64,000 bases of DNA, taken from the NCBI RefSeq assembly GCF_964355755.1, contig NC_092670.1, positions 20,211,201 to 20,275,200 of the forward strand, written 5' to 3'. Source of the stretch: Antedon mediterranea. Lineage: Eukaryota > Echinodermata > Crinoidea > Comatulida > Antedonidae. Below are positions 1-64,000 of the stretch, piece by piece (within the stretch, counting starts at the first letter, position 1; each line of letters starts with the position of its first letter). Both the position numbers and the translations under genes were made by a program. Under the pieces are notes generated by a model. The model made no database searches, was not told the DNA's origin, and saw nothing but the letters and a program-made list of their open reading frames with translations.

Positions 1-75
1 AGGGATACACAATAGATCGATATAAAAAAGCAACAAGATGGCTGCGTCTAACACGTGATTTACATTGTCTTTTAG

Positions 76-1150
76 CGTATTGTCCAAGTGCTTATGAACA
101 ATTTAAAGGAAGTTGTTACCACTTTAAACTGGACGTGGGTTTATCATTCACCGACGCGCAGGATTACTGCAGTGGTAAGGGTGGCTATTTGGTGGTCATT
201 GATTCTGAAGATGAAAATGTATATATTACACAATCTATGGTGGATCTTACTGATAAGGTAATTTTAACGCTCAGTAATACTAACGTACGTATGTTGACGT
301 CACAGGCCCGTTCAAACGTTTTTTTTATTAACCCTGGTATGTTGATTCTTACCCATCAAAGCTAGCGATAACTGCGTTCATGAAACCAACTTGCCCGGGT
401 AAATAACTAAACATGAACAGGCCCTACAAAAGTTATGTGAAAATAAGCCTAAAGATAAATGTATAAACTTCCTGTATATAAACAGGGAGATCTCCCTGAT
501 ATAAAGGGCTTTGAAATAAAATAATAAATTCAAAGTTAACTATGTTCTTTGAATTTAAATTACAGACATATGTTTGGATTGGAATTAATGATATAGAAGA
601 GGAAGGTATTTGGGTACCTGAAGCTCCCATGTTTACATCGTACACAAGTAAGTTACTATACTACTTATACTTACTTATAAATAAACTTATATACAAAAAC
701 ACGTGTGCAAGAGATCGTTTAAATTTGGCGGAAACCCGTTAGATGAATAGGATGAATCCATTAGGATAGAGGGGTGCTAAGTTTAGCACTGTGGAGTTTT
801 TTTTCTGTCTGGACTATTTCAGTTGAAGGATCTTATCATTCTAGCCCCTATGTTTAAAAAAACAGATCCCAGCCTTATTGGTCTTGGTATTGGTAATCCA
901 TCCTAGTATCCATTTATTATGTCAATATATAACTAATCAACATGAATGAATACATGAATATTACCTACCGTACTTACTTACACTAGAATTACTGAGTTTG
1001 TTTTACATTTAGATTGGAATCCAGGACAACCAGACAATTATGTAAATTACGATGGAGAACACTGTGCCCACCTTCAAGTTCAGAATGGTAGAGGTGGATG
1101 GAACGACATACCGTGTTCATTCAACTACATGGGAACCGTTTGCGAGTTTC
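76..1150 (+). CDS. First C-type lectin domain of the chimeric receptor (3 exons)
   Basis: Exons 76-257, 566-647 and 1013-1150 join in frame into a complete C-type lectin fold. It opens with [15 protein letters not shown] and continues with the WIGIND core and WNPGQPDN. It ends with [22 protein letters not shown]. The QPD triplet is the signature normally linked to galactose-type calcium-dependent binding, and the WND triplet supplies the other calcium ligands, so this domain looks sugar-binding competent. The domain closes in phase 1. The exon that would hold its upstream linker or signal peptide is not in the window. Confidence 0.88.
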
Positions 1151-4100
1151 GTAAGTAAAAAAAAAATCAATAATAATTATATTTATATTCTTTATTTTTT
1201 TAACAGTGAATCATCGCCACTAACAGGTTGTTCAAAATCTTCATAAAACTACTATAGATAAAAAATTTAATTCATTAAAACAATTACTGCAGTATTTTAA
1301 TGTTGACTTGTATTCAATAATCAATTCATTCATTTAAATCTATTTAGCTATCATCCTGCATGTTACAATGTCAAAGTGCATTTGTACATCTAAAGCTCTG
1401 CCTACACTATCAAACTAGTTTCACAAAAAGTGTGATGTACCCAAATATGGTAGTGAAATGCGCGCCCAAATATGGTAGTGACATAACGCCATCGTGTCCA
1501 AAATCACACAAATTTCATAGTGTAGACAGAGCTTAACAATATTTTCTAATTGTTAATAGAACCTGTTAGGTTAGTTGGAGGGGACTCATTGATTGATGGT
1601 TTTGTTGAAATATACAATGATGGAAGCTGGGGGACAATCTGCAGTAAGGATTGGGGCACTGTCGAAGCAGATGTTGTCTGCAATCAGCTGAATTTGCCGT
1701 ATAGTGATCCTCTAAAATGCTGTGATGCCAAAGTTCAACATAACACAGGAAGGCACTACGACCAAGTGTCTTGCACTGGAGAGGAGTCTTCTCTGAGTTA
1801 CTGCAGTTCAAAAGTTGAGAAAGGAAATTGTCCAAATGATCTGGACGTCTGGGTTAAATGTTCAAACGGTATGTCTGGAAACATTTTCCATGTATAATGT
1901 TGTTTAACACCCAAACCTATATAGTTTACTATACCCCTATAACCCCTATTAAGGGGACACCTTCAGGACCTAAATAATTTCCCTCAGAATAAAGTTCCGC
2001 AGTATCACGTCACCTCATTATTTTAAAGGGAACGTGTTTCCTTAATCAAGAATGTCCCTGTGCAATAAAGGGCGGTGTCCCTGTATAAGTCGCTATAAGT
2101 TCGCGAATGAGTTTTACTTTTAATTACGTGTCATTTCACCAGATGGAGTTCGTTTAGTTGGCGGTTCGACAGTAACTGAAGGATTTGTGGAAGTATTCAA
2201 ATACGGTGAATGGGGCTCAATATGTGATGCCTACCCTACAAAGTTGGAAGCCACTGTGATCTGCAAGGGCCTAGGCTATAGCGATGCTTCGAACTATACA
2301 AACACAGCTTCTGCGAGTTCTGCTGGCACTGGGAAACCTATTAATATTGCTAATCCAGATTGTGTCGGTACCGAAGCGTCTATATTTGACTGCAATCATT
2401 CGAATAATGACGATGTGTCGTGTCTTCATGATCAAGACATTTTTGTATTTTGTAGTACAGGTAAGTACTGTAGTATTAAACTTGGTTCCCACTAGACACA
2501 ACTTAAGCGAGTTGACCAATGACAGGCGACAGTTCTAATATTCAATCGCTTGTGATTGGTCAAATCTCTTACCTTCCTTACGTTGCGCTACGTCGTTGTG
2601 TTGCGTCTCTAGTGGGAACCACGCATTAGATATACATAGTAACATTCGGGAGTGTTTAAAAAAGGGCTTACTTAAGTTTTATGAAGTAGTAAAGCTTTGT
2701 TCCTACTAGACGAAACGCAAGGACGTAGACACAACGCAAGCGAGTTGACCAATGACAGTTATCAATAAGCGAATAATCAATCGCCTGTGATTGGTCAAAC
2801 CGCTTGTGATTGCTAACTGTCTATAACTTCGCTTGTCATTGGTTAAAACGCTTGCGTTGCGTTTACGTCCTTGCGTCACGTTCTAGTGGGAACCAAGCTT
2901 TACTTTGCGTTACGTCGTTGTGTTGTGCCTACCGCACATAGATACATACGTTTTCATTGTGAACTTCTGGAGTGTTTCACATAGACTTAAGTTTCATACT
3001 AATATAAACTGCCAATCATAGTGATTCTGGTCTAACATCATAATAAGGTACTTAAGTATAACTACTTTAAATAATTGGGCAACATGTATGAATAGAATCA
3101 ATTACTTATTGAAGTGAAATAGAATTGAGGATTACATGGGAAATTAACTGTTATAGTAGATTGTGTATTATTATTGTAGAACGGTAATTTAATGTTGAAT
3201 TGACCTTGTTTTTCTACGTGTATAATGTTTCCCTATCATCTACCTTATGAATATTGCTTTTATTAATTTGGATAAAACTATCACTGTAAGAGTAGAGAAC
3301 CTTGACTATATTGTATGTTTACTCCTTTAAGAGCAAAAAAAGATAATTTAATAAGGAATGAAAGTTTCCAATTCGAACAATAAAATAGTGTATTTCATTC
3401 TTCAAAGATGTATTGTCCCACAAAAACATGAAAAATTAAGATTAATAAAATCAGACTTTGATTATGCCATATTGTAGTTAAGTTAGGCCTAATCACTTGC
3501 ATAGAAAAAAAACTTCGATAAAATAATGCTTTAAATTGGACTATTTTGTTTTTTCGTGTAAATATTTTTTTTTTCGATCCAATTTTTTATCAAAGTGAAT
3601 AACTATTATGTGGAAATGGCAAATTTTAGAGAGACAATATATATTTAAAATGTAGATATAGTCGTGAAGTATTTTCCAATTTTTTTTAACATTATTATAG
3701 AATGTACTGAAGAAATAGTTGTGGAGACTAAAAATCTGTCCTTTTCTGATCAAGTAATTTATGCTGACGTCATAATGGAGCCTTGCACTAAACTTGAATG
3801 GAACATACAGGGAGAAGATAACTATGTTGATTTGAAAATCACTGAAATGAATACGGAAGGAGGTGATGAACAACAATGCACCAGCTATCTTCTTATCAAA
3901 GAAAATAACTCTGAGATCGGACCAGTTTGCAATGACGTCATCCCATTTGTGAGATCCGTATCCAATAACGTTTCGATAACTTTAAGCGCGGGATACAAAC
4001 GACAGTATCTTCACTTGTTAGTTACCTATATGCCAAATGGTAAGTAGGCCTATAGTTTGTCTGTGCTTCAGTGTCATGTCCCAAAGGGTATACTTAGCCT

Positions 4101-7100
4101 AAGGTCTATGTTTAGTCACACCGAGTCTCTATCCTCGTCAGAGGCTAGCATGATATTACTCTTCCATCTATAAGTTATTTAGTAATGATTAAAGAGTAAA
4201 TATTCTGCTTTTGAGAAACAATTCGTTGTCTTTTTACTGTTTATAATTTTAAAGCAATAAAAAATCTTCAATATTTAAATCCCTATGTTATGAAAGAATT
4301 AAATTCATTTTCGCAGAATTACCTGGCTGCTACGCAACGACATATGGATCTCGGTTCGATTGTTTGCACCCGTCCGCCATCTTAGCGACATCTAATTACC
4401 CCGGAGACTATTCACCCGGCAGCCGTTACACTTGGTACATTAAAATTCCATCAACGTCGAACTTTATTCAGCTTACCTTTATAGATTTCGATATACCAAG
4501 TGACGAGTTATGTCAGTCCGATAACCTCATTATATACAATGGTGATATCACTGATGAAGACAAAATTGGAAAGTTTTGTAACTATGAACGGCCGCCGAAC
4601 GATGTTTTAAGTAGTCGCAACATAATAACGTTGGTGTTTTCCTCGGACGGCTCTGGAAGTGGTCGTGGATTCCAGGCGAAATACACTTCAGAATCCGTTA
4701 CGACCATTGGCGCCAATTTTAACTCCAGTAAGTAACATACTGTTTGAAACTAATCGGCCAACCAAATTGAGGTAGGCCTATTTGGATAGACTGTACTATA
4801 AGTTCAAATGTTCTGTTTGAGATTGTTACGTTTTATATTACTAGCAAAGATGCCGACCCCAGGGTGGTTTTCAAGACAATTTCAATCATTGGTACATTAT
4901 ATTCTATGGATCCGTGCAATGGTATAAATATGTATAACGATCAAACACACAAACACTCTCTATATGCCAAATATATATATAACTTTGAACAAATTATAAC
5001 TGTGGTCACATTTTTAAACTCATAATTAATCGTATTTCATACAACAATGAAATTTGAGCCGCCTTTTTTATGAACTACAGATACTTGATACGATATGAAT
5101 ATTGTGTTGGTTCCATGTGTATTTATTATACCTACCAGTAATTCTCTAAACTCACGTTCCACAGGTACATGTCGGCCAGAATGGGTACTGTATGACTACG
5201 CATGCTATCAACGTTTTTTAAATCCAATAGTATTAACATGGACTGAAGCTATAACAGAATGCGAGCAAATTGGTTCCTATCTTGTGTTCGTTAACAACAA
5301 GAAAGAAATGGAGTTTATTCATTATATGCTGATAAACTATTGGCTTTCGGAAGAAAGCGAAACATATATAGGTTCGTTTTGTAAGGGATTTTTTATTGAC
5401 CTTTGTGAATCCAATGTGCTCGGTTTTTTGCTTATTGATATGTTTACTTCAATTCTTTCTTTCCTAGGAGCATTGCCTAGGCCATTTATTATACGTAGTC
5501 CATTGGCCCGAATACATCAATATAAATATTAACAATAAAATAAATTATGTGTGCGCTAAATAATTCTTCCTCTTTTTATAAGCAAAGTAAATGAACTTCG
5601 CAAGGTTAAAATATAATATATTTTCTTTTACGTAATAAAGTTAAAGAAAGCTTGTTACTTAAAGCTTGGTTCCCACTAGAACGTAACGCAAGGACGTAAA
5701 CGCAACGCAGGCGTTTTAACCAATGACAAGCGAAGTTATAGACAGTTAAGCGTGGTTCCCACTAGCGACGCAACACAAGGACGTAACGCAACGCAAGTGA
5801 ATTGACCAATCACAAGCGATGGCTTATTCGCTTGTGATTGCTAACTGTCTATAACTTCGCTTGTCATTGGTTAAAACGCTTGCGTTGCGTTTACGTCCTT
5901 GCGTTACGTTCTAGTGGGAACCAAGCTTTAGCAATCACAAGCGAATAAGCCATCGCTTGTGATTGGTCAATTCACTTGCGTTGCGTTACGTCCTTGCGTT
6001 GCGTCGCTAGTGGGAACTACGCTTTAGTGTGATTACTATAGTAATAATGGTATTATTTGTAGGCTACCGTACTTATTTGTTTTCTCGAATTTGATCAACA
6101 GCAAAACAAATTTGCCTCATGTTTCAATTATTAATTACAGTAACTGTTTTAATTTGTAGGACTGTCGCACCGATTGAGTAATGATGGTGTTTATACTTGG
6201 AGTAACGGAAGCCCTCTAAGCTACTCGGCATGGTACAAGAGCGATGGGTAAAGCCATAACAATATTTAACAATAAACCATTTTGCAATAAATTATAATAA
6301 GATAATACTGTAATTACTGAATTTATTGGCTTTTTAGAAAAGAAAATGTAGTATCAAACGAACCAAAACCAGGAAACTTGGAACAGTGTACATTAATTAA
6401 ATTGGAAACATTCCATTCTCTTCAACAATGGAAAGAGGTGGCTTGCGAGTTCCCCACGACATCACAATACATCTGCAAGTATCAACTCGGTAAAGTAACA
6501 AGGCCATATTCATGACTGCAGTCGCGTGTTCAAATTTGAGTTAGTTTTTACCGACCAACCGACCGTTTGCACGCGACTAAAAATCGTACATCCCTGCCAA
6601 ACATGGCTGACTCGTCTTGACTTGTTGCATGCGTAGTATAGTAGTACAGTAGTAGTAAAACTTTTGATATAATTTTATACCGTTTAATTCTCTGTCTGCA
6701 ATATCAAACTTTGTGACAAAATTGTGATGTGCCCATATATGGACATGATGATGTCATACAGTTTAATGCTCTGTCTACAATATCAATTGTTTTGTGACAA
6801 AAATACGTGATGATGTTATACGGTACCACTACCATTATTTGGGTATATTACTACCATATTTGGGCTCATCACACTGTTTTGTCAAACTAGTTTGATAGTG
6901 TAGACAGAGCTTAACATCTTATAAAGTACCACCTCACATAATACAAATCAATTTAATTGTCTCAATACTTTTTTACTGTAATATGGTGATTATTTCAAGC
7001 AATGTTATTTTCACAGAGAACGCTATGTGGAGTAACTCAACAGTAGGTATGCATGAGAATTCATTTCAAGGTGATTATGTAATTTTATATTTTATAAACA

Positions 7101-10100
7101 GATTGTAATTACCAACGGGATTGAAACTTAATCTATCAATGAATAATTAATAAACGTGGTTATTTAAAGATTTATGTTGTTATGTTATTTAACATGAAAA
7201 TGAAGATTAATAAAAAATGACTTTCAATAGGCCATTTCGCAGTTTTAATCAAGTTAATCTCTTCTGTAGAAAAAAAAATGCTTTTACTTACTTACTTAAA
7301 ACAAAATAAACGGTTAAATGCAACAAAAAACCATTGATTTCCAGTCTATTTTACCATTTTTTTGGCTCTAAATTACAGTTTTTTCTGGTAAATAATTGTT
7401 GGTCAAAGTGTATAAATACTATGTGACATTAAAATAGCATTTATTTAACAAAAACAGTTTAAAACGTTTTTTTTCAAGGAGACAATATATCGATAATATA
7501 GATCAGATAAGGGAACTTTATATCTTTAAATATTATTATTAAACGGGTTATGATTAAATACACCTGTCTTTAAATGTATTACAGCACATACAGTAACACA
7601 TATCCATACGGATGTTGTTCATAGGCCTGCAGCAAAATTCGTTTTGTTAATTAGATATTTCTTAATTTGAATACATTTATCTCTGATTTTGGCATTTTTA
7701 TGTTTTCCCTTATGTAAATTGAAACTCAATTCAGCGTTTTGTTGCTGCTTTATTTTAATATTGTTGGAACTTGAAAAAATACCAGTACAAAACGACGAAA
7801 TACATCACATGATATATCACATGTTATGATGCATAAAAAGATCAAATGGTACATCACAGGATACATCACATGTTATGATAAATGACGGACAGTTTTTTTC
7901 CAGAGAGATGTTATTTTATTTTATTTATTTTTATTTTCAATATTTTGACATTCAGAAACAAAAAAGTTGAACAGGGATGTCGAGGTAAAGCAAAAGTTTT
8001 AAAAATAGCATGAAATGAAAGATGTGCTTAACCAAACCCACGTCAACAATACATAAACAAACAAAATTCAATACATAACAAAACATAAAACAAATAAAAT
8101 ATTGTGCAAAAATTACATTAGAGATAGATTATAAAAATAGATGTTATAAGCCTTCGGCTATAAAATCTTTGGTTTTTTCTCAAAGCCTTCTGCAAAATTA
8201 AACCTTTTTCAATACGAGTTTTGCCTGTCAATTTGATTATGTACACAACTAGGCCTATATTCATATTAAACAAAAGCAGCACATTATTAATAATGATTTA
8301 TTAAACATTTTTTTAAAGAATGCCATAGCAACGACTTTCAGTGTGATAACGAAGAATGTATACATGAAATATTTGTTTGCGATGGAACAGAAGATTGTAA
8401 AGATGGAAGTGACGAGATGAATTGCAAAGGTAAAGTAGCAATTATAATTAACAGCTTTCAGCAGTGACATCATCCTTGTATAATTACATTAAATAAGCTG
8501 TTTTTAATTTAGTAAATGTACTATTGATCAGTAGTTATGTAACTATAGAATTTTAATCATAACACCATGGTGAAGGAATACCAATATGTAGGATTACCAT
8601 TTCATTGGAAATGTGATTGTTGTTGTTCGTTGTTCGACACTGTGTAATCATATTAAACGCACTTTTGAGAGACACGATGTATTTTAATTAAACTTTGCCA
8701 ATGTAAACCCACATTTATTCACCTTTTCCATTACTTTCATTATATTATTGTACTTACATACAACAGTATACAATAGTATTATACATTCAAACGCATTATT
8801 TGGCTCTCCACACCTTTAAAAACTACGCAATGTCTACTGCGAGTATTACTTATTGATTGTTATATCAGAACAATAAATTATCTACAATATTAGTACATTC
8901 TCTTAGATGTTATTTCCTGTATAACTGATAACATTAACAGATAACATTTATTTAGATAATAATGAATGAAAATATACAAATAGATAAAAGATATTAAAGT
9001 GAACATAGATAAAGTAGTAATTGGTAGTCATTATTTTCATGGATTCCTTCTAGAAGTTAAAAACTTGTCTCGCAGGGACCCACAACAAAACACATTACTA
9101 AAAAATTAAAAATAAACCTAGAGTATATAATTATATAATTAAGGATAAAAATTACAGTATAATAACCTTAATAACACCTGTACAGGTTTATCATTGATTG
9201 TCTACCGAAATATGTCAGTAATTGTAAAATACTTTTTCAGCTACAAATTAAATAATTGTCATAGGTTAGCCGTTTTTCTTTTTTTTTTCTATCTTTTGTG
9301 GTTCACCACCACCTTTATTTATTCAATGTTTCATTACATAATTTATAAACATTTTCTACCTTTTTTCATTATTTTCTGTTTTTTTTAGTATCGTACCATT
9401 ATACAAAGTATTTACTTCTTAACATTCTTTTTTCTGTTAAATCCTCTACTGTATTTACAATAACCAATTGTATATTAATTAAAATACTTAACTACATACA
9501 TCAAATGCATTGTTTGGTGTACTACTAACCTGTACACCCACATAGTGTACACACATGTAAATACACACATTCATTTATCTATATAATTTTCACAAATTAA
9601 ACATTAATACAATTAATACAAATGTTTTATAGATTCATGTGAGCAAGGTGGCTTCTTATGTAAAGATGGCCGATGCATATCTGTATCATTTGTTTGTGAT
9701 TTCATTTCACACTGTAGAGATCTGTCAGATGAAATTGATTGCTGTAAGTTTAAATATGTACACATTGTAGAATTAGAAAGGAGTACGGGGCGCCATTTAC
9801 ACATATTTAAAGTATGTTGTAAAAAGTCATTGAACGCTTCTGTCATTTTGTTGATACATGGACGATTTTCAGCAAGTCTTGTTTATGATTGGGTCCCCCA
9901 CTAGAACGCAACGCAAGTAACTTGACCAATCACAAGTGATAGATTATTCGAACTGTCGCTTATCATTCGTCAACTCACCTGCATTGCGCTTACGTCATTT
10001 TTTGAACCAAGCATTAGCGTCAACAAGTTACACGTCACCCGCGTATGGTGTATCGTGATGTTACATTGGCTCCCCATAGATGTATCGGTGTCCTAATGTT

Positions 10101-13100
10101 AAAGTTTAGCAAATATAACTTGAATATTATTTAAATTGTGTTTTCTCTAAAGATCATCCTAACTGCTCAGTGGGCCAGTATACATGCGACAATGGTCAGT
10201 GCATAGATATGTACATGCGCTGTGATCTACTTATACAATGTGAAGATTCGTCAGATGAAATGGAATGTGGTGCGTTTCTATCAAAACTTTATTTTTAAAA
10301 CTTAATTTAATTTTTATTAATCCCGACTCTTTGTCCGAACATGTTTGAAATATACCAATGTTTATAAACATCATTACTACTGTATGAATAGGTCTATTCA
10401 CTTGTATGCAACATTTGCACAAATTATGTAAATATATTAGATTATTCACTTTGTTAGATGTATGTTCATCCGGGTTCCAGTGCTATGATGGCTCCTGTTT
10501 ACCATCGCGAGCCGTTTGTGACGCCACCAACGACTGTCCTGGTGGGATAGTGGAGGACGAGATAAATTGTGGTAATTATACCAAATACAAAAACATATTG
10601 TGAATTTAATTTCATATAATCATACATAACTTTATTTAATAATACAAATTATAAGATAATATTACTCTGAAAGATGTATTAAATTATATTTAAAGATTAT
10701 TGGGGAAACAACACATGTTCAAAGAATGAGATGACGTGTAAAAATAATGAATGTTCACCAAAACGCTACAGATGTATCTTTGACCCTGATGAATATCACA
10801 TACAAAAAGGATGTAGAGATGTATCACATCTCGAAGACTGTGGTAAGTTAATATTTGTAAAGCTCTGTCTACACTATCAAACTGTATGTGACTAAAATAA
10901 TATGTTGTTTCCCTATATGGACACGAAGACGTCATACCACTAGTTAGACATCATCACACTTTTTTTGGTCAAATTAGTTTGTTAGTCGTATGTGTAGACA
11001 GAGCTTAAGAATCCACACCAGATCATTCATCAGCAATGTTCATTTATTAATAAAACTATTAGCATTATAAAAGTAATTAATGTTTTTAGGATTGGTAAAA
11101 AAAAAGGTACTGAACTTTATTTATGTTTTAACCATCGATAGAACACTTTGAATGTCCAAAGAACACGGTCAAATGTCCGGCAAGTTACTGCATAGCGGAA
11201 AGATTACGTTGCAACAGTGTATGGGAGTGTCCGAATGGCGAGGACGAACAGGACTGTGGTAATGATAACGGTTTTAAAATTGATTGTTCCATCTTGTCTT
11301 AGTGTCGCAGGTTGTTAATAAAGTATTCCTTTATTATTTCCTTTATAGATATGAAACGCCATGTGCGCATAAGTACATAGAGATTCATTCCCATTCATTT
11401 TCACATATATGTGAAATTGGTTTAGATAACTGTGTATGCTTTAGACACCTTTCTATTGTTTCTCAAAAGTTAAATATTACTTGTACAAATTGTTTAAAAT
11501 TGTATTTATTTATATCTTTAGTTTCATATACCTGTCCTGGTTCATATAAGTGTAGTCATTCAGAAATATGTGTACCACGTGACGATAGATGTAATGGCGT
11601 CAAAGACTGTCCTGAAGGCGATGACGAATTTTTCTGTGGTAAATATAGTTCAGTTAAACTTGAAAAATGTTTTTCTTTACTCAAACCAATCTCATGTTTG
11701 TGTTGTCTCTTCCATTTGTCTTAACTAATATCCTAGCCAGACATTAGTTAATTTAAGTAGGCCTACCATACATTTTTTCAACGTCTGCGGTTTTCCTTCA
11801 GGAAATGAATGTCCAAATGGCTGTTCTTGTAGAGGGTTGGAGATGGAATGCAACGGTATTGCCTGGAACCAGACGATGGCATCAAGTATATCAACTTCAA
11901 CACGATATTTGTAAGTATGTTTCACCAAATAAAATTGATAGGGTCTACTAAAATCAGATTACTGATGTAAACTATAAGCTGAGAGACTGGTTGGTTAGAA
12001 GTTTCAGTGCGTATTCAAAAATTGCCTTCTACCATTTTCAAGCTTAGCACTGATATAATGGCCAGTTAAAAGTGCCTACAACATACCAGGACTATACTAA
12101 AAATACGAATATGCCTGCATGTCTTGTCGATCAATTCATTCATTCATGTATTATTCATTGCAGAAATCTGACAGGTCTCAGAACAGTTACACCAGTGACC
12201 CGGAGGTCAAATAGAAAAGTGACGCTAAAAGAGGCTGTACTTATCGATATTGAACTATTCGCACTACTTGTAACGGCGTAAGTTCTTCAGAAAAGAAGAT
12301 CGGCCTATAGCCACTACCGTTTTATACGTTTCTATAGATCAAACTCTCTTGGTGTTTTGATTAAGGTACTCTGATATACAAATCTATTATATGCACTCCT
12401 CATAATTGTTTTTTTAATTTAGGGACTTTTCAAATGATGGTATCGAAGAATTGTTACCTTATACATTTGGGTATCAAGCAAACATGAGAAGCCTGTAAGT
12501 AGTTTATTAAATCTTAGATTTTTTACTATTTAGTTTATGACATAACCAATGCTTTTTTCCATTTATCTTTTACTTTTCTTGAATTCAAAGGATATTGACG
12601 AACAACGATATAACACATCTACCATATGGTGCATTTTATGGATTAAATAGTCTTGAAATCTTGTAAGTATCAATCGGTCAAAACTTGCAATCTTATTCTC
12701 TTTACTTGCATTTTCCTTCTCTCACTTCCAAACATATAAGTCTGGAAATTACGTATGGCTATGTAACAAATCAGTGGTTTATATTTTTCAGATACATCAA
12801 TGGCAATGGTTTAATATCCATAGATTCTGGTGTATTTCTTGTTATTTCGGAACTACAGTATTTGTAAGTTAAACATACGGGGCGCCGTTCACGGCATTGT
12901 AAATTATGTTGATAGACCAGTAGTATTGTTTCAGTTTTTTCAAATGACTTAATATTTCTTTACTTTAGATATATACAAAAGAATGAATTAGAAACGTATG
13001 AAGAAGACGTATTTGACGGTTTGGACAAATTAAAATCTTTGTAAGTGTTGAAACTATATTGTATATTGCTCTATGCCTAGAATATGTTGTTCCCTTCAGA

Positions 13101-15500
13101 AACAACTTGTAGGATCTGCACTGATCTAGTTAAAGATAGGTAATGTGTTGCTAAAAGTAAAATTAAATTGTTGATATACAAACTAGTTTGACAAAAAAAT
13201 GTGATGTGCCCAAATATAGTAGTGATATGTCATCATGTCTATATATGGTCGCATCACTTTTTTTTTACATAAAGTTTGATAGTGTATACATAATTTTATA
13301 CTGTATCACATATTGATTTCGCCTTGCAAATCTTCAAACAATTTAAAATAAAATTCTCATTCTTTTTTGTTTTCTTCCATAGCACATCGGACGATTTTCT
13401 TTTCTGTTGCTTTGTGGGTGATATCGAACACTGTGATCCTGCGGCTGATCAATTCTCCTCTTGTGAAGATCTCATGAAAAACGAAGTTTTACGAGTTCTT
13501 ATGTGGATACTAGGAATAAGCGCCCTCCTAGGAAACACCATTGTCATCATTTGGCGCTTGTATTCCAAAGACTACCGCAATGTTCAGTCCATCCTTATCA
13601 CAAATCTGGCCGCTTCTGATTTTTTAATGGGTCTTTACATGATAATAATCGCGGGAGCTGATTTATATTATAGAGGTCGTTACGCGCGGTTTGCAGACGA
13701 TTGGAAAACAAGTTTTCTTTGTAGTTTCGCCGGTTCATTATCAACATTATCTAGTGAATTCTCCGTTTTTATTTTAGTTGTTATGAGTATTGATCGTGCC
13801 ATTTCTGTTGCATTTCCTTTTAGTACATACCGGTTAAATCGTAAGAGGTGTATGAATTTACTTGTAGTTTCTTGGCTTATAGCAATCATCATCAGTTTCT
13901 TGCCGATGTTTAACATACCGTATTTTGGTGATAATTACTATGGAAGGCCCAGTGTTTGTCTGGCACTGCCGCTAACCGGAGACAGACTGCCAGGATGGGA
14001 GTACGCCATAGCCGTATTCCTAGCATTCAACCTGTTTGGATTTTTCATCATTGCAATAAGTTATATTTACATTTATATCTGTGTAAAACGAGCAGCAGCA
14101 TCGGTGAATAAAAGACAGGCCAGTTCTAACGAGTTGAAGATGGCAACAAAAATGGCAGTGATTGTCTTCACGGACTTCTGCTGCTGGTTCCCAATCATCC
14201 TGATGGGTATTGTGGCGCAGACTGGAGCGTGGCAGATCCCTGTGGATATCTACGTCTGGTCGGCAACATTGATTATGCCCATAAACTCCTCCATTAATCC
14301 GTATCTGTATACTATTCCATACATTGGTGAGGCAAGGAGGAGGCGACGCATGAAAAGGCATGGTAAATCTATACATATGAACACTGAATCTAGAAGTAAG
14401 TACCTTGATTTTCTTTCGGGTTTTCGATGAAAAGACGCCCTTTCTCGTCACATGGAGATGATACACCGGGTTTGCCATCACTAGAGTCAGGAGTATAAAC
14501 AAACGAGGATGATTAATCGGTAGACCACCTCACCTTAAGGCCAACTCCTTACGACAGCATCGTACGATGAGGCCCGGCGAAACGTCTTGACTCGTCGGTG
14601 TCTGAGTTGAATCCCAACGAGACGATTCGTCTTGAGATAGCGTCGGACGTAGTTTTTAGGTCGCCGGGAGAACTTTAAACATGTTTAACTTTCTCCCGTC
14701 GAGACGACTCGTCGGGCCTCGTCGCACGACACTGTCTGAGTTGGCCTTGCAAAGCAACACCCAGATGATACGTGACAAACTTTTCCAACATCATGTCTGA
14801 CGTCAGCCGATATTTGTCACAAGATCAAAAATTTTATTTACATTATTGTAAAAACCCACCTTTACCAAACAAAACAATATCCTGGAATAATTCAGCACTT
14901 CTCAAAAATGCTTAAAACAGATGATAATTAATGATGACGCCATTTTGTTTACAATTACAGGTTTAGATTTAACACCATTGGAGAAGATTAGACTGGATGT
15001 TGAAAGGAACCGGATTCTTCCGATGCTAAGCGTTGGAACGTCTCGTCCTTATCAGTTGTCAGCAATTCTTGATAACCACGCCAAGAAAGTAGCGGCAAAC
15101 GCGACAAAGCATCATGTATTCACGGAAAGAGAAGTTAATCAGATAGAAAACGATTTAACAAAAGCTTTGCTGTTTCTACATCGAAATAAAATGTTGCATG
15201 GTGATGTTTCCGAAGATTATATCATCGTATATTCAGAGTCGGTAAGTCGGTCAGCTCTGTGTTACGCCATTGTGTTGTATTTAAGATTATAAACTGCCCA
15301 ACCAAAATAGTTTAATAAGTCATTATTTATATTTTGTTTTCATCTACTAGGACGGCAAACGAGCTTTTCTAATCGACACCCCAACACTCTCGATTGATTC
15401 TACTGAAGAAGATACGCTACGTTGTCAGCAAGAATTAGACCAACTCAAGAATGTTATGAACTCTTTACGAGTGTCGAAAAAACATCAAAATGGTTTATAA
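76..15500 (+). CDS. Chimeric CTLD-SRCR-CUB-LDLa-LRR 7TM receptor with pseudokinase-like tail (5' end missing)
   Basis: Partial gene of 27 inferred exons: 76-257, 566-647, 1013-1150, 1560-1868, 2143-2460, 3701-4039, 4317-4727, 5165-5371, 6160-6247, 6338-6489, 7017-7046, 8319-8429, 9633-9743, 10153-10269, 10458-10571, 10696-10842, 11142-11258, 11522-11638, 11802-11910, 12164-12277, 12423-12494, 12591-12662, 12792-12863, 12969-13040, 13383-14395, 14961-15241, 15351-15500. Every junction is GT-AG and the phases agree, giving 5,045 nt (1,681 codons including stop). No signal peptide or start is visible, so the 5' end lies left of the window. The LDLa-LRR-7TM core is that of relaxin-receptor/GRL101-type LGRs. 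The extra lectin, scavenger and CUB modules suggest recognition of glycans or proteins at the cell surface; the ligand is unknown. Stop is TAA at 15498, with an AATAAA signal at 15575. Whether all exons form one transcript needs RNA evidence. Confidence 0.8.
1394..1533. repeat. MITE family A, copy 1 (140 bp, TAA target duplication)
   Basis: Terminal inverted repeats AGCTCTG(T/C)CTACACTATC ... GATAGTGTAGACAGAGCT flanked by TAA on both sides (1391-1393, 1534-1536). Internal sequence carries near-palindromic CCCAAATATGG blocks. It lies 26 bp upstream of the first SRCR exon, so it occupies the acceptor-proximal intron. The 3-bp TAA duplication fits the PIF/Harbinger superfamily; no transposase is encoded. 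Confidence 0.88.
1560..2460 (+). CDS. Two SRCR (scavenger receptor cysteine-rich) domains of the chimeric receptor
   Basis: Exons 1560-1868 and 2143-2460 each encode one whole SRCR domain flanked by phase-1 introns. Domain 1 has [21 protein letters not shown], the VCNQLN segment, and late cysteines in [11 protein letters not shown]. Domain 2 has [30 protein letters not shown] and [12 protein letters not shown]. These are the standard opening and closing motifs of the family, which binds proteins or polyanionic ligands extracellularly. Single-exon phase 1-1 domains are the classic shuffled module. Confidence 0.9.
2479..2930. repeat. MITE family B, two copies and a fragment in tandem
   Basis: Copy one 2479-2625 has ends ACTTGGTTCCCACTAGAC / CTAGTGGGAACCACGC and TTA on both flanks. 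Copy two 2693-2899 has AGCTTTGTTCCTACTAGAC / CTAGTGGGAACCAAGCT. A 3'-end fragment (TTTGCGTTACGTCGTTGTG) follows at about 2903-2930. Internal sequence alternates CGCAACGCAAGGACG with CCAATCACAAGCG and their complements, so the whole element can fold into a hairpin. The flanks around 2635-2690 and 2945-3000 also look duplicated. It lies in the intron after the second SRCR exon. Confidence 0.83.
3490..3655. repeat. Dispersed unclassified repeat E (also at 7230-7500 and 58480-58720)
   Basis: All three copies share a TTTGGCTCTAAATTACAG/TTTTCAGGTAAATAATT-like stretch followed by a TCCAATTTTTTATCAAAGTG-like stretch, GAATAACTA(T/C)TA and a short purine-rich tail. Copies are 150-270 bp and diverged, with no clear terminal repeats. 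They lie in receptor introns and INTS1 intron 26. Confidence 0.5.
3701..4727 (+). CDS. Two CUB domains of the chimeric receptor
   Basis: Exons 3701-4039 and 4317-4727, both phase 1-1. The second is a clear CUB domain: [19 protein letters not shown] is the usual SPNYP..Y.....C.W motif, followed by [11 protein letters not shown], a [11 protein letters not shown] segment and a late RGFQAKY strand. The first is divergent. It keeps the beta-sandwich pattern and a cysteine pair (around CTKLEW and [10 protein letters not shown]) but lacks the NYP motif, so I call it CUB-like with less certainty. Confidence 0.75.
5165..6489 (+). CDS. Second C-type lectin domain of the chimeric receptor
   Basis: Exons 5165-5371, 6160-6247 and 6338-6489 form a second C-type lectin domain. 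It starts [16 protein letters not shown] and carries [17 protein letters not shown], then [21 protein letters not shown], and a final VACEF...YICKY. The first donor must be at 5371/5372; the stronger-looking GTAAGG at 5381 would produce a stop at the junction. WND is replaced by WKE and no intact EPN or QPD is present, so calcium-dependent sugar binding is doubtful. A 30-nt micro-exon (7017-7046) follows and encodes a short Asn/Ser-rich linker with an NST glycosylation sequon. Confidence 0.82.
5663..6023. repeat. MITE family B copy interrupted by a second family B copy (nested)
   Basis: The outer element begins AGCTTGGTTCCCACTAG and ends CTAGTGGGAACTACGCT. It is split at ...TATAGACAG-TTA by an inner full copy at 5749-5937 (AGCGTGGTTCCCACTAG to CTAGTGGGAACCAAGCT). 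TTA is present on both sides of the inner copy (5746-5748 and 5938-5940). Removing the inner copy and one TTA rejoins TATAGACAGTTAGCAATCAC, which matches the complement of the inner copy. It is in the intron inside the second lectin domain. Confidence 0.9.
6685..6911. repeat. MITE family A, copy 2 preceded by a partial copy
   Basis: A left-half fragment (about 6685-6760) stands immediately before a full-length copy (6767-6911) ending GATAGTGTAGACAGAGCT then TAA. It lies in the intron between the second lectin domain and the micro-exon. Confidence 0.8.
7017..7046 (+). CDS. 30-nt micro-exon linking the second lectin domain to the LDLa array
   Basis: TTTTCACAG precedes it and GTATGC follows. 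The phase (1 in, 1 out) fits both neighbours. It encodes about ten residues including NAMWSNSTV. It could be skipped without changing the reading frame, so it may be alternatively spliced. Its reality rests on splice signals and phase only. Confidence 0.5.
   Translation, partial: RTLCGVTQQ
7230..7500. repeat. Dispersed unclassified repeat E, copy 2
   Basis: Contains GGCTCTAAATTACAGTTTTT, CTGGTAAATAATTGTTGGTC and GTCAAAGTGTATAAATACTA, matching the copies at 3490 and 58480. The rest of the long intron 7047-8318 shows AT-rich sequence and short ACATCACA repeats (7800-7880) but no exon I can support. Confidence 0.5.
8319..11638 (+). CDS. Seven LDL-receptor class A modules of the chimeric receptor
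   Basis: Seven exons, each one module and each phase 1-1: 8319-8429, 9633-9743, 10153-10269, 10458-10571, 10696-10842, 11142-11258, 11522-11638. Most carry six cysteines and the C-terminal acidic calcium cage: [51 protein letters not shown]. The fifth is atypical, longer (147 nt) and lacking the SDE box, so its calcium site is probably lost. In relaxin receptors a single LDLa drives signalling; a seven-module string resembles the GRL101-like receptors of invertebrates. Confidence 0.9.
9889..10013. repeat. MITE family B, diverged copy
   Basis: GGGTCCCCCACTAGAACGCA at the left, TTTTGAACCAAGCA at the right, followed by TTA. The internal CCAATCACAAGTGATAGATT motif is shared with the other copies. 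It is in the LDLa intron between exons at 9633 and 10153. Confidence 0.72.
10861..11005. repeat. MITE family A, copy 3 (145 bp)
   Basis: Both inverted ends intact with TAA on both flanks (10858-10860 and 11006-11008). It lies in the intron between the fifth and sixth LDLa exons, starting 19 bp after the splice donor. Confidence 0.88.
11802..13040 (+). CDS. Leucine-rich repeat block of the chimeric receptor (LRRNT plus about five repeats)
   Basis: Exon 11802-11910 encodes a cysteine cap ([14 protein letters not shown]) typical of LRRNT. Exon 12164-12277 is a divergent repeat. Exons 12423-12494, 12591-12662, 12792-12863 and 12969-13040 are each exactly 72 nt (24 residues) and phase 2, encoding typical repeats such as [20 protein letters not shown]. 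One-repeat-per-exon with 72-nt phase-2 exons is the arrangement known for LGR/relaxin-type receptors. The block runs straight into the hinge of the 7TM exon. Confidence 0.88.
13171..13292. repeat. MITE family A, diverged copy 4
   Basis: Shares AACTAGTTTGACAAAAAAAT, GTGATGTGCCCAAATAT and a degraded right end (AAAGTTTGATAGTGTATACA). The terminal bases are eroded. It is in the intron before the 7TM exon. Confidence 0.6.
13383..14395 (+). CDS. Seven-transmembrane domain of the receptor (relaxin receptor/GRL101-like, class A GPCR)
   Basis: One 1,013-nt exon. A hinge with [17 protein letters not shown] leads into TM1 (GNTIVIIW), TM2 ([13 protein letters not shown]) and TM3 ending [17 protein letters not shown]6 starts in [13 protein letters not shown] and TM7 ends [10 protein letters not shown]. 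The DRY motif is DRA, and the NPxxY equivalent is NPYLY, as in the LGR family. Arg-rich residues follow TM7 ([13 protein letters not shown]). Expected role: plasma-membrane G-protein coupling. The exon ends in phase 1 and is spliced on to the tail exons at 14961 and 15351. Read through, it would stop at about 14430, giving a possible alternative short form. Confidence 0.92.
14961..15500 (+). CDS. Cytoplasmic tail resembling a truncated pseudokinase
   Basis: Exons 14961-15241 and 15351-15500 add about 143 residues after the 7TM domain. The segment [20 protein letters not shown] aligns by eye with the alpha-E/catalytic-loop region of protein kinases (ALxYLHxxxxxHRDlkpxNI). The HRD arginine is Gly and the loop Lys/Asn positions are not conserved. 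A DGK..FLIDTP stretch sits where beta-7/beta-8 and DFG would be, with no DFG. No glycine loop or VAIK lysine lies upstream, so the N-lobe is missing. Catalysis is therefore unlikely; a docking or allosteric role is only inferred. The kinase assignment rests on short motif similarity and needs a profile or structure search. Confidence 0.6.
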
Positions 15501-15648
15501 CAAGATTAAAACATTTAAAATACTTAATGAATAGTCTAGCAAGTCCGTTATCGGTAAAATTTGGATTGTATTTAAATAAAGATGGAAATATTCCTCAAGG
15601 TGCTGTATAATACATTTTTAATTTCTAAGAACCGTATATTAAGCTTAA

Positions 15649-16025
15649 TTCCTACTAGAAGTGTTTTGAGCAATCACGACGAAGTTTCCACGAACGTGTG
15701 ATTGGTGTGGCGCAGTGTTGGACTAGGCCTACTGATCGTGAGATCGCGGTTCGAATCCAAATCTGCCGGCCGCATATTGTATCCTTAGATACTTTACTTA
15801 CGTTTGCCTCTCTCCACCCAGGTGTCCCGGTTAGATCAAGACACAACTTTACTAGCTGCATTATGTGAATATGTTTCCATACCTGTTTGATACAAAAAAA
15901 TGACGGGGGTAATAATGTTCAGCGCTCAGAGGTTTTACAACATTGGCGCTATATTAATCCAGGATATTATTATTTTTACTTCTGTTGCACCTAGTACTAA
16001 ACTTGCGTTGCGTCCTTGTGGGATT
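15649..16025. repeat. MITE family B remnant split by a SINE
   Basis: Left part about 15649-15704 (AGCTTAATTCCTACTAGAAG, then GTGTGATTGG). A right remnant, AAACTTGCGTTGCGTCCTTG, lies near 15998-16020. Between them sits a SINE of family 2. The ends are eroded, so the nesting is inferred. Confidence 0.5.
15705..15960 (+). repeat. SINE family 2 copy (tRNA-like head)
   Basis: The head TGTGGCGCAGTGTTGGACTA with GCGGTTCGAATCC forms A- and B-box-like motifs. The body TTTACTTACGTTTGCCTCTC, ATGTTTCCATACCTGTTTGA and tail GGCGCTATATTAATCC are shared with the copy at 27455. Confidence 0.75.
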
Positions 16026-18300
16026 GTGAAAGTCGTGTATATTAGTGAAACATTATGTTCTAATCGTTTTCAATTGTAAAATTAATTGTGTGTAAATTTT
16101 ATATTTAATGTTTAAAAAACAATTAGGACGGTAATAATTAAAGTTCGATCATCAAGGTTGGTTATTAAGATTAACATAAGCTATGTATTAGTAATAAGGT
16201 TAGAATAATATTCATAACTTTTGTCTGTAATTATTAGCAATGTAATTGTTTATGTGTAATGTGTTTTAGTGCATCTAATGCATATAATAGGTATGTAGTG
16301 TTTAATCAGGAACGTATCGCAATTTATATCCGGCTGCTCTACATCATATCAGAGATGAACAAAATAAATATATAATGTCTTATGTTTTGCGTATGGTGAC
16401 CTCTTTTTCAACATAATGCAATCAACTGCAGGGGCGGACGCAAGGTGTTTTCATACTGCAGTACATTTCTTTTTCTGTCACTAAATTAAAATTTAGATGC
16501 CATTTAATCATAGTAATAACCATTACCGTCAGCATATATTATATCTTTTTTTGTAGATATGTTTCTGAACATGCTCAGACTGAATTTCTGACTGTTTGGA
16601 TTGCTTGTGTGCGTTATGAGAAGGTACACAAGGCCACACACTGTGTTCGTGGAATCATATGGGTCGTTGATTTGTCCATAATTATTGCATTTTGCCGGGG
16701 ATTCTCTCATCATTTAAATATTTCCGTAGTAGGCTAATCTATTTATCTTCCTTTCCTACGTCTGTATATTGGGCCGAATTTCCGTAGTAATTACGGACAT
16801 TCAATTTCTTGAAATGTGGTTTAAGCAACACTGTGTTGTACAGTTTTTGTTGTTTGCTACCCTGTAGCGATATTTCTGGCGAACTAGAGTTGCCATTTAT
16901 CGTGAATTGTACGTGCGAGCTTACTATTTCCGGTCATAATTGGGGTGTCATTTAACAAAATTCGCTTCCTTACAGGCCCCACCATGGGGAACTGGGTTAG
17001 TATATCGATATCTACGGCATATCGATATCTTGGGCAACCCTCTTAAAATAGTAGTTAATGTTTGAAAATTCCATTTTAGCTTTTGAAAGTTAAATTATAC
17101 GTTTTATAAATATACCAATTCTTTTGTTTTTGTTTATATATAAACAAAACAAGCATTTGTATATATGAAATTTTTTTGTCTTTTCATGAATACGCAAACC
17201 TACTCATAACCAAGAATTTAAAGATATTTTAATATTTCAGGTACAACAACCCGTCACAGTTAAATTCGAGTCTAGCTTGTGAAATTTTAACCATATTTTT
17301 TTTATACTTTATAATTATTTTTTCTTTTTATGTACTGGAACCTATACCCAAGAAGTTAATACCAAGTGACCACAGTTATTATTTTAATGTTGAGTCTTAT
17401 CTTGCTTACAGATATGACATTTGTTTTATCTGTCTTGTCTTTTCATAAATACGTTTTGATGGAACTATCTCACAACTTATCAAGTTACTGTATATATCAG
17501 AAGATGTTCTTATTTTGTACATGACAAACCTTTTATTCTTTTTTTAAATGACAATCAGCCGAAGCAAAATCTATTCTGGATGCACCAGAACATGTACGAT
17601 CAAGCATAATCAAGAGCACATTTAATTATCTGTAACATTTGAAAGTGTTTATTTAGGTGGTCTATGTAACAGAATGAAAGATGATAATTCAGTATTTATT
17701 TATAATAAGGTATTTTAACTAGTATGCTTAAAATGATTGAATCCCCTGGACATGTTGATCTGTTAACTCTGGTCCCTTTAAACAATTAAAATTAGATCAC
17801 GGTTGGTTGAAAATCTCTCGACATGCGGCCTGGGTAACGAATGGTTAATGCTATTCATGAATGCAATAATAACGTCATTTAACACTGTATGTTATTGACA
17901 ATCTAATAGATTAACTAACTATTAAAATGAAATAGTAGTTTTTATTAATATTAGTACAATGCATTTCTATACCTAGGCCTTAACTTGTTAATTTATACAA
18001 GAATATAAATCTAACAATATCATTACTACTAAGATCTGCCTAGTAGTTTAATATTTTAATTAATAACAATAATACATTAATTCAGCAATTAATGTACTGT
18101 AACATGGGAAAGTAATAGCCATGCTTCTTTAAAAAATGGGTCTTACTCTATTATTAATTATATTACAAATAAATCAATTTTATAAATAAATATTACAAGA
18201 CTTAATTCTTTAAAATAACATGAAACGCGCGCTTATAATTTCTAAATCACTTTAAAGTGCATTAAAATATACATTTAACACCCACTATCGAGTGTTTTAT
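16026..18300. other. Gene-poor AT-rich interval
   Basis: I see no exon with convincing protein similarity, no RNA gene and no clear repeat boundary. A short palindromic stretch TATCGATATCT...ATATCGATATCTTG lies at about 17002-17030. The few ORFs are under 75 codons and have no recognisable domain. Confidence 0.6.
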
Positions 18301-18717
18301 TATTCATTTGCAGAAATTGTAAGTCGTCTGTAGTGTTAGTAGAGCGATTCCCAGTATCATGAACACTAGAATCGTCCACGACCATTTTTTGTCGGAAACA
18401 ACATGATTTTTCATTCGTGCAACACCCGAACAATTCCGAATTTTCTTCTCAGAAATCCGGCAACCGTCACCAATAGATAACCAGATTCAGCGCGGAGTTT
18501 AGCAATCATTGCAACGTCAATGTAGAAAACCAAACTTGACACTATACAGCGATCCTCTTTCTCAAAACCATAGAACATTGTGAACATAATTCGAAGAGAT
18601 TCATTTGCCCACCGCAACCATACCAGCAAATAGCGTAAACCACCATTATTACAACATACGCCCTTAACACAAGTTTAATAAATGTATAGTTACCTTCTCG
18701 GTTCAATTTAGCGGCCA

Positions 18718-20285
18718 TTCAATTCAATTCAATTCAATTCACATTTATTTACTCATCGTTTATAAATACAGCTTCATAGCATAAATGATGGCAAGGATCC
18801 TGCATAGAGAAGTTTACACTTCTGTTTTCGCAGGACCCTTTTACATAAAAGACATAAAACAATAAACACAACATAATAGATACAAAATAAAAAAAAAACA
18901 TTCCTATATACATTTTAGAGTTGTTCATCATCAAAAAGCGATACTGTTTTTTTAACATGATTATTTGTACTATGTGTGTATACTCGCACACACCAACACA
19001 AATGCATAATATATGCATCTATATTTTATGAGTAAAGCATTTTAAGTTCTGTAATTCGATAAAATGTCTCTTTTTACATATTTTTTTAGTATTTTATAAT
19101 TTTTGTTAACAATATCTAAGTGATTTCTACAGAGCTCGTTCCATAGTTTCGGTCCGTGAATACTGATCAAATGTTGACCAGACGTTAACCTAGAGTATGG
19201 TTGTTTTACGCTACAAATATTTCGAAGATTATGGGTAGTATTTTCGTTTCTTTTGAATATCATTTGGATTCGTCTGGGTAAAACATTGCTTTTAATCTGG
19301 GCCATGAAACCTAGGACGGTAACTCTGTTGATATCTTGTATGTTAAGAATATTTAATTGCTTAAACAGTGGCTCAGAATGTTGCCATGGCTTTTTAAATA
19401 AAATTATTCTAGCAGCCTTTTTCTGGAGTTTAAGAAGGGATTCTAGTGTACTATCATATGTACTGCCCCAAATAATGTTTCCATACTGAAGGTGCGGTAG
19501 AATTAATGTATTATACAAATTTGTTAAAATATAATTAGGAAAAAAATGTCTAGTTTTTATCAATATTCCAATAGACCTAGCGGTTTTTTTGCTAATAAGC
19601 CTTATATGATTTTTCCAGCAAAGGTTCTCATTTATTACAACCCCAAGAAATGTTACATTTTTTTGTTGTTCTAAAGTAATGTTATTCATTTTCAATTCAA
19701 TGTTGGTTGTAATAATACGCCTTTGGGCAGTTTTAAAGATTACGTAATTTGTTTTGCTGGTGTTTAATAAAAGTTTATTAGCTTTGAACCACATATTAAT
19801 TCTATCTAGTTCCACATTCATAGTGTTTGCCAATGCGTTCAGGTTATTTCCACACTTGAATCCTGTTGTATCATCGGCAAAGCTAATTAATTCAATTTGT
19901 GTACTTGAGTTACATATATCGTTTACATATACAAGAAACAACAAAGGTCCCAAAACGGACCCTTGTGGAACACCAATACTAGTCTCCTTAATATTAGACG
20001 AAGTACCATTTATAAAAACATATTGCTTTCGTGATTTTAAGTAGTTACTGAACCATTTTAGTGTAACACCTCTTATACCATAGTGGAATAGCTTGTTCAG
20101 TAAGATACTGTGGTCAATAATATCAAATGCCTTTGACAAATCCATAAATGTGGCAATTACGAACTCTTTGTTTTTATCTTGTGAATGTATTTTTATAAAT
20201 ATTGAAAAATAAAGTATTAAAATCCAAATCATTATTACAACAACAGGGGGTATAATAACAATAATTAGATTTTATACCTCCCTGA
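18718..20285 (-). mobile_element. 5'-truncated non-LTR retrotransposon (CR1/L2/jockey-like), RT fragment on - strand
   Basis: The - strand ORF 20232-19042 (396 codons) encodes reverse transcriptase fingers/palm: FMDLSKAFDIIDH, then GVPQGSVLGPLLFLVYVNDI, then SFADDT with the catalytic FADD. A thumb-like region and conserved C-terminal LHxxLxxxxLxxxxxR-type sequence follow. Similarity begins about 25 residues into the ORF, and no endonuclease domain is present, so the copy is 5'-truncated. The 3' end is a short ATTGA-type pentamer tail (18718-18740 on the + strand, AATTC repeats). RT segments lacking an upstream EN/ORF1 are typical dead copies. The RT frame itself has no stop over 1.19 kb, so the insertion is relatively young. 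Confidence 0.85.
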
Positions 20286-20305
20286 TTACAATATTACATT
20301 GAAAT

Positions 20306-20336
20306 CAAAGATCTTATATACTAAAGATGTGACACT
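20306..20336. repeat. Left terminal inverted repeat of the P-element
   Basis: Begins CAAAGATCTTATATACTAAA and ends GTGACACT. Preceded by the 8-bp duplication ATTGAAAT. Confidence 0.9.
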
Positions 20337-20484
20337 TCCCGCGTTTACGCGTAACACTTTAGAAGCGTCAAATTATAGTGCGCCCCCTCGCTTAAACGAG
20401 TAACGAACTTTTGCGTGACGATCGCAGTATTCTTAAGAAAATGGGATTGAGGAGTCGCGCCAAAGTTTGTATGGTTAAGAAACA

Positions 20485-23024
20485 ATGAATGAAAAGAGAA
20501 AAAGTGGAGGGATATACTGTCCTGCAATTAATTGTAAAAGCAATTCAAAGGCCAACCCAGAACTTAAGTTTTACAATTTTCCCAAAGACAAGAACAGGTA
20601 AATTTATGTAATTAAATAAGTAGCCTACATCTTAACATAGGCCTATGCTATGTAGGGACTAACCTTACTTTACTGTGTATTCAATTTATACATATATTAA
20701 TAAACTAGGCTAGGTAGGCCTATTATTAATAATTATTATTTAAACGTAGGTATGAAATGATTATTATTATCATTATTAGGCTACTACTAGGCCTAGGCCT
20801 AGGCCTAGTACATTAATTATATAACAGTGAACTTACACTAATTTCTTCACTGTTCCCTGGTTATATTACTTTATCCTTTAAAATTTAGTACCTTAAACAA
20901 CTTTTAAAACTTTCAATTCAAGAAACATTTATTGACCAAATATTATATCATTACAATTGTTGGCATATAAGTAAAAATTTGGTCGAAAGACTACAAGAAG
21001 CCCAATTGGCATGTCGGTGTAGTCCCTCTTTTTACATTATACAAATAATAATAATAATAATAATAATACTTAATATAAACAAATTGTGATCTTAATTATT
21101 TCATGCTTTCCGTCTCATGGTTAATATTTGCTTTCTGTCTCATGGTTATTTTATTTCGTTTAATTTAACTAGCCGTTACATACATTACAGTATATTAACG
21201 CATGAAATAATTATTATTATCATTATTAGGCTAGGACATTAGTTATAATAACAGTGAAATTACACTATTTTTATTGTTCCCTGGTTATATTACTTATCCG
21301 TTGAGTAGCCCTAACAAACAATTTTTAATTGAATCTTATACTTAATATTTATGAAATTCAACCGTTAGTTAGTTAGTGGTTTTAGGTTAGGCTTAAGTAT
21401 TTGACTTTAGGCCCTAACCAATTTGAAAATCAATTAGCATGCACGCAGACGTCCTATAATTACGTAAACGTTAATTATGATAAAGCAAAAACTCACCAGA
21501 CAATTATTAATTTACAGGTGTGCAAAATGGGCCCAGAACACACGACGCGCGGATTTGAGAAGGAAACCAAGTTCCTATTTACATCGTAATTGCCGCTTGT
21601 GCAATATTCATTTCGAAGAATCTCAAATACTGATGGTCACAAGAAGACTTGTATGGAATGCAGTCCTTACAATATTTGATGTCCCAAATCCACCCCACCA
21701 AGTAACAGTGCGGCGTAAATTACCCACAAGACACTCGGAGGCAACACCAACTCCAGAAAACAATGTTCGAACGTTACAGACTGTTCACAGTGAAACAAGT
21801 AAGTGAATATAGTACTAGTGTACTAATAAAATACATTACAATAATTAGATTGTGAAAGTTCTTATTTTCTTCCTGATACAAACATATTGTTCATTAATGT
21901 TCTCTTTTTATACTTACCGTATTTGGCCTGTCAAAAAAAGTTATGTTGGCATTTAATATTTCGTTGTGTGACGTGGTACTTATTCTTAATTGTTGTTTTT
22001 GTGTAGGGGCTCCCCGTCATCATTCTGATCATAACTATGCTATGACGTCTACCGTGACTCCTTCAACACAAGACAGGACTGAAGATGAGTGCCAAGTTCC
22101 AAGTAAGCATTATATACCCTATACACAAAATGTTATTTATTAAAGTCTAGATTGACTGATTGGATAACTAACTGTTGGACTGATTCCAACTACTACTATT
22201 ATTAATATTATAATAATAATTATTATTATTATCATTCTCAATCACAGATGCATGTGTTCCCTTTTTATTTCCAGATATACCGATACCCTTAAATGAGACG
22301 CCGGCTAGACAATCATGTCCGTCAACTTCAAGACATGCCAGTACTTTGAAATATCGAGTGAGGGTATGCCGACTTAAAGCAAAAATGAAGAAGATACAGT
22401 CTACCATCATTGAACTAGCAGGTGGTGATCAAATCGAAAGTATAATTCAGAAAGCTAAAACCTACATGAGTACTAATGCCTTAGATTTCTTTGCCGGCCG
22501 GTCAACTACGAATTGGCAAGAAGAAACCAAAGGGCCGTCGTTATACAGTGAAAGACCGCTTGTTTTCAATGGCGTTACATTTCCAAGGTCCCAGGGCTTA
22601 CAGGTTTTGTAGAAAGATGTTTGTCCTTCCACACCCAAGATCACTGAAAAGGTGGCTACATCGAGTCGAAGTGAAACCAGGATTTAATGATGCCACTTTT
22701 TCATCATTAAAAATTAGATGTGCAACATTCAACGAACGTGAACGTGTGGTGGCCGTGTCCCTTGATGAAATGTCCCTGAAAGCTGCCATCAAATACAATC
22801 GTTATAAAGATTGCATGGAAGGGTTAGAAAACTATGGGAGCATTGGCACAACAAAGAAGGTTGCTACACAGGCGCTAGTGTTCATGGTTAGGAGTATGAC
22901 ATCTAGATGGAAGCAGTTTACGTACGTAAACCTACGCATATTCTATGCTGTTAAATTCTTCAACAGAGACATAATCAGTGATAAGAAGAAGAGTAAAAAA
23001 TTAATTAAAGTATCACATTTATGA
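20485..23024 (+). pseudogene. Broken THAP-domain P-element transposase
   Basis: Exons 20485-20597, 21518-21798, 22007-22102 and 22275 onward. Residues 1 to about 95 form a THAP zinc finger: CPAINC, the LKFYNFP motif, then a tryptophan (KWAQN), the CRLCNIHF C-x2-C..H pair, and the hallmark AVLTIFDVP (AVPTIF-box). A basic/Leu-rich segment (RVCRLKAKMKKIQS) follows, then transposase sequence GRRYT, LPHPRSLKRWL, SLDEMSLK and FMVRSM..WKQ. At CCGGCCGG (22494-22501) the frame shifts from that of LDFFAG to that of GQLRIGKKKPKG, consistent with a 4-bp CCGG duplication. After WKQ the reading frame ends within 30 codons, and no GTP-binding or late catalytic part exists downstream. Start ATG 20485 is inside the element and in THAP frame. 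Confidence 0.85.
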
Positions 23025-23547
23025 GGTATGGTAATTGTAGGAGGTCTGTACGCGCCCCGGTCTGTGCATTATCGGCTAGAAATGATGATCATTACGACGG
23101 TCTGGTATGATGATTGAATAATTGTAAATATGATGATTTTATTTCAATGTTTCTACATTTTTTATATTTCCTCTGGGTGGCCCGTGCATCATTTTGCAAT
23201 AGTTATTGAGTTAATTTTAAACTGAGACTACTATAACATAACTAATTGCTATCTCAGGTTTTAAATAAATTATAATAACAAATGAATGTCATGGCGAATG
23301 ATGGGTACATAATGCAGTAGTCCTAGTATGAATTGTCTCAGAATTGACTATCATAATCTGTTTCATGTCATGACTGTAGGCTTAAGCCTATGATTGTTTA
23401 TAAATATATTCCTAAAAATTATTGCAATAAAATAGTCGAAGTAGTGATTTTAAAAAGTGACTTCTTGTTCTTTTTTAATTGTTTATAACACACTATTTGA
23501 CTAATATATTTTCCTAATATGCACTGTTTTGCTGCTGGATGAAAAGT

Positions 23548-23588
23548 AGTATATAAGATCTTTGGAATAAACCAAAGATCATATACTA
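23548..23588. repeat. Palindrome inside the P-element: two TIR-like ends facing each other across 8 bp
   Basis: AGTATATAAGATCTTTG (23548-23564) equals the inverted outer 17 bp of the left TIR. GAATAAAC (23565-23572) separates it from CAAAGATCATATACT (23573 onward). It can form a stem-loop. Confidence 0.75.
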
Positions 23589-23726
23589 TTATTGTGATGA
23601 AAAAAATGAGTATTCAGTTACAATACAGTAGACATATCTGATCCATAAATCTACTCGTTTGAGCGAGAGGGCGCCCTATAAAATGAGCTCCATGTGTGTT
23701 ACATGAATTGCACGTAAAATTCCGAG

Positions 23727-23757
23727 AGTGTCCTATCTTTAGATTATAAGATCTTTG
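23727..23757. repeat. Right terminal inverted repeat of the P-element
   Basis: Reverse complement begins CAAAGATCTTATAATCTAAA and ends AGGACACT. Followed by ATTGAAAT. Confidence 0.9.
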
Positions 23758-23765
23758 ATTGAAAT

Positions 23766-24975
23766 AGAATAAACATTTTAATTTAGTGGCAGAAAAAACA
23801 TTTAGTATGAAATTAAGGGTGTTGTCTGGACAGTTAGGCCAACACCCCTTCGTCCGCCCCTGAACTGTGGTAGATATAATAATGTTGATAAACCATATAT
23901 TATAGTTCTATGATGAAACGATGACGATGATGATTTACCGAAACAGATAACTAAAAGAGAAGATGCGCAAATTTTACAGACTTCATAGAAGTTTAGGTTG
24001 AAGATGAACTATAGAGGGCGACAATATTTTTCTGCTCGAACAAATATTTTTCACCGAATTTATTAAAGATCGAGCAGCTATCCTTAGGCCTAGGTACGTA
24101 CTGATATATTTTGCTATTTTTAATATAAATACACTCTCCTTTTGTTCAAATAATATTTCAAAGTTATCAATCGTGAACTAGTGTTCAATAATATAGTAGG
24201 TTGTGTTTCTTTTTAACCTGTTAGTATGCCTCACATCTTGAAATAAATGTGGCTAGGCTAGCTAGGCTACTAGACATCCTCCTACCTAGACACTAGCGGA
24301 ATTAATAGTGCTGACTGCTGTCGAGCATTAATTACTAGAGAGACTTTCTTCCATTGTTGTTTGCGTGCCGTAAAACCCGGTAAACGAGTAGGCCTAGGTT
24401 AGAGAACGCCTCACACTCAGCCTAGCCTATACTAGGCCTAGCCTAGGTCTAATAAGATACTATTACTGGTAAAAAAATGTAAACTAAAGGTGTTACTGAA
24501 TATTGTTTAGTAGGCTAGGCACATAAGCTCTAAATTAATTATATTTTAATGAATTTATATATAAAAATATTCATATAGCCTAGGCCTACTTATTAAAATT
24601 AATTATTAAATATTGTTAATGACGTTAGCCTAGGCTAGACCAGGGTCATTTATATAAATAATAATTCCAAAACTAATATAATATTAAATAATTATTATTA
24701 TACTGTAAATTTACCAGGTTATCATGTTAGTAGCATAGGCCAGGACCATTTATATAATAAAACATAAACCAATATAATATTAAATAATAAATTTATTAAA
24801 TGTTACCTTCAGTATACTCTAAATTTAATTTTACCACGTTGGAAATGTTGAGAAATCTTTAAAATTGTATTTAGATATGAGATGATGTATTTGCCCGACG
24901 TTTAGACAAAAAGTTGAATTTTCTTTCTGATGTTGAAAAAAACTTAATCATTGTATGCCTCGATGACCAGCTGAC
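23766..24975. other. MKK4 upstream flank and 5' UTR
   Basis: AT-rich sequence with scattered TAGGCCTA words and no ORF of note. The MKK4 leader must lie here, but I cannot place a promoter or transcription start. Confidence 0.5.
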
Positions 24976-27900
24976 ATGGCTGCACCAAATTTTAGAGGTA
25001 AGTTCACTCTACTACTACAGTCCACTCTCTTATGTGTAACTTTATTTAGTCTCAAGTCTTTCTAGGTACGATACGATATTATTTAATGTCATTTTAACAA
25101 CGAGGTACAAATGAAACTGATTGGTTTACATTTTGATTTACATACAATTATACAAACAATGAATTTAAAAAAAGCATGTAACTGTACCCAATGAATCTAA
25201 AGAGAACTTGCTATTAAATATGTGAATTCAATTATAAACAAACGATTGTCGGCAGCGTTTAGTGTTTTGATTCAAAGTGATCAGTCTATCAGTTTGATTA
25301 AGCTGAAACCTATTAATAGTTTAAAAAATGAATTAAAAAGCATTTTACTAGTTTTTGTTTGTTTTTTCCACAGTGACCGGGGTTATAAGTCGACCTAGAC
25401 TTACCCTGCAAATAGATTCCCCGATACACACGGAGAAAAAAAAGGAGAACTTTGCCTCTAGGGGCCCAACACATCTGTAAGTTTGTCAATGTTTGTTATG
25501 TAAAATGCAGACCCACAATATTCAGGTTTTAGATTTTTACAGAAAAGGCAATGAAAACATCACATTATAAAATATATTAGGTTTAATTGAAGGATCTACT
25601 ACTGTAGACAATGATGATGCTTCCAATCTAAAGCTCTGTTTACACTATCAAACTTTATGTGACAAAAAAATGTGATGTGCCCATATATGGACATGATGAT
25701 GTTATATCACTACCATATTTGAGCATATTACAACTATATTTGAGTGTACGATTGAAGTTAGGAGAGAAGAATCATTTCAAAGCAAGATGTTCATTATTAT
25801 GCATTATGCCACTTGTTACTACACTACATTTCTTCTGTCCTAAAACACACACATTTTTTGTTTTTTTTTTCTTTTATAGAGAAAGGATGAAATCCAGAAG
25901 TCTAGAATCCATAGGAAAGTTAAACATATCTCCTGATGAGGTAATCATTTGGCATAATTTAATCATCAGACGCGAGGGCAAAAATATGCAAATTATTTTT
26001 ATATACAGTACAGCCAGGTTGTAGAGAAAAGAATGACTCTTGACTGGACTGGTGAATGTTGTTTCTTCCCCAAACTCATACTAAACTCATACTAAAACTC
26101 ATGTTAAAGTCCCATTCCCTACGTATTTTAGATCAAATTTAAGGTCACAAACTACATTTAAACATGTAAAAATAAATACTATATAGTCCTATTGCAATAA
26201 CTTTTTCGTCTTTAAACAGTTTCAAATATGAAAAATAAGTTGATTGTAATAATTTAAGTGGCCCACTATAAATTGCAACATGAAGTGTGCACGGATTGAT
26301 ATTTTCGCTTTTCTTCTGTGATTCACCCACTTTCGATCGTGAAGAAAAAACAAATGGAAGATTTGACAACGAAAATACCAGGTTTTCCCCAATCTGTATT
26401 AATGGATTCTGTCAATGGGACTTTAAAGGTGTATGCATGGTTTGTTTAAAAAGTTTACAAAGCTAAGTGGAAATATAATGCTTAACTAACTGGTTGTTTA
26501 CTATTTTTATTTTGTAGTGTTATGACTTCACTGCCCATGATTTACAAGACCAGGGAGAAATTGGACGTGGCAATTATGGATCGGTTAACAAAATGATACA
26601 CATTCCAAGTGACACGCTTATGGCGGTGAAGGTACCCAAGACTTCTTAATCATATTACATTGATATTTTCTATTTTTATATTATTTGTTTCTGATTGTAT
26701 TAAGTGCATCAAAGTTGCATTTTGTTGATTATTCTTATACGAGTGAGTTAGTGGCCAAGCGGTTAAGACAGTGGAACCGTATTACCCTGCCATATTAACA
26801 TCGGCAAGGGTTCAAGCCTCACTTGCTCCATGGTTCTGGTGGTAGAATGAGTCTTCTCGGATAAGGACTATAAACCCTAGGTCCAGTGTACACATCTGGC
26901 TCATGTGCACTTTAAAGACCCTAGTACATCTTTCGAGACGAGTAGTGGCTTACCCCGGTGTACTAGTATGTACAGCCACTGTCACTCATCAAGAGGGCCC
27001 CTTGATTGTCAGCATACACTGTTTAGGATCACCCTCTATAAATAAGGTGAAATAAGAAAATAAACTAAAAATGCTTCATAACAGGTTGCATTTCCTTGAT
27101 TACGTTTATTCCTCTTTTTTTTTCATTTCCTGTTCCATATTCCATGTTCTCCTGTTAGCTTGCATTTCCTGAGTGGCCAGCATAAACTTTTATATAATTT
27201 ATTTAGCTTTAATATATTCTATTTCATTATATTTCTTTAGAGAATTAGGTCGACAGTAGAGGAAAAAGACCAGAAGCAACTGTTAATGGACTTAGACGTG
27301 GTTAAGAGAAGCAGCGAATGCCCTTATATTATTAAGTTCTTTGGAGCATTATTTAAAGAGGTATGGTTAAAAATAATACATATTTATAACATGTGCATCT
27401 CCATGAAGGTGCAGTATTGTATAATAGATGATTTTTTGCTTGTAAGTTTATGTAGTTGTTGGCCGCAGTGTGTTGGATGTTGGACTACTGATCATTATGG
27501 CTAATAAAGAAATAAAAATAAGATTGCGAGTTCGAAACCAACCCTCGCCGCATTGCTTGTATCCTTAGGCAAGACACTTTACTTACGTTTGCCTCTCTCC
27601 TCTCTATAAATGGGTACCTGTTTAGGTCAAAACACTCTTTCGCTGATTACTAGCTGCTTTATGGGAGTACGTTTCCATACATGTTTGATTAAAAAAATTA
27701 CCCGCTGTAATAATGTGAAGCCCTTCGAAACTTTGTGCAATTAGCGCTATATAAGAACGAGAACGAACAAGCATTTATGTTGCTATTGTTGTACCTTTAA
27801 CTCGAGCCCACTACTTCTGGTAAAGTTTCAAGTATGCTATATATCTGAGAACTAACATGAGCTTGATCTGCCTATATCCAATTGTTGCTTTTTATTATTT

Positions 27901-30648
27901 TATCCAAATATTATTTGTTAAAATGTTATAACCGTTTGTGTTTATTTTAGGGCGATTGTTGGATTTGTATGGAACTAATGGATACCTCACTTGATAAATT
28001 TTATAAATTCCATCACAATCATTTAAAACAAAGCATACCAGAACCAATACTTGGTAAAGTGACAGAGGCAGTAAGTACACATAAAGATTAATTTTACTGC
28101 AGTTTTTGCAGTAATTTTTTATTGTGAAATTATGGCTTGTTAGAATAAGTTGTCTCTGGTAATTAATAATTGAATAGGATTTGAGAGACACTTTATTTTA
28201 ATTATTTAATTTTTTTTTACAGACCGTCAAAGCTTTACACTATTTGAAAGAAAAACTTAAGATTATACATAGAGGTGAATATTACTTCTTATTAATTATT
28301 TTTTCTGCCGATTTTCGCTACTGTATCTGTTTCTAATGTATCATATGGTATGGTATAATACAACATCACATGTGTTTGTATCTAGTAGTAAACTAACCCT
28401 TAACCTAACCTTACATGATACAGGCACTACATGTGATATAAATGAGATCCTGTATTACCAAATATTGCTATGATACTCGGAAATAGATAAGTATGTGGAA
28501 ATACAGCACTGGGATTCGAGTGATGTTTTTTGAAATTGTAATTTCTCTAATAAATACTTTTATCCACAGATGTCAAACCATCCAACATTTTAATTGATGT
28601 CAAAGGTCAAATCAAGCTATGCGATTTTGGCATCAGTGGTCAACTTGTTGACTCAATCGCCAAAACTAGAGATGCGGGTTGCAAACCATATATGGCAGTA
28701 AGTAACGTTTATTTTTTCTTCAAGTTTCATGGATTACATGGATTTTATGAAAAAAGACAAATTCAGTAATTGGTTTATTTGTCCACATGTGAAAGTAATA
28801 TGCTTGTCAACACTATCAAAAAAGTTTGATGTTCCTAAATATGGTAGTGATATACCCAAATATGGGGCTGCACATCACATTTTTTTGTCACATAAACTTT
28901 GATAGTGTAGACAGAGCCTAATGTTTTGGTTTATTCTCTTTACAGCCTGAACGAATTGATCCTCAAGTTTCAACGTTTGATATTAGATCGGATGTATGGA
29001 GCCTTGGGATTACCTTAGTAAGTAGACACTGTAATTTGTATAAAATATTTGATTAATAAGGACTGACTGGCCACAGTGTTTAAACATATATTACCCCTCT
29101 TTTTGCAGGAAAGTTTTCTTATAATAATAATAATACTTCATTCATCTTTTTTTTTTTTTCGTACCGTCTTTGATTCATAATGATCAAAACATACATAATT
29201 TAAAGATGGAAAGCTTCCACAGAATCTCGCAAGGCCTTATAAATATGTAGAATAGGCGTTTTCTATCTACTGTAGTGTATATAAAAATAATAAGTATAAA
29301 GTGGTTGATATAATAGTGAACAATCTTGCATCCAAGATGTCTTGTCCATTTTATTTAATGTTTTTTGTTTTAACTTTAGATTGAAATCTCCACTGGAAAA
29401 TTTCCATATCCAAAATGGCAAAGTGTGTTTGACCAGTTGACCCAAGTGGTCAAGGGGGATCCACCTCAACTTACAAACAACGATGAGCATCAGTTTTCCC
29501 CTGAATACACAGAATTTGTTAACATTTGGTAAGTTTTAGGAAAAGGATTGTGATAGGTTAGGTGGTGGGGGGGGGGGGCGGATTTGCTGTCGGTTGGTGA
29601 GATATCTCATATCAGGTCAGTTTTAGTCAGTCAAATGGCCAAGCGGTTAAGGCAGGGACGCCATTCAGTGTACTTAAAGAGCCAACAATATTGGTATGGG
29701 TTCCAGGCCGACTTGCTCCAAGTTCTAGTGGTGGAAAAAGTCTTCTCGGATATGGTCCAGTGTACACAGTCGTAACCCGTGTGCACTTTAAAGAACCCAG
29801 TTCGTCATTCGAGACGAGTAGAGGGGTTACCCCGGTGAACAGGTTCACAAAATAACCCCTGTATCAGGGGGACAACCACCTATCTGATAGGAAAGTCATT
29901 CATTTACTATTGGTAATCCTTGGCCTTGTGCCTAAAAACATAAAAATAAAGATTTAAAAAACTTTGAGTTTGTATGTGAGGACAGTGACAAGGAACTATT
30001 TTACTTTAAATAATTAAATTATTAATATTGATTCAGATTCCATCAGATATTTAATTTCATTTTCAGTTTAACAAAGGATGTGGCAAAAAGACCTAAATAC
30101 AAAGATTTACTGGTAAGTTCAAAAATTTGATTTTGTCAAAAAAAATGTGATATGCCCATATATGGACATGATGATGTCATATCACTACCATATTTGAGCA
30201 CACTTTTTAGACTAACTAGTTTAGCTTTAGTTAAATGCATTGTTGTTGTCATTGCAACATCTATGGCTGGTTAAAATGCCATTGCTAAGTTCTATACCTA
30301 ATTCTATATCTATCAGTACCCTGCCCAATTAATACATTGTTTAACTAAATGATTAATGACCTTTTAAGCTACTGAAGCCTTTTCATTGATATATAGTGCC
30401 TATCCATAATTTTAATTTTTGTAAACATACTTAAGAATAACAATATGCTTAGTTATTTCCTAGGAAAAGTTTGCATATATCCTGTTGTTGATGTTTTATT
30501 AACGCTTTTGATATGCAAATTGTATTCTTTACAGCGGGACAAATTCATACATAGGTATGCAAATGAAGATGTCGGGGTTGCACAATATTTCCAACGAATT
30601 CTTGCACAAGTTAGGAACTACCCAGCAGCTGTCGACGTGCGTGTATAA
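24976..30648 (+). CDS. MAP2K4: Dual-specificity MAP kinase kinase 4 (MKK4/SEK1)
   Basis: Twelve coding exons: 24976-24997, 25374-25476, 25880-25940, 26518-26631, 27241-27360, 27951-28070, 28223-28274, 28570-28697, 28946-29017, 29380-29528, 30067-30112, 30535-30648, totalling 1,101 nt (366 aa; vertebrate MKK4 is about 399). MKK4 phosphorylates Thr and Tyr of JNK and p38 in the cytoplasm. Seen: YDFTAHDLQ entry, glycine loop GRGNYG (78-83), MAVK lysine at 100, [20 protein letters not shown] at 196-198, DFG at 216-218, activation-loop SIAKT (Ser226/Thr230 in the position of the MAP3K sites), then PYMAPERIDP and FPYPKW. The segment after ERIDP is about four residues shorter than in vertebrates. 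Sequence is closest to MKK4 among MKKs. A poly(A) signal AATAAA occurs at 32467, but the 3' UTR end is uncertain. Confidence 0.96.
25632..25745. repeat. MITE family A, truncated copy 5
   Basis: Left end AGCTCTGTTTACACTATC preceded by TAA, then the shared GTGATGTGCCCATATATGG core. The right inverted end is missing. It lies in MKK4 intron 2. Confidence 0.75.
26742..27060 (+). repeat. tRNA-derived SINE family 1, copy in MKK4 intron 4
   Basis: The head AGTGGCCAAGCGGTTAAGAC contains an A-box (TGGCCAAGCGG), and GGTTCAAGCCT about 60 bp later is a B-box, as in Leu/Ser-type tRNAs. A shared body follows: TCTTCTCGGATAAGGACTAT, GGTCCAGTGTACACA, CACTTTAAAGA, TACCCCGGTG. The tRNA fold is not complete, so it is a retroposon head and not a working tRNA. 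Confidence 0.82.
27455..27765 (+). repeat. SINE family 2 copy in MKK4 intron 5
   Basis: GTTGGCCGCAGTGTGTTGGA head, GCGAGTTCGAAACC B-box-like element, ACTTACGTTTGCCTCTCTCC body, CGTTTCCATACATGTTTGAT, and an AGCGCTATATAAGAACGA tail. It is distinct from SINE family 1. Confidence 0.77.
28803..28918. repeat. MITE family A, copy 6
   Basis: Degraded left end (CAACACTATCAAA) and a good right end (GATAGTGTAGACAGAGCC followed by TAA). It lies in MKK4 intron 8, ending 27 bp before exon 9. Confidence 0.75.
29627..29950 (+). repeat. tRNA-derived SINE family 1, copy in MKK4 intron 10
   Basis: The head AATGGCCAAGCGGTTAAGGC and body CCAGTGTACACAGTCGTAAC, GTGCACTTTAAAGAACCCAG and GGGGTTACCCCGGTGAAC match the other copies. 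The tail reads CCTTGGCCTTGTGCCTAAAA. A G-run (about 29568-29578) lies just before it. Confidence 0.82.
30130..30225. repeat. MITE family A, internal fragment 7
   Basis: Only the core is recognisable (GTCAAAAAAAATGTGATATG, CCATATATGGACATGATGAT). Both terminal repeats are lost. It is in MKK4 intron 11. Confidence 0.6.
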
Positions 30649-31227
30649 CAAGGTCTTGTCGACAACATCTATCAAATTTATGGGTTTGTAGGGGGTTTTC
30701 CAAAATTCCTAGTTTCTATAAAACCTTATGTGGTCCATGAGATATTGAAAACAACCTGTTTTTAAAATATAAACCTCTCAATTTCAATAGTTTCGGGCAA
30801 ATTTGTATGCCTTTTGTTTATTTGGCTTTGTTTGTGTTGCAATTTGGCTGATTTGAATTTTTCCCAAAATTTGTTTAGAAAATATATTAAGTTTCAATTT
30901 CAACCGCATCTTTCTCCTAGATCATAATCACCATTATAGAGTTTAATAGTGTAATACTCTCAGACAGATGCCCCTAAATGGTGGAAATGATTACCATATT
31001 GTATTCAATTGTATGACAGACAAATCTGTTTTCACTTTTAATGCTTGCATCTTATGAGGCAACGTGCTAATATCTAAGTATGAAATACTTCGGTGACCTT
31101 TTGGTAGTTTCTCTAGCTTTCAACATGTAGGGTCAAGGTGTGTCAAGCCTTTAGAGTAGCCATGAGGTCAAAGGACAGATTAAAGACACTTTTGTAGCTT
31201 TGTTTCTTTACAGTCCACACAAAACCA

Positions 31228-31352
31228 GTAAAGTTAAACCTTTATGTGACAAAAAAATGTGTCCATATATGGAGGCGATGACATCATATCACTACCATAT
31301 TTGGGCACATCACGTTTTTTTGTCAAACTAGTTTTATAGTGTAGACAGAGCT
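31228..31352. repeat. MITE family A, copy 8
   Basis: Core plus right terminus TATAGTGTAGACAGAGCT; the left terminus is eroded. It lies in the presumed 3' UTR or downstream flank of MKK4. Confidence 0.7.
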
Positions 31353-32730
31353 TTGCACTAGACATACAGTTATTTATAGTTCTTAAGTTATCCAGGCACT
31401 TGTACTGTATCTCTACATACTGGTATAATTAGTATCGGTCCTGTATATGCATATATCACATGTTAGGCTTATGGCCTATGTGATACATATGACACTTTAT
31501 CACAGCATTTGCCTATGCTACTGTGCAAATTATAGATACAGTACAGCGAATCAGCTAATCCAAGAAGACGTATTTACACAGTTTTATCTAGCATGTAGAG
31601 TTTAACATACAAGTTATACAACCTGCATTTATTTGAACTTTTTAGTCCCATAATACTGGACTGTAATTTTTTTTTTCTTTTGAATTACACATTATAATAT
31701 CTTTCATTTTTATTATATGAAAATCGTATATTTTTTGTGTAAATACATATATATTTAAAACAAAAACATATTAGTGTATAAAATACTCTATGACAAAAGC
31801 AACAGGAGCGTGCTAGGTTTCTCAGAATCAGTATGGTTCAGTCTCTCTAGCCCACACTGTTGAGCAACAACAATGATTATGTATTCTTTAATTTTTAGTA
31901 ATCAATGGAAATCAATTAAATACAAAGATAGGGAGTCTTAAAACAATATTATTGGGCAAGTTAAGTACATACATTGATTTTACTGCAGTTAGTATAAAAT
32001 ATATACAGTAATATTTTGACCTTTTCGGTTGACTTGATAAGATGTTTGTATACTTTAAAGTATGATATATTATGAATATTGTTGTTCTTGTTTATACACA
32101 TTTTTGTTTTTATACCTACGTTCCTCCATATGCAAAATTCCGAGACGTTCGTCTAGATGTACTGTACTGAAATTACTGAAGATTATGAATATTAATTGGT
32201 GATTAGGGTTTGTGAAGCTTGGGACTTTGGCAAAAGATCTCATATTGTTTGCTCAGTTATTACTTAATATATGGCTAATTACAAGATTTTGTTTCTTTTG
32301 TAGATGTTAAATAAAAAAAAACAATTAATGTACTGCAGTGACTACACTCAGAATTACGGCAATAGATCCGACTAATCGGAATTACTGCAGTAATTATAAG
32401 TTACAGGTATTGATTTTGAAGCAAATCTCTTACAAGTTATGTTGTAAATCCAAAGAATTATGAATGAATAAAATTGAAATATGTTAGTTTCTAAGGTTAT
32501 ATATTTTTCTGTCGTCCGAGTACAATTAGAAGTGTATGTTTAATGGATAAACTAAAGGAAAACAATTGTCATTCATCATGATAGTGGTTTTTGATTGTGT
32601 TAAAAAATTGTTTCCTCGGACATCCTTTCTGTTTTTTTCCATCAAACAGCTCTTCTTCTAATTGCTCATTATTGTCATTACCCAATTTAATTATATTTAC
32701 TCTTTAAGGTAGACTTCTGTTGATCTGTAA

Positions 32731-32904
32731 AGCGTGGTTCCCACTAGCGACGCAACGCAAGGACGTAACGCAAGTGAATTGACCAATCACAAGCGATGGC
32801 TTATTCGATTGTGATTGCTAACTGTCTATAACTTCGCTTGTCATTGGTTAAAACGCTTGCGTTGCGTTTACGTCCTTGCGTTACCTTCTAGTGGGAACCA
32901 AGCT
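32731..32904. repeat. MITE family B, intact copy (174 bp)
   Basis: AGCGTGGTTCCCACTAGCG ... CTAGTGGGAACCAAGCT with TAA directly repeated at 32728-32730 and 32905-32907. It is the cleanest single example in the window, in the MKK4-BUD31 interval. Confidence 0.88.
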
Positions 32905-33423
32905 TAACTCAATGCTTAATTTACACTCCAGTAAATTTTAAGTGATTATCGGCACGGTCTACCGTCATGTGTACAATTTATTGTTTCTATTAGCTTGGCT
33001 GTGCATCTATATTGGTATATGAAAGCATTTATCTTTGATAAACATTTACACTCAAGGCCATGTTGTGAAGTAACATTTTATTAATATAATTTTTTAACCA
33101 AAATTCTAATCATTTATACATTGATGAAACCATTCATGATCACAGTTCATACAACCACAGAGAAGTATTATATTACAAACGTCTTACAATCCTAATTATT
33201 TTACAAAGTTCTGTGGTTATATTATGGTTTGCGTTTTTTTTTCAGTACTGCTATCATGGTCTTGCTTACAATGTACAGCACTTTGTGGTTTTTACGAAAG
33301 ATGTTGAAAAAGATACTACATCAAACTGCCAGTTTTACTGCAGTAAATTACAGTACACATGGTTTATTGTGCTTATTACTGTAATTTCCTGATAGTTCTA
33401 CAGTCCTAGATTTGTAGGAACTT

Positions 33424-34425
33424 TTAGCCAGAACAACCCCTGCATCCGCAATGAACACACTCTACAACTTTTCCCTGAAAAATAAAAATACAATATTGTT
33501 TACTTTCCTTTGATATTGATGAATGAACTTCACCAAAAATAGCGACAAATATATTGCCATATTAAATTGGTCCTTTAATTTGATAAAACATGCAATTAAT
33601 AGTTGTATTTCTGTACCTCTTCAAGTTTTGCCTTAGGTACCCTACAAATGCAGTTAGTTCCAAAGTTGGTATCCCTGGCTTGTATACAGCGTAAACAGCA
33701 CAAGCTCTCATAGCCTTGCTTCTTCCATTTTGCAATCAGGTTCTTGTCTGCATATCCTTCTTTAATACAATAATCATACAATTCTGAAATGAATATAATG
33801 GTTTATTATTAATAATAATAATATATTTTGCTACATTGTTTATAATATAAACATTTGATTGAAGCAAATTCATGGAGTTTGTGCAATAAAAAATTATAGA
33901 CAAGATTAGAGGCAGGGGTTTGAAAAACGTCATTTTTGGTATTTATAATTTAGCAAAGATCAATACGCAGACGTAGGATATGATGTGTGTGGCATTTTTT
34001 TAACTAACTTAGTACTTACCCCTAGTAATTGCTTTCCGTTTGTAGAATAGATCAAATATGTACCGGGACTTTTGATGGTGAATTTTAAATATTGGCCAGA
34101 GAGCCTCAACCTTCCTCTTGCCTTCATGTGGCTCTGTTTCAGCTGAAATAAAGAAATACATGACTGATTATTAGAGAGGCAGAAGAAACCTACGCTAGGC
34201 CTAACCCATTCAAGACACACGCATGATGACCATCGGCCGATACTCTCCAACTGGCTGTCGAGAAAGTGAAATTACACGCTTGCATGACCTAATTCTAGGC
34301 CTAGCTTATCTAATCTAAAATCTCGGCTTACCTTCTCTCATTTTCTGATCCAATTCATCTAACGTTGGTTCAATCAATTCCCATCCTTCTGGAGTTTTCT
34401 TCCTTGATTTTCTAACCTTTGGCAT
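33424..34425 (-). CDS. BUD31: BUD31 pre-mRNA splicing factor (G10 family)
   Basis: Four exons on the - strand: 34425-34332, 34142-34020, 33783-33617, 33474-33424, totalling 435 nt (144 aa), the same length as the vertebrate protein. BUD31 is a core spliceosome-associated nuclear protein. Seen: start [27 protein letters not shown], then [53 protein letters not shown], then [30 protein letters not shown] and terminal [14 protein letters not shown]. The cysteine array forms the zinc clusters of the family. All junctions are GT-AG with consistent phases. It is transcribed away from the aquaporin, 906 bp head to head, so a shared promoter region is possible but unproven. Confidence 0.97.
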
Positions 34426-35331
34426 CTTAGAATTCGTTTTTTTAATACAAATAACAACTTCACTTACTTGCGTTTATGGAACGCATCAATTGTTTTATTT
34501 GTGAAGTGCGCCCTCAATATTTAGAAAACTTTATTTGCATGTTGATTATTTTAATCATTAAAATGATGATTAGACTGGATTTCTACGTTGTTCAATAAAT
34601 TCCTCTATGGTTGTAGTACGTACGTTGTAATGGATTGTATGTCTATTTAATTACAGTATTACCATGGAGGAATTATTTATAATCTAAGTACACTATCTTT
34701 GATAGTTACCAATGTTTTTTGTTACTGGTATGAATATGATGTTCAATCAACGGGGTCCATCTAATAATATAAAGATCAACAATCTATGTATCTTATGTTT
34801 TTACTTCTACTAGGCCTAGATAGACTTACACTATAAGTTTATAACATATTTTTATACACATCTAGTTTTAAACTATTCGCCCCACCATACCCCAACATAA
34901 TATTAACGAATAAATTCATAATATTGTTAATATTCATTCATTTAAATTGACCGACACTATATCAGCTGCGTACAAAGGTTTAATATAAGAGAGTAATGCT
35001 TGTGGTATGCTTGGTTAATATGTCACCAGAGTAAATACAACTTTAAATGCACGAATAATAATTGTTCGGCCAAAGTCCATCGAGTTAAACTCAAAAACAG
35101 TACGATGAGTAAACAATACCACTGATTATAGATAAACATCAGATTCTTGATTGGTCATAGTTTGTTTGTTTAAATATCAAACGTTTTTTTCTCTACAACC
35201 AACCTCACCCCGAATTGGCGGTTATTCTCGCATAGGTGCTAATTCATATCGTCTACTGGCTTAAATTCACCATAAGTTTGGAGAAACACGTAGTCTTCTA
35301 GTAAGAACCAAAACTAAACGAAGACTTCAAA
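34426..35331. promoter_or_regulatory. Divergent BUD31-aquaporin intergenic region
   Basis: 906 bp between the two start codons, which point away from each other. It must carry the promoters of both genes. I see no confident TATA box or initiator; AT-rich sequence with an ATTGGT at about 35149. The inference is positional only. Confidence 0.4.
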
Positions 35332-37926
35332 ATGAGTCGAAGCTTGGAAAAGATCAACTATGAGGATACGGAAGTTGAGAGAGGAGAAGAAGCGGCGGTA
35401 TTTGAGGAATACGTGCAGTCTGTTTTTGCAGAGTTTGGCGGAACTCTTCTGTACACTTTTATTGCCTGTTTAGCCGTAACTACTGAGAATCTCGTAGCGA
35501 TTGCCTTTGCGGAAGGTCTCACCATCGCCGTCCTCTGCTCTGCCTTCTTGCGGATCAGGTACATCAAATAAACTATTTTATACAGTGGGTAGGCCTAATT
35601 CAAAGGAGCATGAAATATCATTAATTTAAAATATGTCCCATACAGCAGAGGCCTAATTACCAAGTTAGTTGGTTAATAATGGTTTCTATTTAGAATCACT
35701 TTCCCCCTTTCATTTTATAAGTATTTTTTTTAATGAATATAATATAAGGTCTAACAGGACAATAGTTGTTCTCTTCTGGTTTTATTTAGGATTTTATTTG
35801 TAACTCATGAGTTTGTATTTATCTTAACTGTATTAAATATGTGTCGTACAACGAATCTGGAATCTGGAAGTAGGCCTAATAAAATTTCTTTTTTTTTAGT
35901 GGTGGTCATTTCAACCCAGCCTTGACGTTCGCTGTCTGCATATCAGGTGGTCTGAATCCTGTCCTTGCTGCTATTTATTTCATTGTCCAGCTTATTGCTG
36001 CCATGATTGGTGCTGCGTTTGTTAAGGTAAGAGCAATATTAGTGTGGACAGACAGACCAACTAAAGAACTTAAAACGTAATCATCCTCATGATGCTTGGT
36101 TCCCTCTAGAGACGCAAAAACACAACGACGTAACGCAACGTAAGGGATTTGACCAATCACAAGCGATGAATGTATTCAACTGACGCTTGTCATTGGTCAA
36201 CTCGTTTTACGTTGCGTCTACGTCCTTGCGTTGCGTCCTAGTGGGAACCATGCTAGAGAGACGAATAGTTACACATCTCTTAAATATTACTGGTTGTGAA
36301 GATGCAAAGCATCGGAGATGTTTGCATAATAATTACGATGGCGCAATTATACGAATAATCGAAAACGTTGAGAGTAACTTAAGTTGTTCTCGGTTGATTA
36401 AAAAAAAATTCATCAATATTTGTTTAAATTTAAATTAACTTTTTATCTGAAATAACATTTTTTAATTTGCGTCCTAGTGGGAACCATGCTTGAGAGACGA
36501 ATAGTTACACATCTCTTAAATATTACTGGTTGTGAAGATGCAAAGCATCGGAGATGTTTGCATAATAATTACGATGGCGCAATTATATACGAATAATCGA
36601 AAATGTTGAGAGTAACTTAAGTTGTTCTCGGTTGATTAAAAAAAAATTCATCAATATTTGTTTAAATTTAAATTAACTTTTTATCTGAAATAAAATTTTT
36701 TAATTTCAGGCTGTCGTATTAAGAATTTCTTACGATGATATTGACGGAGGGGTGAACAAGCTTCGAGGAAGCATTCCCTACGATCCTTATGATCTAGAAC
36801 ACGAACTTGACGTGACTGGAGGTACGGCCGTCGTTACTGAAATTCTTGTCTGTATCATGATATTCTCAGCATACATGAATGCAAATGTTGACCACAAGAG
36901 CAAACAGATTTCAGGACCATTAGCTTATGGATTTTCAATTACTGCAGGAATTCTTTCTTGGTAAGTATAAGAAGACGTTTGTTTGTTTGACTTGTACTGT
37001 CGTTACGTCATCAGACAAAAAAAATGTTTTTGATTCTATATGTACGAAAAACAAATTATAAAAACTATAAGAAACGTTTCTTTGATTATGTCCCATCCAA
37101 TTACATGTTCCCATTAATTTAGTATACCTTCTCCACTGTAGGCCCTTTTATTAAAAAAAAAAACGATTTATAAATGGCCTAATTCTACACTTATTCGTGT
37201 GTTCTTTAATTAGAGAGGTCTGTTTGTTAAATCAAAATTATTTTAGTTGGTATAGCTTTCATTGTACTAGTCACCGCGAGTTACAAAGGAGCCGTTATGT
37301 TTACATACTTTCATATGACTCAGGAGTGTAAACAATTCCATAGTTGAACATTGTCAATTGTCTAGATATGATAGTAACCAAACACAGGCTATTGTATTTT
37401 GTTTTTTTAATAACAACCCAAACAAACATAATAGTGACTCATAACCTTTGACATGTTATATTTACTACTTTCATTTTCAATGTTTGTCGATTTTTCTCAT
37501 AATTCTTCATTATTTTATTTTCTTTGAATAGTTAGGCATATTATAATTTCTCTTTTTTAGTTTCTTTGTATCTGGTGCATCCTTCAACCCAGCTCGTTCC
37601 TTTGGTGCCGCCGTCTGCTCCGGGTACTGGAACGAACACTACATCTACTGGGCTGGACCTTTTGCTGGTGCCATATTTTCTGGTCTTTTCTACAGGTAAG
37701 TTTATGTAATTTTCAATTCATCATCATCAACATTGGGCAGGCCTACAATAGAGATCTATAATAGTGTTAAACAACATGTTTTTAAAGTAGTAGGCCTAGT
37801 GTGGATTAGCTTTTCATGCAGCAAGCTATGCAATATAATAACCATTCAAATGTGATTATATTTAATGTTTTATTTTGTAGGCTCATACTTGGTGACAGCA
37901 AAAGGCGATTGGTTGCTCGCGACTGA
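35332..37926 (+). CDS. AQP8-like aquaporin
   Basis: Five exons: 35332-35558, 35900-36026, 36710-36960, 37561-37695, 37881-37926, totalling 786 nt (261 aa), the family's normal size. A membrane water/solute channel with six helices. Seen: the N-terminal cytoplasmic acidic stretch, TM1 from about FAEFGGTLLYTFI, first NPA in GGHFNPALTFA (81-83), second NPA in GASFNPARSFGAAV (211-213) with the following Arg of the selectivity filter, and a C-terminal GDSKRRLVARD close to the AQP8 end. GGHFNPA, the GLNPVLA stretch, and ISGPLAYGFSI fit the AQP8 group better than AQP1 or aquaglyceroporins. AQP8 relatives can pass ammonia or peroxide as well as water; the substrate here is not deducible. AATAAA at 38087 is the likely poly(A) signal. 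Confidence 0.93.
36092..36253. repeat. MITE family B copy in aquaporin intron 2
   Basis: ATGCTTGGTTCCCTCTAGAG to CCTAGTGGGAACCATGCT. Its right end is also the left edge of a downstream tandem duplication (36233 onward), so a second right-end fragment occurs at 36469-36490. Confidence 0.8.
36233..36709. repeat. Tandem duplication of about 237 bp ending at the aquaporin exon-3 splice acceptor
   Basis: Copy 1 is 36233-36468 and copy 2 is 36469-36709. Both begin GCGTCCTAGTGGGAACCATG (the right end of MITE B) and run through GATGCAAAGCATCGGAGATG to TTTTTAATTT. Copy 2 ends ...AATTTCAG at exon 3, whereas copy 1 ends ...AATTTG fused to the start of copy 2. The two differ at only a few positions, so the event is recent. 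Confidence 0.88.
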
Positions 37927-39163
37927 ATTTCTCAACAAAGCTGATGACCTCTTCTGTCCATCCATCAATGTCAACTGTTTCTACTGTAGTTTTAGACTGT
38001 AGGACGTACATTATTATTTGTTTACTGCAGTATAATATGAATGTATTTTTAATTTAATTAAACAGAATATTTACTGCGCAGTATGAAATAAAATTACTGC
38101 AGCAATAGAGGAACATTTTGACATAGTCTAGTTAGGTACATATTCTCCCCACGTATCTGCGTGTGCTGTATTATAAATCTCAAATTTTCTTATTGTAATT
38201 AAATATAATTCAATTTTAATAACTAAAATAGTTTACTTAAATTTTGTTTTAAATTTGTTTTGGGTCAGGGGAACTTTAAAAGCTTGATATATAAGAATAG
38301 ACCACACTATTAATAGAAACAAACGTTGTCGTGATTGAGTATGGAATCTACGGCCCTAGTAAAAGTTATTAGATAAACCATATTAATGATTATAGTTATT
38401 AAATTATTCCCAATTTTTGCAACACTGATAAATACTTGGACTAGAAAAAAAATATTTTGTGTGGGTTTTTTAAAAGTTTTCATTTGTATTAGTTCAATTT
38501 GCCACAGCTCATTGTTAGTTTAGTCATTTATTTTATACTGTATCTTGGTTGTTTCTTTTGTGATTAAATAACGAATCGAACCCTGCTGTTTTCTATTTGT
38601 TTATTTTAATTAGGATTTTCCTTTAGTAGGCCTATAGTAACTGAAAAACTTAAACTCGTCTAGCCCGTCTTTTAAAAAACAATACAGATGCCGAATTGAG
38701 TAGATTTGCACCGGGAAGGCAGAAATCATGAATAATTCATTACCATAATTATTTTCTATTTAGTATTATAAAGAATTGCAAGATAGCTGACTTCCTGAAT
38801 ATACTAATTTAGTTTAAACTAAACTAAACCTAACCACGGAGGTATAGGCCTACCTAACCCTCTAAATAATCTTTCTCAACTATTAACAAAAAATATGTTC
38901 TTGAAAGACCTGGAACCGAGGGCTCCAGTGTAATAGGTTAAAGCCTCTATAATGTTCGATTATGTCATAATTATTTTAATGAATTATTGATTGATGATTT
39001 CTGCCTCAATCTCATAGAAAAAAAAAATAATGGCACGTACCACTCTGGGGAAGCAGCAAAGAGAAGAAGAAACGTTGGTGGCGCTAACCAAAACATGTCG
39101 TTCAGCTGAAACTGAGTTTTTTATTTATCACAATTTGCTAGAAATTAACTATATTATCGGGTT
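37927..39163. other. Aquaporin 3' UTR and INTS1 upstream flank
   Basis: Holds the aquaporin poly(A) signal at 38087 and AT-rich sequence. No other gene is visible. An ATG-led ORF at 39030 would run into the proposed INTS1 first exon in a frame that does not match exon 2, so it is not used. Confidence 0.5.
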
Positions 39164-41726
39164 ATGGAGTGGAAGGGAGGTAGAAAGCCAGCACGAGGGA
39201 GGGGTAAGCTAAATATCTGGCATGTTTATTTAACCTGGTGATGAATTATAAACTCTTCTTTCACCCGCTTTGTGTAGGCCTCGAGTGACAAGGTTTACTA
39301 ACGCCGATCGTGTGGGGCACAATGATGCCTGGTGGGCTGGCGGTAGTGTTGCGACAGAGGCCTAGCAATATGCAGAACCCAAGCCTGTGTAAAACTACTA
39401 ATAAAAATATACTTTTTTAGCAAACAAATGTATTTTCTAGTAACACTAAAGGAGCTAAATAAAAATATGTTTATGATATAATATTTAATTGATAATTAAA
39501 TTAAAATCATATATAATATTAATTTGAATTATTAATATTATTTATTAATGAGATTATTTACCTAGTACCACTAGACTAGGCCCTAGTTTAATTTTAATTA
39601 AAATCTCCCAAATTTGCCACTTTCTGTTTATGAGCTCGTACCCAAATAACCATATCATTATCAATCAATGACAAAATCATAATATACAGTATTAACTATT
39701 ACAATTGTAAAAAAAATGTAAAAGAAATTTTGTATACACTGTTTATCATATGTATGACTAAGTAAATGTTAAATTGTACACACATTCCAAAAGAAGGCAT
39801 TGCTAGGATTACCATGGTACACTCTGGGTAATGTATTGTTAAGATATATTATGCCAATCTCTATCTCTTTCCAAGACAGGATATATATGACATGACATGC
39901 CTATCATCAATTACACAATTATTAGTAATTTCAGTGTTTTCAATGATACTTTTTACTTTTTCTTGTAGTTCACCATCCGAAAGATGTGATTGCTCTAGGT
40001 GCAAAAAGTTCTGATTCCAAGCCTTCTTCGTCAAGACCCTCGATTCATGACCGCAAACGAGAAGCAGGATCAAGCTTACCACCATTCGATGCGAAGCGCA
40101 AATTGCTAGGCCCTTCAACGTTAACTCCTCTAGGCAGAGGATTTGAAAAGTCTGCATCTCCTAGTGCTTCGACTACTACCACACATGGTGATTCTATTGC
40201 TATAGAAGGTAACTGTCAATGGGCCTAAAATTTAACCAAGGCAATCTGACAACAAGATGCTAAGCTTTGGAGATCAAAATGGTTTATCTGTGGTGCGACA
40301 CAATCAGTTCCACGTGCCCTAACTGATTTTCGATTGGCCAATTGGCTTTCTCAAATGTTTAGACATTGCTCTGTGGAGAATATGTTCAGTACACAGCACA
40401 GTACTGTTGGTATTTGTCGCAGCCAGACATGAAGATCAAAGGAATGTTGCGACTTCCTGGCTTCACAAGGCGAGCTCAGCATCCTGTTGGTTGTTGATTC
40501 CCTTGATTTAACCAAGCAGTGTGCTTTCCTCAGAACTAGTATTTAACTATTTTAAAACATTTTATTTCAGTGCAGCCTAGGGAGCTTGTTGATAAAGTAA
40601 TTGAAGCCGATACTAATGAAGAGGATGACCATGTGGATGCCTTGATGTGTGGAGCTGTAAAGACTCTGCGACAGAATCGAGCCAAGCCTGACTCCACGCT
40701 TTACTTAGCCATGATGTACCTAGCAAAATCAAAACCTCACATATTTTTGTCGAAGGTTGTAATGGAGGTGCGGTATAGTGTATTAGTTTTTCTATTTTTT
40801 CCATTTTCCTAATTCATACCAGCTATGAAAATCCCAATGCCCTATGTCTTGTTTATACTAGATCATACCTCTCCAGAATCTAGGCGAACCAACTAATACA
40901 TTTTCTACTTTATTTTCTCAGTCTATATGCAGTTTGTTAAAGCGTGATATTGGGCTTAGCTTCAAGAGTAAGGGTAATCCACTAGTGTCTGTCCTTGCCT
41001 GTAATTTGCTCATGACTGCATTTGCTGAGGAAGATAACTGGCCTGAAGATTTTGTGAAAGTAAGTACCCACGCTTTTTAGTGACACTGAAGCTATAGAGC
41101 ATATACAATTTAGTAGCTCCTTGCTGAAACTTACTGAAGCATCATATTGTGTTCAATACTGTTATTTTATTATCATATCTCAAGACCACTAGAGTATACC
41201 ATTACCAAGAGAAAAATAAAGTATGAAAGCACTCAGAGTATTTAGTGAAATACTTGGCAAAATGTTGCCACATGTTAATCGGTCCATGTTAAAAGAATAC
41301 AGATTTTTTTTTATTTTGTGAAGTTATCAATGAATCAATTTTCTTGAATTTCAATATGGATGTTCTGTAATTGAATACCTATTTACAACAAAATATTCAG
41401 AATGATAACTCGAAATAGTTAGAAACACACAAACAAAGCAATTACTGTAACAGAGTTCAAGTTGATACAGTATACCCAATTCTCAAAAGTTATACACTTC
41501 AGCGGAAAGCAGAGAAACTCTAAACTGTATATAAATACTTTTCTATGTTAATATTGGTAGGTATATATTGAAGACAGCCTTGGAGAAAGAGTTTGGGTTG
41601 ATCAACCAAAATGTAAGGAGTTTATAACAAATGTATTGACGGCTTTTGGGACGAGATTGCCTCCCCAAAGCATAGATCTATTTTCAACCAGACTGATTAG
41701 TGGTTCTCCTGATGTAACTGCATCTA
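39164..41726 (+). CDS. INTS1: INTS1 N-terminal exons 1-5
   Basis: Exon 2 carries DVIALGAKSSDSKPSSSRPS and a basic, Ser/Pro-rich disordered stretch, as in vertebrate INTS1 (DFIALGSK). Exons 3-5 carry LMCGAVKTLRQNRAKPDSTL, YLAMMYLAKSKPHIF, NPLVSVLACNLLMTAFAEED and VYIEDSLGERVWVDQPKCKE. The first exon is inferred: ATG 39164 gives MEWKGGRKPARGRG, basic like other INTS1 N-termini, and ends in the phase exon 2 requires. ATG 39030 ends in the wrong phase. Exon 1 has no homology support beyond this. Confidence 0.85.
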
Positions 41727-44700
41727 GTAAGTAATACGATTTTACAAACTCCTTAATTAAAAATTCTGATTACAGATCTTTAATTAAAGTGGAGCCCCTC
41801 AATTTGTACACCCTATTATTAAAGATTGGTTCCCACTACGATACAACGCAAGACGCATTTTGAATTTTAATTTTTAATCACTTGTGATAATCAAATCACT
41901 TTATGTTGTGCTTATGGCCTTGCGCTGGGAACCACGCTTAAGGGAACACTTCCTTGTGAAACAAACAAGGGGAGATACAGGTTTTAATAGCCATCCCTTA
42001 TTAAGTGGACACTCCTATTACGGGGCGAATGAGTGGTTGAGCGGTTAAGATAGTGGGACCGTAAATTACGTATCTATAACATCGGCAATTGTTCAAGGCT
42101 GACTCACTCCATGGTTCTAGTGGTAGAACAAGTCTTAAGGACTATAAACCGTAGATCCAGTGTACATATCTAGCTCATGTGTTTGTTTGTTTGTTTGTTT
42201 TCATTTCTTGCTCATATAAAAATAACAGTTGTACAGAAATATACATCAAAAGTCGCAGACTTAAAAAACAACAAATTCAAAACAAAGAAAAGAAACAAGC
42301 AAATTCAGTCCAAAGACAATAAAAAAACGAGTAGTGCTTATTAGACAAGTAGTGCTTATTAGACAAGTAGTGCTTATTAGACAAGTAGTGCTTATTAGAC
42401 AAGTAGTGCTTATTAGACAAGTAGTCCTTATTAGACAAGTAGTGCTTATTAGACAAGTAGTCCTTATAGTAGTCCTTATTAGACAAGTAGTGCTTATTAG
42501 ACAAGTAGTCCTTATTAGACAAGTAGTGCTTATTAGACAAGTAGTGCTTATTAGACAAGTAGTGCTTATTAGACAAGTAGTGCTTATTAGACAAGTAGTG
42601 CTTATTAGACAAGTAGTGCTTATTAGACAAGTAGTCCTTATTAGACAAGTAGTCCTTATAGTAGTCCTTATTAGACAAGTAGTGCTTATTAGACAAGTAG
42701 TGCTTATTAGACAAGTAGTGCTTCTTAGACAAGTAGTGCTTATTAGACAAGTAGTCCTTATTAGACAAGTAGTGCTTATTAGACAAGTAGTCCTTATAGT
42801 AGTCCTTATTAGACAAGTAGTGCTTATTAGACAAGTAGTGCTTATTAGACAAGTAGTGCTTATTAGACAAGTAGTGCTTATTAGACAAGTAGTGCTTATT
42901 AGACAAGTAGTGCTTATTAGACCAGTAGTCCTTATTAGACCAGTAGTCCTTATTAGACAAGTAGTGCTTATTAGACAAGTAGTGCTTATTAGACAAGTAG
43001 TGCTTATTAGACAAGTAGTGCTTATTAGACAAGTAGTCCTTATTAGACCAGTAGTCCTTATTAGACAAGTAGTGCTTATTAGACAAGTAGTGCTTATTAG
43101 ACAAGTAGTGCTTATTAGACAAGTAGTGCTTATTAGACAAGTAGTGCTTATTAGACAAGTAGTGCTTATTAGACAAGTAGTCCTTATTAGACAAGTAGTG
43201 CTTATTAGACAAGTAGTGCTTATTAGACAAGTAGTGCTTATTAGACAAGTAGTGCTTATTAGACAAGTAGTGCTTATTAGACAAGTAGTCCTTATTAGAC
43301 AAGTAGTGCTTATTAGACAAGTAGTGCTTATTAGACAAGTAGTGCTTATTAGACAAGTAGTCCTTATTAGACAAGTAGTGCTTATTAGACAAGTAGTCCT
43401 TATTAGACAAGTAGTGCTTATTAGACAAGTAGTGCTTATTAGACAAGTAGTCCTTATTAGACAAGTAGTGCTTATTAGACAAGTAGTGCTTATTAGACAA
43501 GTAGTCCTTATTAGACAAGTAGTGCTTATTAGACAAGTAGTCCTTATTAGACAAGTAGTGCTTATTAGACAAGTAGTGCTTATTAGACAAGTAGTGCTTA
43601 TTAGACAAGTAGTGCTTATTAGACAAGTAGTCCTTATTAGACAAGTAGTGCTTATTAGACAAGTAGTGCTTATTAGACAAGTAGTCCTTATTAGACAAGT
43701 AGTGCTTATTAGACAAGTAGTCCTTATTAGACAAGTAGTGCTTATTAGACAAGTAGTGCTTATTAGACAAGTAGTCCTTATTAGACAAGTAGTGCTTATT
43801 AGACAAGTAGTGCTTATTAGACAAGTAGTCCTTATTAGACAAGTAGTGCTTATTAGACAAGTAGTCCTTATTAGACAAGTAGTGCTTATTAGACAAGTAG
43901 TGCTTATTAGACAAGTAGTGCTTATTAGACAAGTAGTGCTTATTAGACAAGTAGTGCTTATTAGACAAGTAGTCCTTATTAGACAAGTAGTGCTTATTAG
44001 ACAAGTAGTCCTTATTAGACAAGTAGTGCTTATTAGACAAGTAGTGCTTATTAGACAAGTAGTGCCTCTTAGACAAGTAGTGCTTATTAGACAAGTAGTG
44101 CTTATTAGACAAGTAGTGCTTATTAGACAAGTAGTCCTTATTAGACAAGTAGTGCTTATTAGACAAGTAGTGCTTATTAGACAAGTAGTGCTTATTAGAC
44201 AAGTAGTCCTTATTAGACAAGTAGTGCTTATTAGACAAGTAGTCCTTATTAGACAAGTAGTGCTTATTAGACAAGTAGTGCTTATTAGACAAGTAGTGCT
44301 TATTAGACAAGTAGTCCTTATTAGACAAGTAGTGCTTATTAGACAAGTAGTGCTTATTAGACAAGTAGTGCTTATTAGACAAGTAGTCCTTATAGTAGTG
44401 CTTATTAGACAAGTAGTGCTTATTAGACAAGTAGTCCTTATAGTAGTGCTTATTAGACAAGTAGTGCTTATTAGACAAGTAGTCCTTATAGTAGTGCTTA
44501 TTAGACAAGTAGTGCTTATTAGACAAGTAGTCCTTATAGTAGTGCTTATTAGACAAGTAGTGCTTATTAGACAAGTAGTCCTTATTAGACAAGTAGTCCT
44601 TATAGTAGTGCTTATTAGACAAGTAGTGCTTATTAGACAAGTAGTGCTTATTAGACAAGTAGTGCTTATTAGACAAGTAGTGCGTTATCATATAACTGAC

Positions 44701-47700
44701 CCTACCAACGTTATCACTGTCTCTACTGTATATATATTGTATTGTAGGTGCCAGTCCTCTACACGATGAGAGCGATAATGTCACAGATCCAGCTGATGGT
44801 AATTCTGCAGACACCATAGAGAGTCTTTCTTCTGAAGAGTCTGCCAGTGCTACATGCCCAAGGTAAGCAAGACTCCTCTGAAATTGAGAAGTCGAATTAA
44901 ATTTTTAAGTGGGGAGGTGGAGTTACTTGGCCTTTGTTTCTGTATGGAATAAAAGCTTTAGTAATATTATTAATGATTAATGTTTTTTCTGTACAGATAT
45001 AGCTTAATTGCCAGCAACATTGACAAGTTTATTTTGGATTTGGTAAAGGAACAACTTGCACGACGACAGGCGATGGATATTTCACGTAACCTCCTACGCT
45101 TATTAACCGTGACGGCTGGATTGGCAGAGGTACGATTACTGGTGGTTCCGAGACTCGAGATGTGGCTCCAAAATCCTAAGGTGACTGAGGTTTTTTAGTA
45201 CCCAACAGTCCTTTTTTCAACAAACAATTACATAATACCTAACAATAAATATGGTTACAATAGAAGGTGCTCCGCTTGAAGTAAACTTCCATTATTGGGT
45301 CCTACACTAGTTAATAGAATGACCTACATTGAGTTCATTTTGTAGATCACAAGGCAAGCACAAGAGGTTTTGATCTCCATCTGTATGAACTGTAGCTCCA
45401 AGAACCAAACAGACCGTGACCTTATTAGTCACCTGATCAAGATCCGATTGAAGACAAAGCAACTTGTCAACCACTACATGGCTTGTATTAAGTAAGAACC
45501 TGTGGCCATATTCACCATTCACACTTAGGCTAAGTGAAACACTTACCCTTAAAATTAAAAAAATATCCTATCTAAGTGAATACAATTTAAGGAAAATACT
45601 TAAATATTTATTGACTTAAGTGTGATTGGTGAATACAGCCACTGCTGTATAAGCCTCCCTCTAATAAAGACCATTGTTGGGACACCTGGTTTCTCAGTGG
45701 CTGTATTATTTTAAATAAATTGATTGCGTTCTATTTTTCAGGGAACTTGTTAAATTTGATTCCGAGAATCTGAATATTGTTATAAAACATGTAATCTACA
45801 ACGAGCTGTCCAGTGCACGAAATCCAAACAACATGGTGATGTTGGCGACTCTTTTCAACCACTTCCCAGAAGCGAGTGCTAATGTAAGTGCGTTTTGCTG
45901 CAGTTACTGCAGTAATTGTAGATTAAAGATAATTAAAGATGACTAGATGGCACGCTCGCTTCGCTCGCGTACCATCTAGGTCTTGCCCACAGATGGTTCT
46001 CGAATACACAGTATTTCCAGCGAGAAAAAAATGGAGATTTCAAATGTACGTACCGCAGGACTATAATACATTGTCGTTTACAGAAACGAATAAATATACA
46101 CAATGATTTATGTAGTCAACCAAAATTAGCACCCTGGGAATTACTTCCGAGAGAGAAACAAAATGAGTCAAATTTTTTTATTTGGACTCATTTAAACAAA
46201 CCCAATTTGTGTTTTGTATGTAACATTAAGGGTTGAGGGATGGGGGAAGAAGATAGGTACAAAGAGGAAACATTTTAAAATATATTCTTATCCACTCAGT
46301 AACGAAATATTGTTTTTAATGTTTTATAGGCCTATAAATAATATACCACTAAATACAGTAAAACATTTACGATTTAATACGGTACTTTGTTAAAACTCTC
46401 ACTGTCATAGTCGATTGAAATAGTAAAGTACATGTAACGATACACCACTACGACGTTTAAATATTTTTAAATTATTAATTAATACAAACGTTGAGAAGCA
46501 ACTGTCAGTAATAACGTTTATTTATTTGTATATTATATGTTTATAATCTAACAGTAGGGCCTACCCACACTCACAGTAATAAAGTTTATTTGTATATATT
46601 TTTATATTACATCTGACAGTACCAACACTCACAGTAAGAAATTTGCGATTCAAATTGCGATCAAAAGTGGTTAATACCTTAACAGTATTGTACAGCATTG
46701 CAATACTATTTATGTTTATTCTCCAAGGGGGCCCATAAATCTAAATCTATACCTCTATGGTTAAACCCCTGGTTAAACCAAATAATTTGGAATGTTTATT
46801 TGTATATTATATGTTTACAATCTAACAGTAGGGCCTACCCACACTCACAGTAATAAAGTTTATTTGTATATATTTTTATATTACATCTAACAGTACCAAC
46901 ACTCACAGTAAGAAATTTGCGATTCAAATTGCGATCAAAAGGGGTTAATACCTTAACAGTATTGTACAGCATTGCAATACTATTTATGTTTATTCTCCAA
47001 GGGGGCCCATAAATCTAAATCTATACCTGTATGGTTAAACCAAATAATTTGGAATGTTCCATTCATCACAAATCAATACATTTGTAAAAACGTATATTAA
47101 ATGTATCAAAATAGTATTTTTTAAAGAAAATCGGCCTGTCTTCAACATTATGATGCTGTACTCGAACTGTTCAACCGGTTTTCAGCTATTAAAAACAATT
47201 ATCGTAAGAGGAGATAGGAAAATGCGAAGCCTCCTCGCATTTTTGTGGCGGGTATTTTTCAAGATGGACATCCATTAGACAGTGTATACCACGATCGGAA
47301 AACACCCCTATTTGGGGCAAATCGTTGAACCTAAATTCGTTTTAATCGTCAATAACTAATTATCTAACTTAATTTAATTAGTAAACAGGGTTACATCAGG
47401 TGGTTAAAATCAGTACCGAAAGTACGAACCAACTTTATATACCATCGAGTAAAAATTCTAGAAGTAAGGCGCGATTTACCGAATTTTGCCCTTACGTAAA
47501 TTTATATATAGATAAGCAGTTAGTATGCATAACTACACTGGTAGTTAGTTATAGTAGTTGGTTACCATAGTTAGTTAGTTACAATAGTTAGTTATAGTAG
47601 TTAGTTAAAATAGTTAGTTAGTTATAGTAGTTAGTTAAAATAGTTAGTTATAGTAGTTAGTTACAATAGTTAGTTAGTTAGTTATAGTAGTTAGTTAAAA

Positions 47701-50700
47701 TAGTTAGTTATAGTAGTTAGTTAAAATAGTTAGTTAGTTATAGTAGTTAGTTAAAATAGTTAGTTAGTTATAGTAGTTAGTTAAAATAGTTACTTATAGT
47801 AGTTAAATACAATAGTTAGTTATTTATAGTAGTTAAATACAATAGTTAGTTAGTTATAGTAGTTAAATACAATAGTTAGTTAGTTATAGTATTAGTAGTT
47901 AGTTACAATAGTTAGTTGTTGTAGTAGTTAGTTAAAATAGTTAGTTATAGTAGTTAGTTAGAATAGTTAGTTATAGTAGTTAGTTACAATAGTTAGTTAT
48001 AGTAGTTAAATACAATAGTTAGTTAGTTATAGTAGTTAAATACAATAGTTAGTTATAGTAGTTAGTTACAATAGTTAGTTAGTTATAGTAGTTAGTTAAA
48101 ATAGTTAGTTATAGTAGTTAGGTAAAATAGTTAGTTAGTTATAGTAGTTAGTTAAAATAGTTAGTTAGTTATAGTAGTTAGTTAAAATAGTTAGTTATAG
48201 TAGTTAGTTACAATAGTTACTTATAGTAGTTAAATACAATAGTTAGTTACTTATAGTAGTTAATACAATAGTTAGTTAGTTATAGTAGTTAAATACAATA
48301 GTTAGTTAGTTATAGTAGTTAGTTACAATAGTTAGTTGTTGTAGTAGTTAGTTAAAATAGTTAGTTATAGTAGTTAGTTAAAATAGTTAGTTATAGTAGT
48401 TAGTTACAATAGTTACTTATAGTAGTTAAATACAATAGTTAGTTAGTTATAGTAGTTAAATACAATAGTTAGTTAGTTATAGTAGTTAGTTACAATAGTT
48501 AGTTGTTGTAGTAGTTAGTTAAAATAGTTAGTTATAGTAGTTAGATAAAATAGTTAGTTAGTTATAGTAGTTAGTTAAAATAGCTAGTTAGTTATAGTAG
48601 TTAGTTAAAATAGTTAGTTATAGTAGTTAGTTACAATAGTTACTTATAGTAGTTAAATACAATAGTTAGTTGTTGTAGTAGTTAGTTAAAATAGTTAGTT
48701 ATAGTTGTTAGTTACAATAGTTAATTATAGTAGTTAAATACAATAGTTAGTTAGTTATAGTAGTTAAATACAATAGTTAGTTAGTTATAGTAGTTAAATA
48801 CAATAGTTAGTTGTTGTAGTAGGTAGTTAAAATAGTTAGTTATAGTTGTTAGTTACAATAGTTAGTTATAGTTGTTAGTTACAATAGTTAGTTATAGTAG
48901 TTAGTTACAATAGTTACTTATAGTAGTTAAATACAATAGTTAGTTGTTGTAGTAGTTAAATACAATAGTTAGTTAGTTATAGTAGTTAGTTAAAATAGTT
49001 AGTTATAGTTGTTAGTTACAATAGTTAGTTATAGTTGTTAGTTACAATAGTTAGTTATAGTAGTTAGTTACAATAGTTAATTAGTTACAATAATTAGTTA
49101 GTTATAGTAGTTATTTATTGCAGTAAATTATAAAGTCACCAATACTTTAGTAATGATATAGTTAAAATATTTTAAATTATTTGTCAAGTGTTTAGCAAGT
49201 GTATTTCAAGAGTTATTGATGAATCGAGATGACTATCTACGTGCCCTGCGAGCTCTGTTTCGTGAAATTGTTCGTTCCTTGCGACACGAGATTGACTTGG
49301 CAGCATTTTGTCGTGGACTGATGAAAGAACGCCTTGATTCAGCGTTTGTTGACTTAGACCAACAAATTAAGGTAAATATAATATGTTATAATGTTTTTTT
49401 ATTTAAAAATATACATCAAATAATGAATTTAAATAAACACCAAGGTAATGAGTTTTGTAAAGGTTGAAAAGGGACGAAGTAATTAAAATTCCTGTGTTTG
49501 AATTCAACATTAGGCCAGAGGAAATACATTGTATTATGGTGTTCATGTGTGTCCATGATTTTTGTAAAATTGTACTTTTCATATCTTGAATTCTGGAATG
49601 ACTAGAACTGTGTAATCTTCTTCCCTATGGCCTTATAATTGCTAAGTTTATGCTTTATTTGTAGGAAAGAATGTTGCAAAGTACAACAGATTTGATCTTG
49701 CTGTCAATCATGCTTACAGCCATATCTCCAGCTGTCAAAGAAGTGGCACTCAAAAAGGACGCTCCAGTCGGTGAGAACAATTTGTATTATATTCTTATAG
49801 AATCTGTTATTGTAAAAATGCGGAGTTGATCCGGAATTGTGTAACTCGAGTCGTACCCGAGACGCAGAAATGTGGAAATATAGGCCGGTGTAAACAACAT
49901 AAAAAGTTACCCGGGTCGCTGAACCACCCTAATAAATGATGTGGAATGTATTCAGCATCAATTCAATCTTGTGAAAAGGAAATTTATCCAGACATGACAC
50001 AGGTTTTTTATAAGTTTGGTGGTGTAAAAGGGGTATAACAGTTTGTTTACACCTTTCTTATGATTATTATATTTTCAGGTATTATACGAGGCTTTAAGAA
50101 AATAGTTTCCACAATCCAGCGTGATGCAGTTTGGTGGCTCCACACAGTTGTACCAAAGATGTATCAGAAGGATATCCAAAGTTTGTTTCTACCTTGGTAA
50201 ATAAATATAGATAACAAAATAAATATCTACATCTACGTTTCAAATATTCTTATGTTGACACAGGACACTATTTTTTTAATGTGGCCAAGGATTACCAATA
50301 GTAAATTAATCACTGTCCTATCAGATAGGTGCTAATCCCCCTGATACAGGGGCTATTTTGTGAACCAGTTCACCAAGGTAACACCTTACTCTTCTCGAAT
50401 AATGAACTGGGTTCTTTAAAGTACACACAGGTTATAACTCTGTACACTGGACCTACGGTTTATAGTCCTTATTCGTGAAGACTTGTTCCACCACCAGAAC
50501 TAGAAGCGAGTCGGCCTCGAACCCTTGCCGATGTTGTAGGCTTTTTAGGTACGGCAAACGGCGCCCCTGCCTTAACCGCTCGTCCATTTGACTCGCAATA
50601 TATTTGTAGATCCATAAAAGCCATACGTGTAGCAAACCATTGTTTTTTTCTTTTAAGTTTGCGTAAAGTTCTTTTAATGGATGGTCTAACTTCATTTTGC

Positions 50701-53700
50701 AAGCTGGACAATTGGCCACAGGCATCTGACCAAACGTAAGTCGTTATCAACATGGAAATTGGTAAAATCATTTGTTTTCTTCGTTTGTGTGCATTTTTAC
50801 TGTACTTATTCTGCCACTCTTGACAATAATGACTGACAACCATAATGTTGTTATTTGTATACCATATACCAAGAAAATTTCAAACCCAAATACCAAAACA
50901 TAAATAATGTAAATATGTAACACATGGCTGGAAAATATTCAGTTGTATCAGGGAAGAGTGAAACTACTCACTCAGTGGCGTAACGCAGAGACCTTCAAGT
51001 TCCAACGCTGGAGGTCTCGGGCGTTTTTAGCCTTTTCGGTATATTTTAATGCCTGCACTTTTTCCATGGGCCTCCATAAACTCCGGGCCCCTTAGTTTAG
51101 ACAGTGAGCACTCATAGCCGTTACACCACTGTACTCACTGTTCCCTGGTTATATTAATGTTTGTATTCCATTCTATCCAACTCAACCTCATTAAAATATT
51201 TATTTCTAGGCTTTGTAGTGTATTAGATGTGTTGCTTTTTGGTATACCAGTGGAGGAGGATACATTGATTCGTCTTCTGCTAATTGGTTTAAATCGCCAG
51301 TTACCTGTCCCCCCTCAAGAGGCACTGGAGATAATTGAATTAATGGTTCAGCGAGCGGCTGTTGCAATGATAAAAAACTTTGGTACGTCTACATGTTTGT
51401 TTCTAGTACTACTGTTACAAGGGAGATTTTTATTGACATAACATTGACCTATGACATAGAAACTAGTTATATTGTGTTATTCTTTGTGTGCATGTGGGAA
51501 CATTCGGACGTGCTTCCTTATTTGATTTCTCAACACAGTATTGGTTGATTATATAGTTCAAAATGACAACAAAAATACCTTCTAAGAGGTTTAGAGTTTC
51601 CAGAAAACCAATAGTTTGGAACAGCTGACTATTCAATTTGAAAATGACTATTGTTAATTAACAACATTTCTTATTCATAGACTACAATCCAGTTCAAGCT
51701 GAAAAACAGCAGTTAATTGACTTTGTCTTGGACCTGTGTGCTTTCCATCACCCAGAAAATATAGCTTTACCACAAGGGTAAATATTACTGTTGTTCTGTC
51801 TAATGCAGTGCTTTTATTCGTATTGAAACCCAAACATCAATTTAATAAATGCTTAAATAAATACCACTTTGGCCCCACTTAAGTACTACTGTATGGGAAA
51901 TTTGTAACAAATTGGATCATAAAGGGCTTTATTTTACCCAAGGAACACAATGTAATGGATCAGCCTATACTATAGAGTTCTGTGGTGCTGATGTCACTAC
52001 GGTAGGTGGTGCTGAGTGGTTGCTAGCCAACCAAACAATGCGTTCAATGCCTTAGTGACTCCAAGGTCACAAATGGTTTGGAATAGGCTTATTGAAGTAG
52101 TCAGAACTAACATTTTAAAAGATCACTAAATCAAAAAATCAAGCTAAGATGCATAATTTGATAGAAATACAGATCTATACAGTTTATCAACATAGTAGCA
52201 TTGAACGCATATTTTGGTTGGCTAGCAACCATGCAGCGCCATCTATCGTTGTGATGTCACACCGCCGAACTCGATACTATATACATGAATGAATAATAAT
52301 ATGTGTGAAATATGTGAAAATTACAGTATACAATTCAGACATTTTCCAAGAATTATAGTATAATGGCAGAAAGAACAATGTATTTGTAGTGTAAATTTAT
52401 CAAATCTAGATTAAGGCCTTTTCTACACTATCAAAAATGTGATGTGCCCATATATGGACATGATAATATCATACCACTGCCATATATAGGAATATCGCTA
52501 CCGTATTTGGGCACATCACACTTTTTTTGTCAAACTAGTTTGGTAGTGTAGACAGAGATTTAGACCTACAGATGTAGATATTAATTTCAATAATGTTTGT
52601 TTAGGTATCAACCTCCAAGTCTTGCTATTTCTAAGTTGTACTGGAAAGGATGGTTGTTATTGGTTATGCTTGCAGCCTTCAATCCTTCTACAATTGGTAA
52701 GGAGTTTGATTTTTAACGACTGGTACCACAATCTGTTCCATGGAGGTATCTTATGGTATCTATTGTACACCTGCTTGGTATAACCACAAAAGGAGTTTAA
52801 ATTTTGACGAGTGGTACCACAATCTGTACCATAGAGGTATATTATGGTATCTATTGTACACCTGCATGGTATTACCACAAAAGAGCAATGAAGTAGCAAC
52901 TAAATATTAGCATGATCAGACAAAGAATGTCTGGAAGAATATTAAATAAATTACATAATACCATAGAGATAATATAAGCCAAAGGCTAGAGGCCGTACTA
53001 GGTGGCAGTGAAGGTGGATTTTTATTGAGAAATTTGCACTTTGAATGCATTGGAGTTGACGATCTAGCCTTCAGCTGTCGTTTCTATGCATAATACAGAC
53101 CTTGTGTCTCCCTATGGTAAAACAGAGACATTCTGGTGTTTTGGTTGGCTGTCAAAAAATGCAATATGTATTGTCAGCTAGTCACTTATTTGTCATCTAT
53201 AAACAGTGTGGTGGGAAACAAAAGTAGAGTAGAAGTAATAATGATATCATTACTATATATAGCGCTTCACCTGGGTGAAGAGAGGCAACTGTAAGTAAAA
53301 TGTCTTGCCTGAATACTGTTGCATGACAATATCAATAGACAACAATGTGTATATAATATAATCACTAACAAATGTTTTTTCCTTCCTTCTTCCTTTACAA
53401 AATATAGGCAGTATTGTGTGGAAGCATTATCCAATGTTGAAATGTCTAATGGAGATGATAATGACAAAGTAAGTGTTGTACCTGATTAAAGTAAAAGTCT
53501 TGCAATTGTATGTGTATGTACAAAAGTTTGAGTAAGAAACTAATTATATATTAAAACTAATCTTGATATTCGTCTCGTGTGTTTACATCCATATCTATTA
53601 AAAACATCTAAAGTGAGAAATTATATTTGTGTTTAAATTAGTAACTACACGTATCCACCACCAACCAATACTTCAGATGAGAGGACAGTAGACGATGCTC

Positions 53701-56700
53701 ACAACCGTGAACTACAGGTAATGTTAGCCCTCAGCTTGTTGAACTATAAATATACTACTGTGGAGGAGTAGCTTTGCGTCAGGGTGTTGAGTAATTGGTC
53801 AGATATTTGCTCTAATCTGATGTAATTTGTAATTCATACTAAGGACATTGAGAATACTTCCGAAAAAATGTGCACGTACTGTAAATCTCAAGTACTGTAA
53901 TTTTCGGGTTTGGACTCAAGCCAACAATTTCCAGATCACTAGTCTGGCGTTCATACCTCTAGACCACTGAGCTTGCGCTGATGGCTAGGGGTTAGATTCG
54001 AGCCCAAGTAAGCAGTGGGTACTGAACCAACAGGATTGTAACTACTGTATAGTAGTTTTGTGTCATGGTGTTGTGCAATTGGCAACGGCTATGAGCGCTC
54101 ACTAGATAACCCTATTATATTATATAATATATATAATACTATATTATTCTGCGGTTTATCATTTAATTGGTTTAGATGTGTAACATGGAGAAACAGGAGA
54201 TTCTAGTGTTTGAGAGCCACCTAGCAGCAGCATCAACACGAACTCAAATCACAGAGGCTAATAGTCTGTTTCTGTCTCAGTTGATGTTTATAAATACACG
54301 GTAAACAATAATTATAAGCTTTGGTCAGAGGTTTGGGAAACCATTGCATATGCATGCACAAGTCCCCCACCAAAGATGTAATGTACTAATATCTGAACAA
54401 GCATCTGTCAAATATATTTTCTATGTTTCTCGCTTGCTTTGTAGTCATCTCAGTGCCTATCTGAAATACGTAATTTTTCATAACATTGTATTTAAGTTTA
54501 GACAAACTTTTTTTTCAGTGGTCCAGCTAGAAAACCGCCAACTAATATTCTTAAATTACTAAGTCAGTTGAATGTGAAAGTACAGTTAGGCATTCGTCTT
54601 TGCAGAAGTAGAAACCCAGACTTCCTTCTCGAAGTCATTCAACGACAGGTAAAAAGGTTCATTAAGTTTTCATCTACTAAATAATCCTAACTTTCCAATT
54701 TTACTATAGCAACCATTTGTGAATATTTTTCATTTTATTATTTTTTTATGTATTAATAAAACGTCTATCTTATATAGCGCTTAACGCACAAAGCTTCTAA
54801 GCACTTCATATTATTACCCCAGTAATGTTTTGCAACACATATTCGAAACATACTGCCATAATAATGCAGCTGTAATCAACGCAGTTGTGTTTTGACCTAA
54901 TACCAGGTACTCATTTGTACACCTGGTTGGGTGGCAAGAGGAAGCAAAGTATTTTGCTTAAGCAGTGGGCGTAACGACTATGAGCTCTTACTGGCTCCAT
55001 AAAATAAAAACATGCATTAAAATACGTAGAAAAGGGCTAAAAACGTATGAGGCCTCCAGCGTTGGAGTGCCACTTAGGGTTCCTAAACCAGGGGCCCCCA
55101 GGCCTCTGCGTTACGCCAGTGCTTAAGGATACAAGCAATGTGACAAACTTTTGATTTAAACTCACGATCAGTAGTCCAACATCCAAAACACTGCGTCACA
55201 TGCCCTTGCATTTCTTATTATACTGTTATTACTGTTATATAGTTTATTATTTAGATGAATATACAGGTATATATATATAAATTTGTAGTATTTAAATGGA
55301 AATAACTTTCCTGATTATTTAGGGAACATCACAATCCAAACCCTGGTTAGCTGAACTTGTTAATTCGTCTGAGAGTTCTCTGGATGTTCTTCCTGTGCAG
55401 TCTCTTTGCGAGTTTCTTTTGCATGATTTAGACACCGCAGCAGAAGATCAGTTTGATGTAGAAACAAAAGATGAACAAAAGACACAAGTAATTTATTAAT
55501 AATATTTAAAGCTCTGTCGACACAAACTTTATGTGATTTGCCAATATATGGGCATGATGATGTCATGTCACTGCCAAATTTGGGCATACCATTACCATAT
55601 TTGGGCACATCATACTTTTTGATAGTGTAGACAAAGCTTTATGAAAAAAAATATTTAATGATAAAAAAAAACTTTTTTCTCAATGTACTTCTATGAATGG
55701 ATGATTAGTTGGGAACATGAACGCTTGTTGATAAACAGTACCATTTTAATCGTGCGATCATTGGGGAAAATGCCTCACCAACTAATGTCTTCCACTTTCA
55801 TTGAATGCAAAGGTTTGGAGGGGTTCCCCTTAAGCCATTTGTCCCCCTATTTAAAAATCTATGATCCAACACTTGGGTAGAAGCCAAGCTTGAGGTACAA
55901 CTTTAGGCCATAAAAAGTTATTCTAAAAGTCCAAAAACCAATGCTAATATGTACCTTTACTCTATCCATGCAGCTACTGTACCCTTAGGCTTGGTTCCCA
56001 CTAGGACGTAGACACAATGCAAGAGACAGTTTGAATAATCCATCGTTTGTGATTGGTCAAGCCCTGTACATTGCAACACATTGTTGTATTGCGTCTCTAG
56101 TGGAATCCAAGCATTAGCTGTGTTTGAAAACATAAATTATCATCAACTTGTTAAAAAGAACATTATTGTGTTTGCGGCTACCCGTATCTGCATCTGATTG
56201 GGGCTAGCATATACTAAATCAGATTGAATAAAACTAGCCATTAATTATTCTTTTGCATTGTAGAAAATCAATAAACATGAACAGCTATTAAAGCGTATAC
56301 AGTTTCTGGTAAGAGGAAGGGACAGTGAGGAACAGACCACTTGTGAAATCTTGGATTACTTTCTACAAAGACTTAGTTCTCAACATCATGCAGCCAGAGT
56401 GCAAGCTGCTAAGGTATACATGGTTTACTGCAGTATGCTTGTATTCTTCTGCAGTAATACATCACTGTTTATTTAGTATTATCAATTTATTTCAATGGAT
56501 GATTAACTTTAAAAATAAATAGTCAAATATGCTAATTATAATTTGAGCATTTTAATGCACTTCAGGCAGTTTCATGCACTTCAGGCAGTTTCATGAAGAG
56601 TGCCTCAATCTTCAGCTCTGAATGTTACATAAAACCAGATAAAAATACAGATTTTAACAATTGTTACTACTGTACTACTGTAGCTCAAGTATTTGTAGAA

Positions 56701-59700
56701 TAAATTGTTATTCTTAAGTTCTTCAATGTTGGTTGTTTTTTAATGAATATTAAATTGGTGTTAAAGATGGGAAGGATGTGATTTTTAATGTTTTTTCTTT
56801 GCTAGGCATTGTCAGATGTATTGGCAGGTACAGATGATATCTCACCAGACAAAGAAGAAGAGATTTATTGCGATGAGCTTATCAAATCTCACAAATGGCT
56901 TTTGCAGGAAATGCCATCAATATTTCACTTTGAGTCTGTTAGAGAAACAGCTTGTCAGTCTCTAATACAAGTTAGTATCAAACTATGGGGTGGAGGGGGG
57001 GGGGGGGTTCCTTATTCCACGAATTGAGACAAGTGCAAGCGTAAGAAACTGAAGAAAACATAGATTTTGGTCTACCTAAGTTGCTGAAAATAATTTGCTA
57101 TAAAGTTAGGCTTATTTACTATCATTTTTCCGTTGGTCTCTAGATTAAAAAGGGCACTTCAGGAAAACGGGGTTCTTTCAAACCCTACAAACCCCCCCTG
57201 GCTAAGTGCTTGATTTGGAGTAAAAATTATTATGTGGATGAAGTGCTTGCAACAAGTATAGAGATATTCCATCTTATTTGCATAAATTGAATTCAAATTA
57301 ATGCAATATGCGTTTATGTTGTTCATTTGTTTTACTTTTCTAGGCATGCCAAGTTGAAACGGATCCACAAACTATTTCAGCTTACTTTGTGTTCTTGTCA
57401 AAACGAGCCCCTAGGTATCAGCTCCATTACATGGCTACTCTAGCTTTGGTAAGTTTGTATTAAAAATCTAAACTATAATAGGAACTTTACCAAGCAAAAC
57501 TACAAAATGAATTCCCGCACAAGCTTGTATAATATTATACAGATATTCATAACATGGTATATTGTTGTCATGTGATGCCATTTCAACCAATCATGTCCTC
57601 GTATATACATAGGTAATATAAATTAATGTTAGTACAGTAAATTAATAAAATTTTTTATTTTTCTTTTCAAGGACCTGGCACAGTTAATAGTTGAACGACC
57701 AACAATAATGCATTGTGTATTATGTCAAGATAGAGAATCAAATGATGTTGCGGACCAGACATTGACAGCCATGCTCCACATATTTAACCAGTACCTATTA
57801 AGAGCAAGAAAGCATCAGACGATGGAAGCATATTCATGGGTATGTAGTGCAAGAATACAACCATTGGGCTACCATCTGCTGTGTTTATTCTACACTATCA
57901 AACTTTATATGACAACAGAAATTTGATGTTCCCATATATGGACATGATGATGCCATATCACTATATCGGGAATATTACTACCATATTATTATATATACAC
58001 TTTTTTGAGAGTGTAGACAGAGCTTAAGAGGCCTAAAGTTCTAATTTTCTGTCATCCGTACACGATATTGACACAAGTTGAACCTGCCACTGCAATAATG
58101 GCAAACTCTCAACCAATCCCCCAAATTGTCTTTGATATTGACCATTTACATTTATTTCAATTTTAGTCTGACACCCAAGATCAGGTCTTTGTCCGATGGA
58201 CAAGAGGTCCAGCGGTAACTATCAATATTCTAGTTGTACATGCTATGGTGATACTACTGACGTATGGCAAGCCAACACGTAAGTTAAACTGACGCCATTC
58301 AATCCACACATTTCTCAACACCCAAAATCCTTGACCTCAACACACTGCTCTATCCTCTTTCTTTGTGTCTAGCAAGCTATTAGTATCAAGGTTAAGCCTA
58401 CAAGGAGGGCTACATAGGTGAACTATTTGCACAAGATAACGTTGTAAACTTAGGGCTATTAAAGATGCATTGCCCTCCAAATGAAGAATTAAAATTAAAA
58501 ATCTCCAAAATAATGTATTGACTTATAAAAATACAAAATAAATGGTTACATTCAACCAAAAACCCATTGGCTGGCAGGCAATTTGACTATTTTTTGCTTT
58601 GAATTACAGTTTTTTCAGGTAAATAATTTTTGTTTAGATCCAATTTTTTGTCAAAGTGAATAACTACTACTACTACTACTACATTAAAAGGGCAAATTCA
58701 ACAGGGGGCATTCTTTAAGGTTTATATAGATGATTGGATGATGTATGTCTATCTTTTTAGGTCATGGTACATCAAGCTTTGATGAACTCCTTGATGCATG
58801 GTTTCCACAGGAAGAGCCTCTTCCATCAGCATTCCTTGTAGACACGTCAGAAGAAGCACTTTTACTTCCAGACTGGTTGAAGCTTAGGATGATTCGATCT
58901 ACCGTGCCAAGACTTGTTGATGCAGGTATAAATATTTCTTTTGTAGTTTCTGCAGTAATTCAGCAGGTAGTTGCTATGTATACCTTATTCATGTCATTTC
59001 AAACAATCATAAACAAGTCAATGACTACCAAATATCTTTAGAAAACTGTTGTTTTAGAAGAGGAGAAAGTTCAGGCTATTGAAGAATATATGAAGGAGCA
59101 TGCATTTTATTTAATACCTTTGGAATCTTTAATTCATTTATTAAATTACTGTAGTTTGTTTGATGATGCCTTTTAGAAATGTCTGCATATTACTATGTTC
59201 TAATTTACTTTCTTAGCATTGCAAGATTTAGAGCCTTCTCAGCTAATACTGTTTATACAATCATTTGGAATTCCAGTTGACAGTATGGGGTATGTACTTA
59301 ATATTATTATGTGTGTACAGTTGGAGTATCAAAGGTCTTGTAAAAGATAAGATAGAAAACTTACCTCAATCCCAATTCACATACAACCTTTTATAAAAAA
59401 AAAAGAGTCTTCTTGAATAAAATGGATAAGACAAACATATGGAACAACATGCACATTTCCTATCTTTTCGAAGATCTTTTAAAGCTTGTATGTGTGGGAT
59501 ATTCAATACAATTACATCAGAGTAGGGAAAAACATCTGAAACTTTGCTTCCTGACTCAAAGCTACTAATTAAGAATTATCAAATTTGTTTAAAATATTTA
59601 TAATTTCATTAATATTGATTAAGAAATGTTTTATTCTGAGGATTGTATTTCAGTTCACTAATTAATAAATTGATTTTAGGAAATTGATGAACCATTTGGA

Positions 59701-62700
59701 TATTGCCGTTCGTAATGATATCTCATCGATGGAACAGGCTGTTGTAGATAAGTCCTACATGGCACAGTTAGTTGAAGTACAACACATGAGAGGTGCTAGT
59801 GGTGGTCATGATTTCCTGAAACTGTTAGGATGTAGCCAACCAGAGGTTACCAAAGATGGTAAGTAATTAGATAAAGTTTAAGTGAGGAATAATCAATGTT
59901 AGTAGTCTAATACCCTTTTCACATCTGCAAAATATAACAACTTATAACAAGTTGTAACCAGGTTTGCATAATGTGAATACAATTTTGTAGGGCTCCCTAG
60001 TGAAATCTCAGAAGAAAAACACACCAACAGGAGGCCTGTGTTTTTGTTCCAAGTTGCGCGCTTGTTTATTGCCTTGGTATTAACTGACCAATCATAGTAA
60101 TCAAATGGCGCGAAACAAGTTGTAACAATTTATGCAAATGTGAAAAGAGTATTAGTTGCCATACAGCATTGGCAGATTCAGAGAAAGGCCAAGCCAGCTT
60201 TACACACTCTCTTTGAAAAAAAAAAGACCACATTTTTTTAGAGGATTCCAAATCTCCTGTTCGGAGCATGTTCGTTGAGAGAGACAGATTTGTAATAGTT
60301 TAATAGTTTGTAAATTTGATCTTTAATGCATCAAAAATTATTTTCCAATCCTCATTTTGTTTGCTCTGTATCCATTCTAATTTGTATATATTACTAATTT
60401 GAAGATGAGGAGATGGAATGTGTAGAACCTACCACAGTAGTCCAGAAGGTGACCTTGAAAGAAGTCCAGTACAGAGATGTTAATGAGTGGAAGCTTGTTC
60501 TAACACAGGTATACTATATTTTTATTAGTAATGTTAAACATATCTTCGTAATATCATGTTGTGAAACTGGAATGATGCTGACTATTTTTAGTTACTGTAT
60601 GTAAGTGCTTTTGGTTCTGTTCAGCTTCATATCCTCTAACAGAATTAGCTTCACTTCCAGATTGATAGAAGCCTACCTTAAGGCTACACACATCCACAGG
60701 GACATTCAGGGAAGATAATATGTTTAGCTGATATTGACATTGTTTATTTATGTTTAGGTGTTCAAGGCAGTTGACAACAAGCAAGCACTCTCCTTATTAC
60801 ACGATATTCAAAGAGTAAGTTTCTTGCCTAATTAATTTACTCCAAAGTAATATTTCTATCATTTCAATAATATCTTGAGTAGTGAAAGCTTTAAAGCCAA
60901 TCTTTTAACAGAATACTACTGTTTCTGCAAATCTAGGTCAAAAAATCATCATTTCTTTCTATTGTAACTGATGAATATTACTTCTTTGTACATTTAGATG
61001 TCGTATAAGGCAATACAAAAGCAAGCTGATGACTATGCCTGTATCATGAGTCTGGTTCAAGCCTTTCATCAACTAGTAACAGAAGATCAAGTATTCCTAG
61101 GCAATTTCAGAAACCGTCACAGCATATCATCTTGTTTTATCAATATCTTAACAACCTTTCAGGTAAAGTTGAAGTAGTGAAGTTGTACTGAATCATGTAA
61201 TAATTCATCTTATGGAGTCGCCCTGCACCTGTAGGTACTATACCTTGTGAGACTACACTTTTAGGTACTGTACCTTGTGAGACCACACTTTTAGGTACTG
61301 TACCTTGTGAGACTACACTTTTAGGTACTGTACCTTGTGAGACCACACTTTTAGGTACTGTACCTTGTGAGACTACACTTTTAGGTACTGTACCTTGTGA
61401 GACCACACCTTTAGGTACTGTACCTTGTGAGACTACACTTTTAGGTACTGTACCTTGTGAGACCACACTTTTAGGTACTATACCTTGTGAGACTACACCT
61501 TTAGGTACTGTACCTTGTGAGACCACACTTTTAGGTACTGTACCTTGTGAGACTACACTTTTAGGTACTGTACCTTGTGAGACCACACCTTTAGGTACTG
61601 TACCTTGTGAGAAAGCACCTTTTGGTACTGTACCTTGTGAGACTACACTTTTAGGTACTGTACCTTGTGAGACCACACTTTTAGGTACTGTACCTTGTGA
61701 GACCACACTTTTAGGTACGGTACCTTGTGAGACCACACTTTTAGGTACTGTACCTTGTGAGACTACACTTTTAGGTACTATACCTTGTGAGACCACACCT
61801 TTAGGTACTGTACCTTGTGAGACTACACCTTTAGGTACTGCACCTTGTGAGACCACACCTTTAGGTACTGTACCTTGTGAGACTACACTTTTAGGTACTG
61901 TACCTTGTGAGATTGCACCTTTAGGTACTGTACTGTGTGAGACTGCACCTTTAGGTACTGTACTTTGTGAGACCGCACCTTTAGGTGCTGTACCTTGTGA
62001 GACTGCACCTTTAGGTGCTGTACCTTGTGAGACTGCACCTTTAGGTGCTGTACCTTGTGAGACTGCACCTTTAGGTGCTGTACCTTGTGAGACTACACCT
62101 TTAGGTACTGTACCTTGTGAGACCACACTTTTAGGTACTGTACCTTGTGAGACTACACTTTTAGGTACTGTACCTTGTGAGACCACAGTTTTAGGTACTG
62201 TACCTTGTGAGACTACACTTTTAGGTACTGTACCTTGTGAGACCACACCTTTAGGTACTGTACCTTGTGAGACTACACTTTTAGGTACTGTACCTTGTGA
62301 GACCACACTTTTAGGTACTATACCTTGTGAGACTACACCTTTAGGTACTGTACCTTGTGAGACCACACTTTTAGGTACTGTACCTTGTGAGACTACACTT
62401 TTAGGTACTGTACCTTGTGAGACCACACCTTTAGGTACTGTACCTTGTGAGAAAGCACCTTTTGGTACTGTACCTTGTGAGACTACACTTTTAGGTACTG
62501 TACCTTGTGAGACCACACTTTTAGGTACTGTACCTTGTGAGACCACACTTTTAGGTACTGTACCTTGTGAGACCACACTTTTAGGTACTGTACCTTGTGA
62601 GACCACACTTTTAGGTACTATACCTTGTGAGACCACACCTTTAGGTACTGTACCTTGTGAGACTACACCTTTAGGTACTGTACCTTGTGAGACCACACCT

Positions 62701-64000
62701 TTAGGTACTGTACCTTGTGAGACTACACTTTTAGGTACTGTACCTTGTGAGATTGCACCTTTAGGTACTGTACTGTGTGAGACTGCACCTTTAGGTACTG
62801 TACTTTGTGAGAACGCACCTTTAGGTACTTTACTTCGTGAGACCGCACCTTTAGGTGCTGTACCTTGTAAGAAAGCACCTTTAGGTACTGTACCTTGTGA
62901 GAAAGCACCTTTAGGTACTGCACCTTGTTGCACAACACCTTGTCTGCACAGCTTAGAGTAGTAGTTGCCAGTTTTCTAATTCCACAATTTTGTGTCTTGT
63001 AGAAAAAAACTAAATCAAGTAATGAGCAATTGGTAGATGTGCTTGAACTGATAGCACCTGATCAACCTGCTTTGATCAATGTTGTTAAACATGCCAAGAA
63101 AACCATAACAAAATCAGTCTTAAATGGTAAGCAACTTATGAATTATTATGTCTGTTTAGATCAATGAATCACATGGTCTTGAACCTACTTTTTTAGTAAA
63201 TATAGGACGATAGGATGTTAAGTTTCATCATATTTTAAAACATTCATTTTTAGGAAGCCCCTAAATTCCCACCTACTCTTCCCATTTCCAGTTTATATTA
63301 TTCCCGATGGATTGCATTTGAATTTATGATTCATCAATCCCTAATGCAGTACCCATTGTTTTTCCCCAGAAACTGAGAATGTAGGCTTTGACAAGGTTCA
63401 GTTGGACAAACTTCTAGAGCAGTACTTTGGTCGTGAGCCAGAGCGATTCCAGCAACAGAACGTCAGATCAAAACAAATTGTTGATATACTCTTGGAGGAC
63501 ACAAAATTGAAAGCATCCACTCAAGCATCTTCTAGGTATAAAGCTCTGTCTATACTATCAAACTTCATTTGACAAAAAAATGTGATGTTTTCTTGATGGA
63601 CTTGATGTCACTACCATATCTGGGCATATCAATCACATTTTTTGTTTGATAGTGTAGACAGAGCTTAACTGTGTAGATTGTAGTCTGCTCACTTTTCCAA
63701 ATTAAAATTATTTCACTCTACTGCAACTTTGGCCAGCACAACATTGCAGAATGAATTTTATTCTACTTTCGAGGGAGCTTACTATATTTGTTTATTTTCT
63801 TAGTGTGCTGCTAGAATCAACTGCAGGGCTTTTGGTAGACTGGTTTGAACTCTTAAAACCTGAGATTGTTGATGCTGCCCCAGAATTTCAGAAACTCCTG
63901 CTATTCTCCAAGAAGTTAGTTGATGGAACTGGTGAGCAGAAGCAACACCCTGGCAGTCCTTACCTCCTAGCTGTACTCACTCACCAAGCTAGCTGGGAAA
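39164..64000 (+). CDS. INTS1: Integrator complex subunit 1 (3' end beyond window)
   Basis: 35 exons: 39164-39203 (tentative), 39969-40208, 40571-40767, 40922-41059, 41561-41726, 44748-44862, 44997-45180, 45346-45491, 45742-45883, 49189-49371, 49665-49770, 50079-50196, 50658-50735, 51210-51382, 51681-51777, 52605-52696, 53408-53468, 53642-53717, 54176-54300, 54519-54648, 55323-55487, 56264-56413, 56806-56970, 57344-57448, 57672-57839, 58167-58278, 58761-58925, 59217-59289, 59680-59858, 60405-60508, 60758-60814, 60998-61162, 63003-63126, 63370-63535, 63804->64000. Phases agree throughout (4,702 nt, about 1,567 codons). INTS1 is the large helical-repeat scaffold of the nuclear Integrator complex, which cleaves snRNA and promoter-proximal Pol II transcripts. 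The last exon corresponds to roughly three quarters of the vertebrate protein (about 2,190 aa), so about 600 residues lie to the right. Confidence 0.94.
41823..41938. repeat. MITE family B, short copy (116 bp)
   Basis: AGATTGGTTCCCACTACGAT ... GCTGGGAACCACGCT with TAA on both flanks. It is internally deleted relative to the 174-189 bp copies. It lies in INTS1 intron 5. Confidence 0.8.
42023..42182 (+). repeat. SINE family 1, 3'-truncated copy in INTS1 intron 5
   Basis: GAGTGGTTGAGCGGTTAAGA head, GTTCAAGGCTGACTCACTCC, and CCAGTGTACATATCTAGCTC, then an abrupt switch to a TTTG microsatellite. It sits about 150 bp upstream of the 18-bp minisatellite. Confidence 0.75.
42331..44682. repeat. 18-bp minisatellite, about 130 units, in INTS1 intron 5
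   Basis: Unit GTAGTGCTTATTAGACAA, with a common G-to-C variant (GTAGTCCTTATTAGACAA), a 12-bp short unit (GTAGTCCTTATA) and rare point variants (GACCAG, CTTCTTAG, GCCTCTTAG). Because 18 is divisible by three, both strands hold frames open for more than 800 codons (VLIRQV repeats on +, LSNKHY repeats on -). These lie wholly within an intron, so I treat them as by-products and not genes. Confidence 0.96.
44748..53717 (+). CDS. INTS1: INTS1 exons 6-18
   Basis: Conserved landmarks: ISRNLLRLLTVTAGLAEVRL, LEMWLQNPK (exon 7), ISICMNC (8), YNELSSARNPNNM (9), SVFQELLMNRDDYLRALRAL (10), IQRDAVWWLHTVVP (12), VEEDTLIRLLLIGLNRQLPV (14), LCAFHHPENIALP (15), GYQPPSLAISKLYW (16). Exon 10 must use the acceptor TTGTCAAG at 49188; the nearer TTTAG would break the frame, and 49189 restores CLASVFQELL. 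Exon 13 (50658-50735) is only 78 nt and easy to miss. It encodes LRKVLLMDGL and KLDNWPQASDQ, matching the KWDNWPPESD region of vertebrate INTS1. Introns 5 and 9 each carry a kilobase-scale minisatellite. Confidence 0.92.
45503..45641. repeat. MITE family C, single copy (139 bp)
   Basis: Left TGGCCATATTCACCATTCAC and right GTGATTGGTGAATACAGCCA are inverted copies over about 25 bp, with further inverted (C)ACTTA/TAAGTG pairs inside. It starts 11 bp after the INTS1 exon-8 donor. It encodes nothing. Confidence 0.72.
45940..45975. repeat. GC-rich palindrome CACGCTCGCTTCGCTCGCGT
   Basis: AGATGGCACGCTCGCTTCGC continues TCGCGTACCATCT; the outer AGATGG/CCATCT arms and inner CGCTCG/CGAGCG arms can pair. 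It is conspicuously GC-rich in AT-rich surroundings and may mark the edge of a mobile element running toward about 47510. The other edge is not identified. Confidence 0.5.
46521..47056. repeat. Tandem duplication of about 265 bp in INTS1 intron 9
   Basis: TTTATTTGTATATTATATGT starts at 46521 and again at 46795. Both copies run through GTAGGGCCTACCCACACTCA, GCGATTCAAATTGCGATCAA and TCTCCAAGGGGGCCCATAAA to AAATAATTTGGAATGTT. They differ at a few sites plus a short indel (CCCTGGTTAAACC in copy 1 only). Confidence 0.88.
47530..49120. repeat. AT-rich minisatellite (TAGTTATAGTAGTTAGTTA type) in INTS1 intron 9
   Basis: About 1.6 kb built from TAGTTAGTTATAG, TAGTTAGTTAAAATAG, TAGTTACAATAG and TAGTTAAATACAATAG words in irregular order, with TTGTTGTAG interruptions. 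No single unit length holds throughout; composite periods of about 26-34 bp dominate. It stops about 70 bp before INTS1 exon 10. Confidence 0.93.
50262..50605 (-). repeat. SINE family 1, reverse copy in INTS1 intron 12
   Basis: On the + strand it reads tail first (ATGTGGCCAAGGATTACC, CAAGGTAACACC, GGGTTCTTTAAAGTACACAC) and ends with the inverted head (CCTTAACCGCTCGTCCATTT). It lies about 50 bp upstream of INTS1 exon 13. Confidence 0.82.
50980..51090. repeat. Dispersed repeat shared with 55020-55110
   Basis: GTGGCGTAACGCAGAG, GTTCCAACGCTGGAGGTCTC and GGCCTCCATAAACTCCGGGC correspond to inverted sequence near 55030-55105. The family is unrecognised. It is in INTS1 intron 13. Just downstream, CACTGTTCCCTGGTTATATTA (51137-51157) also matches internal sequence of the P-element at about 20850 and 21278. 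Confidence 0.5.
52414..52559. repeat. MITE family A, copy 9
   Basis: Left end degraded (GGCCTTTTCTACACTATC), full core, right end GGTAGTGTAGACAGAGAT. Ends 45 bp before INTS1 exon 16. Confidence 0.75.
52697..52885. repeat. Tandem duplication of about 91 bp after the INTS1 exon-16 donor
   Basis: Two copies of AAGGAGTTT...GGTACCACAATCTGT...GGTATCTATTGTACACCTGC, starting at about 52700 and 52791, with roughly ten differences. Confidence 0.8.
54176..61162 (+). CDS. INTS1: INTS1 exons 19-32
   Basis: Conserved landmarks: EKQEILVFESHLAAASTRTQ (19), LGIRLCRSRNPDFLLEVIQR (20), PWLAELVNSSESSLDVLPVQ and LCEFLLHD (21), DSEEQTTCEILDYFLQRL (22), ETDPQTISAYFVFLS (24), DQVFVRWTRGPAVTINILVV (26), SAFLVDTSEEALLLPDWLKL (27), LILFIQSFGIPVDSM (28), DKSYMAQLVEVQHMRGASGG (29). 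Exon 32 encodes RNRHSISSCFINILTTFQ. The invariant AFLVDTSEEALLLPDWLKLRMIRS-type stretch leaves no doubt about identity. Confidence 0.94.
54765..55120 (-). repeat. SINE family 2-like reverse copy plus neighbouring repeat, INTS1 intron 20
   Basis: The + strand reads TTATATAGCGCTTAACGCAC and ACCAGGTACTCATTTGTACACC, the inverse of a GCGCTATATAA-tailed element. It is followed by CCTCCAGCGTTGGAGTGCC and CCCCAGGCCTCTGCGTTACG, sequences that recur inverted at 50985-51090. A short related piece is at 53250-53320. Confidence 0.55.
55510..55638. repeat. MITE family A, copy 10
   Basis: AGCTCTGTCGACAC at the left after TAA, GATAGTGTAGACAAAGCT at the right. It is in INTS1 intron 21, starting about 20 bp after the donor. 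Confidence 0.82.
55988..56113. repeat. MITE family B, copy in INTS1 intron 21
   Basis: GGCTTGGTTCCCACTAGGAC ... CTCTAGTGGAATCCAAGCA, with TTA on both flanks (55985-55987 and 56114-56116). Confidence 0.82.
57882..58024. repeat. MITE family A, copy 11
   Basis: Left end eroded (TTCTACACTATCAAAC), right end GAGTGTAGACAGAGCT followed by TAA. It is in INTS1 intron 25, about 45 bp from the donor. Confidence 0.75.
58480..58720. repeat. Dispersed unclassified repeat E, copy 3
   Basis: Contains TTTGAATTACAGTTTTTTCA, GGTAAATAATTTTTGTTTAG and GTCAAAGTGAATAACTACTA, then an ACT triplet microsatellite. It is in INTS1 intron 26, ending about 40 bp before exon 27. Confidence 0.5.
59909..60153. repeat. Putative MITE family D (about 245 bp)
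   Basis: The left end TAATACCCTTTTCACATCTG and the right end CAAATGTGAAAAGAGTATTA are inverted repeats, with sub-terminal TAACAAGTTGTAAC and its complement-like partner ACAAGTTGTAACAATT. Flanking TAA/TTA fits the same target preference as families A and B. It lies in INTS1 intron 29. Confidence 0.62.
61225..62941. repeat. 30-bp minisatellite with 840-bp higher-order repeat, INTS1 intron 32
   Basis: About 57 units of TTTAGGTACTGTACCTTGTG plus AGACCACACT or AGACTACACT. Units alternate T/C at the GACTA/GACCA position over much of the array (a 60-bp dimer). Rare variants recur at an exact 840-bp spacing (28 units): GAAAGCACCT at 61611 and 62451, and GATTGCACCT at 61911 and 62751. So a 28-unit block was duplicated. 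The - strand has a 597-codon ORF (VPKGVVSQGT repeats), regarded as an artefact of the 30-bp period inside an intron. Confidence 0.96.
63003..64000 (+). CDS. INTS1: INTS1 exons 33-35 (running off the window)
   Basis: Exon 33 begins KKTKSSNEQLVDVLELIAPD. Exon 34 encodes VQLDKLLEQYFGREPERFQQ. Exon 35 encodes STAGLLVDWFELLKPEIVDA, then a basic FSKKLVDGTGEQKQHPGSPY and LLAVLTHQASWE, matching GLLVDWLEMLDPEVV and LLTLFTHQSSWP of vertebrate INTS1. The last base of the window lies inside this exon. Confidence 0.9.
63542..63665. repeat. MITE family A, copy 12, abutting a splice donor
   Basis: AGCTCTGTCTATACTATC ... GATAGTGTAGACAGAGCT with TAA on both sides. The left TAA (63539-63541) is part of the INTS1 exon-34 donor GTATAA, so the element begins six bases into the intron. 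Confidence 0.87.

Follow-up and report, generated by a model that had tools for sequence, protein, structure and literature searches.

The window, a 64,000-nucleotide stretch of the crinoid Antedon mediterranea genome (NC_092670.1, positions 20,211,201 to 20,275,200), contains on its forward strand the 3' part of a gene predicted to encode a G-protein-coupled receptor (GPCR). From the letters alone, this part had been described as a single receptor gene at 76-15500, with 27 exons of consistent phase and one frame of about 1,680 codons. Exon-by-exon rebuilding from the raw sequence bore out this description: all 27 exons lie at the positions first given (Table 1), acceptors are AG and donors GT, and phases are consistent throughout (mostly 1-1 for the modules and 2-2 for the LRR exons). 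The frame, 1,680 codons including the stop as first modelled, has a single stop at its end. One donor had to be corrected, from 7043 to 7046 in the small exon at 7017 (AACAGTAG, followed by gtatgc), which adds 3 bases and one codon; another in-phase donor lies slightly downstream, leaving the 3' end of this exon uncertain.

The gene does not begin within the window, however. In the assembly sequence 5' of the window, 15 further exons, all in phase, occupy positions -15497 to -84, and the gene starts 15.5 kb before the window with an ATG and a signal-peptide-like segment (MSIFKFSIWIIFTILFQAKAQ). The sequence-only reading is well supported as to one gene and right about the modules it listed, but missed the 5' third (these fifteen exons) and the kinase-like tail. 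The full model has 42 exons with one start and one stop, and predicts a protein of 2,299 aa with the order signal peptide-Kringle-CUB-F-type lectin-LDLa x4-CTLD-SRCR x2-CUB-CUB-CTLD-LDLa x7-LRR-7TM, followed by a ~110-residue tail resembling a kinase C-lobe. The first F-type-lectin exon, which ends at -7307, is followed by a GC-AG intron, and the remaining introns of the model are all GT-AG.

Table 1. Features of the receptor gene within the window (window coordinates)
Feature	Position	Strand	Remarks
CTLD-1, first exon	76..257	+	Pfam; PDB relatives are C-type lectins
CTLD-1, second exon	566..647	+	
CTLD-1, third exon, with GQPDN and WND	1013..1150	+	
SRCR-1	1560..1868	+	Pfam SRCR
SRCR-2	2143..2460	+	Pfam SRCR
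CUB, divergent	3701..4039	+	Recognised by fold, not Pfam; conserved in C5 paralogue
CUB, second of window	4317..4727	+	Pfam CUB
CTLD-2, exons 5165-5371, 6160-6247, 6338-6489	5165..6489	+	Pfam; sugar-site motifs degenerate
Small linker exon, phase 1-1	7017..7046	+	Possibly skipped, or with a later 3' end
Seven LDLa exons: 8319-8429, 9633-9743, 10153-10269, 10458-10571, 10696-10842, 11142-11258, 11522-11638	8319..11638	+	
LRR N-cap and LRR exons: 11802-11910, 12164-12277, 12423-12494, 12591-12662, 12792-12863, 12969-13040	11802..13040	+	Pfam LRR_8
Hinge (SSCEDLM) and complete rhodopsin-family 7TM, one exon	13383..14395	+	
Cytoplasmic tail, exons 14961-15241, 15351-15500, kinase C-lobe-like	14961..15500	+	Stop 15498-15500

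Paralogues and the case for one gene

The paralogue on chromosome C5 (C5:14.47M, 47% identity to the gene over aligned codons) has its modules in the same order: F-type lectin, LDLa x4, CTLD, SRCR x2, CUB, CUB, CTLD, LDLa x7, LRR cap, LRR, 7TM and tail. That at C4:21.38M, with a 7TM 82% identical, contains CUB, F-type lectin, LDLa x4, CUB, CTLD, LDLa x7, LRR, 7TM and tail; it lacks the CTLD-SRCR-SRCR-CUB block, and no Kringle was found there. Partial versions at C7:14.08M and C11:22.08M have a CUB upstream and then LDLa, LRR and 7TM, and the former also has a CTLD and the tail. Because the module order is repeated in C5 and, minus one block, in C4, the locus is best read as a single gene. Exon phases and the order conserved in these two paralogues give good support to the assignment of all modules to one GPCR gene, which would be expressed as one full-length transcript. 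The conserved order also led to rejection of a chance assembly of unrelated exons. A pseudogene was rejected on the open frame and the low dN/dS, which between this gene (C1) and C4 is 0.05-0.16 in estimable modules, rough values because synonymous sites are near saturation; nonsynonymous change is far below synonymous in all modules compared.

The sequence-only reading had named a separate start codon and signal peptide before the LDLa or CTLD-2 exons as a finding that would refute it. A scan for start exons with a hydrophobic leader, using a donor matrix derived from the gene itself, recovered the gene's true start and a single weak candidate, at 5095; three arose by chance on the other strand. 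At 5095-5164 an in-frame ATG and a hydrophobic stretch run continuously into the CTLD-2 exon, possibly as an internal-start isoform or as a pyrimidine-tract artefact.

Receptor class, ectodomain and tail

The closest solved structure to the 7TM is RXFP1 (7tmw, E 1.5e-49), followed by the LH and TSH receptors (LHCGR, TSHR). The hinge SSCEDLM, CCWFP and NPYLY (NPxxY) are intact in the 7TM exon, and the DRY position reads DRA, so that G-protein coupling is not certain. The features of type C LGRs are all present, namely a rhodopsin-type 7TM related to those of hormone receptors, an LRR ectodomain with an N-cap, and N-terminal LDLa. The single LDLa without further modules that marks RXFP (type C1) was not found; the predicted protein has eleven LDLa together with lectin, SRCR, CUB and Kringle modules. 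The tree places RXFP1 in a pair with the C7:24.96M locus of the same genome (97/94) and the gene's own 7TM outside that pair, an exclusion that is moderately firm given that RXFP1 and the C7 locus are both long branches. Judged by its sequence, the receptor is a type-C LGR outside the relaxin-receptor (RXFP, type C1) clade. It is probably GRL101-like (type C2), an assignment based on the number of LDLa and on the exclusion from the RXFP1 clade in a tree without a GRL101 sequence. Membership of the adhesion GPCRs was rejected, as the whole protein has no GAIN/GPS or 7tm_2 Pfam match at E 0.01. Elsewhere in the genome, C10:16091351-16092450 encodes a TSH/LH-receptor-like LGR (PDB TSHR, E 9e-124), which is likely the glycoprotein-hormone receptor of A. 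mediterranea.

The ectodomain comprises one Kringle, three CUBs, one F-type lectin, two CTLDs, two SRCRs and eleven LDLa; the LDLa exons are grouped as four and seven, the seven sitting directly 5' of the LRRs. Upstream of the window, Pfam recognises a Kringle (1.3e-23), a CUB, four LDLa and a galactose-binding/F5-8-type domain; in the window part it recognises Lectin_C twice, SRCR twice, one CUB, Ldl_recept_a, LRR_8 (E 3.4e-16) and 7tm_1 (E 2.4e-30). Exon 3701-4039 has no Pfam match; its AlphaFold model (pLDDT 68) finds its best PDB matches among CUB domains (MASP-2, TSG-6, C1r; best E 1.4e-5). The order CTLD-SRCR-SRCR-CUB-CUB-CTLD-LDLa x7-LRR-7TM, as first read, is therefore upheld by Pfam and, for the first CUB, by the AlphaFold/PDB fold match. 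The LRR exons are 72-bp phase-2 repeats with an N-cap and adjoin the 7TM. By its closest PDB relatives, striped-bass FBP32 (E 3.5e-48) and eel fucolectin (1k12, E 8e-17), the upstream F5/8-type module belongs to the F-type lectins, a relation judged on overall sequence. CTLD-1 retains QPD and WND, which in CTLDs mark galactose-type binding that depends on Ca2+, a canonical Ca2+/galactose-type site. CTLD-2 has EPK and WKE in place of these motifs and is probably incapable of Ca2+-dependent sugar binding of the QPD/WND kind.

The tail, encoded by the last two exons, resembles the alpha-E helix and catalytic loop of kinases. With the single sequence, a PDB search finds the pseudokinase VRK3 (E 6e-4), and Pfam kinase matches fall below the cut-off. 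A profile of four paralogues again has VRK3 as its best match (E 2.7e-5), and all 60 matches listed, of 345 in PDB, are kinases. The relation to a kinase C-lobe is drawn from these sequence profiles; an AlphaFold model of the tail exon with four sequences has a pLDDT of 55, too low for a fold search. At the position of the catalytic HRD, C1 (this gene), C4, C5 and C7 have HGD, HGT, HGH and HGL, respectively; the Mg-binding Asn is mostly replaced, RAFLI stands instead of DFG, and a kinase N-lobe is lacking. An active kinase was rejected because the catalytic residues are absent. For the same reason the tail is taken, on its residues, to be a non-catalytic remnant, yet one kept in four otherwise strongly divergent paralogues.

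The receptor family in the genome

A search of the species' own genome found at least 66 near-full-length related 7TMs at 46% identity or more, mostly clustered on C7, C8, C9, C1, C3 and C10. On C3, seven 7TM loci (one with a broken 7TM) are preceded within a few kb, on the same strand, by SRCR, LDLa and Kringle matches. At C3:6.97-7.17M (+) and C3:3.18-3.19M (-), one or two SRCRs, LDLa, Kringle and LDLa lie 5' of a related 7TM, forming a second module-shuffled LGR group. Genome-wide, 8 of the 76 Kringle matches lie within 30 kb upstream, on the same strand, of one of the 66 7TMs (one of the 8 being counted for a tandem neighbour), against 2 at control positions with a threefold larger total length. 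In the large expansion, six sampled members have LRRs only in the 6.5-14.6 kb upstream of the 7TM, a sample in which just the C8 copy spans all the space to its tandem neighbour. Such LRR-only relatives occur in tandem clusters, for example at C7:3-6M, C8:24.38-24.49M and C9:16.72M. In the tree, the LRR-only members sit next to C1 and C4, nested within C5 and other module-rich loci, and a tree forcing all module-rich members together was rejected (p-AU 0.002). The simplest history would be a module-rich ancestor from which distal modules were lost, after which the 7TM-LRR part was amplified.

Possible function and relation to known receptors

The predicted protein may be a cell-surface recognition receptor, likely for microbial or foreign glycans and particles, with the LDLa-LRR-hinge as a tethered agonist, a G-protein output and a non-catalytic docking tail. 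We put the probability of this reading at slightly above one half, and infer the surface location, ligand class, activation route and role of the tail. Repeated ligands, probably glycans carried by microbes or particles, would be bound multivalently by the distal modules (lectin, SRCR and CUB). Their clustering or pulling would re-orient the proximal LDLa-LRR-hinge unit, which may serve the 7TM as a tethered agonist, the role proposed for this unit, and for LDLa in particular, in relaxin receptors (PMC4561518). Output from the 7TM would pass through G proteins, and the kinase-like tail may serve as a docking or regulatory segment.

The protein could instead be a peptide-hormone receptor, with an insulin/IGF/relaxin-like ligand on the LRRs and LDLa, in which the other modules (lectin, SRCR, CUB and Kringle) serve only for localisation or for binding to matrix or co-receptors. 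The 7TM is indeed nearest RXFP1, the LDLa-LRR-hinge is conserved in the module-rich members, and IGF has been proposed by Veenstra as the GRL101 ligand (PMC8286064). However, the number of near-full-length 7TM copies with differing ectodomains suits recognition diversity better, the gene's 7TM falls outside the RXFP1 clade, and orthologue-like candidates for hormone LGRs lie elsewhere in the genome (TSHR-like at C10:16.09M and relaxin-type at C7:24.96M). A hormonal role therefore appears unlikely.

We hold it equally doubtful that the receptor recognises self or environmental non-pathogen cues, as in chemosensation of food or larvae, or gamete or cell-cell recognition. Fucose- and galactose-type lectin modules are also used in gamete and food recognition, whereas the combination of SRCR, CUB, Kringle and F-type lectin is more characteristic of proteins of the immune system or of coelomocytes. 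The size and clustering of the family are akin to those of chemoreceptor families, and a starfish GRL101-like gene is enriched in sensory tentacles (PMC6267866). Finally, it is improbable that several transcripts divide the locus, the upstream exons giving a lectin protein that is soluble or short, and the rest a CTLD-LDLa-LRR-7TM receptor with its own start ahead of CTLD-2: C5 has in-frame ATGs like that at 5095 and the product from CTLD-2 onward would have the architecture published for snails, but the hydrophobic stretch at 5095 is read from the pyrimidine-rich end of an intron, the equivalent position in C4 carries a stop and lacks an ATG, the three candidates on the other strand are equally good, phases are unbroken, and C4 has lost an internal block while keeping the modules on either side.

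The core idea of the preferred reading, a lectin-bearing LGR in host-pathogen recognition, is already published (PMC12297450). The GRL101-like receptors of Biomphalaria sudanica, whose SudRes2 cluster is associated with schistosome resistance, likewise combine C-type lectin, LDLa, LRR and a rhodopsin-type 7TM, form a paralogous cluster and have been proposed to act in host-pathogen recognition; however, they are from a mollusc, number 12 genes in the cluster and have no Kringle, F-type lectin, SRCR, CUB or kinase-like tail described (PMC12297450). GRL101 of Lymnaea and other type C2 LGRs share many LDLa, LRRs, a short hinge and the 7TM (Tensen 1994; PMC8286064; PMC11863921), but the canonical GRL101 form, compared by description and not by sequence, has LDLa and LRR only. 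One GRL101 orthologue per ambulacrarian species has been reported (PMC8286064), as opposed to the 66 or more related 7TMs here. RXFP1 and RXFP2 (type C1) have the LDLa-LRR-7TM arrangement too, but with one LDLa and about ten LRRs, and without lectin-type modules. Amphioxus adhesion GPCRs bear Kringle, lectin, SRCR, CUB, LDLa or discoidin modules (PMC2246102), a similar toolbox on a different 7TM class (adhesion, as against a rhodopsin-type LGR here). The earlier impression that the exact order was unusual consequently has to be narrowed, as the CTLD-LDLa-LRR-7TM core is known from snails and the modules from these amphioxus receptors. What appears to be new here is the addition of F-type lectin, Kringle, SRCR and CUB modules and of a kinase-like tail to that core; a partial literature search found no description of any of these on an LGR. 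GPCR-kinase fusions have been reported from choanoflagellates, sponges, oomycetes and amoebozoans, and among holozoans from choanoflagellates and sponges only (PMC12716839). They too have a kinase-related segment C-terminal to the 7TM, but theirs are kinase domains, whereas here a C-lobe-like remnant follows an LGR.

More tentatively, the gene may belong to a module-shuffling LGR family in which the GPCR itself is the pattern-recognition receptor, with dozens of paralogues that share one 7TM type and have swapped exons for lectin, SRCR, CUB, Kringle and LDLa modules, some with a conserved pseudokinase-like tail giving a second, G-protein-independent output, in a bilaterian. If so, microbe- or glycan-triggered G-protein signalling would take place inside single receptors, beside Toll-like and scavenger receptors, and, taken with the snail SudRes2 receptors, GRL101-like LGRs would have become recognition receptors in molluscs and in the crinoid lineage. 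The family would represent exon-phase module exchange on a constant 7TM. It would also place in a bilaterian a kinase-related GPCR tail, for which PMC12716839 describes no cases outside choanoflagellates, sponges and eukaryotes further removed.

The remainder of the window contains tandem arrays at 42330-44688, 47541-49083 and 61232-62928, with an 18-bp unit repeated 134 times, 13/26-bp units and a 30-bp unit repeated 57 times, respectively. In the first array both strands are open for more than 800 codons, a repeat artefact and not a gene. A 396-aa reverse-transcriptase-like ORF of a LINE-type element, judged from its translation, lies at 19042-20232 on the reverse strand.
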